A DNA stretch of 64,000 bases from Cymbomonas tetramitiformis (lineage: Eukaryota > Chlorophyta > Pyramimonadophyceae > Pyramimonadales > Pyramimonadaceae). This document shows, piece by piece, positions 1 to 64,000 of this stretch (positions are counted from its first letter, which is position 1; each line of letters begins with the position of its first letter). A model generated the notes under the pieces. The model worked only from the letters and a program-made list of their open reading frames with translations. It did no database searches and was not told where the DNA came from. The stretch is from assembly GCA_001247695.2 (NCBI GenBank), contig LGRX02025776.1:62001-126000 (forward strand), in the 5' to 3' direction. Position numbers and translations under genes: made by a program.

Positions 1-1055
1 CAAGGGCCAAACAAGTACTGAAAAATAGGGGTTTCAGAATGTGGAAACTATTATGACCCTTTATCTTTTCTACCGAGACAAAGAGTAGTGCACGGTGCTC
101 ACCTTGACTCGAAGCCCCTAGGTACTGCTAGGTAATGGCAATATGATGAAGCTTTGGAGGATTATACTTATGGATTTTAGATTCTGACCACGGAAAATAG
201 ACTTTGTACTGGATACACCTTGTGCACACTCCATCGAAGCAGGCGCATTCTGTGCAAAGTGGACGATATTAAAACATGATATTAGTCAGATTCAATCTTT
301 ACAGATACGAATACCTTATAAATGTAGAATGAAAAGAGATATATTAATAGTAAGGTACATATATTCTGCAAATCTGGGAATTCTTGCTTGTCACTCAATG
401 CTGTACTCGATGTGTGCCCACCAGAACAGTATTTCAACACAGTGCAGGTGATCACTTCTTTGGTTCAGGTAGGGTGGCTCACCGATGATTTTAAGTATAG
501 ATGTGACCGAGTAATAGTTGATAGTATAGTTGATACCGAGGCCTGCTGCAGAAGCGCCTTTATTGCAAGCGAACCGAAGTAATTAAAATCTCTTCACTTC
601 GGCACGCAGTCGGATGTGGTGTCGGCTCATTGCAACATCCCCGTCATACAGTCGTCCAGAAACTGTTCAAAGCAGGTTTGAAATGCTTAGGTAGTGAAGT
701 CAGTTAACACATGTAATGATGGTGTAAGTTCTCAGAATACCCTTTTTGGGAAACCCCATAAAAATGGTGGTGGACGTGCGGAATAAGGCTTCAAATGAAC
801 AAATGCTCAAGAAAAGCGGCGGATGTAATCATGCCGCCTTGCATGTTTTACTATGTTTTTCAAATATGGCTAGTAAGTAATCACTATACTATTCACGCGA
901 AGCATTCAAAGTGTTGAGTTTGAGGCTAAACTGAAAATATTCAAGCGCCGCTCCTGCATCTCCGGCTGGGTGATTCCTAGACTTCACTGCTAACGAACGC
1001 AAGCCACGCCAATCATCATTACTTGGAACCATCTAGCTATGCGCTCTGTCGAAAT
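1..1055. other. No recognisable gene
   Basis: AT-rich sequence with only short open frames that lack family motifs or coding character. I see no RNA gene, repeat array or element end here. Confidence 0.5.
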
Positions 1056-1505
1056 AGCCGTCAATCCGATCGGATCATATGACTACATCCACGACTCAGA
1101 TATGATGAGAGTGATAACGGCCAATTTTCAACTATTGCATATCGCGCAGTTTTTGGGTGGGACACCGGCTATCATATCACATTAGGTCTTGGAAACTACA
1201 AAGTAACATGCAGAAGCCCAATATGACCTGAGAACTTACATTTTCGTCAAATCAAAAATCACAAAAAATGGAAATATCATGAAAACCGGCATTTTTTTGT
1301 TTATTTTGGGCCCCAGTCATCCAACGGATGGCGGAAAATGTAGGGAAACCAACCCGCGAAGGGACTTATTTTTAACATGCACTATCGACTGGAACTCGTG
1401 GGTACCATGAAAATGCCCCGAGACGCCCATTATCAGCTCACCACTATAATCATCATATCTGAGTCGTGGATGTAGTCATATGGCGATCAGACGAATCAGG
1501 CGGAT
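1056..1505. mobile_element. Small inverted-repeat (MITE-like) element
   Basis: Positions 1076-1108 and 1450-1482 are a perfect 33-bp inverted repeat. Weaker similarity continues outward on both sides, with CCG and GATC blocks at similar distances, so the true ends probably lie a few tens of bases outside the perfect arms. The roughly 340 bp between the arms has no long ORF. A non-autonomous DNA transposon is the simplest reading. I could not fix a target-site duplication, so the family is open. Confidence 0.45.
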
Positions 1506-1689
1506 ATCTGATATAATTTGAGCAGATCAGATCATCAAGTGGTTTTTTCCGCTGATTAGTTATATGACCTTCCGAGGATTGATAGCAGGGGGGGGGGAGC
1601 AGGGGTTCTGGAAATACCCTCCCCCTAGAACTTCAATTTTGCCCTTGGGGGTTAGCATCCCTTCCCTAGAACTTGCACTCGCGCACACT

Positions 1690-1965
1690 GCGGGGCGGGC
1701 GGGAGTGCCCCACGGTACCACCATAACGCGCGCGGGGCGAGCGGGAGTGCCCCACGATACCACCATAACGCGCGCGGGTCGGGTGGGAGTGCCCCACGAT
1801 ACGTGCCCTGTGATACCACCATCACGCTCGCGGGGCGGGCAGGAGTGCCCCACGAGACCACCATCGCGCGCATGGGGCGGGCGGGAGTGTCCCACGATAC
1901 CACCATCGCGCGCGTGGGGCGGGCGGGAGTGTCCCACGATACCGCCATCACGGGCGCGGACTAGT
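1690..1965. repeat. GC-rich minisatellite, about 43-bp unit
   Basis: About six imperfect copies of a unit containing GGGCGGGCGGGAGTGCCCCA followed by a GATACCACCATCACGCGCGC-like segment. One copy has a short insertion near 1801-1815. Frames are open in several directions only because of the GC-rich repeat, so I do not call these coding. Confidence 0.85.
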
Positions 1966-2110
1966 CACGCAAGGATGGTGGGGGTGGGAGTGCCCCGCGC
2001 TATCGCCTCACATGTTATATTATTATGCGCCGCAGGCGCGAATTTTTGAACATCGTTCCCGACTTTTTCGTTGAACACCGGAGTTATTCTGAGGCAAGGG
2101 GCTGTGCTCA

Positions 2111-2176
2111 NNNNNNNNNNNNNNNNNNNNNNNNNNNNNNNNNNNNNNNNNNNNNNNNNNNNNNNNNNNNNNNNNN
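2111..2176. other. Assembly gap (66 N)
   Basis: A run of N. Open frames that cross it have no meaning. Confidence 0.99.
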
Positions 2177-3200
2177 TCTATGCTCATATGCGATCAGTAG
2201 GTGCTAATCAGGCGAGCTCGATGTTGGCACCGGCTTCCGCGACATTGATCGACATCGATGAAATATCAATCATTATTTATGAAATTCGACAATCGTCGAT
2301 GAAATATCGACAGTTATCGATGCGTTAACAAAATGCATCGATGACGACATTTATCGAAGAATTACCAAACTATCGACACAAATATATTAGGCATCGGTAC
2401 TTATCGATATGGATTTGATAACATACCTAGGTTTCGCCTAGAATACCTCGGGTGTGGCATTAATGTAATCCCTAAATTATCGGCGCGGCCATTACTGAAC
2501 CAAGAGCGTTAGACGGCCAATACGATATACCACTGCCTCCTCCGCATGTTAGAATAACTGCGCATGGTCCGTCATCAGTCGCAGACTACATTTCTGTCCT
2601 CGTGCGCGTGTATACATCGAGGTCGTATGGTGTGTCCCGTTGCATGATATGTTGGATATACCACTGAGCCAGTGATATATATACTCAAACGAGAACTTTA
2701 AAGCAGGATTCGGATCAGAACGGTCACTCGAACTCTAAAATAAACGGCGGGATACCCCGGTAAATACTGATCGAGGTTTAGGTTTCGGCCTACGGGTGAC
2801 CGTCACCCAGACTACTATAGGAGGTGACCGGTGACAGTTTTGGTGGTCACCGTGTCACTTCCAGCATGATATGTCATGGCTCAATCCCGTGCGACATGCT
2901 TTTTAGTGTGTGGTATATGGAGGCGTCCGCCCCTGAAATATTGAAGGGAAAAAACGACTGAATTTTTGAAAATCGCTCGAATTCTTAGCAAATTTCTCAA
3001 AATGAAATTGAGTGAAATTCAGCACTAGTTTTTTCACTCAAAAAGGCATTTAAAAGAATAAAAATCAGTTAGAGCAAAATTGAGAAATTTAAAAATTGCT
3101 CAGTATCGTGCTAATATTGCTCAATTTTTTCTTTAACTTTTATCTAAAATGACTGAATCTATCCATATTTACCCTTAATTTATGTTGAGAAATTCTGGAA
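2177..3200. other. Non-coding stretch with ATCGAT motif cluster
   Basis: No gene seen. From about 2236 to 2410 the words ATCGAT, ATCGAC and TATCGA recur many times in both orientations, which may be subterminal motif repeats of a decayed DNA element. The stretch 2940-3160 is very AT-rich with repeated AAATT/TTGAG words. Confidence 0.4.
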
Positions 3201-3379
3201 ATTGTCCGATTTCTGTTAGATATACAGTTTCGTGCTGTATATAGACTGTTCCGGGTAGTGTCGCATACAAGTGTGATAAATCAAAACGGATAAACCAATC
3301 AAATAAGAAGTCTCGACCTAGGGATCTGTCACCGAGTACTGTACGAGCACTGGTACAGTCCTTTAAAGACTGGTGACCC

Positions 3380-4240
3380 CCTATAACGGGTGACACACAG
3401 AATCCAGCACACCACCCTGTAACTGTACACAGTGAAGTAACAGGTAGACTAGGGAGTCCAAAACAACAAACAGCTCGGGGCCGGAAACTCTACAGAGAGG
3501 CCTGTGCCTTCTGCCAGGGCTGTCCCGTTCTAGGAAGCTGCTAGGAGATTGCAAGTTGCTAATTCCTACAGCACGGCACTAACCGAACTAGCCACTTTGG
3601 GAGTGGCCCACAACACTGCAGAGTTCACTGGTGTTGAAGAAGTTGCATGTGTCAAAGATGTCGAGCCAGAACCAGAGTCCAGAAGCCAGAGTCCAGAATC
3701 AGAGTCCAGAAGCCAGAAGCCAGAACCAGAGTCCTGAAGCCAGATGCGTAGACCAAATTCGGAAACCCGGAAATTGTAAACGTAGAAGTCCAGAAGCCAG
3801 AATGCTGCAATCCAGGAAACCAACAGGAAACCAGACGGCGGTCCAGCCAGGCGGAGGGCAGTGCCCATCGGCGGGTGGCCACGCGTGGTCAGCCGAGGCA
3901 TGCAAGTCGGTCGGTGAACCCAGCACCACCGACCCCTGAGCTGCTGAAGCACATGCACGGAACATGAGCAGAGGCAAGGCAAAGGACGTCAAGCTCAGGG
4001 CCCTACTCGGAAGGGGTGCCGGACCTACAGGACGGATAGAGCGGACTGTAGGAACCTCAGAAGAGGAAGCCCAACCGTCTGAGCCATCGTCGGAGGCGGA
4101 GTCCTTATACTGATTTCTGGCCACGCAGCCCTGACAGGCAGGCCCCTGAGTCAGAGAGTCCAGACTGACATCGTGACTAGGGTACGAGTACGAGTACAGT
4201 AGTCCGTGTGACCGTTCCGGGTTTAGGTTTAGGTTATTAA
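3380..4240 (+). repeat. Diverged dispersed repeat, copy 1
   Basis: This stretch aligns by eye, in the same orientation, with 40,322-41,000. Shared blocks include ATCCAGCACACCACC, GCCTGTGC..GCCAGGGC.GTCCC, CTAGCCAC.TTGG.AGTGG and AGAGTTCAC. A short tandem repeat of a CCAGAAGCCAGAGT-like word lies at about 3665-3745. The copies are too diverged for a confident family call; an LTR or leader of an old retroelement is possible. Confidence 0.5.
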
Positions 4241-4668
4241 GTTATCACAACTCTTTATTCAAAAGAAAAAATGTAACATACTCCTACCGGAGACGTGATG
4301 TTAGGAGGTGCACAGCTGTCAAGCCTGCCCCTTTATTTCTACCTATCTACAGATGTCCCAGGCAGTTATCGCTTGCAAAAGTTAAAACCCTCCCTGCAGC
4401 CCTGCCTCATAATGGGAGGCTGCAGTTCAGACGGCACGGGCGACAAGCGGTTAAAGATTCCCCCACTGTTTTTTGGCACCAGGCAAGCAAGTTTGTCCGA
4501 TGCCAAGTGAGGCCGTCTACTAGTGGAGCCCCTAATGGGGTCTCCCAGTATGCGGCCCGGTGGGGGTGCATATCCTAGGATAAATGCTATTCTAAAAGCA
4601 CAAGTTGTGCTCCAACTAGAGCAAGATCTGCAGATGGTAGGCGTTGAGCAGATATTGTGGTCAAATGA
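4241..4668. other. No recognisable gene
   Basis: Flank of element 1. The minus-strand frame over 4366-4677 has no recognisable motif and runs into the transposon end, so it is not called. Confidence 0.4.
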
Positions 4669-4672
4669 AGAT
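4669..4672. other. Left target-site duplication AGAT of element 1
   Basis: AGAT directly precedes the left terminus at 4673 and recurs at 16404-16407 directly after the right terminus. Shifting the boundary by one base destroys the match, which fixes the ends. Confidence 0.8.
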
Positions 4673-4860
4673 GGCATGTAGCACGGCTAGGTGGGCCCGG
4701 ATTGCATAATCGATGAAAATGACATTTAGAAGTCGCAAGAAGTTTCAAGAAGTACTTAGTGGTTAAAAGAAATCATCTAGAGGCAATATTTTATATTTTG
4801 ATAATTGTAGTGGCCACAGGGCTGCTTACAGGTCGCGGACGGGCTGCCGTACATACATTG

Positions 4861-5402
4861 CATATCTTGCGGGCGCGTGAGATATGCAAATGATACGGGG
4901 AAGTTATTAGACGTTGTGAGAAGTATTTAGAGGTCATCCGTAGGCAATGAGAAGCAAAATTTCACATCGGGACATATTCACGGGGTGCTGGGGAGCTAAT
5001 TTCATCTGTAAAATGGCTGCAAAGCAGAAATTGCATATCTTGCGGGCGCGTGAGATATGCAAATGATACGGGGAAGTTATTACACGTTGTGAGAAGTATT
5101 TAGAGGTCATCCGCAGGCAATGAGAAGCGAAATTTCACATCGGGACATATTCACGGGGTGCTGGGGAGCCAATTTCGTCTGTAAAATGGCTGCAAAGCAG
5201 AAATTGCATATCTTGCGGGCGCGTGAGATATGCAAATGATACGGGGAAGTTATTACACGTTGTGAGAAGTATTTAGAGATCATCCGCAGGCAATGAGAAG
5301 CGAAATTTCACATCGGGACATATTCACGGGGTGCTGGGGAGCTAATTTCGTCTGTAAAATGGTTGCAAATCAGAAATTGCATGTCTCGCGGGCGCGTGTG
5401 AT
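4861..5402. repeat. Left subterminal tandem repeats of element 1 (173-bp unit)
   Basis: The word CATATCTTGCGGGCGCGTGA recurs at 4861, 5034 and 5207, with a variant at 5380, an exact period of 173 bp. The units contain CATCGGGACATATTCACGGG and TAAAATGGCTGCAAA blocks. The same unit in inverted orientation forms the right end at 15.45-16.2 kb. Such subterminal repeats are usually transposase-binding regions; that role is inferred. Confidence 0.9.
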
Positions 5403-5699
5403 ATACAATATTAGAAATCACAATGTTAGAAGTCATTGCAAGTTATCAGAAGTTATCACAATGCATCATCACATGAATACTTTTACTTTGCCCTAATGAT
5501 ACGCATATTATTGCAGTTGCAGGAGTTGGGGCACTAGCAGTTGCCGGGTGGCGGGTGCTAGAGCTACAAGCGCATGCCCTACGGGGGCATCGCCTACATT
5601 CCTAGGAGTTCACCGCCTATCTATCGTGGCATGCTAAACTGCAACTCCTCTATCGAGACGCCCGAGGCCCTACCGAAGTCAGAGGTGGCATTCAATGGC

Positions 5700-6110
5700 G
5701 TGGGCTGCGGCTGCTGGAGCTGTTGGAGCTGCTGGAGCTGCTGAAGTTGCTGCAGCTGTCGGGCCTGTGGTTGCTGAAGGAGCATGGGCTGGGACTGCTG
5801 CATTTGCAAAGTCTGGGGAGCTTGCAGGAGAAGGGGTTGCAGCTGCTGGGTCTGCTGGAGCTGCTGGAGCTGCTGCAACTGCTGGAGCTGCTGGAGCTGC
5901 TGGAGCTGTTGCAGCTGCTGGGGCTGCTGGAGCTGCTGGAGCTGTTGCAACTGCTGGGGCTGCTGGAGCTGCTGGAGCTGTTGCAACTGCTGGGGCTGCT
6001 GGAGCTGCTGGAGCTGCTGCAGCTGCTGGAGCTGCTGGAGCTGCTGCAACTGCTGCAACTGCTGCAACTGCTGCGTCTGGGGTTGCTGGAGCAAGAAGGG
6101 CTGGGGTTGC
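5700..6110 (-). repeat. Imperfect CTGCTGGAG trinucleotide-type repeat coding LQQ
   Basis: About 400 bp of near-perfect nine-base repeats that read as Leu-Gln-Gln on the minus strand. Other frames give Ala-rich and Cys/Ser-rich shadow ORFs on both strands. The LQQ frame joins the coiled-coil region of the accessory protein, so it is taken as real. Confidence 0.8.
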
Positions 6111-7733
6111 AGCGGTTGGAAGGCTTGCGGCAACAACGGAGGCTGGGACGCATCCTGTCCTACTTGGAGCATCGGCACCGCCTGAGGCTCCGCCTGAGGT
6201 TGCTGCTGAGGGCTTTGCTGCTGGGGGGGAGGGTAGGTGGTGCCTCCGCTGTCGGCGCGCTGGGCGCATCTTCCCCTGGGCTTGCCATGAAGTCCGCCAC
6301 TTGGCGCTCCAAGGCCCGCTGCTGGCGTTCCTCAGCCAGCTTCAGCTGCTGGGTGAAGTGCGCCTCCTGCTGCTTCAGCATCTTCTGGCTCGCCTCCTCC
6401 TGCCTCGCTAACACCGCCGTTAGCTCCTCCACCGTGATTCCCCTCACCGATGGGGCCGCCTCGGTAACCTCCGACAGAGCGACAAGCGGTTGAGGGGGGG
6501 CCACCGTGCGGGCTGACGACGCCGGCGCCGCGCCCCTCGTTGACGCACGCCCCATGCTTCCGCTGCCAGCAGAGGATCTCCTCCTTTTTTGACCCTTTGC
6601 TGAAGTTTGCGGGCCACCGCCACCCGAGCTCAAGCCCCTACCAACCTTACCCGCCGGCTGCTGCCGTATCCGCGGGAGGCTCAACCTCTTCGGCGGGTTT
6701 CCCTGGGAGTTGGCTCCCGCGAGTTGGCTCCCGCGAGTTGGCTCCTCAACTTCTTCCTCGGTGGGGTGCCGGCGGTATCCACGTCCTCGCCCTCGTCCTC
6801 CGCCGGGACGGCAATCGCCGACGCACCACCCTGCGGCTCTGCATTCGCACCCCCTCCCCACCGAGCAAGCATGTCCACGAAGACGTAGTCATCTTGCGTG
6901 TACTTCGGCGAGGAGAAGATGTCACCCTGAAGATCCTTTGCCGTCAATTGCCTCACGATCGGAGGCAAAGAGACACCTGTGAAGAGCCCACAATCGGACG
7001 CCGAGCTTGTCAAAAGGAAATTGGGGGCTACCACTTAGACAAAAGCAATTTCACCGCAAGCATGCTCAGCACCCCCCGCAAGAGTACCGATTCACACAAA
7101 CAAAGAGAATGCCGTACCGTTCTCCAAGCCGTAGTGCTTGTGCAGGTTGATGAGCTTCGGGAAGAAGATTCTCGCGCACTCGTACACAATGTCCGACCCC
7201 TCTTCAGTCTTGAAGTGGGCGGCAGCACGGGCCTTATCCGTGCTCCCCTGGTTGAGCCGGTTCATCCTGAAGATGTGCGTAAGGTGCGGGGTGGCGTATC
7301 TGCCGTGGATTGGCCCACCGCATATGGTGAACCACCCACGGTCTTTCACGTGCAAGATCGTCCCCGCAATATACGCGCCCTTGTGCCCTTGGTGATACAC
7401 GACGGATCCCCTCTCGAAACGCCCCTTGGACTTTTCCGTGTACCCCTCCTTCCCATGCACCCCATCCCCCGCCACGTACACCACCGGTGCTAACCGCGGC
7501 AGATCACGGTGATGCACCCAACGGGGATAAAAAGCAGCACGTTGCTCCAACGTGGCCTTCGCCCACCCCGGCCAATCCGCGGCAGCGGGCGCCTCCACGA
7601 CCACCTCCGCCGGTGCGGGCTCTCCCGCCGCGGGGCTCCCCGTGATTGGGGGCGGAGCGACTACCACCTCCGCCGGTGCGGGCTCTCCCTCCGCGGGACC
7701 CTTTGTGATTGCGGCATCCTCCACCACCACCTC

Positions 7734-9405
7734 TAAGGATGTCGAATTACCGGTAATTTGAAAATGGGGCCTGGTAATACCGGGTAATTTACCGGTAATA
7801 CTTTGGCGAGTATTACCAAAGTATTACCGCCTGCGATGAATGACTCAACTTTCGCCCCAGGGCTCCGATTTCATTTTTTTCAGACCATGTGGGTTTGTAT
7901 CGACCATTTAAATTGTGTGGGCACATGAGGTTGCGTATGCTATCACAAACATGCATACGGTAGAGCATTATTACATTTTTTGCAGAACCGCAGACAGAGT
8001 CTCTACCCTAGTCCGCGATAATATTATATGGTCATCACTATGAGTTGTTATATCTATCCTTCCCACACCTCCATGACTTACACAAATAACACATGATAGC
8101 AACGAAGGTGTGTGCAAGGTCGCAATGACCCCCAAACATCCTACGCCCAAGTGTTCCCGCATTACCCACGCTCAAACGAATCAGAGGAATCAGATCAGAA
8201 TAAACCGATGAGTATAATTTTCATATAATTGACAACCTTGAATGTGTGAAAGAAATGCACATGCATAATGAATGTCTCACAATACCGGTTCCTATTAGGG
8301 CAAGGTCAAAGGTTCAACGAAAGTGAATCAGAGAGGTTTAGATTTCAAATATAATTTACACAGAAGCAAATTGTAAATAACAAAATTGAATAGTTATCCA
8401 CATATGGAATGTTCCATCATACGTAGTAAAAACTTCTACCCAGTCTTGCGCATGAACGCCCAGGATCCAACTGACTGCACTTTCCAGGATTCCAAGTCAA
8501 TATATTCATCATCAAGATATATGGATACCATACTCTTTCAGGATCGCCTGGCGCTCTCGACGTTTAGAGGCAGTGGGATCAATTTCTTCAACAACTTCTT
8601 GCTGTGCAGCAGCGAGACCTACAAAATATGTGGCTCCCATCTGTTTGCGCTTTTTGTCATATCCCGCACGCCATCTCTTTCCTTCAGCAGCAGTACACTT
8701 CTCAGTGAGGCGAACTTTGTCCTCACCAGGCACGTTGCTACAAGACATGATCTTATTGAGAAGTTTCCCAGAGTTAATCTTCTGATACGCGACGTTCGTT
8801 TTGACAGTCTCATCATACTTGCAAACGAGCGTAGTTCGGACATTTTGCGCACAATTTTTCGTGGGGTGTAACGTCTGGTGGTATTCAGGGACGTCAGTAA
8901 ACAAACTCAACAGGAACTTGTGTTGCGTTCCGAAATTTGACTGTCCGCGGTAAGGCGTTTTCAGAGCATCCAAGACGTCCTTTGGCACACGGTGAACAGT
9001 GCCTGTGGCGTCCTTCCAGTCGAAGCATGTCTCATTCGAAGAGAGAGCGATGTTACTCTCAGTAGCCATCGACCTCTAGCTTTACCCTCGCCTGAATCCT
9101 CGCAGCTGCGTGTCGGGTAGACAAAGCTTGTCTGCTACGTATTTCCTTCCGGACACGCAGATGTGAAGTGAGCAAGATGAGATGTCCGCCGCCGATGACC
9201 GATAAATTTGAATCGTGCGGTAAGATCGACGGTAACTTTGGGGGGTACCGGTAATTTACCAGGGTAATACTCGATTACCGTGGTAAATTACCGGTATGAG
9301 CTTAAGTATGGGGCAGGTAAGACGATTCGGGGGTCGGTAATACCGGGTAATTTACCGGTAATTACCGTACCGGTAAATTACCAAAACAATTACCCGACAT
9401 CCTTA
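7734..9405. mobile_element. Non-autonomous hAT element nested in element 1
   Basis: Ends are perfect 11-bp inverted repeats TAAGGATGTCG, flanked by the 8-bp duplication ACCACCTC at 7726-7733 and 9406-9413. An 8-bp duplication and TARNG-like ends are hallmarks of the hAT superfamily. Both subterminal regions (7745-7830, 9230-9395) are packed with GGTAATTTACC / ATTACCGGTAAT motifs. At 1,672 bp it is too short for a full hAT transposase (usually 600 or more residues) and carries one 185-codon minus-strand ORF. It splits the accessory gene of element 1 and so arrived later. Confidence 0.85.
8512..9069 (-). CDS. Unknown ORF inside the hAT element
   Basis: An ATG-started frame of 185 residues lying wholly within the hAT element and ending before its left subterminal repeats. 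It is Lys-rich with scattered Cys/His (LHPTKNCAQNV, IMSCSNVP, LTEKCTAAEGKRW) and has a charged C-terminus. I see no hAT dimerisation domain, no DDE triad and no clear BED finger. It could be the remnant N-terminal part of a hAT transposase or a captured host fragment. It is the only long frame in the element and codon use looks protein-like, but its function is not recognised. Confidence 0.4.
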   Translation of the reverse strand: MATESNIALSSNETCFDWKDATGTVHRVPKDVLDALKTPYRGQSNFGTQHKFLLSLFTDVPEYHQTLHPTKNCAQNVRTTLVCKYDETVKTNVAYQKINSGKLLNKIMSCSNVPGEDKVRLTEKCTAAEGKRWRAGYDKKRKQMGATYFVGLAAAQQEVVEEIDPTASKRRERQAILKEYGIHIS

Positions 9406-10769
9406 ACCACCTCCGCAGGTGCGGGCTCTCCCGCCGCGGGGCTCCCCGTGATTGGGGGCGGAGCGACTACCACCTCCGCCGGTGCGGGCTCTCCCTCCGC
9501 GGGACCCTTTGCGATTGCGGCATCCTCCACGACCACCTCCGCAGGTGCGGGCTCTCCCGCCGCGGGGCTCCCCGTGATTGGGGGCGGAGCCAACACCACC
9601 TCCGCCGGTGCGGGCTCTCCCGCCGCGAGAACCTCCGTGCTCGCGGGGGCGGGAGCGTCCGCGGGTTGCTCCGCTCCCGACGGCGCTTCCACATCCCCCT
9701 CACCAACCTCGGGGGGTGTGGCCGCTTCAAGGGGCGGTGGCCATTGCTTGAGCGCGCCTTCCAGAAGCAGGGCGCCTACTTTTGAGAGCTTCGCAGCGTC
9801 CTTCTCCGCTTGCGAGGTTGGGTAGACCGTGCGCTTCGCCATGCACTCCGGTCTACCACAATTGCTCACCTCCTCGATGCCTTTGCCTAGAAGGCAGACG
9901 TTGTGGTAGCTCGCACCGCAGTGCGAGCACTTGTGTACTCCACGTCCATCGTCCTTCTCGCAGATGAAGCAGCAGTCTTCAGCTGCTGGCGGTGGGGGTG
10001 AGGGCGGAGGAGGCATGTTTCCACCTAATTCATACCACACCAAAACCATGCGCGTTTACACAAGCAGGGTTTCGGGCATTATCCATACGCATGACTATAG
10101 GTTCTACCAACATGTGATTCGAAAAGGTGCTCACCATCTTCATGCCCTGTATAGCATCTATCGTATGCTATTGTCAGGGCATGATCGAAAGCATTCCAAT
10201 CTAAAAATGCTTTCCTCACGGCGGTCTTCGGACCTGGCAGCTCCCCCAGTCGTTTCGTCGCCTCCATGTCGTGCATGTTCACGACAGGGGGCTCCGATCT
10301 TCCTCCGCCAGGCTCCTCCACGCATTCCTCGCGACCGCAGTTGAACAAATCTCTCTTTAGGCCTCTTGCCTCTTGACACTTAGGGTGGTAGCGAATCCCG
10401 CACACCTTGCATCGCGTAACGAAAGCCCCCTTTTGACAATAGCAGCACCTATCTTCTGGCAGTACCTCTTTGCATTCACCACACTGCACCGCCGGATACT
10501 TTTTATTCGCACAGCTAAAGTGAAAGCTCCTATTGCAAACCCTACAAGTCTGCGCTGGAATTAGTTTACTGTCGCATCCAACGACATGGCAGCGGTGGTA
10601 TTCAGGGGCGTTTCGGGGCATTTTCCTTGCACGCGCGTTGTTTCCGCCTCGGTTTCTTGCGGTCATTGCTGTTTCCGAAGTGCTAACCCTAAGAAGTGTT
10701 CTTCAAGAATGGCTTCCGCTCGCTCGCACCAACTAGGGCGCTGAGACGCAGTAACTGTGCATGCATGTG

Positions 10770-11336
10770 TGACGTCAGCTCAGTATAAATCGAGGACAAA
10801 ACCGCCCAAGCATTTCTCGTACGTCGATGGATCCGGGATCGGATCCGACATACGAGAAAAGTTCATGCACGTTTGACGTCAGCTCAGTATAAATCGAGGA
10901 CAAAACCGCCCAAGCATTTCTCGTACGTCGATGGATCTGGGATCGGATCCGACATACGAGAAAAGTTCATGCACGTTTGACGTCAGCTCAGTATAAATCG
11001 AGGACAAAACCGCCCAAGCATTTCTCGTACGTCGATGGATCTGGGATCGGATCCGACATACGAGAAATGTGCATGCGCGTGTGACGTCAGCTCATTATAA
11101 ATCGAGGACAAAACCGCCCAAGCATTTCTCGTACGTCGATGGATCTGGGATCGGATCCGACATACGAGAAATGTGCATGCGCGTGTGACGTCAGCTCATT
11201 ATAAATCGAGGACAAAACCGCCCAAGCATTTCTCGTACGTCGATGGATCTGGGATCGGATCCGACATACGAGAAATGTTCATGCACGTGTCACGTCAGCT
11301 CAGTATGAATCGAGGACAAAACCGCCCAAGCATTTC
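10770..11336 (+). promoter_or_regulatory. Six tandem 104-bp repeats with CRE-like site, TATA-like box and hairpin
   Basis: The word TGACGTCA begins at 10770, 10874, 10978, 11082 and 11186 and, as TCACGTCA, at 11290: exactly 104 bp apart. In copies 1-5 it is followed about 10 bp later by a TATAAATCGAGGAC block; in the last copy this is TATGAAT. The five complete units also carry an imperfect inverted repeat with arms TTTCTCGTACGTCG and CGACATACGAGAAA around a GGATC-rich centre. TGACGTCA is the full consensus for CREB/bZIP-type factors. The array lies between the start codon of the minus accessory gene (10666) and the plus transposase gene, so it is probably a multi-copy promoter or operator. 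The TATA-like box points toward the transposase. Confidence 0.75.
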
Positions 11337-11496
11337 GTGGAAGTAAGTATGTGAAAATGCTTGCAGAGAAAGACAAACTTGTATATATTACTATGGATAT
11401 GCATACGCGATATGTCTTGGAATCGGAGAAAACGGTGTAGGAGGGCGCGAATATGGGTGGCAGCACGAAGCGGCGCCCCAATCCCACAAGCTTTAA

Positions 11497-12035
11497 CCCC
11501 TAATCTGCGACGTGATGAGCTATCTCATCAAACACTCAAATCTGAGTTTCTCTGCGACATGTAACTCAAATTCACTTTTGAAGACAGTTCTGAAAAGCTC
11601 TCAGCAAGCCGCATGCAATCGTGCACTTATGAGCAACCAAGCTGTCTTGATGCTCTTGATATTCTTCGAGACGCGCTCCATTTTAACTTGGCCCTACTGG
11701 GTTACATCTAGGGCACATGTGCAGTAGTGTTACAACCCCCTAATACTCTAAATAGCCCTAACCACATGTTGGATACTTGGTAAAATTACATCCGGAAGTC
11801 TAGGGTCAATATTAGGGCTTAGGTTGTTAACAATGTGCACATACATCAACATTGTTCGGTTGATAATCACGTCGCCGGTATCAATTGTCGTGCATTTCAA
11901 ACCTGCGTATGCGATTTGCCTTGCGAAGACCTTTCCGACACTGTTTTCAAAAGTTGAGTTAGGACCGTTATGCAAAAGTTATCGTAGATAAACCTAACTT
12001 TTCAAAAACCCAAAATTCCTTTCGCAGATTAGGGG
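11497..12035. mobile_element. TTAA-flanked MITE
   Basis: TTAACCCCTAATCTGCGA (11493-11510) and its exact reverse complement (12022-12039) bracket 539 bp. Reading TTAA as the target duplication leaves a 14-bp inverted end CCCCTAATCTGCGA, the arrangement of piggyBac-type and some other TTAA-specific transposons. There is no coding frame of note. It sits between the 104-bp array and the transposase gene, so it may displace or modify that promoter. Confidence 0.7.
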
Positions 12036-12096
12036 TTAACGGTATGAATAACTACACCCCGAAACGTGTGTACAAAAGACATGTGATTGTGCTGCT

Positions 12097-15000
12097 GTGA
12101 GACTTCGCGTTAAGGAAGGGTTTACGTGTGTCTTACTAGATTGTTTGGTGACAGGGACGCATATCGGGGAAGGGTTATTGAACGTCACGCTCGTGCGGGA
12201 TCAACGATCGTGGCTATTTGGGGTGTTATGTACGACTCTCCACATTACGCTGCTTGCAGTGAGCGTTTTTTTGGCGTTGTGTGGCTCCGACGCTGCCTAC
12301 AATCCGGGACCGAATTGGGATATTCCTCCCGTTCTTATAGACTTGTTACCCCTTCTCGTAGAGGTTGGAGATTCCGCTCGCATTATACCTCTTGGAGTGT
12401 GGCCCCTGAAAGATGATGATATGGATACGCTTGAGACGTTGGTGGGGAAGATAGATTTGTTGTGCGAGGCCTGGACATCAGCAAAAGGACAAGGTGATGT
12501 TAATCACGCTCACTCAGAGGAGGTTTGGGACGATGTGGAAATGTCAGACGAGTTGGAAGGTGGGCATGAGGAAACTTACGAACGTCCTAGAGGTCAATTG
12601 CCGCAAGTAAGTGACGGTTTTGAGGAGTTGACGCGCGGGAATAAGGGGTGGTGGGTCGAGAAGATGCGAACGGCATTTGGGAGAAGCCCTCACCGCATTG
12701 CGGGTGCGGTGAGGGCGTATATCGAGTCCCTTCCGGCGGGCTTGAGTTCGAAGGTGCACAAGGAGTGCAATGCGGCATTGGTGTCGTTAGGTGACCGGCG
12801 CGAGGAGACAGTGAAGAATTGTGTTGTGGCGAATTTGAGGGACGCGTTATCACGCTTAGCACGACGAAACACACGTGCGAACGTTAGTCTAACGAGGGGG
12901 ATAGCGGCTGCGCGGCATTTGGGAGCAACTTGGCCGAGGATAACTTGGTGCGTACGGCTTGCACGATGCTTGGTGTGCATCAACGCGTTGGAACGCTTGG
13001 GGTGGTCGGAAATTCAAACTTGAGGGAGGGGGCACACATGGGAACTGCGGAGAGAGGGCGTCGTGGCCTTTGGGAGGGCGTGATGCTTGCGGAACGGAGA
13101 TTGTCTACCCGATGCTTGACAATGGCGACTTGTGCTCTTATTAGAGCTTTTTGGTTGCACCCGGACAACACTCGAGTTAGTCCTTGCAAAAAGGACGTCG
13201 TGTTGGCACGTGACCCCAACACTGGTGCTTTGAGAACACCGAGGGAGTTCGTGAGCAACCATTGGTTGGAAGCCTCTCAACTAGTAATATATAGGAGGTT
13301 TCAAGCCAAGTACCCCGCTCTCAAGATTGGGCAACGTTCCTTTGAGAAGCAAGGGGTGTGCAAGCCGCACAATGTTGTGCGGCTGCGAAGGAAGGACAAC
13401 ATATCTTGTTGCTGTAGGTACCACGAAGACATGAGAATGGTCCTTGAGGGCTTTGACAAGGCCCGAGAGGCGGTGCATTCACCATGTGCGTGCACTTCGG
13501 CGACATGTTGCCCACGGGTTCGAAGGAGCGACACCTGAGCATAGGCGAAAGGCGGTGGGGAACACGGGAATGGTTTGCACTATTGCAAAGGCGGGGAGGT
13601 CGACATCAACTTTCGCCGAGAGCTTGTTGTGTCCGCGGGGGGGGGATAAGCATGCCATGGAGTGCTTGAGAGGGAGGTGCGAGAAGTGTGGCGGCTTGGC
13701 CAACTTCAAAGTGTGTGACAGTGAGGTGCAGCATGAGGCGCAAGTGCCGTGGTCTTGTTACGAGACTTGCGGCACAGGACAGATGGACGAGGATGGTAAG
13801 GAGATTCGGCGACTGCAGTTTGTGCAGAAGAAGACGAAGCTGGCCGCCTTGATCGCCAAGTTGCAGGCGCTGTTGCTGGGGCACGAGCCGGGGGCTTCGC
13901 CAAACTGTCAGTGCAAGGGGAACTTCTTAGTGACCGCAGGGCAACCGGAGGCATGGGCGTGGAAGAAGTTGGAAGGCTGCGGGGATTGCGCGTTTCTGCG
14001 GCCATATGCATATCACACTTTCATGGCATTACACCAGCAGCGGCAGTTTCAGACGTGCGTCAGGGATTTGCCACTGGGACATGCGGTGTTCTTGTTTGAC
14101 TTCTCGGAGAATCATTCATTGAACATTCCTCGAGAAGTGCAAAGTCTGCATTGGGCGGTGAAGCAGGCGACCATATTAGTCTGCGTGGTGTGGAGACATG
14201 CGTGTATGGCCGTGGATGGGGTGGAATCAACCGCGGAGAACCCAGTGCTGGTGAAGGATTACGTGTACTTGTTGAGCGATGACCGGAAGCACGATCACCG
14301 CTTCATTCAGCACATGCGGGAGTTGATCATCAGAGACTACTTCATCGGGAGGGGGATCGCAAAGCCCTTGTTTATCCACGAGTGGGCAGATGGTTGTGCG
14401 GGACAAAATAAGTGCGCGGCAGGGTTTGCGGATGTGGCGAATAGCAAATACGAGTGGTCATTAGGTGTACCTTGCCAACGGAACTTCTTTGAGACGGCGC
14501 ATGCCAAGGGGGAGCAGGATGGGGCGGGGGCGCATGTCAAGCACGCAGCGGCGGTGGCGGTCATATCAGAGGGTGACAAGTGGTATGCCCGCATCAATTG
14601 CGCTGCAGACCTGCATGCGTTCTGTTGCGAGAGATTGAGCCGACGTGCGGATAGCAGTTACGCCAAGGCAAGAGCGAGCTTCAATCAACGGTTTTTTACT
14701 TGGTACCAGAGGACGCACTGCACGAGGAGGCGGGAGGATTGCATGCGGTGGATCACAATGCTGGTGCAGCATACCAGGCGGTGGATGGGACGCAGCGCTT
14801 GCATTCTGTAAGGGGGGGGGAGGGCGAGGGGAAGTTGATGGTACGTGAGCGTACATGCTATTGTGTGAATTGTTATGCGGAGTGTGTGCGCTCCATTCCG
14901 GACTCGGAGGGATGCTTGGAGACGTCCCACGGGGATGCGTGGAGAGATGTGGAGTTGCGGCCGGCTACGGGCGCGGCCGCCGTGAGGATTCGCGGCATGG

Positions 15001-15368
15001 TGGAGGAGTATGCGGCGGGTGTGAGTGTAGCCGTGCGGCGTGGTAGCATCATGGCGGTGAAGAAGGATCCTACGGACGCATCACATGCCTACTACTTGGT
15101 GAAGGCGCTGTCGGGTGTCACGGAGGTCGGCGGGAGGATCCGCCGTGATGACTATAGACAGACATTTGCTCCTGGAGACTCGGTGATTTCGGGGAGATAC
15201 TTTGAGTGGGCGGATCCAAACGTGCGAGATACATACACCTTAGATACTAGCAAGAAGTGCTTGATTCCGTGTGAAGCCGTACTAGCATGTGATGTTCGCC
15301 TAGTTAAGAGGGGGGATGTGCACATGCTACCCCTGAGGGAGCATCAGCGGTTGTTGGCACTTCTGTGA
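12097..15368 (+). pseudogene. DDE-like transposase of element 1, frameshifted
   Basis: Coding character passes through four overlapping frames: 12097-13023, 12930-13538, 13444-14811 and 14700-15368. Apparent single-base shifts fall near 12925, 13515 and 14695 (the last in a T6 run). The middle part has a CKPHNVV..CCCRYHEDM block. The catalytic-type core lies in the third segment: FDFSENH (Asp about 14098), EWADGCAGQNK (Asp about 14389) and FFETAHAKGEQDGAGAH (Glu about 14491), a D-x96-D-x33-E arrangement. A Cys-rich tail with RTCYCVNCYAEC follows. DDE transposases cut and join element ends. The family appears related to eukaryotic proteins with a DGxxxQxK..HGKGxxDGxG signature, but I cannot name the superfamily. 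The start is uncertain because the first frame opens at a non-ATG codon. It could be a true pseudogene or carry consensus errors. Confidence 0.65.
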
Positions 15369-15444
15369 GATTCTAGTGTTATGTAGATGTATATATTGTA
15401 TATATTGTAGATACGGCCATGTTGCGGTGTATATTGTTATGACT

Positions 15445-16403
15445 TGTACATACTTCGAATAAGTTCTCCGTATCACGTGCTACATCTCACGCACCCGCAA
15501 TATATGCAATTTCTGCTTTGCAGCCCTTTTTACAGACGAAATTAGCTCCCCAGCACCCCGTGAATGTGACCCGATGTGAAATTTCGCTTCTCATTGCCTA
15601 GGTATGACCTCTAAATACTTCTCACAACTTCTAATAACTTCACCGTATCACGTGCAACATCTCACGCGCCCACGAGACATGCATTTTCTGTTGTTGCAGT
15701 CAGTTTACAGACGAAATTAGCCCCCCAACGCCCCGTGAATGTGACCCGATGTGAAATATCACTTCTCGATGCCTAGTAATAACTTCTAGATACTTCTCAC
15801 AACTTCTAATAACTTCACAGTATCATTTGCATATCTCACGCGCCCACGAGACATGCATTTTCTGTTTTGCAGTCAGTTTACAGACGAAATTAGCTCCCCA
15901 ACGCCCCGCGAATGTGACCCGATGTGAAATATCACTTCTCGATGCCTAGTAATAACTTGTAGATACTTCTCATAAATTCTAATAACTTCACCGTATCATT
16001 TGCATATCTCACGCGCCCACGAGACATGCATTTTCTGTTGTTGCAGTCAGTTTACAGACGAAATTAGCTCCCCAACGCCCCGCGAATGTGACCCGATGTG
16101 AAATATCACTGCTCGATGCCTAGTAATAACTTCTAGATACTTCTCACAACTTCTAATAACTTCACCGTATCATTTGCATATCTCACGCGCCCACGAGACA
16201 TGCATATCCTGCTCCGCGGCCCATCTGCGACTTGTATAGCAGCCCTGTGGCCACAATAATTATCGAAAATGCAAAATATTGCATTCGGATGATTTCTTAT
16301 AACTTCTAACATGTTCTTGAAACTTCTTGCGACTTCTTAATGCCATTTTCATTGATTATGCAATTTATAGTGCAAGCCCGTCCACCTAGCCGTGCTACAT
16401 GCC
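15445..16403. repeat. Right inverted end of element 1 (four to five ~173-bp units)
   Basis: Inverted copies of the left-end unit: TTACAGACGAAATTAGC recurs at about 15530, 15708, 15882 and 16053, each followed by CCGTGAATGTGACCC or CCGCGAATGTGACCC and CTCACGCGCCCACGAGACATG. The outermost 200 bp mirrors 4673-4860, including the CAGCCCTGTGGCCAC block, and ends in CCTAGCCGTGCTACATGCC. This end has one more repeat unit than the left end. Confidence 0.85.
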
Positions 16404-16615
16404 AGATGCGCCAGTCTAGTGACCACGCCGCTGCCGCCGCTGAAAACCCCCAGATGCGTCGTGGTGTGGGGGACGAAAAGCGGTTGCCGGCTCTGTCGTG
16501 CCTGCCCCGCTAGGTTGCCAAACTCGTCGGCCGCTGACTCGCTCCCAGCAGGTCCTGCACAATGCGCGCTGAGTGAAGGCGCGCCAGAGAAATGTAGCTG
16601 GCGGAGTTCCGGCTT

Positions 16616-17425
16616 TCAAACGTGCTGGTCATAGACCTCCACGTCCAAGCCGTCCGCCTCATGCCAGGGGTCCTCGTACTCGAGGTCGGCGATGTCCTCG
16701 TCCTGCGAGTCCCCCTGCGCAGCTGCTTTCCCCTTTTTGCTCTTTCTCGGTGGGCTAGGCGGCACCGATGCCGGTTTACCACTACGTTTCTCACCAGGAG
16801 AAGGCGGTGTGCCAGACGGTGCACGCTGAACGATGTCCGAAAACGTTGTGTCCGAAACCGCTGCACCACAGGATGGCGCCGCGGTTTGAGTGAAGTCTCT
16901 GGACTTCACTGTTCCAGAGGCGTTACCAAAAGTGAAAGATGCACCTGGCACGACTGTTGGCAAAACGGAAGGAGTCGTGAAAAACCCCGTCGTCGCTGGC
17001 GGATCTCTCCACTCAGCGCGCTCCTTCGCGTTCTGTCGCTGCGTGGTTCTCCTGAGGGTCCTGACGCTCGGCCCCTGCGATGAGGCGGTGCCACGCGTGG
17101 ATGTAGAAGGCGGAAACGTCGATGAAGTCGCCAAGCCCGGTGCTGTCGTGCTAGCCCGCTCGAATGCGGGAAGGCACACCGTTGCCGCTGCTGCAACTGC
17201 TCGAGTCGCGTGCAGAGCCAGATGCGTTAGGCTCTGTTGCGGCGTAAGCGCAATGGACTCGTCGTCACCGATGCACTCCGGCAGGGCCGCCCCCTGCCTT
17301 CGTGCTAGCCTTTGTGCTCTCAGCGCAGCCTGAGCTGTGCTGATGAGTATCTCCAGGCTCATCTCCGCTGCTTCGTGCTGCGGACTCGTTGCCGGTCCGC
17401 CAGATGTCGGCTTTCGCCCCCCCAT
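16616..17425 (-). CDS. Ser/Thr/Pro/Ala-rich ORF, unknown
   Basis: A minus-strand frame of about 269 codons from ATG 17425 (the frame itself is open from 17452). The N-terminal third is helical and Ala-rich (EILISTAQAALRAQRLARR, LALHATRAVAAAATV). The middle is Ser/Thr/Pro-rich, and the C-terminus has a basic PPRKSKKGKAAAQ stretch followed by an acidic DEDIADLEYEDPWHEADG tail. No catalytic motif or known domain is recognised. It runs divergently from the gag-like gene at 18049. A structural protein of a retroelement or a chromatin-associated protein are both possible; neither is shown. Confidence 0.4.
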   Translation of the reverse strand: MGGRKPTSGGPATSPQHEAAEMSLEILISTAQAALRAQRLARRQGAALPECIGDDESIALTPQQSLTHLALHATRAVAAAATVCLPAFERASTTAPGLATSSTFPPSTSTRGTASSQGPSVRTLRRTTQRQNAKERAEWRDPPATTGFFTTPSVLPTVVPGASFTFGNASGTVKSRDFTQTAAPSCGAAVSDTTFSDIVQRAPSGTPPSPGEKRSGKPASVPPSPPRKSKKGKAAAQGDSQDEDIADLEYEDPWHEADGLDVEVYDQHV

Positions 17426-18048
17426 GTCGTAAGAGCCCGCTTTAACACACAATTCTCGTGAATAATTTCAAAATTGTCTTCCCTTTATCCATTATATCGC
17501 TTGAAATTTACCATAAAATCTTTTGGGTGAGAGCGTTGCGCAGCCGCCGAGCCTAATGCTTGACAGTCCTCTTTATTCAGTTTAAGTTGATATTCACTAC
17601 TAAGCACTCAACCGCGTATCTGATGACACACCTGAATATACCGAACGGGTATATTACCCTAGGTCGTGGACCCATTCCACGCTGATATTTTCTCACTGCG
17701 TTTGCCATGATTGGCTAAGCGTCGCCTCTTAGAGTAGGTGGTGCGTGGACGCGTGTTATTGTGTCTTCGCTTGGGGAAATGCGTTGCTTCTGAGGTGTAG
17801 TACGACGTTACGGTGAGGCTGGCGGCGAGGAACTTGTTTTGAGTTTACGATCCACCTTGGGGAAACACTGCACTTCGCGCGTTACGGTGCCTTGCTGGAC
17901 GGCGACTCTGGCTAGCCATTATTCGACATTTTCCGCCGCACCGCCACCACAACGAGTCTACACGCGCTGTATTTTTTCGCTTTTCCCGGTCTGCTGGCGA
18001 CACGCGTCCATTCAACGCACCACCGACCTCCTATATGTATCTTGAGAA

Positions 18049-19337
18049 ATGAGTGCACCGAACACTAGAGCGAAGAGGCGTCTGTTGCTGGACAGCGACA
18101 TCGACGCCTCCATCAGGCTGCTTCCAGCAGTCAGATATTCACCGACACCTTCGACGCCACCTGTGCCTGTTCCAGCAGCGGCACACGCAAACGATTCGGA
18201 CGGGATTTTGCTGGCGCGGCAGCTTTTCGAGGACAACAATGCGAAGGTGGCCACGATTTACGCGAAGGGGCGGCATCGGCAATCTATTATGGGCCAAGGC
18301 GGTGCGTGAGCTTTCTTTGGGCAGTAAGGAGTAGTACTTCGAGGCCGCCAAGGACTCCGAGAAGCTCTCAAAGATTGTCGGCATTTTGAAGAACGAGTTT
18401 AGTTCTGCTGGACTGGACTTGGCGTCCTTCCAGTTCGACGACCTCGCCAAGGGAGTGATTCCGAAAGTGAAAGAGCTGCTGTACGACACGCTCGCTTACA
18501 TCGTGAAGACTGACTCTGCGGCTGAGCATTTTCTTCTGGGGACTGACTCCGTGTCCGATAGGGATGGCAGACGAGTCTTATTGTTGGACCTCATCAAGGG
18601 TTGCGTCCCTCCTGGAGTTCGCCAAACTCTCCAGGAGGAGGACTCGCAGCTTCGGCATCGTTCCGGCTCGTGTGGACCCGCGTCCGCTTCGGGCGAAGGA
18701 GCAACGACTTGTGCGCGATAACCGGTCGGAGGATTGGACTCCGACTGAGATGTCGCGTAAGTATACGTCTCCAGTGTTCGAGCGGGTGTTCGAGCGGCTC
18801 GACCCTGAATTCTACGCGGTGGTGCGAGTCCGCTACCCCATGCCCACGGACCTTCGGCCGATTCCCTTGTCCACACTCCCAAATTTGGTCACTCACATTT
18901 TCGTGTCGTGGGAGCAACAGCAGGCGGAGCTGGGAGTGGCGGTAGGGCCCAGCGTTGCTGGGGCCGCCTACTCCGGTGTCGACGAGAGGGTCATTGAGGT
19001 GCTTGGGCAGTTGACCACACGTCTCGAGAAGGTCGAAGCCGCCATCAAGTTTCAAAAAATTGGCGGTGCGGCTTCCTCCGCTCCGCGGAACAGGCGCGGT
19101 AAGGGCTTGGACGGCTTTCGGGCCGGCTCGAGCCCTACTCCTCCTGTTGGTTTCGACAGGGAACACAGGCGTGCCCTCCCTCTTTGCCATCGTTGCGGCA
19201 GAGAGGGGGGCAAGAAAGATCATGGCTGGAAGGAATGTCCGTGCGGCGGTAAGGGCGCGACGGGAAGCACGGCTGCGTATTGCATGCCCGCAGGCGGCGA
19301 GGGTGCTGATGAGGCCATGCACACGCTCGCCTTGTAA
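18049..19337 (+). pseudogene. Gag-like zinc-knuckle protein, frameshifted
   Basis: Opens at ATG 18049 (RAKRRLLLDSDIDASI), hits a stop at about 18309, continues in another frame (18386-18640, a helical segment with ASFQFDDLAKGVIPKVKELL) and ends in a third (about 18640-19337). The last part has a helical region (RVFERLDPEFYAVVRV, LPNLVTHIFVSWEQQQAEL), a coiled-coil-like segment and a zinc-knuckle-like CHRCGREGGKKDHGWKEC with C-x2-C-x8-H-x4-C spacing. Helical capsid-like regions plus a terminal Cys/His knuckle fit a retroelement gag. No pol follows, so this is a fragment. Two frame changes and a stop argue that it is dead. Confidence 0.5.
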
Positions 19338-19339
19338 CG

Positions 19340-20736
19340 ACGAGCGCTTTGAATTGGAAGTTGTCACTACATCCAAATTTTCCATTTTTGGTTTTTTTTG
19401 GTTTAAAATGAACACGTTAGAAACTAAGCTTGCAGGTTATCTTTGACTGGCCGTTTTTTAGTTCACAATATGAACCTTGCAAGAACTACTAGAATGTGTC
19501 CTACAGGCTTTCCTAGCAGCGTGCTTGCACATTTGTATATACAGTCTATATATATATATATATGGTTGTTGGTAGGGCCCCAATCGGGACAAGGATTTTG
19601 CCCCCCCCTAGCACATCTCACACTAGGGGCTAACCCCCCCCCCTAGTGAAGCCAAATTTCTCAGAGTTCCTTTAAGTGTGCTGGAAGTCCTAGGGGGCTG
19701 AATCCTTCAAGTAACACGTTAATGAGTCATTTTACTCAAGATTGCAGGTCCGGAATTGCCCCCCGAACAATGCCTCTCTCTCCTCCCATATGTGTGTGCG
19801 GTATATACACACACTTTACACCACGCATGCGAGCTTCGGCAGTGGGAAGGCATAGGCACAAGAAAACAATCAACGCTTGGGAATAAAACATATGCGTGTA
19901 TCGCATAAATTTTGAATATTACTTACAGTAATATCTAATCGCTATCTACTCCTACTGTCACTCGAACATATTCATCAACCAGCAAAACTAGAAATGCGGT
20001 TCCAGCAACTGCAGAGGCTTACCGATGCGAGTAGGATCGGCACGTGAATCCTACGCTGCATTTTTACACAATGCTTAACGCCTCATTGGCGACCACTATG
20101 GGAGTATTTTGTTAATATCATCAGCTTGAAACGACCCATCGTCGGAGGTTTGCAACTGTGGAGTTCTCGCCTTACGTCGGTTTCAGCGGATCTGCAGTTG
20201 CGCAACCCCGGCAAAATTAGCTCACAATAATACACAAGAACAGAAATAAACTTTACGTAAAAGGAGGTACAGCGACTACGCACAAACGAACCACGTCAAC
20301 TACTCACCTGCGTGTATCCTGATGGACGGCGGCTGTGATATTCCCGCCTGACGCTCCCCCATCGATGCGCGCTGCCAGCGAAAGACTTCATTGTTAGTAG
20401 TATGAAACACAGGTACATAACACAAGAAACTGAAAATCTCAACGGGGTGAGTGAGCCCCCAACGGTTACTTGCAATAGTATCAGTTTGTTTAATGTACCT
20501 CACACTCACGTTGGTGCACGTTAATTACATTTCGGATTTCGGTCCGATCGTTTCGGTTATTTTAGGGCGCAATTAGGATATTGGGGATGCACACTAATAT
20601 ACTCTAATGTATTCCACACTCACACTAGTGTATTGGGGTGCTATTGAGTGCGATTAGGAATGCATCGATATGTTCATTTTAGTATTCTTCAGGGTGCGAT
20701 TTGGATGCGCTAACTCGCAAGTAACCTTGAGCATTT
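19340..20736. other. No recognisable gene
   Basis: Contains a short TA microsatellite (about 19549-19562), C- and G-runs near 19600-19650, and a stretch with repeated GTGCGATTAGG / AGTGTATT words (20560-20740) that resembles the end region of element 2. No convincing coding frame. Confidence 0.4.
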
Positions 20737-20772
20737 TAGGGTGCGATTAGTTTCTAGTTGGAAAATAATAGT

Positions 20773-20999
20773 GTGTTGAATACTTGAATTAAAAAAACAA
20801 AAATGGCCCAGAAAACGTTTGGGTTTTGACCCAAAGCCAAAGCCCCCTCGCCTTTTCGGCGCCGAAGGCTAAGCCCCCCTGAAAAATGATCAAAAAGCCC
20901 TATATATAAGCCTTTTTCAAAATTTGTTGGCCTTCGGCCAAAGCCAAGCCCAGCCCCCAAACGTTTTCCAACCTTTTTTTCTTTTGGGAAATTCAACAC
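20773..20999. mobile_element. Small foldback element
   Basis: GTGTTGAAT at 20773 faces ATTCAACAC at 20991-20999. Inside, GAAAACGTTTGGG and CCCAAACGTTTTCC blocks and CCAAAGCCAAAGCC / GGCCAAAGCCAAGCC blocks are also inverted, so most of the 227 bp can fold back with mismatches. It lies within the left end region of element 2. No clear target duplication. Confidence 0.5.
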
Positions 21000-21349
21000 C
21001 CCTATAAGTGCACTAAATTAATCTAAACGCACACTAAATTAGGCTACTAAACCGACCTCCCCCAAACTTCAAATGCACCCTAAACACACTATTCGATGAA
21101 AATGATATTCTCATGTGAAAATGATATTGCCTTATTTACCTCATGATAGGATTAAAAAGCCGCATTTTAACAGTCAAGAACATGCAAGTGCAGGTTGTGC
21201 ATTAGATTTAATGGTTTTTATGGTACAAAATTGAGGTCAAATGCACTTTTTCGAAATCTAGGAGGAGTGAAAACACAAAGAACTTTTGACTCAGAATCTA
21301 TATACACGTTATACACATATTATTTACATGTTTTTTTTCCCGTCTTGCT

Positions 21350-24300
21350 TTACGCGTCCACTTCAGGTGCTACCGCTACCGCTACGCAATTGTCAAAAGC
21401 TTCGTCTTCATCGGAATCATCCGATTCATTCAAGTCACCTAGGTCCTTGCGCGTGCGTTTGGATTGTTGTGCAAGCAAAGCGACGACTATCTGCGCGTAT
21501 TGCTCGTTCGGTATACTCCGTTCGGGGTCTTTCGCATCCACATTCCATGCCAGCACTATTTCATTCTTATCGAAAGTCTCGGTAGACGGTCGGTGCCCCG
21601 GTGGCGCTGCGAAAGCTCCTGGGTGACTCGCAAGCTGCTTGCCGAGGTGCTTCTTCTTGGTGTCGGTGTGCTTTTTGGGTTGGAAATAGCGATATAGCAG
21701 CTGTTGAGTTGACGGATAGCGCGCCTCCACCTTCACCAAGTACAACGGATCCGACCATTCGCTTCGCTTCAGTTGTACGCGGAAAGCGAACTTGTCGTTT
21801 TCAGATTCCACCGCGAGAGCCACTGCAAAGCTGCCGACTGTCATCTGGCCGTAGGTGACCTCCCACTGGGCGTTGTCCACGTACTGCTCTGCTCGCTTTT
21901 GGGCTCGACCTTGGTGTTTCCGTTTACCGTTGTACACTTCTATCGGCGCTCGATCAATTCGGCGTTGGATGCGCACCGGTATAGCGGGGACGGCGGCAGC
22001 CCCGGCAGCTTCTATCGCCAACGCGGGCGCCTCTATCAGTCGAACCAAGGTGGCATTGCGCTCGATGGCCATTTTCTCGGGATGCTGGAAGGGTATCGCG
22101 GGCGCTTGACATTCTCCACCAGCAGTTAGGTGGCGCTGTTTCTCGATGACATCCTCGCGCCAAAACTTTTCGTGCACCTCCGTGAGCTTTGTGCCCAAAA
22201 TGTCCTTCAACGCCTGTAAGGTATGCTCACGCTTTTCGATGCCTTCTTCGGTAAAAGGAATCGGCTTGATGTATCCAGGCCCCGCGACAGGGGGTGTAGA
22301 AACAAGCTTTGGCAATGGAGTCTCGGGTAACCATTTTGGTGAAATGGAATACTGTTTGTACTGCATGCCCACTTCGCCGTGCTCGTTCTTCTTGAACTTG
22401 AAAGCCTGCTGTGCCAAAATATTGTGGCAATCGAAGACGTGACCATCAAACCAAGAGGTGAAGTCGAAGATCTTCTCGGTGTGCTCGCACGTTACACCAT
22501 CCGTAAAGCATTCTTATGCGACCTCTATCATCTCGTCGAGCGTCCAAGCTTGCTTGCGTCGTAGACGCACGGAGAAGCGTGAAAACATCTGGTCAATGTT
22601 CTTGTGCGTATGTCCCACCAACAGAAAGTTGAGTTTCACCTGGCGAAAGACGTCCGTGTGAACCAGCCAAGCTGCGTATGCCAACATCAACTTGCTCTTG
22701 TTGGTGCTCACATTGTCAAGCTGTACATACAATACTTCCGGCATTGGGTATGAATTTTCCCCGTCCCCGTTGCGTCGATGCTCTTGAATGCGGAGGATAT
22801 CCCGGTGCAAAACGTTGACAAGGAAGTTCGCATCGTCCTTGAAGTTGGCGTAGTTGAAATCCATGAAGCGGCCCACTTTCTCGATCATGCTCCCCATGTT
22901 GTGCACGTCAAGGAAGTCCTTAGAGTCCAGATGTTTAGGGATACGTCGAAAGTGTGGCAGTCGGGTGGTCCACTGCGTCATGCCATCGATGATCACCGAG
23001 GCATACTTATGCCAAGTTTTGTTCATGGCAATGCTCTTGGTCATATTCGCTTTACGACCATGTTTGTAGAACTTCTGGCGCTCCGCTCGTGCGATTGCCA
23101 GATGTTTGTTGAGAGGCCCGTTGTATTGCGCTGTACAAGGTACACAAATTCGGGTCAGTGAACAAATTACATAAGCATATAAACACATCACAAAGCTATT
23201 CAAGAATATTCACCTTTTTGAGATTTGGTTAAGCCTTTCTTCAATAACTTGAAGGACGCGCAAACATCGCACTGAGAAAATCGGTTCACCGATGGAATCT
23301 TGAGCCAAGAGCTGCAATCTTCGTCAAATACTTTGTAGAAGTAACTGAGAGAGATCTTTTTGCTCTCCTCATTCTCACGCAAGCCCTCGATGTACTCGTC
23401 CCACAGCTCTTCGATGGTCAAACCATCCGAAAGGTGAATCTCGGCTTTGTCAGGTTGGGGTTGTCCGTATTCGTCGGCGTATTTCTTGATCCATGCGACG
23501 ACCGACTCGCGTTTCAAGGAAATCTTGTGGTTGTTCTCCTCGTACGTCAATCCATGAACAAACGTGTGTCGGCCCTCGAGCACGCGTGTCCGACAGTCGT
23601 GAAGATACCCGTAGCTGATGCCGTAAGCCATATAGTAGAACTTAAAGCACACCTGTTACAAAACAAAAGACACCGTCACTCAAAAATAATTAACAAATTA
23701 TCCAAGGAAACGCATAAGGGTTTTTATAGGTTGGCTGGATCTAAGACGCTTGGGAGACACCCCCAGCACTGCACGTCTGCAGGCGGGACGGCCGTCGCGT
23801 GCTCGTCAGCACTCTCCAAACCACGCCTTAAATCTGCGCAACCTACACCCTTAGTGGGAATCGAACCCACGAGTGCGAGGTTCATAGCCTAGCGCCGTAC
23901 CAACTCGACCAACGCGTCGCGAATGTACTTTATGAAATTTATTTAGAAATTTATGATACAATATTCCACATTCCTGTGATGACATTACACAATCTATCAC
24001 AAGGTCCAAGAAAAATTTCGCTTTGGCCAGAGGCCGTTCATTAGCTAATGAACGGTTCCCGCAGCCAAAGTGTCTAATTGTGAGTCGCGCTTTGGCCAGA
24101 GGCCGTTCATTAGCTAATGAACGGTTCCCGCAGCCAAAGTGTCTAATTGTGAGTCGCGCTTTGGCCAGAGGCCGTTCATTAGCTAATGAACGGTTCCCGC
24201 AGCCAAAGTGTCTATTGTGAGTCGCGCTTTGGCCAGAGGCCGTTCATTAGCTAATGAACGGTTCCCGCAGCCAAAGTGTCTAATTGTGAGTCGCGCTTTG

Positions 24301-25341
24301 GCCAGAGGCCGTTCATTAGCTAATGAACGGTTCCCGCAGCCAAAGTGTCTAATTGTGAGTCGCGCTTTGGCCAGAGGCCGTTCATTAGCTAATGAACGGT
24401 TCCCGCAGCCAAAGTGTCTAATTGTGAGTCGCGCTTTGGCCAGAGGCCGTTCATTAGCTAATGAACGGTTCCCGCAGCCAAAGTGTCTAATTGTGAGTCG
24501 CGCTTTGGCCAGAGGCCGTTCATTAGCTAATGAACGGTTCCCGCAGCCAAAGTGTCTAATTGTGAGTCGCGCTTTGGCCAAAGGCCGTTCATTAGCTAAT
24601 GAACGAGTTCAAAAATAAACATACCTGCTTCTTGGCCAAAAAGTATTTGAAGTCGAACTTGTCCTCAGATCGAAAGCTGTTTTTTAGCAAGTCCTTCACG
24701 AAGTATTCCTTCCTATCTTTTTGCGACATGCTGAAAATATTTTCGCGAAAAGACTGAATATCTGCGGATGAGAAAGATAGACAGCAGTGCGACTTGCAAT
24801 TGCACTTAATGGTTTCTGCCATTGATATACTGTCAGCCTGCAAACGTCGCTGCTTAATACTAATTACGCCCGTATATTGTTTCTTGCGTATGTCGGATTC
24901 GTACGGTTTGCGCACGACAATCTGCTTGTTTACTTCACCATTTAAACAAACAAGAGGGTCTTCATTCCTCAAGTCCAAACTTGTCTCTGAAAATTCTGTA
25001 TCAAGTCTGCTTTTTATCTCTTGTAAGTCAATTTCGCGCAAAGCGCGTGACCCGGAAACGCGTGAAGAATTAGAGCTAACTTCCGATCTACACGTCAAAG
25101 GCGCGTTCCAAAGGACCAATTGCGTATTTGCGCTCGGGGCTGTGCTTGGAATTGGCTCATGAATGAAAAAGTCAGCCCCTATTTCCATAGAATCTTCAAT
25201 AACTATTCTCGGGCACGGTTTGCAGATAATCTCGCAACCTTCATCGAAAGGAATAGAAAACATATTTTCGTCAAAATTAGCCGTCATTAGCTTATGAAGC
25301 CGTTTTTTACGTTCTGAAAATGATATGGACTTGCGAGTCAA
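21350..25341 (-). CDS. Transposase-like protein (DUF7869-like), three exons
   Basis: Exon 1 is 25341-24625, exon 2 is 23652-23214 and exon 3 is 23130-21350. Both introns have GT..AG ends and keep phase, giving 979 codons. Exon 1 has a charged N-terminus and CNCKSHCC. Exon 2 has VCFKFYYMAYGISYG and a FSQCDVCASF Cys pair. Exon 3 has YVQLDNVSTNKSK and GHTHKNIDQMFSRFS, the D..N and GHTH..D..FS signature I associate with the DUF7869 group of transposon-linked proteins, thought to be RNase-H-like. The C-terminal third is Lys-rich and ends in acidic DESDDSDEDEAFDN. One in-frame TAA at 22514-22516 splits exon 3 (nonsense change, error or unrecognised intron). No ATG opens exon 1, so an upstream exon may exist. 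Intron 1 (24624-23653) carries the palindrome array and a tRNA-like repeat. Function in transposition is inferred. Confidence 0.6.
23700..23925 (-). repeat. tRNA-derived SINE-like repeat in an intron
   Basis: On the minus strand, 23920-23841 resembles a tRNA. It has a box A-like TGGTCGAGTTGGTACGG, a perfect box B GGTTCGATTCC (23867-23857) and a perfect five-base T stem around it. The acceptor stem does not pair and the anticodon stem has a mismatch, so it is not a working tRNA. About 140 bp of unrelated body follows toward 23700. A tRNA head plus a body is the plan of a SINE. A degenerate tRNA is the alternative. Confidence 0.5.
24020..24606. repeat. Palindrome array A: nine 69-bp repeats
   Basis: Nine nearly identical units. 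Palindrome cores start at 24036, 24105, 24174, 24242, 24311, 24380, 24449, 24518 and 24587 (69 bp apart, once 68). Each unit centres on the 20-bp palindrome CGTTCATTAGCTAATGAACG, extended by one more C/G pair. An outer inverted pair CTTTGGC..GCCAAAG gives each unit a second stem. The array lies in intron 1 of the minus transposase-like gene, close to its 5' splice site. The open frames across it arise because 69 is a multiple of three. Confidence 0.95.
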
Positions 25342-25611
25342 CCGAGAATTTCTATCTTACTAAATCGATCGATCCTCGATTTCAGCGCAAATGACACCAG
25401 GATATCTTAAAATCATATCCTTGATCTGAACAGACCGAATCAGGAAGCGACAGCAAATGTCATTTTTGATTAAAATTGTCATCGATATTTGACATGTTAT
25501 TTTCAGCCGCCAGAAATGACTTTTGATATTCTGCTAAAGTTACATCACTTATTCAATGTTCTTTCACACACACCCCTTTCACAGTTGACAGCCAATTTCT
25601 CTCATTTCGCA
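25342..25611. promoter_or_regulatory. Shared intergenic region of the two divergent element 2 genes
   Basis: About 270 bp separates the 5' part of the minus gene from ATG 25612 of the plus gene. It is AT-rich and contains ATCGATCGATCC and CATCGATATTTG words but no clear TATA box. By position it must hold both promoters unless upstream exons exist. Confidence 0.4.
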
Positions 25612-28600
25612 ATGGCGACAGCAGAAACATTTCAAGCACTGAGGGCTCAACATATTTTCCAGCTATATCTTGGCAACAAGCGGAGCATTGTTAGAACGCT
25701 TGAAACCGACGATCCTCCAGACACCTTGCAAATAGTGATTCACTCTGATGACCCGAACGAAAAGAATGAAGAAATGATTTACAGTTTTCCTCAGTTTACC
25801 TCTTCGACTGTAGTCGAGGGTAGCCTCCTTCCTGAAAAACGCGTTGCGTACAGTGTCATTGAAAACCAGACTCCAATTCTGTATTTCGTCGCATTCAGGA
25901 ACAAATAGCTTACTGTGATCGAATTGGACAGCGCGAACTTTGAGGAAACCTTGAGCCTTCCAAAGCACACGAATCGGCTTACGGCTTTTCAAAGTTTGAA
26001 AAGTAGGGCAGGAGAAGAAGGAAAAAGTAAGGAATTCTATCTAGCGAGCTATGTAAACACGGCGTGGAAAGCGTCGATTACAGCTCCTTTCTGGCAAAGC
26101 AGGAGGCCAGCGCCAGTGATCGATGACCTCGGACTTGGTGGCGAGATACCTGTTGTACAGCCTACGGTACGTCCCTTTCAAGCCCTGAGCCTGGACCGGG
26201 GCGGAAGGCGTTCATTAGCTAATGAACGCTTTTCGCCTGGAAACGCGCGCCCTGGGCCTGTACCGGGGCGGAAGGCGTTCATTAGCTAATGAACGCTTTC
26301 GGCCTCGAAACGCGCGCCCTGCGCCTGGACCGGGGCGGAAAGCGTTCATTAGCTAATGAACGCTTTCGGCCTCGAAACGCGCGCCCTGCGCCTGGACCGG
26401 GGCGGAAGGCGTTCATTAGCTAATGAACGCTTTCGGCCTCGAAACGCGCGCCCTGAGCCCTGACCGGGGCGGAAAGCGTTCATTAGCTAATGAACGCTTT
26501 CGGCCTCGAAACGCGCGCCCTGCGCCTGGACCGGGGCGGAAGGCGTTCATTAGCTAATGAACGCCTTCCGCCTCGAACCGCGCGCCCTGAGCCCTGACCG
26601 GGGCGGAAGGCGTTCATTAGCTAATGAACGCTTTCGCCTCGAAACGCGCGCCCTGAGCCCTGACCGGGGCGGAAGGCGTTCATTAGCTAATGAACAGTTT
26701 CGTCTTGTCCCAGGCTGCCAGGAGAACGGATGTGCAGCGTGCTGCCGAACGCGCCCTTCAAGGACCTAGTGGCTCCAGAGCGTTTACTGGAGCGGGCGCT
26801 AATGTGGATATGTCTCAAGTGGCCACCCCATCTGAGGCAAGGAAGGCAGCCGAGGTGGCTGCACATGGGTGGCACGCTAAGCTGACAGTGGAGCATGCAG
26901 CAAAGATGGATTATGAGGAGAAAGCAAAGCTGTGCAGGCAAATCGAGATGGAGCACCGGTGGCCGAATCCCATGTCGACCGACGAGGCGGCGGAGCAAGG
27001 GAGTGTGTTTCGTCTCCCCATTGAATGCCTGTACCACGCGACGGGGTACGAGGCCTGCCGGGATCAAGAGAGGGGCTGGGTGAACGAGATCAAGTCCAGC
27101 AGGAAGGAGAACCCGTGGGCCCCTTTCAATGCGGGTCTTGTTGCGATCGACGATGTCAAAACCCGTGCCGAATTCTCCCTGAAAAAAGCTCTCAGGGGAG
27201 AATACAGAGGCAAGGTTTTTGGGCACCAGCACTGTTATCAAGCCACCGACGAGTGTCACCAGGAAATCCCGTTGGAGATAGCCTTCGCGTTCTTCGAGAG
27301 CAAGATCTACATCGGTCTCACGCCTGACATGATTCGGTTCTTAGGCGAGATGCAGAACCAAATCGACCAGAAGACGAAAGGCAAAGACAACACTCAGTTC
27401 ATGCAAGGGCTTCGTTCGACCCTTTTCGAAAAGCATGGGGTCGTGTACAAGGTTTACCGAGAAGCGTTGATCTCCGAGTTCGTCGCCAGCGTCCCCGAGG
27501 ACACCGAACGGGGTACCTCTTATCAACCTGGGTATTACGAGGTCGGAGGGCTGGTGCAAAAAATGGCGGAGTTCGAATCAGAGCATGGATTTTCAGTCCC
27601 GGATCCCGAGAAATATCCCAAGGGATTCCAGTACATCGAGGATGTGGAGACGTCTGAGCGCGAGGGAGACCCTGAGACCCTCCCTGAGGTAGAGGTGACG
27701 GTGAAGACGCTGGACGATGACATCAACGCTCACCTCGATCGGGTCACAAGTTGGTACCCCGTAATGTCTCACTTGAACCAGTCGATGGAGACGCATGTGA
27801 AGGAAGTAGCGATGTCCAAGCATTCTGTGTTCGGCGGCACGCAAATCAACCACTACTTCATGCACTGGACAATTGCCAATTTCCGGCCGCAGACGTGGGA
27901 CCTCTGCGTTAGCATCATGGAGGCTTACAGAAGGTTTGACCTGAAGGGCATGAAAAACCCTTTGGCTTCGAAGACCAAAAAGCGCAAGGCCTCATCTTCG
28001 CCCGCTAAGGGACCCGCCAAGAAAGCTGGCAAAAAGGGCACCTCCAACCGACAGGTAAATTACTTTTTACTTCTGCTTCAAACAGTGTTTACCCCCCCAA
28101 AGCATCCTTTTCTATATTTTAAGACATGCTAAAAATGTTTTTTTACTTACAGATGGAAGACGAGGTGCAACGAGGAGGCGGGGACCACGGAGCGGGCTCG
28201 TCTAAAGGGGCAGGCATTTTGGTGGAAGAAGCTCAGTTTCTCCACAATGCCAAATCCATGGGTATGACGTTCTGGATTAACTTGGGCGGCTTGGCGGGGG
28301 AGGCGGAGTTCGACAAGGTGGACACGTATCTGCGCCTGATTATCAACAAGGAGTTGTCAGTAAAAGAGGGGGGCCAGATGATAAGCCAGTTCAAGAAGGA
28401 ACGCATGGTGCAGAAGCACTTGGTGTCCGCGGCGGGATTGCAAAATTGGGACGAATTCAAGGCCGAGTTCACCCCCTACTGGAGCTCCCAAGAGAAAATC
28501 GAGTCGTTGATCGGCTGCTTACCTTCAACTCAGGGGGGAGCGCGCCGGGGGGGTCTGGGGAAGTTCCGCACGCGATCTTGAATTACGTCGAGAACGCGCG

Positions 28601-29660
28601 GGCGAATCTCAAAGAAGCGCAGGCGCCACGCGCGGCGCACATCCAAGGCTTGCAACAGATCGAGGTGAAAGTCGACATCAAACTCTATCGGGAGGCGCGG
28701 ACCGAGGGGCCGGAGCCTAAGGTTCCAGGAGAGGCAGGCCTTGAGGACGACGAGCCCACACATGAGACGAACGTGCCGATGTTCCCTCGTTGGAAGATCG
28801 TCAAGGGCAGCATGAACGATATGAAGGACGTCCCGAGGCTGCCCTTCACGGGGACGATCGTCGACTGCAATTACGCCCTTGACAAGGAGAAGACTCCCGA
28901 CGCGATGACCAAGGAGGAGGTGCAACCGTTCCTGGAGTCTTTCAACGCCAAGACCACCGCCCCGGCATGGACAGTCGCTATCTTTTGCGGTTTCGTCCAA
29001 CAAAACGATTTCCTGGAGGTGATTGACAATTACTGCTCCGGCCGCGCGGAGCGGTTCTTCTGGCACAAGCAGAACGTGAACATGAACCCCAACAAGACCG
29101 TACGCTACAATGACGTTGAATGTGGCGTCCTGGGGTACCATGTAAAGAGCGATGCCCAGGGGGAGTCTTCTAAAAAGCCGGAGTGGATGTTCAACTTTGA
29201 TTTTGGAGAAGGTGAACGTGTGAGCCGCGCGTCACTTTTGCGCGGCTTCCCGGTTGTGCACCGGATGTTCAAACGCGACAGCAAAGTCGTGAATAACCAT
29301 CAGAAACCCCAAGCTCTGTTGATGGAGCTGATCCAGTGCCACATGCTCGGTGACAATCCGGGCAAGAAGGATGAGAACGGCCATCCACTCAACTGGATTC
29401 TCGACGCTTGCTGCGGCGTCGGCTCGACGTCCATGGCCGCCATGAGGTGTGGTATGAACGCGATCGGCTTCGACCACGACCAGTACATGGTCAGCTCTGC
29501 GCAGCAACGGCTGATCAATTTCGACGCCGAGCCCGATCAGCATGCCGAGTTGAAGCCCAAATCGAAGTGCGAACCGACGGCGAAGGGGAAGGAAGCAGCC
29601 ACTGCCGAATCTGAGGAAGAAGACTTAGATGAAGATGAGGAAGATGAGAATGATGAATAA
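25612..29660 (+). CDS. Large element 2 protein with C-terminal DNA amino-methyltransferase-like domain
   Basis: Exon 1 runs from ATG 25612 to 26166 with one in-frame TAG at 25906-25908. An intron with array B (26167-26713) leads to exon 2 (26714-28054), a region without known domain and a Lys-rich end (KKAGKKGTSNRQ). A second intron (28055-28152) leads to exon 3. A -1 shift is needed between about 28520 and 28560 to enter the frame that ends at 29660. The last part follows the beta-group amino-methyltransferase order: VDCNYAL in place of DPPY (28863), WHKQNVNMNPNKTVRYND, HQKPQALLMELI, then LDACCGVGSTSMAA (AdoMet-binding motif I, 29403). An acidic tail closes the protein. Known relatives methylate adenine N6 or cytosine N4 in DNA. 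Here Asp and Tyr of the catalytic motif remain but both prolines are lost, so activity is doubtful. Confidence 0.6.
26196..26697. repeat. Palindrome array B: eight 67-bp repeats
   Basis: Cores start at 26210, 26277, 26344, 26411, 26478, 26545, 26612 and 26678 (67 bp apart, last step 66). Each contains the same 20-bp palindrome as array A, CGTTCATTAGCTAATGAACG, here extended by G/C and sometimes AA/TT. The surrounding unit (GGACCGGGGCGGAA, CTCGAAACGCGCGCCCTG) shares nothing evident with array A. The array sits in the first intron of the plus gene, a position matching array A in the opposite gene. Confidence 0.95.
28523..28556 (+). promoter_or_regulatory. Possible -1 frameshift site (two G-run slippery heptamers)
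   Basis: In the reading frame of exon 3, two heptamers fit X-XXY-YYZ: G GGG GGA at about 28531 and G GGG GGT at about 28546. The coding continuation to the methyltransferase-like domain lies in the -1 frame. A base-count error in either G run would explain the same break, and that is the simpler reading. Confidence 0.3.
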
Positions 29661-30198
29661 AATAGTAGGATTTGTCGACCGCCCTGACTGATAGTATCAG
29701 TCAAGCCTCGACGGTATAGGGTGAAAAGTACTCTACTCGTAAACATTTGAATAAAGAATGATACATGTATGCATATTTCGGTGTTTTCATTGTACGCATA
29801 CTGCACTTTTCTACCGTGTTGCCTTTACAGTAAGTCGCGGTCTACAAGAAATTGTATCTACAAGAAACTAGCCGCTAGATTTTGTCACATTACCGTTGAG
29901 TTGTTATGAAAATGTTGTCTTAAATATGGAAAATTAATTAAGCGACCAGCGCTACCGAAAATTTACCTTTTTCTTATAGACCGCGCCTTACTGTATGTAT
30001 CCCTATTTCGCGCATAAATATCACTAAACCCTGATTTTTATGAAATATATATAAATCCAAAAATGACATATGATAATGTCATTTTCATCGAATAGTGTGT
30101 TCCTAACATAATTAGTGTACAAACAAAATTTAGTGTGCAATTTGGATCTCATTAGGGTAAGATAGGACTGCATCGCCTAAAAGGGGGGGAGAGTTGTA

Positions 30199-30499
30199 CT
30201 AGGGTACATCACGAGTCGGTACGAGATACATACGGTCAGAGTGACGAGTGACAGAACCGATGCCAGTCACCAGCATGACCGAGAGGTATGACGAGGCGAC
30301 TAGGGTACGTCGCGAGTCAGGATGACATATGTGTCAGAATGACGAGTGACAGCACTGATGGCAGTCACCAGTATGACCGTGCGAGAAGTATGACGAGGCG
30401 ACTAGGGTACGTCGCCAGTCAGGATGACATATGTGTCAGAGTGACGAGTGACAGCACTGATGACAGTCACCAGTATGACCGAGAGGTATGACGAGGGTG
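30199..30499. repeat. Three tandem ~102-bp repeats
   Basis: Units share GACTAGGGTACGTCGC, GAGTCAGGATGACATATGTG, GTGACAGCACTGATG and CAGTCACCAGTATGACCG blocks. The first copy is the most diverged. No coding potential. Confidence 0.85.
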
Positions 30500-31149
30500 A
30501 CTGACAGAATGCGGCTTTTGAATATCTGCACCCACATCAGATCAGGTTTGAGAGAATTGGTGGGAAACCATCCAGAAATGGTGGGAATTCATTCAGTACT
30601 CAAACAGCCGAACAGAACTGGAGGGAAACCAGGAGAGCCTCAGTTCTTGCCACATTATCACATCTATGATTATTCAGAGGAGAAATCTAGAATTGCTCAG
30701 AAGTCAGATCAGAGTTGATTGGCAGCTGCAGTCCGAGGGCTGTATGACATGACAGACATCGGGACTGATGCATTTGAAGTGACTGGTCACGTGACATTCG
30801 AATCCGAGGGGAGCCGAGGGAATTTGAGTCGACAGGTTGCTACTAATAGAGCTGAGCAAGCTCTTGCATCAGTTTTTGAATTAGTTACAAGTGGCACCAA
30901 CCTCTGGTGCATAGTAACTCCGACTCATTTAAGTTTTAACCGACACAACCGATATCTCCGATATTACCCTTGTGATCTCTGCATTACAACCGAGATGCTC
31001 TCCAAGCATTTCCAGTAAGTGTTTACTTACTCCGGAGGGAGCCATTGTTTATGACTCTCACCCCGAACACAAGCGGACCTCAACCGGCCCAGGCTGACTT
31101 CAAACGGCCCCGGGACGTCCTGCCACGGTAAGCCTTCTTCCCTGCAGTG
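30500..31149. other. No recognisable gene
   Basis: Short open frames on the plus strand (30488-31018) lack recognisable motifs. No structured repeat seen. Confidence 0.4.
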
Positions 31150-31184
31150 TTGCAGTGCTGCAGTGTTGCAGAGCCTTAGATATA

Positions 31185-31520
31185 GACCTCCCGGGAGGTC
31201 TCCAAAGTGTGACCATAGGCCGCGGCAAGTCCCGAAATATCGTACCGATTGGTCATGTTGACATCCTAGCATGGTGGGGTGCCCTTGGGTGCACACAATT
31301 CGTCCGCTCGTGTCGAGGCAGGAATGGCCTCTTAGATGAATACCAATTCTGCTGCAGAGCCTCAGAGACCTCCAGAGGAGCAGAGGTCTCCAAAGTGTGA
31401 CCAGAGGCCGTGGCAAGTCCCGAAATATCGTATATGGGTCATGTTGGCATCCTAGCATGTTGGGGTGCCCCTGGGTGCACTCAATTCGTCGTGTCAAGGC
31501 GGGAATGGCCTCTTAGATGT
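31185..31520. repeat. Two direct copies of a dispersed repeat
   Basis: Blocks such as GGTCTCCAAAGTGTGACCA, GGCAAGTCCCGAAATATCGT, CATCCTAGCATG.TGGGGTGCCC and GGAATGGCCTCTTAGATG occur twice, about 200 bp apart. Part of the same unit occurs inverted at 41,085-41,160. The second copy runs up to the N gap. Confidence 0.75.
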
Positions 31521-31527
31521 TAGATGA

Positions 31528-31951
31528 NNNNNNNNNNNNNNNNNNNNNNNNNNNNNNNNNNNNNNNNNNNNNNNNNNNNNNNNNNNNNNNNNNNNNNNNN
31601 NNNNNNNNNNNNNNNNNNNNNNNNNNNNNNNNNNNNNNNNNNNNNNNNNNNNNNNNNNNNNNNNNNNNNNNNNNNNNNNNNNNNNNNNNNNNNNNNNNNN
31701 NNNNNNNNNNNNNNNNNNNNNNNNNNNNNNNNNNNNNNNNNNNNNNNNNNNNNNNNNNNNNNNNNNNNNNNNNNNNNNNNNNNNNNNNNNNNNNNNNNNN
31801 NNNNNNNNNNNNNNNNNNNNNNNNNNNNNNNNNNNNNNNNNNNNNNNNNNNNNNNNNNNNNNNNNNNNNNNNNNNNNNNNNNNNNNNNNNNNNNNNNNNN
31901 NNNNNNNNNNNNNNNNNNNNNNNNNNNNNNNNNNNNNNNNNNNNNNNNNNN
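31528..31951. other. Assembly gap (424 N)
   Basis: A run of N directly next to a long inverted-repeat arm. Frames through it are artefacts. Confidence 0.99.
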
Positions 31952-33740
31952 TGGAATTCAGAATAGGAATTAATTACAGCGTCTGTCATCCGATGACATC
32001 TCGCGATATCGAACTGAAGGGTGATGACGTCCAGCAGTCACTCACTGACACAAGCGCATGCGTTGACTTTCCGAGGAAGCAACCAAGTGCTGCGCACCAA
32101 CAATTAGTACTCACAATTTTCTCAACGTTCCTTCGCCTTGTGGGGCGGCCGGTGCTGTGACTGTTGTAAATATGCGCAGGGATTGTTTGAATGCTCGACG
32201 GTTTTTTATTTTTCAGTTTGATTATGTTGATATTTAAGCTCACGATATTGGGTGTGCGCAGTGTGTGTCGCAGGTATTCCGATGGATGCCGAGGAGGGAC
32301 GCGTTCTTTTGAGGTGTGGAAGTCTAGGGCAACCTAGCTTGGGATGAGACCCAACCGCATCGGACTCGTGGTCACTTGCCCATTTAGTCACCTTGAATAT
32401 GTACGCAAAGTTTGAGGAGCAACGACCTAGGATAAGGCATCGGCTGTTTTATTTTTATGGGTTTGTGGCTAATCCGCGACCTCTTGAGGTGTGGAAGTCG
32501 AGGTTGGTGTATGCCAACCTTGCTTGGGCTCAACCCCAACCACATCGGACTCGTGGTCACTTGTCAATATGGTCACCTTGAATATGTACGCAAAGTTTGA
32601 GGAGCATCGACTTATGATAAGGCATTGGCTGTTATATTTTTATGGGTTTGTGGCTAATTCGCGACCTCTTGAGGTGTGGAAGTCGAGGTTGGTGTATGCC
32701 AACCTTGCTTGGGCTCAAACCCAACCCCATCGAACTCATATTGTTATCTTTATTGTAGCTTCACGCAAAGTAGCTTATGCAAAGTTGCGTCTTATGATGT
32801 TAGGATTATAGTCTTAGGTTGAATTCGTTTTTGGGTTCATGGAAAATTCATACACTCCAATCATCTTTGCTTACTTACATACCTTAAGCTTTACGCAACC
32901 TGCGGCTTCGTCGTTGTGTGTATCAATAAAAATATGTCCAAGCAATACAACTACCAAGTTTGAGGTGTATTGCGTGGATACAAGGCAATGGCTGAATTTA
33001 TTTTTGGGTTCGAAGTTAACTTCAAACCCAAAAAAGAAATCAGCCTAAGACCCATCCAAACTTCAACAAAATACACGATACATGGCAGTGAAGTTAAAAA
33101 AGTGTGAATGAGGTGAGTCCGATGTGGTTGGGGTTGAGCCCAAGCAAGGTTGGCATACACCAACCTCGACTTCCACACCTCAAGAGGTCGCGGATTAGCC
33201 ACAAACCCATAAAAATAAAACAGCCGATGCCTTATCCTAAGTCGTTGCTCCTCAAACGTTGCGTACATATTCAAGGTGACTAAATGGGCAAATGACCACG
33301 AGTCCGATGCGGTTGGGTTTCATCCCAAGCTAGGTTGCCCTAGACTTCCACACCTCAAAAGAACGCGTCCCTCCTCGGCATCCATTGGAATACCTGCGAC
33401 ACACACTGCGCACACCCATTATCGTGAGCTTAAATATCAACATAAACAAACTGAAAAATAACAAACCGTCGAGCATTCAAACAATCCCTGCGCATATTTA
33501 CAATAGTCAAAGCACCGGCCGCCCCACAAGGCGAAGGAACGTTGAGAAAATTGTGAGCACTAATTGTTGGTGCGCAGCACTTAGTTGCTTCCTCAGAAAG
33601 TCAACGCATGCGATACTTGTGTCACAGTCGAGTGTCGCTTGTGTCAGTGAGTGACTGCTGGACGTCATCACCCTTCAGTTCGATATCGCGAGATGTCATC
33701 GGATGACAGACGCTGTAATTAATTCCTATTCTGAATTCCA
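31952..33740. mobile_element. Inverted-repeat (foldback) element, arms ~0.6 kb
   Basis: 31,952-32,560 reads as the reverse complement of about 33,110-33,740 with scattered differences. Matching blocks include the GAATTCAGAATAGGAATTAATTAC end, GATGACATCTCGCGATATCG and CTTCGCCTTGTGGGGCGGCCG. Within the left side a ~186-bp segment with ATGTACGCAAAGTTTGAGGA and GTGTATGCCAACCTTGC is repeated. The outer left end may extend into the N gap. No transposase frame is present, so it would be non-autonomous. Confidence 0.8.
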
Positions 33741-34926
33741 GCGTCTGTAGTATTACCCATACGCAAAGTGTGGGCAGCCTATGGGTGATTCCGAGGATAC
33801 CGAGGTTTGTATTTGATTGTGCAAAGGAGGCGGTCTTGAAACGTATAACTATGGTAAGGCCACCCGCGCAGAAATTGCCAAGCATTTCTCTCGAGCAGCA
33901 TCTCTCCTCTTCCAACTTCGCAATATATAAAGCATGGAGTCAGCGCTGTATGCCTTGTTATATGCCGATTGACGAATGGCGACCGACGGGCATTCGCTAC
34001 ATTCAAGATGAAATAAAACAAACAAGCTCAAATCTTTATATTATTAAATGCTATGATTGAAATATTGCGCAAATTGTTTTGAAAGTTAATTCCTGGCGTG
34101 AATAAACCCTGTAACAGCAGCCGATGGACAATATACCGTAAATGTTTAATGTCTAAAACCCATTTTTAAGAACATTTTTATGGTTCACAATCGCAATAAG
34201 TACTATCAATAATGTAGACACGGTTCCGTCGTGTCCACCCTTGAAAAGGTCTCCTGCAACGCTGCAAGGGCCTTGATAACATTGCAACGCGCGTGTGCGT
34301 CATCTGTGCTTGATATACAACCGAGGCAATAACCAAAACGGGAAATTTTTAAAAATCGATGTGGAGGATCTGTCCACCTCAAAATGTAACCACGTGTTTT
34401 CTCAATTAGTGAACAGTGAAACAGGATACGTCATCCCGACGAGTTTCCTAAATTGTTTTGTGATAGTTGGCTAAACTAAATTAAACGTCTTTAGCATAAA
34501 TCATTATTATAGACAAATTACAACTGTGAATTGTGCTTGTATACTTTAATGTTTATTATCAGTTTCCAATGCCTTCTAAGCATGCTATATGTCATATGCC
34601 ATAAAACGACTATAATAGTGTCCATAAAAATACTCCCTGCCTAGTGAGGCACAAATAGTGCACATATGCCAAATAGACGGGTGTAGAGCAAATGCATCCC
34701 TACAAATGGAGAATATACTTATCACTTTACTATTGTATAATATTACTTTGAAGCTGCATTTCATTCAGCAAGCCATTCCGTTTTTGTTGCATCATCGTAA
34801 GTACCACATCTATCCTGCACATGAACTCTACAAACTCCAAATAGGTTCTTTACACTGTCCAATCTACTGGATCACTCTCTGACGAGCAAAACCAAAAATG
34901 ATTCCCACATTTATAGCACCATATTC
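33741..34926. other. No recognisable gene
   Basis: AT-rich intergenic DNA between the foldback element and the 3' end of the mannosyltransferase gene. Small frames without motifs. Confidence 0.45.
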
Positions 34927-37619
34927 TTATCTGAATAGTTTGTGCAGTAAAGTGGTGAGTTTGGGCCAACCTGAGAGCATGAAGGAACTAGGCCCCCCAT
35001 GCAAGACAAACTGACCTCCACTTCGAAAACGCATCTGCCTCCTTGCCTCTGCCATCCTCTGTTCACGCTCACGTCTAATCTTCTCCTGTGGCAGGCAAAT
35101 GGTGGAATAGTATGAAAAGCCATGCAGAGGATAACTCCAAGATTTAGTCCAGACTCGGCTCAAATAGAAATGTAATATCGATTGTATCCTGCTTATATCA
35201 TGAGGAACTTGCCCATAAAGAGAGACTCACCCGCTGTTTGCTGGAGATGTAAAGGCCGTTTCGTTCCCTTGAATGTGCTCCAGGTATGAGATTGTTGCGG
35301 TAAGGAAGCTTCAGCCACTCAAGATCAATTCCGCCGTACGTGCCGTACCAGCCGTGCGAGATTCCATCTCCAGGAACCAAATCAATCTTCTCTCCAAATC
35401 GTTTCATGCGCACGTCTATGTAGGATGCGAAGAAACTGGCGCAACGGAATTGTTTGATGAAGTGCACACACGTGCGCTCAACATCGTAACCCAGATAAGC
35501 CGTTGCCAACTGAAAATCCACTCCCTGCAACGTTACCAAACCTCTTGATGAGTGGGAGGACATCGAGAAGGGTGTTGTCCGACTGCTACTTTCGTGTTGA
35601 TAATGTTATAAGAAAAGAACAGTGATTGAAGAAGGGACATAAAGGGTCGTACCTTGCTGGATTGTACACGATCCTGATTTCGCTCCAACAGAATCTCCCA
35701 GCGGCGTTTGTATATACTAAAGTCATCGGGTATAGCAATGCCCCACTTTGGTAGATTGGAGTGCAAAAACAGAACAGACTGAGGATCCAAAGAGGCTCTA
35801 TCTGGGCGATGCTGAACCATCGTATTCCCAAAATAGCTGGGGTTTCCCTCCGAATCTAGTCGTCGCATCATCCCCGCACTTCCAACAGGCCAATTTACCT
35901 GATGGACTTTGACCCCTAAAACCATATGGGCGAGGGCAAAAGTCTCTTTGTCACCCTGCAACCCCAAATATTTGCCACTGTGAGTCCCAAGGCAGCGCCT
36001 GGAAAAAGCGTTTCGTCAGGATCGATGTGAACGAGAGCGACCTAAGAGCGAACTTCCGAAATAAAAACGCTAACAAGCGAGAGCACGGCAGGCTTCGAGA
36101 GCCCGACTGCCTGCAAACAAGGGTGCAGCAGCGTTTAGAAAGCTTGCACACGGGAGAAATCATCACTACCTGACCGAGATAATCTGTCAGCAGAGGATAG
36201 TATAGACTCGCTTGCATATTGAAGAAGAGCGCTAACAAGAGCGGCCTCCAGTTCCGCCTTTTGTTTACTACCATCTGCCCGCTCTCATGCGTGCCGGTTG
36301 GCCCGTCCTTCGGGGCCAGTTCCACGATCTCAAAGAAGTCAGGGGAGATGCTGCAGTTCCAATAGTCTGGCCAGAAAATCTGCACCAGTAGGCATAGCGA
36401 GCAGCATCTTTTCAGACCCAAAACAGCCTTCCACTCAGCAGGCCGTGAAAGAGCTAAACCCCAAGGAATCGCCACAGGAGCACTTAGGAAGGGTTGCTCG
36501 AAACGCACCGCGCCGGTCTGCTTGTACTGCGGGGTGTCGAAGAGAAACTCCGGGTCGAGTACGGAGACGATGTCTGCGTCGAGGAAGATAACCTCCTGGA
36601 AACGGCTCAGAAGCAGGGCCGCCGCTTTGATCCGGTAGCTTGTGAACACCGAGGTGCTGCCACCGGGGTAAACATCCTCTAGATTCCGGCTGATGACCCC
36701 GTGGTCGGCCAACGCTTGAACCATGGTCGGAGGAGGGTACTCATGTGCGAGAAACCACAGCTCAACCGGCAGCGTGCAGCCATTCCGCCGGAGCATGAGA
36801 ATGTTCACCCAGGCAGCGATCATATGTTGCAGCCCCCCTCCGCAAATCACGATGCCCTTTCCTTTGAACATGTCGGGGGGGAACTCCGGCGCATTGTCTA
36901 AGAACTTCTTCCACTGATTCCGCGCGAATTCCACGTCGGATGGTAAGAGTCGGTTGCCCTCTTCCACGAAGTCCTCCCCGAGTTGCGTCCTGCAGAGCCA
37001 GGAGCGCACGGCAGGGATGAACGTCGGAATTGCTATGCTCCGATAGGCGCGCAAGAGAGCTCCCAAAGGAGAATATTGACCCCAGGAGGTATTCTCTCTT
37101 GGCAAATCTTCTGTCACCAAGAGAGGAAACTGTACACACGACACGGCGAGCAAACAAGATGAGGGGCGAAAGCACAAAAGACGTGAACAAGTACAGTGTG
37201 GGCAGATGCCAGCGTATTTGCACGTTCCCCGAGCTGGCCTGTCGTGGTGCGCACCTTAACCCAGGTGGCTCTACAACATTCAGGCCGTCGGCGGCAAGGT
37301 AGGCGGCGTCGATTTCACGCCACAGCCAGCCGACCTGAAACTGAGCTGGATCGAGGAACTCCGACTGAGGGATTTTCTGGCGCGCCCTCTGCGAGGCCCG
37401 CGCCACGACCCGGCCGTCCCCGTTGGAGCCGGTCTCCGTTTCAGTGACGTCTTCGGGGGTCGAGAAAGATAATTCAGGCCATTGCAAGGCATCAGTGTCG
37501 CCCTCCTGGCGACTAGCGCACTTGATTCCTTCAGGCTTCCGTAGTGCAGTGCTCGGGCCGCTAATTGCGAGCTTGGCGCATTCTTCGATACACCTGAAGC
37601 AATATGACCGAGCTTGCAT
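34927..37619 (-). CDS. Alpha-mannosyltransferase, GT71 (MNN1/MNN2-like), six exons
   Basis: Proposed exons: 37619-37275 (start least certain), 37129-36509, 36379-36170, 35955-35653, 35524-35231 and 35085-34927. All introns are GT-AG and phase 0, about 128-214 bp, giving about 643 residues. The sequence shows the GT71 fold signature: GKGIVICGGGLQHMIAAWVNI, ELWFLAHEYPP, FQEVIFLDADIVSVLDPE (DxD-type motif), a GAIFWPDYW-type junction across intron 2, ESGQMVVNKRRNWRPLLLAL and GDKETFALAHMVLG. Known family members add mannose from GDP-mannose to glycans in the Golgi. Intron 2 (36508-36380) is 129 bp and in frame, so retention would insert 43 residues. No N-terminal membrane anchor is visible in the chosen exon 1, so an upstream exon may be missing. 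It lies among mobile elements but looks intact and host-like. Confidence 0.8.
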
Positions 37620-37784
37620 AAGCAAAGGGCAAGCGAACGAATACGTCTGCTAGGCAGAGCGTGGCAGAGCGCAGTTTAATTGCGCCACAGAAGTTTCCAC
37701 TGCCCGGTTTCGAATCAATCGCCTCTTCACGAGCAGAAATGCTAAGACAGGTGCGTTTGAGGAGACTGCTCGGTGAGTTCAGGC

Positions 37785-38476
37785 ATGGAGTCCAACTTAC
37801 GTGAAACGAGGATGGTCCTTGCAGCCGACTGCGGCGGTGATGAGCCCGCCTTCACACTCGCAGAATCCAGAGGGTTGAGATCCCACTACGGTAGTGCAAT
37901 TCCCGTCGACTCCGAAGTGTCGCCGTCCAAACGGGTCGCAGTCAAAGGTCCTCCGCCACGCGACGCAGCCAACGGGTTGTCGCCTGCCATTCAGAGGGCA
38001 ATCAAGTGAGCACTACAACAAGAATAAAAAACTTCTGGTAAAGCTGTACAAAGGCCACATTCCCTTGTATTGGAAATGGCTGTCATAAGTCTCAACTTGT
38101 CGCAGCATAATATATGAAAACTAAGCGCGACCAGGCTTGGTAACGAGCGGCATTATATTTGCAACAGTGGCGAACAGTGGAGTGCCCCCTAGCCAGCGGG
38201 ATCGAAGATACAGGAACCAAAACTACAGAAATGTTGCAAAAATGTAATTCGGTGATACGATATTCGCATATTGTTCACGCACGAGGGGGGGTTTGCGATA
38301 GAAAAATGCAGGTTACCCGAGCCTTTCTAAGGTTTGCCAAACAGATTCTGCGGCCGCAATGCGATATAAGCCCGCAGGACCTTCAAGTTGCTGCCAGTCG
38401 TAAACTTCTGGATAATCTCCAAAGATATCAGGTGCGAATTTTCCATACAGCCCAGAAAAAGCTAAAATGGCAATGA
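37785..38476 (+). CDS. Small two-exon gene, unknown (131 residues)
   Basis: ATG 37785 opens exon 1 (37785-38005), which ends at a GTGAGC donor. The acceptor ..GATAG at 38301 restores phase into exon 2 (38302-38476, stop TGA). The joined protein is basic and helical at its end, with AIQRAIKKMQVTRAFLRFAK across the junction, then RKLLDNLQRYQVRIFHT. No family is recognised. It is divergent from the mannosyltransferase gene. The consistent splice phases support it, but a minus-strand frame (38498-38313, ATG start) overlaps exon 2 and is an alternative. Confidence 0.4.
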
Positions 38477-40254
38477 GGGTCCGATATGTCGAATCCATTT
38501 TTCAAATTATACAGGTTTCGAAAACGCAAGGATACACAAGAGCGACTAAGCCAGGCCAACTCGAATTATTTGCGACTGCATTCCTTGAAATATCTATGAA
38601 GTATCTTATCAGCACGTGTCGATAACTAGTCGATAACTCAATTCAGGGTCCGAGACCTTTTACCCGATTCCTGTAGTATCCGTTGATTTGATTGTTTACA
38701 GCGAAACTTCCGACTTAGTGGAAAGTAGTGGGTGCGTCAAGGCTCTTAATAAGTACTCATGTATGTAAGAATACATGTATTCTTGCTGGTAGCCTCAGCT
38801 TCGACGTCGTGCTGCCACTGAAATGAGCATCAAATCTCTCACTTTCAGGCAGTGAGAGAACTCTGTAAATTGGTTGCAACCCAAAAGCTGAACTTAATAA
38901 GAGACGGCAGGTGCAGCATGCACGAATATAACTTGCATTTATTTCATCAGTTTCCTCTTTCGCACATAGTTAAATATATACAAATCTACAGAAAATTTCG
39001 GAGATAACTGGCCGATACAAGTTCAAAGGATTTCAATGGGTATTGTCCATTCACAATTGCAGGACGACACCGTTTTGGGGCGTTTACAAAATCATCGTCA
39101 TGCTCATCGTCACCTGACTGCTTTCCGTTTCGCATACTGTACAACTTCGAACTCGAGCTGCCGGACATGCAACCGGCACTGCGAGACTCAAGACTGGCTC
39201 ACTCGACTGCGACTGGGCAGGCGGGCACTCGACTGCTCCTCTGAACTGCTACGTGCCACAAATCCATAGGAGACGTTACGATCTGCGTAACGATTAGCTA
39301 ATGCTTCAGTCCAGCTCAGCACTCGTCAGCTGGTCCTAGGAGGCTCTGTTTTCAGCGGCCGAGAGCTTTGAGCCGATCCGGACAGCCGGATCAATCGAAA
39401 ATAGATCCTGGCCTGTCGATCGCCTCAAGCTCTCTCCTCGTGTCACATCGTACATCTCGTACATCCGTACATCGTTTCGTCGCCGCTCCAGCCAGTCTGC
39501 AGCCTAAATGACGAATTCGTTTTGAGCAGTACAACATCAGTACGAGCGCGGAAACTGCCATAACTTCTACGTTGGTAGACTATTTGACATGTATGAAGTA
39601 TTGATGTCCATATTTGAGACCTAAGCAAGGTCCCTCAACTATGCGAAGGCCATCAAACTCGATATATCGAGCAAGAAACTTACTGGAAAGTGCAGGGGTG
39701 GCCTACTGGTAGACGATAAAAGTATGCCCTATGAAGATCGCGCTCTAAAGGCCTCACATTAAGTACATACTAGTTTCCCCCATCGGTATACAACAATCAT
39801 GATAAGTCTTCGCCCACTCATAACAGGAAGCCAATAGTGGTGCCAAGCTCATGGCGCATGATCGCAAATGCCCCCAGGAATGGGTTCAACCGGATTTCCT
39901 TAAGTATGGGGATGTGGATCACATATATTGAGGTATGCACGCACACGGTGTGGGTGATAACATGGTGCCATGGAATCCGCATGATTCCATTGTATAAGGT
40001 GGGCGAAGAATCGTAGCAAATGGATGATTAGAACTCGAGTTATCGCCGGAAACGTGCGGAAAACCACTTACTTGGAAAACAACATCAGTACTAGCAGTAT
40101 TGTATCGTAACGATTCGTCATTTAGCTCACGATATTGGGTGTTGTGAGATATATAGTGCGGCTGACTATATATTGTGGCGGTAGAACACATAATGCTTTC
40201 ACTTAAGATAACATAAGAAGTCCCTTAGAAAGAGTGAAGCTCGGCTTAAGCCGG
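38477..40254. other. No recognisable gene
   Basis: Intergenic DNA with several short frames on both strands, none with motifs. The word GCTCACGATATTGGGTGT near 40128 also occurs at about 32238 in the foldback element, hinting at another element fragment. Confidence 0.4.
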
Positions 40255-41000
40255 GAACCCTAAACCTGTGACACCCGTACTGTGCGGAGTACTAGTACAG
40301 ACGAAAGGACTGTGACACACACGGGGTGTCACATCCAGCACACCACCTTGTACTATTACGTAGGAAGAGTTAGGGTGGAGCAGGCAGATTGTCAGGGAAA
40401 ACAAAACACACCATCTCAAGCGGTGGAAACAAATTTCTCGTGGGGGCCTGTGCTCTTGGCCAGGGCGGTCCCAGTTCTAGCTAGCACTACACACTGAAGG
40501 CTGTTGTGCCCGTGAAACAGATCTAGTTGCGCTACTAGGCTTCCGAAAGCAACTCTAGCCACCTTGGAAGTGGTCCACCGAGTAGAGTTCACACAAATTG
40601 TAGCCGTTGTAGTTCTCAAGTTGGAAGTCCGGACTGTAGATGCCGAAGCAGTTAGAGTCCAGGAAATCAGAGTCCAGATTGAAGATGTTGTAGGAGTCAG
40701 CCGGTCCAGTGTCCAGAAGGCCGGGGTCAGTGAAGTAGTCCATTGTGCAATTCTGATAATCAGAGTAGTGTCCGTACACCACCGACCGTGGAGCAATCTC
40801 CAGATCACAAAGTGCAGAGGCGGTGACGGTGTCGATCATGGCCATGCTCACACACAGAAATAAAGCAGGGAGAGCTGCCGCCGTGAGGAAGGTGCCGATT
40901 GACGGTGTCCGTACACCACCGACCCGTGGAGTGGGTGGTGGGACGGCATCATGCAAGTCCTCGTCGCCGGATTCCCAAGGTTGGCAAGTCATCTGAATTC
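40255..41000 (+). repeat. Diverged dispersed repeat, copy 2
   Basis: Same family and orientation as 3380-4240 (shared ATCCAGCACACCACC, GCCTGTGC, GGCCAGGGC.GTCCC and GCCACCTTGG.AGTGG blocks). A minus-strand frame (40992-40555) contains a hydrophobic stretch TFLTAAALPALFLCVSMAMI but no known domain. Confidence 0.5.
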
Positions 41001-41084
41001 CGATCTGAATTCCGATCTGAATGTCGAAATCTGAACGTAATTGTCTGAATAACCTGAATATGTTTGAATATGAGCGGCGTATTC

Positions 41085-41265
41085 ATCTAAGAGGCCATTC
41101 CCGCCTCGATGCGATGAATTGGATGCACCCAAGGGCACCCCAACATGCTAGGATTTCAGGGTTATGACCGATGACATATGTGTCATATATGTCATACGTG
41201 TCATACCTGTCATACATGTCATACCATGTCATGTCATGTCGTGTCGTGTCATATGTTATAATGAC
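41085..41265. repeat. Inverted copy of the 31.2-kb repeat followed by TGTCATA microsatellite
   Basis: 41,085-41,160 is the reverse complement of the GGAATGGCCTCTTAGATG / GGGGTGCCC part of the repeat at 31,185-31,520. From 41,171 to 41,265 the words TGTCATA, TGTCATG and TGTCGTG repeat almost without interruption. Confidence 0.7.
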
Positions 41266-41498
41266 ATACAATCGTCAGTACGGTCGACTGTGACATGTAC
41301 AATCATACCATCTATCATCCACTCACCATGAGTGACATCTGTCATCGAGAGGCTGATCACAGCATCTCGATGATGAAGCAAGACAGTTCTTGAAGAACAA
41401 ACTGTTCTGAAGGGACTCGTCTTCGCTTCAAGCATGAATTGAACACCATGCGGGTATCACATGGCTTATTCGATCAGCCGATACTGTTGTTCACCCAA

Positions 41499-41792
41499 TG
41501 CTGGATTTGGCACGCCGACAGTGTCATCATCATCTGTGTCATCACCGATACGGTTCGACTACTATGACTTCTTCACTGTCATCAGCGCCATCTCCGATAT
41601 CGACTTCGGTAGTCAGACAGTTCATAGCATCTGTCATTTCACATCTGACACCTTAGGGGCTGTCATCACATTCTTTCGGCGGAAGCTATAACACTTCGTA
41701 TTATCTTGTGTATAGCTTCACAGTTTCACGGTTGACATATGTGAGCGTTGCACACTTGACTTGTAGTGCTTGACTGCGTGTTTGTTCTCACA
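41499..41792 (+). repeat. 5' LTR of C1
   Basis: 294 bp, TG..CA, rich in TGTCATC motifs. Matches the 3' LTR at all but one base by eye. Confidence 0.95.
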
Positions 41793-42266
41793 GGTTTGCG
41801 CCCACCACCGGCCTAAGGTGGTTTGTTAGAACCGCCAATTATGGCTGGCTAAAGCTCTTATAGGGGCTTGGGGCTGAGATCCGGGCATGAGGTTCTAAAC
41901 GCACTAGTCACGGAAGGGGTAGAGTGAGAGAGAGGATGAATTTCCGTTCGTGAGCACAATTGCCTAGGACTCAGGCGGACCGGTCTAGCTAGCCGCAGCC
42001 TCCGAAGCAGTACGCGCGTCATCACCAAGCCTCACGACACGATCGCCACCCTCTCTTACCCTACCCTTCTCCGCGGCTGTAAAATTTGAACCTTTGAACC
42101 CGCATTTTGAGCCCCTGCCCTTATTTTTTATAGATTGTTCAAGTGTAAATTTGTTTTCTCTTGCTGAGATCCTTTTAGTACGATTTTTAGAACCTTGATC
42201 ACCGAACATTTTGATTTATTGGATTTTCTAGACTAACGTTCGATCACCGCGACTGTAAATTTCAAC

Positions 42267-45200
42267 ATGGCCTCTACACCGTACCAATTGATGGCGCCAG
42301 CGAGATTAAGAGCGCATCCGGCTGGTGCCTCAAAGAGGCAATTACAATTCGATCAACTGGTGGCCACACCAGTGGCTGCACTATCTCAACAATCAGCGGC
42401 TGAAAAGAAGTTTGATTTAGAGTCCGCAGCTTTTCTGGATGACCACCAGAAGATTGAAGCACTTGTGAGGGGAATTAAATCGAAGCTGTGTGGCAAGGGG
42501 GATGCCATTGACGAGTGGAGGTTTTGTGGTGACGAGTCGAATGCTCGTTCACTACTTGACTCCCTCGTTGAGGAGCTAACCTCTCGTCTCACGCGGTTTA
42601 ACCCCCTCTTCGCACATGCTTTCCGGCTGTCCGACGCGACCGCCACAGTGATGCCAACTCCAAACAAACTCCTAAAGGAGTTATTGGAATATCTCTGTGG
42701 CGGGCCAGCGCTCGCTTCAGTGCGGGAAGCTCACCGTTACTTCCCTGACGACGGCAAAGTAATTCTTACCGCCTTAGTCAGGGACGTAATGCCTGACCTT
42801 GAAGACTTCGACAAGACAGACTTCATTTTCACACCCACAGTAGAGGTCCCGGCAGGTGTAAACCCCAAGCAGTTCATCAAAGCGTTCACTGACGCAGTCA
42901 GTAACGCTTCGACTGACTTGGGGCAACACTCTAGCCTCGACATCTCGAGGGAAGATGCGGTCCGTCTGTTTCTTCGTCGCACTTGTCCCGTCACCTACAA
43001 ACAGGTGCACGAGGACGATGCGATTGAGAAGGTCAAAACACAGGCTGAGCTGACCCTGGTGAGCTGTGGACTCGCGATTCAGCGAGTCTACAACACACTG
43101 GGGAAAGCGAAGCAACTGACTAGCGCTTTCTATAATGATGCAGGACACCGCCACGGTGAACGTGGCGGTCTGGATTCCAGGGGAGCCCCTGACCTGCGCC
43201 CTCCCCGCCCGCGTGATGTTTACTATCCTGCTCGGTCTTCCCACCCCTTTAAGGGGAAGGGGAAGAGTTTCCGATTCGCTGCCTCCCCCTTGCCGAAGGG
43301 GGGGAATTGGCCACAGGGAATCAGCAGGAAAGGCAAAGGCAAAGGCAAAGGCAAAGGCAAGAAGGGCAAGGGGAAATCGCAGAAGACCCGAGTCACCTTC
43401 CACCCGGGTTCCAAGCAGTTCATGGGCAACTGTTGGTCCTGCGGTGGGAGGCACCGCCAGGCAGACTGTACACACATGCAGCACCTGGCGGCACACTCCA
43501 TGCGGCTTGACCCCGAGGCTCTAGCCGAAGGGGCCTTCACGGATGTTCTGACAGCTCGCTTTCAGGCAGCTTATGAGCATTCGGAGGAGGCCTTTCAGGC
43601 AGTCTGTTGGGAACACGGCACACCAGACATTTGTGACTCTTCGGAGTCGGTGTGCACGTACCCTGACGACGGATCCCTGTCCTTTGCCGCCTACCTCACC
43701 CAGGGGGATGAGGACTCTCATGCACCCGCTTGGGCACCACAGGAGTGGACTGACTCTGAGTGGGATGCTTGGGAGACTGACTCCTACACTCAGGAACAAC
43801 ATGAGGAGTGGGATCGGCTTCGGAGAAAAGCTTCCGCAAAATTCCAGGCCTTTTGCTTTGCAGGGGAGGAAGCAGACTACAATGAGCAAGATCTTCAGGA
43901 GCCGTACTCTTCCCTTTCTCTAGGGAGAGTTCATTTTTACGGCTTCGGGGTGGGTGGTGTCGATCGTGACACCACACACACCCCACCGGCCGTTGCCCGC
44001 ATGGACTCTGCACCTGCCGTGGCACCGCTTGATTCTTCGTCGTTCTACCGTGCGGACCCGAGCATCGCATGCTCACCGTGTGACCCACAGCCTGCGTCTA
44101 TCCGATCACATCTCGACGCAGGTGTGATGTTATACGGGACCGCTCAGACATTGGATCATGCCGCGGCTGTATCGGGTGACACACCGGACGATGCCGAGCA
44201 TGGAGACACCTGTTTGCACCCCGTGTCAGCGCTCTTCGCACACGAGACACCCCTGGAGCCTGGCTCCGGGTTGTTCGCTGACATGGTGTTGGCAGGTGAC
44301 CTTCGGTTTCAGTCAATGACCGAACAACAACACAGTGAGACCCGGGAGGAAGGGGGGGCTTGGGGGCCGAGGTCTTGGAGTTCACAGCTGGAGTCTGTAA
44401 CTGGACCGGAGCCCGGCCCTCCCGTGGAGCTGCGGCGGTCCCTTCCCTCACGGGTTTCAAAGGTTGTTACTCCTCCCGGCCTCACCGACAGGGAGCAGGA
44501 CCACTGGGACAGGCTGTGGTGTGAGGATCACACCCAGCCCACCCAGTGGCACGACACCCTGCCGGCTTCGGCCGCAACGACACCGAGGGTCCCACGAGCA
44601 CCGCCTCCGGTAGTGCCCTTCCCTCCCAGCTCTGGCCCGTGCCCTGTCACTGCAGGAGCTGGACTATATGCCACGGCTACGGACCCCCCTGCCAGCGGGC
44701 ACGGGGTGCCTGCGGGGTCCGTGGTCGAGGCCTCGGACGAGACCGACGGCCCTGAGCCCCGTGGCTCAGGGGAAGGACAGCACTATGACCCTCCACCCCC
44801 CGTCACTGGACCTACCCTGCGTAGGGGTGTAGGTAGGGGTGGGGTGCCATTCTACAGACATGCTCTCGTCTCCACGCTTGTTGTCCTCGGCTTCCTGGGC
44901 TGTGCCATGGCAGATGTAGACTTGCTTCAGGGACAGGAGGATGCCTCGGACAGATTGAGACTGCTGTCACCTGGGGGCCCACGGGGAGGGGCCCAGGGGA
45001 CGGGGACGGGGATACTGTATGACTGGGGCTCTGATGGTGGCACTTGGGCTGGTAACAATGGGAACAGTGGTTCTTGTGATTGGGAATGGTCAGATTCTGG
45101 GACTGGACACTCCTCCTCTGGATCTGGCACAGGAGACCCTCACAGTGACCACGGCCAGTTCACCAGCTCGGGTATGCCGCCCGATGCCGCCTCACAAATA

Positions 45201-46013
45201 CAACTGTTCCGGTCAACTATAACAGCAGACAGTGAGGACCGCCGCAGGCGGTCCCGACACCTCACGGCTCTAGCCTTGGCAACCTTTCTGGCTATTATCA
45301 TTCAGTGCCTATTCCTATTCTTCATGGACTTCCAGTCAATATCAGGCGACAGTACAGTGGACAGAGGTGTCGGTGGTGTTGGCTCCGTGGCTTGGCAGCA
45401 GACTGGCAGTGTCCTCGAGACCACCTCACACCTGGCACACCTCATGATCACTGTCGGTGGTGCCGTGGTGCACATGTCTTGGTGGCTCGGCTTCACTTGG
45501 ACAGCACACGGCACACCACCACCTGGGCTAGTGTTCACCTGTAGCCCTGTTGTCTCGGCCTATGCACTATCACGGGACGGCGATGGCATTGTGGTAGACT
45601 CTGGTGCCACTGGAAACATCACAGGCACCAGGTCCAGGATCTCGGCTCTAGACACCTCCGCCACTATTGGCTTCTCTACGGTGATGACAGGTCCCGTATC
45701 CCGAACTGACGGGACCTGTACACTACACCTCTATGGCCGTGAGATACTGTCAGGGGAGATAGACGAGTACATTATACCTGGCTGCCACTTCAAAGAAGGC
45801 GCCAGGACACTCCTATCTACCCGGGTTATGCTCCGGCATGGCTTCAGTTCCCCAGACTTCATTACCATGACCTATACCCACTTGGACTCAGGCAGAACAT
45901 ACCGTATCACAGACAATCAGGTGGATTACCTCTGGGATGAGCCGCAGCACCCGCACTCTCACCACTTCGGCTCAGCAGCTGTCAGGACCCGCACAGGAGA
46001 CTCATCAGACTAG
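42267..46013 (+). CDS. C1 gag-protease ORF
   Basis: 1,248 codons from ATG 42267. The N-terminal helical gag region is followed by a basic KGKGKGKGKGKKGKGK tract and a canonical zinc knuckle CWSCGGRHRQADC (residues about 389-401). A long acidic, Pro-rich linker follows. Three hydrophobic segments come next: HALVSTLVVLGFLGCAMAD (about 866-885), LALATFLAIIIQCLFLFFMDF (about 1003-1023) and a weaker LMITVGGAVVHMSWWLGF (about 1060). The aspartic protease motif VVDSGATGNI lies at about 1111. Gag packages the RNA and protease cuts the polyprotein. Membrane-type segments between gag and protease are not usual for copia. The frame ends shortly after the protease at 46013, and the rest of pol is in other frames. 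Confidence 0.9.
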   Translation: MASTPYQLMAPARLRAHPAGASKRQLQFDQLVATPVAALSQQSAAEKKFDLESAAFLDDHQKIEALVRGIKSKLCGKGDAIDEWRFCGDESNARSLLDSLVEELTSRLTRFNPLFAHAFRLSDATATVMPTPNKLLKELLEYLCGGPALASVREAHRYFPDDGKVILTALVRDVMPDLEDFDKTDFIFTPTVEVPAGVNPKQFIKAFTDAVSNASTDLGQHSSLDISREDAVRLFLRRTCPVTYKQVHEDDAIEKVKTQAELTLVSCGLAIQRVYNTLGKAKQLTSAFYNDAGHRHGERGGLDSRGAPDLRPPRPRDVYYPARSSHPFKGKGKSFRFAASPLPKGGNWPQGISRKGKGKGKGKGKKGKGKSQKTRVTFHPGSKQFMGNCWSCGGRHRQADCTHMQHLAAHSMRLDPEALAEGAFTDVLTARFQAAYEHSEEAFQAVCWEHGTPDICDSSESVCTYPDDGSLSFAAYLTQGDEDSHAPAWAPQEWTDSEWDAWETDSYTQEQHEEWDRLRRKASAKFQAFCFAGEEADYNEQDLQEPYSSLSLGRVHFYGFGVGGVDRDTTHTPPAVARMDSAPAVAPLDSSSFYRADPSIACSPCDPQPASIRSHLDAGVMLYGTAQTLDHAAAVSGDTPDDAEHGDTCLHPVSALFAHETPLEPGSGLFADMVLAGDLRFQSMTEQQHSETREEGGAWGPRSWSSQLESVTGPEPGPPVELRRSLPSRVSKVVTPPGLTDREQDHWDRLWCEDHTQPTQWHDTLPASAATTPRVPRAPPPVVPFPPSSGPCPVTAGAGLYATATDPPASGHGVPAGSVVEASDETDGPEPRGSGEGQHYDPPPPVTGPTLRRGVGRGGVPFYRHALVSTLVVLGFLGCAMADVDLLQGQEDASDRLRLLSPGGPRGGAQGTGTGILYDWGSDGGTWAGNNGNSGSCDWEWSDSGTGHSSSGSGTGDPHSDHGQFTSSGMPPDAASQIQLFRSTITADSEDRRRRSRHLTALALATFLAIIIQCLFLFFMDFQSISGDSTVDRGVGGVGSVAWQQTGSVLETTSHLAHLMITVGGAVVHMSWWLGFTWTAHGTPPPGLVFTCSPVVSAYALSRDGDGIVVDSGATGNITGTRSRISALDTSATIGFSTVMTGPVSRTDGTCTLHLYGREILSGEIDEYIIPGCHFKEGARTLLSTRVMLRHGFSSPDFITMTYTHLDSGRTYRITDNQVDYLWDEPQHPHSHHFGSAAVRTRTGDSSD

Positions 46014-46099
46014 CAGTGGAGTAATAGCGAGTACACTAAATGGGCTACTACTCACGGCTCTCCTACAGCTACAGCTAAACTTGGTACTCCGGCTTTTGA

Positions 46100-47779
46100 T
46101 GTATCTATGTATGGGACTCTCTGCCTGTTGGAGAGGGTAACAATCATCCGGCTCTTGAGCACTGGTCTATATCAGATGATTGTCACACCAAACAGTGGAC
46201 GGGTCAGTTCTTCTATGGCAACATTCCCTTCAGTATCAGTATGATTGACAGAATGCTGACTAAGGGCAACCATGACTTTCTCCTTGACCCGCATAATACC
46301 ACCTACTTCTGGATTGTCCCGTATATGCCACAACACCAGATATGGCACAAGACTTGTACTATGGAGGTACTACACATCTATCCTAAAGGCAGTAAGAGGA
46401 TATTCAGCTTCTCTCGGAAGCACACATATGCTTCCAGTCACCCACTGACACCGGCTGGCTCAGATGGCGGACCTGACAGAGTATTCATTGATGGCACTCC
46501 CTTTGAGATCTGTATCCTGTTCAGGAACAGAAACACACCTGTTCGGGTCAGTCCCTTTGTGGAGTTCCATGCAGTCATGGGTCACGGCTCTACAGCCAGT
46601 CTGCTTAAGCTCTACGACCTGCCTGGCATCCAGCTCGGTCGGCCTCTGCTGTCTAGGCGAGCTATAGCAGCTATGCCGACCTGCTCTCAGTTCTGTGCAG
46701 TATGCTGTACCAGTAAGCTGAAGCAGAAGCCCTGTGGACACCATGACCAGTTGAGATCAGTGGCCATACAGCCCGGCCAGAAGTGGGCTGCTGACTTGAC
46801 AGGACCTATTACCCCAGCTGGCTACAATGGCCACCTGTACCGATGTCAGTTCATTGACTATGTCAGCAGATTCATATTTGTGTACACCTTCGTCCAGAAA
46901 TCAGAATACTACACCTGTCTGGTTCACTTCTACGGCAGCTTACATGCAATGGGATATGCACCACAGTCCATAACACTCCGTACAGACTGTGCTCCAGAGA
47001 TGGGTGACCCCCAGTGTGTGGCTTTCTATCAAAAACACCGTATATTACACCAGAAGTCATCTCCTACAGTACATACAGACAACCCTCATGCAGAAAATGC
47101 CATTGGCAAGATATCAGACATGGCTAAGGCATTACTTCTGGCAGCTGGCATGCCCGAGGACTACTGGCCTCTGGCTGCCACCCATGCTGGCTTCATATGG
47201 AATATCTCTACTCACAAGAACATCTCTACAACACCATTTCATCAGATCAGAGGCTATCACTATGGCTATGCAAAACTGAAGGCCTTCGGCCAGAATTGCT
47301 ATGTCATTATGTCTCAGCAGCAGAGGAACTCCAGACAGCCTGGCATGTCTAGGAAGTCCCAGCGGGCGGCCTGGTCAGGCCGTCTTGTCGGTGTATCAGT
47401 CAGCTCTCTGGCATATAAGATCCTGGATACTGAGACTAATATGATACACTATGATATGTTGGCAAGCCTCACTGGATTCATAATCATCAGGACATGGGAG
47501 AGATATTGGGCTCCTTTCCAGACCCACATCAGGCAGAGCGGGAGTTTGATGCATCCTATGACAGACCACAGCCATTCAGTGACAGCTTTGACACAGCAGG
47601 CTCGAGGGTTCATGGTATTGGCTCTTTCTTTGACGGAGAGGAGTCACACGCATGTGTTCAGCTTATTCAGAAAGATGGCACAGTTACCTGGACTATGGCA
47701 GTCAGATATGTATCACAGACATCAGATGGTCAGCACTATCGGGACCTTCTACACTATCTGGACTGCTACAGAAAGCTAA
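46100..47779 (+). CDS. C1 integrase ORF with degenerate methyltransferase-like segment
   Basis: Frame open from 46100; first ATG at 46241. Before that ATG the frame already encodes GQFFYGNIPFSIS, which aligns with GRSFWANPPFINS of C2, so the coding part extends upstream. A GAG-pre-integrase type zinc region (FHAVMGHG..CSQFCAVC) follows, then the integrase core with Asp185, Asp249 and Glu285 counted from 46241 (AADLTGP, LRTDCAPE, NPHAENAIG). The last two are spaced as DD35E, typical of retroelement integrases. It inserts the cDNA into the genome. The frame is separated from gag-protease by stops and from reverse transcriptase by a shift near 47,490. Confidence 0.85.
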   Translation, partial: CIYVWDSLPVGEGNNHPALEHWSISDDCHTKQWTGQFFYGNIPFSISMIDRMLTKGNHDFLLDPHNTTYFWIVPYMPQHQIWHKTCTMEVLHIYPKGSKRIFSFSRKHTYASSHPLTPAGSDGGPDRVFIDGTPFEICILFRNRNTPVRVSPFVEFHAVMGHGSTASLLKLYDLPGIQLGRPLLSRRAIAAMPTCSQFCAVCCTSKLKQKPCGHHDQLRSVAIQPGQKWAADLTGPITPAGYNGHLYRCQFIDYVSRFIFVYTFVQKSEYYTCLVHFYGSLHAMGYAPQSITLRTDCAPEMGDPQCVAFYQKHRILHQKSSPTVHTDNPHAENAIGKISDMAKALLLAAGMPEDYWPLAATHAGFIWNISTHKNISTTPFHQIRGYHYGYAKLKAFGQNCYVIMSQQQRNSRQPGMSRKSQRAAWSGRLVGVSVSSLAYKILDTETNMIHYDMLASLTGFIIIRTWERYWAPFQTHIRQSGSLMHPMTDHSHSVTALTQQARGFMVLALSLTERSHTHVFSLFRKMAQLPGLWQSDMYHRHQMVSTIGTFYTIWTATES

Positions 47780-50085
47780 ATGGCATCAATGAACACTATC
47801 CTATCTGGACTATTGTGAAGGCTCGTCAGACAATCAGAGCACCTATCTACAGTGCAATTCTCATCTCCACCCACAGAGGCAACAGGAGACCCTACGGTGT
47901 CATCCTGGAACCCTGCACCGACGAGCCGGCTGGCTGGCACATTGATCTACCAGCCAGCCTGATTATCTTTCCGTCCACACACTCAGCGGCTTACCTGCCC
48001 TTCTCTGACACCCTCAGCAGTGACCTCAGAGCAGAGTACATGTTTGGCAGTTTCAGCAGCATGAAGCAGTTTCTCTCTGATGCCCCTACCTCTACTATTA
48101 CACATATGCTTGAGGTCTCGGCACCAGAGATTAAGCTACCTCACGGTGTCAGACAGGCCCTATCCTCACCACAGTCTGAAGACTGGCTGAAAGCTATGGA
48201 TCAGGAGGTTGGTGATATGGTTAATCAGGAAAAGCTCAAGCTGGGAACACCTCCGGCTAGTGCACGGTACCTTACTACACTATTTGTGCTGTCTATGCCA
48301 TTCAAACCTGACCCTACTGGTGCAGGCAAGCCCTATCAGATATTTAAAGCCCGTATGGCTGGTGACGGCAGCAGAACTACAGGCTACCTTCCGTGGGAGA
48401 CCTCTTCAGCTACCCCAGAGATATCAGCTTTCAGACTGCTATTCATATTTGCAGCTCTATTCCAGCTGGTGGTGTCACATCTGGATGTGTCTCAGGCCTT
48501 TATGCATGCTAAGCTTGAGTTCCCCGTGTGGATTCAGTTTCCCTCTGGCTATACCTTTAAGGGCTACAGCTATGCCCTACTCTCATATGCGCTGTACGGC
48601 CTCAAGATTGCCGGCGCATCATGGCAGAGGATGGTTAAACAATTTATGCTCAGTTTCAAATACATGGGTCAATCATTCAGACAGTCTACACATGATGCCT
48701 GTATCTATTACATCTACACACCTACGGTTAAGGCTATGTGTGTGGTATATGTGGATGACTTTGGTATGGCCTGTTCCACGGCTCTTGAGAGGGCATTCTG
48801 GACCGCTTTCAGAGCAACTTTTAAGGCCAAACACTTGGGTCCTATATCCTCTATCCTTCAGATGACAGTACAGCATGATGACCAGGGGGTGTACCTCAAT
48901 CAGTCTCGACAGATTAAGGACCTTATGACAGCTAACAACATACCCGAGAGACCCTTCCGTACACCTATGGACTCTAAACTGGTGATATCAAAACCAGTAG
49001 ACCCTGACCTCACTCTGGTAAAACCCTATCGGTCTATCCTTGGGTCCCTGCTCTGGCACAGCAGGACTTCACGGCCAGATATCTACTATGCAGTGATCTA
49101 CCTGTCACAGTTTGTGGCCTGTCCCTCAGAGGACTCAATGAAGGCTCTTATCAGAATTGCACAGTATCTGGACTGCACGGCACACTACAGAATGGCCTTC
49201 TATTACCCTGAGAGGCCAGCACGGGTGCTCACACTGTTTGTGTACTCCGATGCTGACCTTGCCAGAGACCTGGACAACTCAGCTAGATCATACTCTGGCA
49301 TGGTGATATTCTTCTGTGGCATGATTCTACAGTATGGTACAGTCAGACAAACAATCACAGAAACATCTTCTACGGGTTCAGAATATGTTGCAGCATCTAC
49401 TGCAGCTCAGCGGGCGGTGTCTCTCATGTTTATGCTGACAGAAATATTCGGCTATATACAACACCCTATCCAGGGACAGCCACCCTCTACTACTGGACTT
49501 GATTCTGAGATCACTGAGGCCGAGCGGGTCGCCACTGACATTGCATTCAGCTACCCTGGGTTACAGCCGGGAACTCTCCTGACTAAACTCCTGGATTACA
49601 CTACACCTACGGGTACAGGAGTCGGTGGTGTCAGGCCTGATGGCAAGTCAGTGACAGATGAGCTCGAGATTTATTCAGATTCAGACCGCAGGCCAGTGGA
49701 CTATCAGAATATGAGAAGCACAGAGTACCTTCCAGCTTCAGCAACCTGCCCCAGATTGGAGCTTCCGGTACCTCTTCTCCTGGATAATGATGCATGCAGG
49801 TCTATTGCTGAAAATATCCCACTGTCCCAGAAGATCAAGCATGTTCTGGTCAGATTCCATATGCTCAGAGACTTTGTCAGACTGGGCTGGATCATATGCT
49901 GGAGGGTGCCTTCGGAGAAGAACTTGGCTGACCCCTACACCAAGCCAGTTCCTCCCACCAAGAACACCGTGCCCTACTTCAACATGCTCTTTGACAGCTA
50001 CATGGATATGCAAAAGGCAGTGATTCAGGCTGCCAGATCTTTTGGATTTTCGACATGGAGGCCTACTCAGAAAGCAGCAGCATGA
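47494..50085 (+). CDS. C1 reverse transcriptase / RNase H ORF
   Basis: 863 codons in a frame different from the integrase, overlapping it by 286 bp. The coding switch is probably near 47,490. Copia-type reverse transcriptase: VSHLDVSQAFMHAKL, SYALYGLKIAGASW and the catalytic VVYVDDFGMA (residues 419-422). RNase H: YSDADLARDLDNSARSYSG, TSSTGSEYVAAS and the LLDNDACRSIAEN region near the end. It copies element RNA to DNA. A spacer of about 100 residues (about residues 640-750) is inserted between the GSEYVAA region and LLDNDA, longer than usual. Confidence 0.9.
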   Translation: MGEILGSFPDPHQAEREFDASYDRPQPFSDSFDTAGSRVHGIGSFFDGEESHACVQLIQKDGTVTWTMAVRYVSQTSDGQHYRDLLHYLDCYRKLNGINEHYPIWTIVKARQTIRAPIYSAILISTHRGNRRPYGVILEPCTDEPAGWHIDLPASLIIFPSTHSAAYLPFSDTLSSDLRAEYMFGSFSSMKQFLSDAPTSTITHMLEVSAPEIKLPHGVRQALSSPQSEDWLKAMDQEVGDMVNQEKLKLGTPPASARYLTTLFVLSMPFKPDPTGAGKPYQIFKARMAGDGSRTTGYLPWETSSATPEISAFRLLFIFAALFQLVVSHLDVSQAFMHAKLEFPVWIQFPSGYTFKGYSYALLSYALYGLKIAGASWQRMVKQFMLSFKYMGQSFRQSTHDACIYYIYTPTVKAMCVVYVDDFGMACSTALERAFWTAFRATFKAKHLGPISSILQMTVQHDDQGVYLNQSRQIKDLMTANNIPERPFRTPMDSKLVISKPVDPDLTLVKPYRSILGSLLWHSRTSRPDIYYAVIYLSQFVACPSEDSMKALIRIAQYLDCTAHYRMAFYYPERPARVLTLFVYSDADLARDLDNSARSYSGMVIFFCGMILQYGTVRQTITETSSTGSEYVAASTAAQRAVSLMFMLTEIFGYIQHPIQGQPPSTTGLDSEITEAERVATDIAFSYPGLQPGTLLTKLLDYTTPTGTGVGGVRPDGKSVTDELEIYSDSDRRPVDYQNMRSTEYLPASATCPRLELPVPLLLDNDACRSIAENIPLSQKIKHVLVRFHMLRDFVRLGWIICWRVPSEKNLADPYTKPVPPTKNTVPYFNMLFDSYMDMQKAVIQAARSFGFSTWRPTQKAAA

Positions 50086-50702
50086 TCTGACTGTGAGTAC
50101 CCTCTGATTTGTCCTGTTTTGGGTTTTGTTTCTGACTGTGCTTTGCAGGTACTTTGTTGCAGGTACTTTATGATTTGGTTTTGAAAATATGTATACGGAA
50201 AACAACCAGCTGATAGATTGACAGTTAGCCTAGAGGTTTAGCAAGCATGCACAAGACCTGTTATGTGAATGTTGCATGCCGTACCTTGACTCCTACGACC
50301 TTATGTACCCTTCGGGGACCCGTGACCGGCACCTGTCTCGTACGTGAGAGCCTCTGCCTCCACCCGCTGTGACCCTCCCTACATCTTCCCTTGTCTGTAA
50401 GTCTGACGGTGACGGGGTGACTTGGACCTGCCTTCGGGTACTCCTTGTCATATCCCTGACGAAGCATCCGGCTGCATGACACCGCGGTGTGCGGACCCTC
50501 AGGGCACAGCAGCATACTATTCCCCCGGTGGAGGATTGGCACTAGAGACAGGGAGCTGATAGGCCTGCCAGGACCGTGTGGACTTTGTCCAGCTTTTTGG
50601 GGTTTTCAGCCCTGGCAGGCATGATTGTGGTTCTTTCTGGTCTGGACTGGAGATTGGTATGAGTGTATTCATTCTGGTCTGCCCACCTCACTTGAGGTGG
50701 TG

Positions 50703-50996
50703 TGCCGGATTTGGCACGCCGACAGTGTCATCATCATCTGTGTCATCACCGATACGGTTCGACTACTATGACTTCTTCACTGTCATCAGCGCCATCTCCG
50801 ATATCGACTTCGGTAGTCAGACAGTTCATAGCATCTGTCATTTCACATCTGACACCTTAGGGGCTGTCATCACATTCTTTCGGCGGAAGCTATAACACTT
50901 CGTATTATCTTGTGTATAGCTTCACAGTTTCACGGTTGACATATGTGAGCGTTGCACACTTGACTTGTAGTGCTTGACTGCGTGTTTGTTCTCACA
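50703..50996 (+). repeat. 3' LTR of C1
   Basis: 294 bp, begins TGCCGGATTTGG where the 5' copy has TGCTGGATTTGG; otherwise the same by eye. Followed by CCCAA. Confidence 0.95.
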
Positions 50997-51001
50997 CCCA
51001 A

Positions 51002-51984
51002 TGCCCTCGGGTTCACAACCCAATTGTGGTAGCACTTGAGAAGTGCGGGGGCATTGGCGTATACGAGGGAGCATTGAGCTCGAGCAGCACTTCTGGAGAA
51101 GAGACTGCACTCATACCCACAATACTCTGCGCGTGCTATTGTCGTTCAATAATACCCGTGCCATACATATCGCTTGCATAGCGAGCCTTATCAGTGGTAT
51201 TCTACTCGTCCACGCGACGAACGAGGACACATAAGTGTGCAATGCAGCAATAAAAATATATTGTATATTGTGTTTGTAACAGGTTCGCGGTGTTCGCGCA
51301 TACAAACGGCGACAGTGATCGCACATATACGACATATATCGAATAACTACACTCGCTGCAGAATCAACAGCGAACGGAGTGCGCGAGGAATTACCGTCGC
51401 GAACGCATTCGCTCGCATACATATCGTCAGAGTATAACAGCGACAAGGTGTGCTTACAGCATACAGATCGCACACATATGCTGTTATCATTCGCAAAGTT
51501 GTACGATATGCGACCGATACTAACGCGCGAATGATCAAATCGTCATCAGTGTATGATCCGTACGCGAGATGGCATTCGTACCATATGCCACACATACCGG
51601 CGACAGAGATGTTCACCATTCGCAGCGCATACATCAGCGACAGTGATAATTCGCTATCCGCACTAATTGTTCAGTGCAGTGTACGCATCAAAATTTCGTT
51701 ATTGCAAATGGTTTGCAAAATCGCTCGTCTACGCGCATACGATGATTTAGCTTGACAGGACATACGCACACGATTCATCATGCTCAGATGATGCGCGATG
51801 ATGGCATATATATGCAACATGCTATTCAATATCTGTGATGCTCGCACATAAGAGATGATGTTTGTTCAATTACTGGCAGATTTACATACAAAGTTTGCAG
51901 TAAAATACATAATATGACATCATATGAATATTGATGCTGTGCAATCATATGTGTGTGTACCATATGCTGTGTGTGTAGCACATA

Positions 51985-52017
<33 letters not shown>

Positions 52018-54749
52018 CAGTATACACTATCCATTCAGTATATACCAAGTGTATGCAGCAATACCATGCATCACTATATCATGCAGCAATACCATGCATC
52101 ACTATACCATGCAGCTATACCATGCAGCATGATTCCGCCATGTTCAGGGTATATTGCTTACCGTGGCGGGCCGGCCCGGGGCCGTAGCTCACCACTCCGG
52201 GCCGCATGCGGGCCGATGGAATACATGGATGCGGGCCGTGACGTTTGATATGAAAATACCAAAATTTATGCAAAATTATGCGACTTTTACGATATCACCA
52301 TACTTAAAATTAAAATTTCGCGCCTGCGGCGGGCAATTTTGGATATTGGCCGTATTGGCCGAAAGCGGGCCAGTGGGTTTGCTGATTGCGGGCCGTAAAA
52401 GAAAAAATAAGCAATACACACTGGCCATGTTATACATTGACATATGCATACATGTATGCAGCCAACTTGATCACGATAACAGTTGGCGTGCATATTCATA
52501 TATAACAGTGCATCAGATGTTGCAATAAATATCACATAGCATACCTGCTGTGCAAGTCTAAACTATAAACGAACCCACTTGGTATAAGGTGCCGATCATG
52601 ATCTTAAGACAGTAATTAGCTCAGTATTCCCTGACGTAGAATTTGGGATGGGATACCGTTCTACTGTTGATCAATGAAAGGAATAGTCACCAGACCCATG
52701 TGTGAAATATACCAAGCAACTCGTCATTGCCGATGAGATATGCAGGATTACATACACTAACCAAGTTGATATATATCATGTTAGCTGCATGCTGTTAGTG
52801 GTATACAGATCATTTTATGTGATAAATCAATTTGGTATAGTGTACTAAATCATCAAGTACCTATACATAAGTATAATGTACTAAATCAGAAAGTACCTAT
52901 ACAGTGACTTATGTATTGTTATAACACTGACATCATTATGTATAATGACATTACACTGACTCCTAAGTGTAATGATCAAGTCACCGATATCATTATGTAT
53001 GTTGACATTACACTGACTCCTAAGTGTAATGATCAAGTATTATATCAACATATGATACATAGATACCATCCGACAAACACATGTGCGTGTTGGATGTCAA
53101 GCGATGGCGATAGATATGGGACAGGATCAAACAACCTGCTGAAGGGCTGGATGGAGATATCTCCAGACCCGAAGGCAGTATACAGTGCTCAAATAACAGT
53201 TGGTCACTGTTGAGCACTGTCCATGCATCCCACACAATCGCTGGAGCAACTACATTATCTACTTATGCATTATGACAATTGAATCAGAAACCTGATCACA
53301 ATTCAATGCATACTTTGTACAGTAAATCAGTAATTCAACATGATATCTGACAAAGTAGATAGTAGAAATACTATGAGCAATTGCTCCAACTACTTAGTAT
53401 CTGGGTGGCAACACCACCCAGAGAACTATCATGGGTCCAACGATATAAAGCAGATCTCCAGCAGACTCACTCGTGAGACTTTGCAATGCGATCGACTGCC
53501 AAAGACAGGCGACAGAACCAAGGAGTAATCTCGCCTGAAAAGGTCATCTACGGAGTTGATAGTCCTAAGGAAGTTAAATATATATCTGACAGACATCAGC
53601 CAGTTACTATAAGTCATTGTTGATAACACACACATTATCACCACTTTTTGCATGGTCGTGGGTTTCAATCAGCAAAACCCCATGTGTTGACCATCACATA
53701 TCTTCACGAAAATGCCATGAAAAATATCATGTGTAAAAGTAAGATATGTTACATGAGTTCTGTAAGATGCACATAACACACACACTGCTATATATATACT
53801 GTAGTATATATATATATATATGGCCAGAAAAGGTGAAAATGGGTAAAATCCCATTGCGGGAGATTTCAAAATTGAAATTTGGACTCCATTTTTTCACGGA
53901 ATATCATTTCATACCTATTAAGGTACCTGAAAAACATTATGTGCACATTCATATCTCATGTAACACCCTAAAAATCTTGTGTGTAACACCTAGGGGTGTA
54001 CATAGTGGCTGTAACTAAATGCGTGAAAAACTCACACGCATGATTTCAAAATGAAAATTTGGGTTCCATTTTTTTCGCTGATCTAATTATTCAGCTATTG
54101 ATAAATATGCCCAAAATATTACAGCACTTGTAACACCCTGTAACACCCTGAAAATCACGTGTGTGTGTTAGGGGTGTAACATACCTCCTAAATACCACGT
54201 GATATACAGTGACATATTAAATGCAGTTTTGCTTCAATTCCTTTAAAAAAATGTTCATACTGCTTTAATTTGATACAATTAAGTGTTACTGATACCATGT
54301 AACACCCTAATGTCACTGTAGGTGATAAGGGTCAATGTAACCCAATACACCCTAAATGCCGCTATATAATAGCAAAACACTCTGTGTTTGGCATTTATGA
54401 CATGTTGAAAACAGCACAATTATGACAATATATTGGGCAACAACCCAAGAACTGTAGGGCAACAACCCAAGAACTGTAGGGCAGCAACCCTAGAATTGTA
54501 TGGGCTGTATAAGTTCCTTAAAAAACAGCATGCTACATATATGAGGTATTAAGGCACTTGACAACTGCCTGTGGAGTTCACACTTCCTTGAGGGGGGAAG
54601 AAGGTGGAACCATATATATATTTCACCTCATTACATCAATGTACAGAAATAATACATGTACAATATATATATATATATCACACACACACACAGCCAGTTG
54701 AAGGTTTTTGTTGGTGTTGTGTTTTGTCTTATAGATGGCAGAAGTACCA
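51002..54749. other. Gene-poor spacer with short repeats
   Basis: No convincing gene. Contents: inverted words CCAATGCCC / GGGGGCATTGG at 50,998-51,056; a CA microsatellite (51,986-52,014); ACCATGCATCACTAT tandem words (52,060-52,130); a two-copy ~64-bp repeat with ACACTGACTCCTAAGTGTAA (52,920-53,040); TA runs (53,806-53,822, 54,664-54,680); GTAACACCCT words scattered over 53,960-54,310; and a 24-bp tandem GGGCAACAACCCAAGAACTG (54,434-54,495). Confidence 0.6.
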
Positions 54750-55479
54750 TCACGGGGGACTAGATATACCGTACTGCCCCCTGTATGACATTCCTCGATG
54801 CATGTGACAGATGACTGCATTATTATTCGGCTCGAGACCGCGAGTCATAGCGACAGAGACCGCGAGTCACAGCGATAGTGACTGCGAGCCACGTGTTAGA
54901 GTACTCGAGCATCACCGTAGCCGTACTCGTACAGACTTACACAGCGCACGTAGCATAAGCTACTTAGACTCTCAGACTCTCATATGTTATATCTTTTACA
55001 GACATATTATCACCGTTTGAGCCTCATATTTATGCGTACAGCGATAGTATTAAAACACGGATATATAGAATATTCTACCCTATATGTGTTTCATACTATC
55101 TATTAGGTTATGTTAGACCACAACGCACCACTGCAATCTCTGATGAAACGACAAATTTCAAATTAGCCGCTAAAAGCACTTTGAACTGGCAGTCAGCGAA
55201 AATGTTTGAAAATTGCGACTTGCTTGTACACTAACCCTCCGCAGGTCGGGCCGGTTTCAATTTTAACTCGCCGAAACCTTTTATGATTGAGAATTCTTTT
55301 ACGATTGCCCTCTCGGCCTTTCATTTAACTTCAATGTTGAAACGAGCATTTACCGCGGAAGCGCTGGCCAATTTTTTGAAAATTAACAAAACTTAGAGAA
55401 AATCTTCATCTCAACCCCTAGGAGAACGTCTTGCGCAACATCGTCGCCTTCACCGCCACCAACGGTCCGAAGGTCTACC
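54750..55479 (+). repeat. 5' LTR and leader of C2
   Basis: The LTR begins near 54750. Its end cannot be fixed because the right copy is outside the window. A short tandem of GACCGCGAGTCACAGCGA-like words lies at 54,835-54,890. The leader is AT-rich up to ATG 55480. Confidence 0.6.
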
Positions 55480-58400
55480 ATGTCAACGTTCACACCAACA
55501 ACAACTCCGGGATCCCAACCGCCAACACAAGAACTTCAACCACGTTCTCAACGACGATTATTTACTTCACGACAACCTCTTCCCCCATCTCCAACAAACG
55601 AAGAAATCGCCATCACCATCAACGCCCTGCTTCAAGACCTCCATGCCGTCACCGCCAAAGCGGATGAGCTCTCCACCACCGTCACCTCGCTTGTAGTAGC
55701 ATTTCAGCGCTCATCTGCTCAGTCCGACGAGATCCACGAGAATTACGTCACGAAGGAAGAACTCAACGACGTCAACCAACTCAACGAGACCATCCTCGAC
55801 GACTTAATCAAAGTCCGCGACGAATGCGTCAACGTCACCTCTCTGGCTCGCACTGTTGCGAGTAGAACTACTTCATCTTCGACGCCATCTTCAGTCGTAA
55901 TTACTTCGGACAAGATGTTCGACGCCACCAAGGAATTGGAGACTATTCCAGAGGTTACGCCATTGCAACATCGAGATGGGCGACCACTTCCTCCAACCAA
56001 GATCAAGCACATCATGGACGACAACTCCAGCGCCTTCAACACCCGCTCCACCACTCCTGACGTCACTCCGCTCCTGAAGCAGTTGAAGACCGCCTATTAT
56101 GCCCTCACGGACATTCACGAGCGACAACAACAACGTGAACTCCAATTGAACTTCCTCACCGCGGGCGGCGACATTGTGTTCAAGAAGTTCTGTGAGGCCC
56201 TGACCCGTGTGCTCACCGCCACCCGACCTGGACACGCCCCAGCACTACTTAACCTTCAACACCGACTGAAGGACGAGCCCTACGACGGTATCTCCAATGG
56301 CCTTCTAGCTCAACTTCTACTTGCGGCCACTTGTGGCAACACACAAATTGTGTTGTCACAAATTGTGAAGGACTCCCCCCAGGCTCAGGTGGACGGCAGA
56401 CTGCTTCTACTGCACGTGCACTGCCGCCTGATCACCTACCCCCCCTCCACGGACCACTCCAACCTCACCAAGGCCAAGGCCCTCCGAATCTCTGAGTCCG
56501 AGGACCCCGGCTTGAAGCTGAACACCTTCGCCACCCTCATCGGCAACCACAGGCAGCTTCACCCCGCCTTCTCTGGACAGCAGGAGCAGGAGGTCCTCAT
56601 CGACATCTTACGGGCCTCCCAGGACACGGCCGAGCACCTCTTTGACATCCCCCTGTACTTCGATGTCATCCGCACCTACGAGGAGAACAACCGCATGACC
56701 TCCTCTGGCTTCCCCGGTGGTCTTCAGAAGTTCATTGAGGCCATCGGTAATGTGTGGTACACCCGGGGCTCTGCCCACCATTCCCAGCTCCCTGGCTCTT
56801 CATCCCGCCCCCGAGCTGCCTCCATGACGGGGGAAGTCCGTGAGGGAGGGCGGGGCTCGGCTGACACCACCAAGCCGAAGGAGAAGCACCCTAATGGCAA
56901 GGGCGGCAAGGGGGGCAAGGGTGGCAAGGGTACGCACCCTCGGGCCACCACACCACCTCCATCCAGGCCCCGATCACCACTACGGGGCGGCACCAGAGCT
57001 ACCTTCATTGAGCACGAGAGGGCCCTGTACAAGGCCTCCAAGCTCAAGCACGCCGGCTCCACCAACAAGGACTCCACCCCCTCTGGCACCTGGGACAACT
57101 TCAAGTTCACCCCCTCCGACCCCAGTGACAAGTCCATCGGCCACCCCTGCCGCTCCTGCAAGTACAAGTACAACAAGACCGTCACCCACTCCCTCGGCAG
57201 GTTCGGCTGCCCCTGCACACTGGCTGAGAAGGCCGACATGTGGGTCAAAGCCGGCCCCCCTCCATCTGTGAACCATGTCTCTGCCCCCCGTCCCTCCACA
57301 CCCGCACCCCCTGCCACCCCCACCGCACCCCCTGCCACCCCCACCTCACCCCCACCGACAGGTGCATCCCAGCCAGCATCCGCACAGCTCTCAGCAGGAG
57401 AGGTTGCACAGCTCAGAGCAGCCACCCCTTCGCCACCCCCCCCCAACCGCTCTGAGTTTCACCATCCAGCTAAGGCAGTCAGCTTCCAGGCAGACCAGGA
57501 GGATGATGAGACTGAGTGGCCCGCCCTCACCAGTAAGCCCTGGATCCCTCAGTTCTCTGGCCCCTCACCTCACCCAACCCCCTCGGCTTCGGCCAACCAC
57601 TTCTCCCCCAATCCCTTCAGCTCCCTCTCCCCCTCCGCCTCTCCACCCGACACCCAGTTCACCTTCCCCCAGCTGGAGCCCACCGCCCTCTTTGCATTCA
57701 GATATTTTGACACCGTCACGGCTACTGACTTGAGAGAGGACCCGGACCACGAGGACCCGGCTTGGGAGAGGACAAAGCGGCAGAGGAAGCGGGACAAGGA
57801 GAAGCAGAAGAAGGCCATTCAGCAGCAGCAGAAGCTTCAGCGGCAGCACCAGGTAGCTGAATCACTGGCTTCGGCCAACAGCACCGCCACCGCCCCAGTC
57901 CAGACAGACATCACCGTGGACTGCAACACCCAGTGCCCTGTGCCCTACCTGACTGACCTCTTGACCGGCAGCACCTCAGTGGCCTCCACCATCTCCGAGG
58001 ACACTCTGGACACTGCCTCCGAGGACACTCTGGACACTGCCTCCGAGGACACTCTGGACACTGCCACCGAGGACACTCCGGACACTGCCACCACCCCTCC
58101 CACCTCCACCGCTCCCCTCCCACCACCATCACCACCCCCCGACTGCCACCAGCCTGAGCCTCGGGCCATTGGTATCCCCCCAGCCACCACAATTGCACCT
58201 GACACTGCATGCATTCATATTGCAGTGCCTGGGATGGGGATGCATTGGGAGGGCACGCATACGGACCCAGTTCACATTGCTGCCGTACACACCGCCACAC
58301 CACAGCCTGGCTGTAACACTCCCTCAGTCACACGCACCCTGGTAGCCATTGCCATGCACTGGATCTCCTTCCACGTTGCTGTGCTCCTCGCACTTTTGCA

Positions 58401-59406
58401 CATAACACTGACATACACATTCTATATGTCACCTCGGCCGGCTATCACCTTCTCACAGCCGGCCTATGCCAGTGCCACGGCACCGGCCAATGCCTCACCT
58501 CAGCCGGCCTCCGCCAGTGCTAAGGCACCGGCCAACCACACACCACATTTGCCCTCCGGTGGTGTCACCGCAGCTCCCACCACACTCTGTGAGCCTGCAG
58601 CTGCCTCCACACCGCCCCTGGGACACAGTGCCGATGAGGCGCTTGTGGGCACGCCCACCGATCACACCGTCTGTACTGACGGTGCAACCACCGCTGACAC
58701 CCCTACATCTCTCAGCACAGCTCTCGGGGCCGACACTACAGTGGCCTCCGAGCAACCGCCTACACTCGGTGCCCCTGACAGCTCCCTAGCCCCCTTGGAG
58801 TGTACATACCCCGGGCTTGAGGGTATTGGCCGGTGGGCCGATGTCTCCGACTCAGGCTCCGAGTCAGACACCGAGGGCTATCCGCCCCAACACACACCTC
58901 CTTCTCCTCCTCCTCCTCCCGTATCCGACACTGACGGTACGGTGCCTGCTCAGCCCACTGCCGATAGGGCAACTACACGGGCTACAGCGGGCACCCTGCC
59001 TGCATTGGTGGACACTGACCGGCTGGCTGCTACCTCAGACACACACATGCAGCCCCCGGTCCCGTCCACAGTGCAGGCCTGTGCCGTCACACCGGATTTC
59101 CAGTTCCCTCCTATCCCTGAATCTCAGGAGGACACCTCGGAGACCACTACTAAGTGGAAGCAGTTCATGGCAGACACCCCGATCCGCACTGACACACCTC
59201 GGCCACGGCCAGACAGCTCACCCTCCCCAGAGCACTCTCAGTGGGATTTCTCAGTTGTGCCATCTCCCTCCTTCCAACAGCTTAATCAGTTCCTGGAGAA
59301 CTACACTCTGACTCACCCCTCATATTGCACCAGTGACCCTAATGAGGATTGGGCCCAGTTTGAGGTCCTTGATGACCACCATTTGGGCCCCTGGGGTCAG
59401 CATTGA
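55480..59406 (+). CDS. C2 gag ORF
   Basis: 1,308 codons from ATG 55480 to TGA 59404-59406. The N-terminus is Thr/Pro-rich, then a helical capsid-like region (about residues 200-430), a Gly/Lys tract GKGGKGGKGGKG and a Cys/His motif CRSCKYKYNKTVTHSLGRFG ending CPC, probably the zinc-binding part. A long Pro/Ser/Thr linker follows, with a Lys/Gln-rich coiled segment (KRQRKRDKEKQKKAIQQQQK) and four SEDTLDTA-type repeats (57,998-58,090). One strong hydrophobic segment, HWISFHVAVLLALLHITLTY, lies at about residues 960-980. The rest is Pro/Thr-rich to the stop. The hydrophobic segment matches the position of those in C1, just ahead of the protease. Confidence 0.85.
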   Translation: MSTFTPTTTPGSQPPTQELQPRSQRRLFTSRQPLPPSPTNEEIAITINALLQDLHAVTAKADELSTTVTSLVVAFQRSSAQSDEIHENYVTKEELNDVNQLNETILDDLIKVRDECVNVTSLARTVASRTTSSSTPSSVVITSDKMFDATKELETIPEVTPLQHRDGRPLPPTKIKHIMDDNSSAFNTRSTTPDVTPLLKQLKTAYYALTDIHERQQQRELQLNFLTAGGDIVFKKFCEALTRVLTATRPGHAPALLNLQHRLKDEPYDGISNGLLAQLLLAATCGNTQIVLSQIVKDSPQAQVDGRLLLLHVHCRLITYPPSTDHSNLTKAKALRISESEDPGLKLNTFATLIGNHRQLHPAFSGQQEQEVLIDILRASQDTAEHLFDIPLYFDVIRTYEENNRMTSSGFPGGLQKFIEAIGNVWYTRGSAHHSQLPGSSSRPRAASMTGEVREGGRGSADTTKPKEKHPNGKGGKGGKGGKGTHPRATTPPPSRPRSPLRGGTRATFIEHERALYKASKLKHAGSTNKDSTPSGTWDNFKFTPSDPSDKSIGHPCRSCKYKYNKTVTHSLGRFGCPCTLAEKADMWVKAGPPPSVNHVSAPRPSTPAPPATPTAPPATPTSPPPTGASQPASAQLSAGEVAQLRAATPSPPPPNRSEFHHPAKAVSFQADQEDDETEWPALTSKPWIPQFSGPSPHPTPSASANHFSPNPFSSLSPSASPPDTQFTFPQLEPTALFAFRYFDTVTATDLREDPDHEDPAWERTKRQRKRDKEKQKKAIQQQQKLQRQHQVAESLASANSTATAPVQTDITVDCNTQCPVPYLTDLLTGSTSVASTISEDTLDTASEDTLDTASEDTLDTATEDTPDTATTPPTSTAPLPPPSPPPDCHQPEPRAIGIPPATTIAPDTACIHIAVPGMGMHWEGTHTDPVHIAAVHTATPQPGCNTPSVTRTLVAIAMHWISFHVAVLLALLHITLTYTFYMSPRPAITFSQPAYASATAPANASPQPASASAKAPANHTPHLPSGGVTAAPTTLCEPAAASTPPLGHSADEALVGTPTDHTVCTDGATTADTPTSLSTALGADTTVASEQPPTLGAPDSSLAPLECTYPGLEGIGRWADVSDSGSESDTEGYPPQHTPPSPPPPPVSDTDGTVPAQPTADRATTRATAGTLPALVDTDRLAATSDTHMQPPVPSTVQACAVTPDFQFPPIPESQEDTSETTTKWKQFMADTPIRTDTPRPRPDSSPSPEHSQWDFSVVPSPSFQQLNQFLENYTLTHPSYCTSDPNEDWAQFEVLDDHHLGPWGQH

Positions 59407-62400
59407 GATCTACGACCCTGCGGTTGCAGCGCCGTGGGGAGAGACCTCAGCTGCACCGACAGTGCCCCGCACTGTCCCCACGGCACACCGGTCTTCCTCC
59501 CCCTGCTTGGGAAAGGCCGCCGTGCCTCCAACACGCACGGACACCTCCTTGTAGATTCAGGAGCCTCACATCTCCTCCTGAACAACAGGGAGCTCTTCAC
59601 TGAGTTGTCCCCGTGCACCTCCAGCATGACCACAGCCTCGGATCAGCATTACAAGCCTCACAGTGTCGGCACAGCCTCCATTGATTTCCAGTACACCGAC
59701 GGCACTTGGATCACACTCCCCTTCCTCCAAGCCTTCTATGATCCAAATGCCCCAAACCTCCTCTCAGTCCGCCAGATGCTCAGACACGGGGCCCGCTCCC
59801 CTGACTTCATCGACCTCACATGGCACCACGGTGCTTCTCTCTTTGACCTCTATGACACTGGCAGAGACTATGTTGTACACCCCAGCAGCTGGCGAGCCAC
59901 CCCATCTGCCCACTCCATAGCACAGAGGAGACCCCTCCTGCAGCCTGCCCCTTCGGAGCTTGCAGAGAAGGGCACAGTCGACTGGATGGTTGCTAGGTCC
60001 GCCTACAGAGAGTTTGCTCAGCACAGTCCACATGGCTATTGTGACACAGACCTCTACACGGACGGCATCCCCTACCCACGGGGTAACACACAGTGCCAGC
60101 ACTACTACTCCCTCGAGGACCCTGCTGAGGATCATGTCTGGTGCGGGCGCTCTTTCTGGGCCAACCCGCCCTTCATCAACTCCATCATCCAAAGGATGTT
60201 GATGAAGATGCTAGAGGACTTCTGGTTAGACCCTAATAACACCTCATACACGGTGTGTCTTCGGAAGTCACCATCTGCAGCCTGGTGGCCACTCACCTAT
60301 CACTTTCAGGAGATAGCCACCATCCCAGCAGGCACACCCGGCTTCTTCTCCCGCCCTCGAGCTGGTACCTACTCCCCCCAGGACCTCACAGATGCAGGAG
60401 AGGAGGGCGGTGCTGACCGTGTCTTCATCCAGGGGGCCCCGTTCGACACCATCATCCTTTTCAAGGATGCCACCACAGTCCCCAGGATTGACCCTCATCA
60501 GTACCTCCATGCCTGTCTGGGCCACTACTCACACCAGTACATTGCTCACCTCTTCTCACAGGGGCTTCAGTTTGCAGTGCCCAGACGACACCTCTCCATG
60601 AAGACACTCAGGACTATCCTGTCAGGCTACGGGTGTGCTCATTGCAACACCTGGAATGCCAAGCGCCCAGGACCCTTTAATGTATTTGACAGAGCCAACC
60701 GCACACCACCTCCGGCTTTGCCAGCCAGCCACCGGCCTGTCAAATGGGAACAGTCCAGGCCATTTCAGCACATATTTGCTGACATTTGGGGCCCATGCAA
60801 ACCCCCTGGCTACGACGAGTCAGTCTTCATCAGTGCCTTTAAGTGCCCCGTCACTAAAAAGGCCTTCGGGTATGCCTCACCTTCTAAGGGAGGCCAACAC
60901 TTCCACCTCCAGATTGTCCTTGATGACATTCAGTCCCACGGCTTCACACCAGAGACCATCACATTCCACACAGACTGTGCCACAGAGTACACATCGGAGG
61001 AGATGAAGACACTCCTCCGACAGTACCGCATGCGTCATGAGACCGGTCCGCCATACATGCACGAGTTCCAGGCTCAGATTGAGGTGCTCTGGAGAGACAT
61101 GCAGAAGATCATGAACAGCACCATGCGCACATATGATGCCCCGCTGTACACATGGCCTCTTGCTGCACTCCATGCCATTAACACAGTCCTCAATGTCATG
61201 CCTAACAAGCACATTGGGATGGACACACCTCACCTCAGATACACTGGCCGTCACTTCGACTACACCGAGCTCCGGCCCTTCTGGTCCGAGTGCAATGTCT
61301 GGCAGGACCCCGCACAGCGCTCTAAGGCAGGAGCTAAAGCTGACACTTCGGCTAAGCTACAGCCTAAGAGCAAGCCCTACCGCTATGTCGGGAATCTCAC
61401 ACCTGGCAACTATCTATGCCTTGACACAGTGAAAGGAAAACTCAAGGCTCTCTCTAGGCCTACGTTTGTCACTGACCCTGCTCTCATGGCTAAGACACTT
61501 GCCAACACACACAACACTCTGGTTGATCCCGCCTCCACAGCTATCTTCACAAAGAAGCTGTACCCCATCCGACGCCCCGCAGCCCTCTCCTCCCCCGACA
61601 TCCTCCAGCTTGCATGCAGCACCCACGAGTCAGAGACCTTTGCCTATGTCAAGGTCCAGTGTGCTAAACTCAAACATCCAGTCTGGGTAAAGCTCATACA
61701 CTATCTCCAGCTGGTCAAAAGCCACTATGCCACTCTCATCAGCTTTCTCAAGCACAGACACAAACATGGGGCACCTAATGTCTTTTACCCGTGTTTTGCT
61801 ATGTGCTCGGCTAAGCCAGTTGACCGACAGAAGTATCACCCTGCAGTCATCGTGTCTGTAGACCATAAGCCTCAGGTCCAGCACAGATACCAGGTGTACT
61901 TCGACTCTGCTGACTCACACTCCACCCAGTATGCAGACACCGATGCTGTCATCATCTCCCCAGACCAGAAGGCCATGCTCCTTGCCCTCAGGGATGCAGA
62001 CTCGGACCCCGCAGACTTCCCGAGTGATGCCTTCATGGACGAGCCAGACCCTGCCACATACAGACAGGCTCGGCTCAGCCCTAATTGGAGACAGTGGCAC
62101 AAAGCCATTCAGTCAGAGATCGACGGCATACTTCAGCCAGACAGGGCCGATCCAGTCACCGCCTTCCCTCCAGGCTCCACCGTCCTCCCCAGTAAGTTTG
62201 TCTTTAAGCTCAAGAAGCTGACAGACGGCTCCCTTGATAAGTTCAAGGCCAGATGCACCACCAGAGGAGACATGGACCGTACCTTCTATGAGGAGGCGGA
62301 GACCTTTGCCCCTACACCTCCTCAGCTCACCACCTTCAGACTCCTACTAGCGCTCTGCCTAAAGCACAGACTCATGCCATACCACTATGATGTCTCTCAG

Positions 62401-63798
62401 GCTTTCCTCCAGGCTCTAATACCTGAGGATGAGCGGTACTATGTCAGGTTTCCGAAGGGGTACATTCATCCCAAAGGATATGTAGGTGCCTATATGAAGA
62501 AGGCACTCTACGGACATCGGACCTCAGGCAGACTCTGGTCAGAGACCGCACACAGATTCATGACAGACCGCTACCCTACACTCAGCAGGTCCACATATGA
62601 TGAGTGCCTATACATCGGCTGGATTGACACTCAGCTCTTCATAGTCCTCATCTATGTTGATGACTTCATTGTGGCTTGTGCCGATGAGCTGTCCAGAGCC
62701 CGCTTTCACACTGACATCATGTCCACATTTCAGGCCACCTACTCTGGTGTCCTCAACCAGTTCCTCCAGCTCAGAGTTGATGTTCAGACTGAGACACTTC
62801 CTACAGGAGAGTCATACCCGACCAGGATTGAGCTTTCACACGAGCGGAGCATCACAGATCTGTGTGCTAAGTTCAGCATAAACACGGATAAGCAGCCACC
62901 TCGATCACCGATGACAGAGGGTCTCTCCCTCCCCATTCCCTCACCTGATACCATTGACAGGTCCATTGAGACACCCCTCAGATCCTTGATCTACTCTCTG
63001 CTCTGGTTAGCCAGGACAGTCAGACCCGACATATATTACCACGTCACATATCTGGCTCAGTTCTGCCACCAGCCCACAGTTGAAGCCCTCACCGCTGCCA
63101 AACGGATTCTACACTATGCCTATTCCACCAGGGACTACACACTTGCTATGGCTATTGACTCTGCAGCACCCCAGCTCACCGCATTTTGTGACTCAGACCA
63201 TGCAGGAGACACTGCCACACGGAACTCAGTTTCCGGCTACTGTCTCTACTTTCACGGTATGCTCATTGACTGGTGGTCAAAGAAGCAGAAGTCATGCACT
63301 GCCCTTCACTCTACAGAGGCAGAGTATGTTGCCATGTCAGAGGCATGCACCTCCGCCCTGGCCATCTATAACACACTGACAGAGTTCTTTCCCTCAGATG
63401 AGCTCATCACCATCAATGTAGACAACTCAGCAGTTCAGACTCTAGTCACTCAGCGGGCACTCTCTTCTAAGCTCAAACACATTGCGGTTCGGTACCACGC
63501 GGTTAGGAACTGGTGTCAGGGGCCCCTCAGGAAGTTTACACCGGTCTGGATTCCGACTGATGACAATCAGTCTGACATTTTCACAAAAGCCCTTCCTATC
63601 ACCAAACACGGGGTTCCCATTATTGACAAGTTCACTGCCCGCCTATTGGATATTAAGGACCGGCGTGTTAAGCTGGTTGAGAAGCTACGAGCAGCTGAAG
63701 CACAGCAGCTACATGCCCAGCAGCAACAACTACAACAACAGCAACGACAGGATGAGATTGTCCTAGCATCACTGCAGCGGCAGAACTTGATAGGGTGA
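59407..63798 (+). CDS. C2 pol: protease, methyltransferase-like, integrase, reverse transcriptase, RNase H
   Basis: Same frame as gag after a single TGA. The first strong start-like codon is GTG 59434, so expression probably needs readthrough of the TGA or the stop is a mutation. Counting from 59434: protease LLVDSGASHLLL (41-45); a segment with YCDTDLY, QHYYSLEDPAED and FWANPPFINSI (NPPF at 244-247) resembling Dam-type amino-methyltransferases; a GAG-pre-integrase zinc region (HACLGHYSHQ..CAHC); integrase Asp450, Asp514 and Glu550 (DD35E); reverse transcriptase with LIYVDDFIVA (1074-1077); RNase H with FCDSDHAGDTATRNS and STEAEYVAMSE. A Gln-rich tail closes it. All catalytic residues look intact. 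Confidence 0.9.
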   Translation, partial: DLRPCGCSAVGRDLSCTDSAPHCPHGTPVFLPLLGKGRRASNTHGHLLVDSGASHLLLNNRELFTELSPCTSSMTTASDQHYKPHSVGTASIDFQYTDGTWITLPFLQAFYDPNAPNLLSVRQMLRHGARSPDFIDLTWHHGASLFDLYDTGRDYVVHPSSWRATPSAHSIAQRRPLLQPAPSELAEKGTVDWMVARSAYREFAQHSPHGYCDTDLYTDGIPYPRGNTQCQHYYSLEDPAEDHVWCGRSFWANPPFINSIIQRMLMKMLEDFWLDPNNTSYTVCLRKSPSAAWWPLTYHFQEIATIPAGTPGFFSRPRAGTYSPQDLTDAGEEGGADRVFIQGAPFDTIILFKDATTVPRIDPHQYLHACLGHYSHQYIAHLFSQGLQFAVPRRHLSMKTLRTILSGYGCAHCNTWNAKRPGPFNVFDRANRTPPPALPASHRPVKWEQSRPFQHIFADIWGPCKPPGYDESVFISAFKCPVTKKAFGYASPSKGGQHFHLQIVLDDIQSHGFTPETITFHTDCATEYTSEEMKTLLRQYRMRHETGPPYMHEFQAQIEVLWRDMQKIMNSTMRTYDAPLYTWPLAALHAINTVLNVMPNKHIGMDTPHLRYTGRHFDYTELRPFWSECNVWQDPAQRSKAGAKADTSAKLQPKSKPYRYVGNLTPGNYLCLDTVKGKLKALSRPTFVTDPALMAKTLANTHNTLVDPASTAIFTKKLYPIRRPAALSSPDILQLACSTHESETFAYVKVQCAKLKHPVWVKLIHYLQLVKSHYATLISFLKHRHKHGAPNVFYPCFAMCSAKPVDRQKYHPAVIVSVDHKPQVQHRYQVYFDSADSHSTQYADTDAVIISPDQKAMLLALRDADSDPADFPSDAFMDEPDPATYRQARLSPNWRQWHKAIQSEIDGILQPDRADPVTAFPPGSTVLPSKFVFKLKKLTDGSLDKFKARCTTRGDMDRTFYEEAETFAPTPPQLTTFRLLLALCLKHRLMPYHYDVSQAFLQALIPEDERYYVRFPKGYIHPKGYVGAYMKKALYGHRTSGRLWSETAHRFMTDRYPTLSRSTYDECLYIGWIDTQLFIVLIYVDDFIVACADELSRARFHTDIMSTFQATYSGVLNQFLQLRVDVQTETLPTGESYPTRIELSHERSITDLCAKFSINTDKQPPRSPMTEGLSLPIPSPDTIDRSIETPLRSLIYSLLWLARTVRPDIYYHVTYLAQFCHQPTVEALTAAKRILHYAYSTRDYTLAMAIDSAAPQLTAFCDSDHAGDTATRNSVSGYCLYFHGMLIDWWSKKQKSCTALHSTEAEYVAMSEACTSALAIYNTLTEFFPSDELITINVDNSAVQTLVTQRALSSKLKHIAVRYHAVRNWCQGPLRKFTPVWIPTDDNQSDIFTKALPITKHGVPIIDKFTARLLDIKDRRVKLVEKLRAAEAQQLHAQQQQLQQQQRQDEIVLASLQRQNLIG

Positions 63799-63979
63799 CC
63801 CGAGGCGAGGGAAGGTGGGCCTCTGCGAGCATGTCTATTTCTAAAGACCCGGAGGCACCAATAGGACCAGTTCTTGCCAATGCAAATGCCTGATATATGC
63901 TTGCTCCGTTCTTCGAGTATTATGATATTTGCTTACATTACCATGCCACTGCCACACACATCCACAGAATGTGGTGGTG

Positions 63980-64000
63980 TCACGGGGGACTAGATATACC
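63980..64000 (+). repeat. Start of the 3' LTR of C2
   Basis: 21 bases identical to the start of the left LTR at 54750-54770. The rest lies beyond the window. Confidence 0.8.

Follow-up and report, generated by a model that had tools for sequence, protein, structure and literature searches.

Family-specific palindrome arrays in the first introns of both genes of a DUF7869 DNA transposon from Cymbomonas tetramitiformis

A DUF7869 transposon with 4-bp target site duplications keeps family-specific palindrome arrays in the first introns of both of its divergent genes. A complete copy, belonging to family A, was found in the window, the stretch of 64,000 nucleotides analyzed here, which protein matches assign to the marine green alga Cymbomonas tetramitiformis, and was compared with copies from families A, B, C and F. 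We propose, with a probability of about 0.5, that the arrays may be family-specific binding platforms for a dimeric, probably element-encoded protein that would determine the element's expression or chromatin state.

The limits of the window copy were identified by end-to-end alignment with the copies on contigs C23 and C62, and at the right end also with that on C111. The element possesses two divergent genes, one for a DUF7869 protein, read as the transposase (minus strand), and one for a protein with a DNA methylase fold (plus strand). Its features are as follows.

21083..30101, no strand, family A DNA transposon, complete, 9,019 bp, counting a small insertion acquired later
21079..21082, no strand, left target site duplication CCTA, identical to 30102-30105
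21083..21117, plus, left terminal inverted repeat, 35 nt, beginning AACACACTATTCG, 91% complementary to the right end
21350..23130, minus, transposase exon 3, which encodes the DUF7869 domain; interrupted in the window copy by an in-frame TAA at 22516-22514
23214..23652, minus, transposase exon 2; identity 73% to family B and 82% to family C
23653..24624, minus, transposase intron 1, GTATG...ACAG; flanking exons conserved in families B and C
24019..24610, no strand, array 1, inside transposase intron 1; unit length 69 bp, 9 palindromes, all exact
24625..25287, minus, transposase exon 1, encoding a cysteine cluster of the C-x-C...C-C type common to A, B, C and F
25283..25298, no strand, degenerate single palindrome over the transposase start codon, 2 mismatches in 16
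25288..25611, no strand, stretch between the divergent genes, presumed promoter, with terminal-repeat-like AAATGA/TCATTT
25612..26166, plus, methylase-like gene exon 1; in-frame TAG at 25906-25908 in the window copy; 38% identity to family C over 97 residues (E 1e-18)
26167..26713, plus, methylase-like gene intron 1, GTACG...CCCAG, filled nearly whole by its array
26182..26702, no strand, array 2, inside methylase-like gene intron 1; unit length 67 bp, 8 palindromes, of which 7 are exact
26714..28054, plus, methylase-like gene exon 2, unknown domain with no Pfam match; over 156 residues, identity 50% to B and 76% to C
28153..29660, plus, methylase-like gene exon 3, methylase fold with AdoMet motif LDACCGVGSTS; frame change near 28,550 in the window copy
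29827..29994, no strand, small later MITE-like insertion with inverted ends, outside the element plan and missing in C23, C62 and C111
30067..30101, minus, right terminal inverted repeat, pairing with the left end; from copy alignment
30102..30105, no strand, right target site duplication CCTA, matching 21079-21082

Target site duplications of 4 bp flank five copies of families A and B (CCTA in the window, CTGT in C23, CACC in C62, as well as TGCG and GGTA) and are not AT-rich. The terminal repeats of A and B are nearly identical, whereas their palindromes are not. Between the two genes, AAATGA/TCATTT occurs five times in A (25288-25613; shuffle mean 0.38, maximum 4 in 500 shuffles), five times in C and twice in B (shuffle means 0.34-0.38 overall), the count in B lying within its shuffle maximum of 3. 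The longer form AAATGAYAT is present there in 2, 0 and 2 copies in A, B and C, respectively. Searches of the window with Rfam at gathering scores and with ARAGORN yielded 0 matches and 0 genes.

The window protein belongs to DUF7869, as the PF25273 profile matches 22514-23209 with 118.6 bits against a cut-off of 26; the family B protein scores 164.2 bits. A profile search against PDB gave two matches that are not significant (E 0.24 and 0.36), and no DNA-binding domain of known type was found by profile search in exon 1 of either protein. The profile of N6/N4 DNA methylases (PF01555, cut-off 26.7) is exceeded by the family B homologues (33.1 and 31.9 bits), whereas the window protein reaches 24.0 bits; among the other proteins, P0001, P0005 and P0010 are below the cut-off and P0006 has no match. 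N6/N4 DNA methylases possess the catalytic motif (D/N/S)PP(Y/F/W). This motif was not found in ten aligned methylase-like proteins, which have D-(G/C/S)-(N/M/V)-Y at its probable position.

Both genes of the window copy are broken by the in-frame stops and the frame change listed above. The stops do not point to an alternative genetic code, which was rejected: the window element has TAA and TAG in frame, another element has TGA, and many other copies have open frames. Between families A and C, both genes are under purifying selection (dN/dS 0.08-0.14) at a synonymous divergence of 0.42 or more. For exon 3, the window and locus L049 give a dN/dS of 0.72, which is consistent with decayed copies and, taken alone, speaks against strong selection. 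A virus origin was also rejected, with 0 exact palindromes in viral_contigs and no confirmed relative of the methylase-like protein among 3 pattern matches there; the count of exact palindromes in genome_contigs was likewise 0.

Allowing up to three mismatches, the window contains 17 palindrome sites, compared with a mean of 0.01 in dinucleotide shuffles, none of 100 reaching 17. The sequence-only reading had placed nine 69-bp units, each with the palindrome, in the first intron of the minus-strand gene, and all nine palindromes are exact (24035-24605). Its eight palindromes in 67-bp units in the first intron of the plus-strand gene agree in count and place (26209-26696), except that the last carries one mismatch. 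The periods are regular apart from one spacing of 68 in the first array and one of 66 in the second. The first palindrome of array 1 lies 19 nt past the 5' splice site of its intron, and the final one of array 2 ends 17 nt upstream of the 3' splice site; both introns, which are predicted from sequence, have GT...AG ends. The spacers of the two arrays have no recognizable relation (z = 1.3), as had been noted, and copying of one array as a whole into the other was therefore rejected, again in line with the earlier view. The statement that only the palindrome is conserved is slightly too narrow, since in both arrays additional complementary arms, built from the spacer ends and unrelated in sequence, surround the core. 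Arm complementarity has p values of 0.046 or lower in six main array types; for another two unit variants they are 0.08 and 0.19. Folding exceeds that of shuffled sequences for whole arrays (z of -17.9 and -20.8) and for single units (-1.7 to -5.0).

The family A 20-mer occurs 9,729 times in the genome. The tie of the palindromes to the element, suspected from the window, was seen for the 50 sites listed of the 9,729: they fall on five contigs (C23, C39, C62, C70 and C111), in all of which element sequence adjoins the array. Five of seven loci chosen by protein rather than by palindrome also carry arrays; the other two, C715 and C22804, are fragmentary and show none within the stretch fetched. 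The arrays found among the copies contain 4-12 units, some being cut by contig ends, as are loci L011 and L012. Locus L009 (C70) has the array of the second gene, and its similarity to the element starts at 24632, thus leaving out the transposase intron. None of the 40 loci L013-L052 holds the core; these begin past the array or derive from its opposite side and were counted as uninformative. C22804 (L055) contains, close to a degenerate methylase fragment, a tandem repeat of 73 bp whose palindrome is imperfect.

In families B and C, arrays occupy intron 1 of both genes at the same positions as in A. Family F has an array in the transposase intron, and its other intron, read at the start only, has one palindrome there. 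Families A and C share the same core, whereas the palindrome is GTATCATT(AGCT or GGCC)AATGATAC in B and CTCATTAGGTTAATGAG in F, and the idea of a single fixed palindrome had to be given up. The half-site TCATT-R-G recurs across families; the outer bases, centre, period and spacers vary. The outer bases are GTA...TAC in both introns of B and CGT...ACG in A, and the swap of the centre between AGCT and GGCC preserves self-complementarity. The centre in F is odd, with one extra base, and is imperfect (GGT) in the copy within the transposase intron; in the sense strand, the stem of the F units includes a U-G pair. In the units of A and C, collected by their core at up to five mismatches, which favours the core, mean conservation in the 67-bp type is 0.977 for core columns and 0.81-0.82 for the flanks; the corresponding values of the 69-bp type are 0.993 and 0.93/0.85. 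This, together with the arrays of B, C and F at the same intron positions, sustains the earlier suggestion of a constrained palindrome tied to the element. Methylation target and cruciform, which that suggestion also named, would be candidate roles. The degenerate palindrome over the transposase start codon has a similar site in B and C, and half of one in F. The comparative finding, which is new, is that related families keep arrays in the same introns, with their own version of the palindrome.

Under the proposed binding model, the palindrome would be a putative DNA site for a symmetric dimer, most likely of an element-made protein, the methylase-fold protein being the first candidate and the transposase the second. 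The arrays would then be dense predicted platforms about 0.7-0.9 kb from the presumed shared promoter, with one weak putative site over the transposase start codon. Binding might establish a family-specific expression or chromatin state, either by self-activation against silencing or by self-limitation. Binder and sites would change together, each family answering mainly to its own protein, and the arrays would grow and shrink with the core held constant. The terminal motif AAATGAYAT is a probable recognition target of the transposase, and the palindrome would thus be a second, separate address. Consistent with this model are the arrays in A, B and C (both introns) and F (transposase intron and a first palindrome), the outer bases of B that agree between introns and differ from those of A, and a core more conserved than its flanks despite the divergence of A and C. 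The unrelated spacers of the A introns, the similar termini of A and B with differing palindromes, the AAATGA/TCATTT sites between the genes, the start-site palindrome in A, B and C, purifying selection and the VANC precedent point the same way. Against it are the odd centre and imperfect GGT of F, hard for a rigid dimer to tolerate, the extra complementary arms, needless for a binding site, the first exons without a known DNA-binding domain and the few AAATGAYAT copies between the genes. Furthermore, the core is shared by A and C even though exon 1 of the methylase-like gene has an identity of only 38% between them, and no named protein region is thus seen to change in step with the core.

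The extra arms, the strong folding of whole arrays and the U-G pair in the F stem would all suit control at the RNA level, by which intron hairpins near splice sites are bound by an element protein or processed to small RNAs and act through splicing regulation or RNA interference. The location of the arrays within introns fits as well, array 1 lying near the 5' splice site of its intron and array 2 near the 3' splice site of its own, and we regard RNA-level control as a serious rival, albeit an unlikely one. Single units fold less distinctly, and the core sequence is kept rather than the stem alone. The would-be loop centre stays self-complementary through the AGCT/GGCC swap, which favours a DNA dimer, since a dimer demands this and a hairpin loop does not.

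Homeodomain-type proteins recognize a TAAT core. As the half-site TCATTAG/CTAATGA contains it and recurs across families, the element may have captured sites of such a host factor as enhancers; the outer bases and centre vary by family yet agree between the introns of one family, which a common host factor would not demand, and we consider this explanation quite improbable. We put the least weight on mutational self-maintenance, in which palindromes extruding as cruciforms would multiply and template switching would repair them, keeping the arrays present and perfect without any function. Variable unit numbers and complementary arms of unrelated sequence would be expected from it, but it leaves unexplained the same 20 bases in two A arrays 1.6 kb apart with unrelated spacers, the matching outer bases of B, the constant intron positions across diverged families and the start-site palindrome.

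The binding model addresses how related selfish elements can share a genome and still keep their controls apart, for which, to our knowledge, Arabidopsis is the only well-studied example. Several families are present in the same genome and each copy offers two independent arrays, which allows sequence comparison to follow how motifs turn over, how arrays change and how specific the proposed binder is, and simple gel shifts to test this. Nanopore data for the alga are reported in PMC10675990. If true, the model would assign a function to a methylase-like protein whose catalytic motif is lost, each family as if holding a private control address on its own DNA. The present description would be a first anatomy for DUF7869 elements, a name not found in the literature searched. 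It can be speculated, though we rather doubt it, that a DUF7869 clade evolved self-addressing control independently of VANDALs, the methylase-fold protein without catalytic motif being a dimeric reader of the private palindrome in both first introns, and that reader and palindrome diverge in step, which would let several families share a nucleus without controlling one another.

In the maize En/Spm element, TnpA binds subterminal repeats, sites near the ends that serve transposition. Both systems have arrays of short sites within the element, bound in En/Spm, and putatively here, by an element protein that controls expression, whereas the algal arrays lie in two first introns. Sola2 elements, according to the excerpts of PMC3627910, have terminal inverted repeats and 4-bp, AT-rich target duplications; the five A and B copies resemble them at their ends, in the inverted repeats and duplication length, and have duplications of other composition. 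The same excerpts describe viral mariner elements with methyltransferase genes. Like the algal element, these are DNA transposons coding for a methyltransferase-like protein beside their transposase, but the transposase superfamily and methyltransferase types are different, and no palindrome arrays are reported in those parts of PMC3627910.

By analogy, the role of the arrays may be likened to that of the target repeats of the Arabidopsis VANDAL/VANC system. VANDALs are Mutator-like, whereas the algal element belongs to DUF7869. In the portions of PMC5735166 and PMC10398659 used here, VANC is an anti-silencing protein and the second protein encoded by the element, and a short motif is repeated in tandem in non-coding parts including introns, with fast turnover and with motifs that vary among related families. 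The VANC21 motif is the 9-base non-palindromic YAGTATTAY, in contrast to the palindrome of about 20 bp described here, and VANC binding and demethylation were shown (PMC5735166, PMC10398659), whereas the algal system is known here from its sequence. As far as those portions go, the two systems share tandem short-motif repeats in non-coding parts, a fast turnover of these repeats, a second element-encoded protein and a motif that varies between related families, with one version here common to A and C and others in B and F.

The element that carries both palindrome arrays spans positions 21083 to 30101 of the window, as delimited by alignment with copies on two other contigs (C23 and C62); a copy on C111 supports the right end as well. 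The ends in family A, which comprises this element and its near copies, are AACACACTATTCG...CGAATAGTGTGTT, flanked by 4-bp duplications (CCTA in the window, CTGT in C23 and CACC in C62). The minus-strand gene matches DUF7869 (PF25273), for which no report was found in the open-licence literature, and its product is read as the transposase. The product of the divergent plus-strand gene has a methylase fold, and 13 of the 17 homologues found in our search are named Cymbomonas tetramitiformis. Frames of both genes are broken in the window copy. Both proteins have many matches in the genome, where numerous copies possess open frames of 500-990 residues; copy numbers derived from protein matches are to be read as "at least".

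Scanning the window for the 20-mer CGTTCATTAGCTAATGAACG at up to three mismatches identified 17 sites (16 exact, one with a single mismatch), versus a mean of 0.01 in the shuffled window. The following features were mapped.

24019-24610, array 1, 69 bp x 8.6
24035-24605, nine palindrome sites from the window scan
26182-26702, array 2, 67 bp x 7.8
26209-26696, eight palindrome sites from the window scan
29827-29994, small later insertion in the window copy

Both arrays lie within the first introns of the two divergent genes. The sequence-only reading, which counted nine palindromes in 69-bp units and eight in 67-bp units, is borne out, one of the eight having one mismatch. The whole genome (851,713,466 bases in 25,745 contigs) contains 9,729 exact palindromes and none of the reversed pattern.

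Several other features were noted in the window. Beside the array in transposase intron 1 is a stretch that looks tRNA-like by eye, perhaps a SINE (23830-23925; no ARAGORN call). A large inverted repeat just outside the element (31952-33740) has arms of ~600 bp that are 94% alike, with 185-bp tandem parts. Another element, at 4672-16404, has inverted ends of ~740 bp (82% alike) containing 173/174-bp tandem arrays, and between its divergent open frames lies a 104-bp x 5.6 array (10756-11336) with the inverted repeat TTTCTCGTA...TACGAGAAA in its unit; this element possibly follows a parallel plan. The remaining features are a putative mannosyltransferase gene piece (35951-37255, minus strand; PF11051, E 4e-32) and two copia-type sequences recognized by eye, namely a retrotransposon at 41499-50996 (from its proteins) whose 294-bp direct end repeats share 99.7% identity, and a frame of ~2,800 residues at 55387-63798 broken by a single TGA at 59404-59406.

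Family B, reached through the diverged homologous protein P0013, is represented by two copies (C17208 and C818) sharing 98% identity, with ends AACACGCTATTCGCAGAAAATGACATTATCA and duplications TGCG and GGTA. Its transposase is 42, 73 and 74% identical to that of the window in exons 1-3, and its second protein 50-54% in exons 2 and 3. The arrays occupy the same two introns as in the window element. The second-gene intron contains five exact GTATCATTAGCTAATGATAC per copy plus one more ending in A, and the transposase intron contains three and four exact GTATCATTGGCCAATGATAC in the two copies, together with one AGCT form per copy (a perfect match in C17208, a single mismatch in C818). C17208 additionally has a GGCC form with one mismatch. 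Family C, read from contig C6839, shares with the window element 63, 82 and 89% identity in transposase exons 1-3 (exon 3 over 437 residues) and 76% over 156 fetched residues of second-gene exon 2. Its transposase intron has four 68-bp units with GGTTCATTAGCTAATGAACG, and its second-gene intron is built of 67-bp units, seven with an exact CGTTCATTAGCTAATGAACG and one with a version ending in A. Family F (242 matches to the query protein P0041; one copy read, on C20381) has 33% identity in transposase exon 1 (E 8e-24). The intron after this exon holds an array (92 bp x 5.5) carrying GCTCATTAGGTTAATGAGC; exon 1 of the divergent gene is related to its B and C counterparts (z 6.5 and 9.3), and one CTCATTAGGCTAATGAG was found within the ~143 bases read of that gene's intron.

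The proposed pairing of arrays with the element was examined from both sides. All six palindrome-chosen copies, on five contigs, adjoin element sequence, in agreement with the earlier claim, in a sample of 50 of the 9,729 sites that is biased by choice. Among loci picked by protein, five of seven have arrays. Three of the five show complete arrays in both introns, and another, a rearranged copy on C23417, retains the second-gene array; in the fragmentary C715 and C22804 the palindrome was absent from the stretch fetched. Near a diverged methylase fragment at the C22804 locus, a 73-bp tandem repeat (L055 1865-2060) has an imperfect palindrome around ATCGAT and may represent an array from a further family. 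The claim of a single palindrome holds for the window element and family C, in which CGTTCATTAGCTAATGAACG occurs, and fails for families B and F, which have palindromes of their own.

Conservation within arrays was measured on nine loci of families A and C. Core conservation is 0.977 against 0.807 and 0.819 in the flanks for the 67-bp type (63 units), and 0.993 against 0.932 and 0.845 for the 69-bp type (38 units, five loci), with units gathered by the core at up to five mismatches, a choice that favours the core. In our judgement, the gap in the 67-bp type exceeds what such collection would give, and the suggested selection on the palindrome is supported to this extent. Seven more hits fell outside both unit types; of these, five correspond to a degenerate site where the transposase begins and two are edge units. 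In family A, spacers from one intron show no relationship to those from the other (z 1.3), as had been claimed, whereas same-intron spacers are related between A and C (z 6.5 and 3.8), and the 67-bp spacers of A compared with the 68-bp ones of B also give z 4.3. Between A and C, dN/dS is 0.079, 0.089 and 0.136 in transposase exons 1-3 and 0.125 in second-gene exon 2, where synonymous divergence ranges from 0.42 up to near saturation (second-gene exon 1 is saturated).

A second motif, AAATGA/TCATTT, is part of the terminal repeats and is present in 5, 2 and 5 copies in the stretch separating the two genes in A, B and C, respectively, versus means of 0.34-0.38 and maxima of 4, 3 and 3 in shuffled intergenic stretches; we infer that it is recognized by the transposase. 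Since A and B differ in their palindrome but scarcely in their ends, the palindrome is tentatively assigned to another binder, the first-choice candidate being the methylase-fold protein. In families A, B and C, the start codon of the transposase is overlapped by a degenerate palindrome; F shares the TTCATAAG half of this site. Most likely, the arrays are family-specific sites that, bound by a putative dimer, flank the shared promoter on each side and would thereby set the state of the two genes that the element carries.

The best rival explanation is that the repeats act as RNA hairpins near splice sites. Complementarity between spacer ends exceeds that of shuffles for all six main types of array (p 0.010, 0.025, 0 of 1000, 0.046, 0.003 and 0.043), two further unit variants giving p 0.082 and 0.188, and the arm sequences vary from array to array. 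Such complementary arms argue for a structural component (a cruciform or an RNA hairpin) or else for a mutational process by which palindromes are perfected.

Cymbomonas tetramitiformis is described as rich in repeats (PMC10675990), and the main text of that paper has no word beginning "palindrom". Among the listed titles and abstract openings of open-licence papers, whether on transposons in Cymbomonas or on combinations of transposons with palindromes, introns, tandem repeats or methyltransferases, none described the plan of this element. The nearest printed precedent is the VANDAL/VANC system of Arabidopsis, in which a motif that varies by family, repeated in tandem within introns and other non-coding sequence, is the binding site of an anti-silencing protein encoded by the element itself (PMC5735166, PMC10398659).
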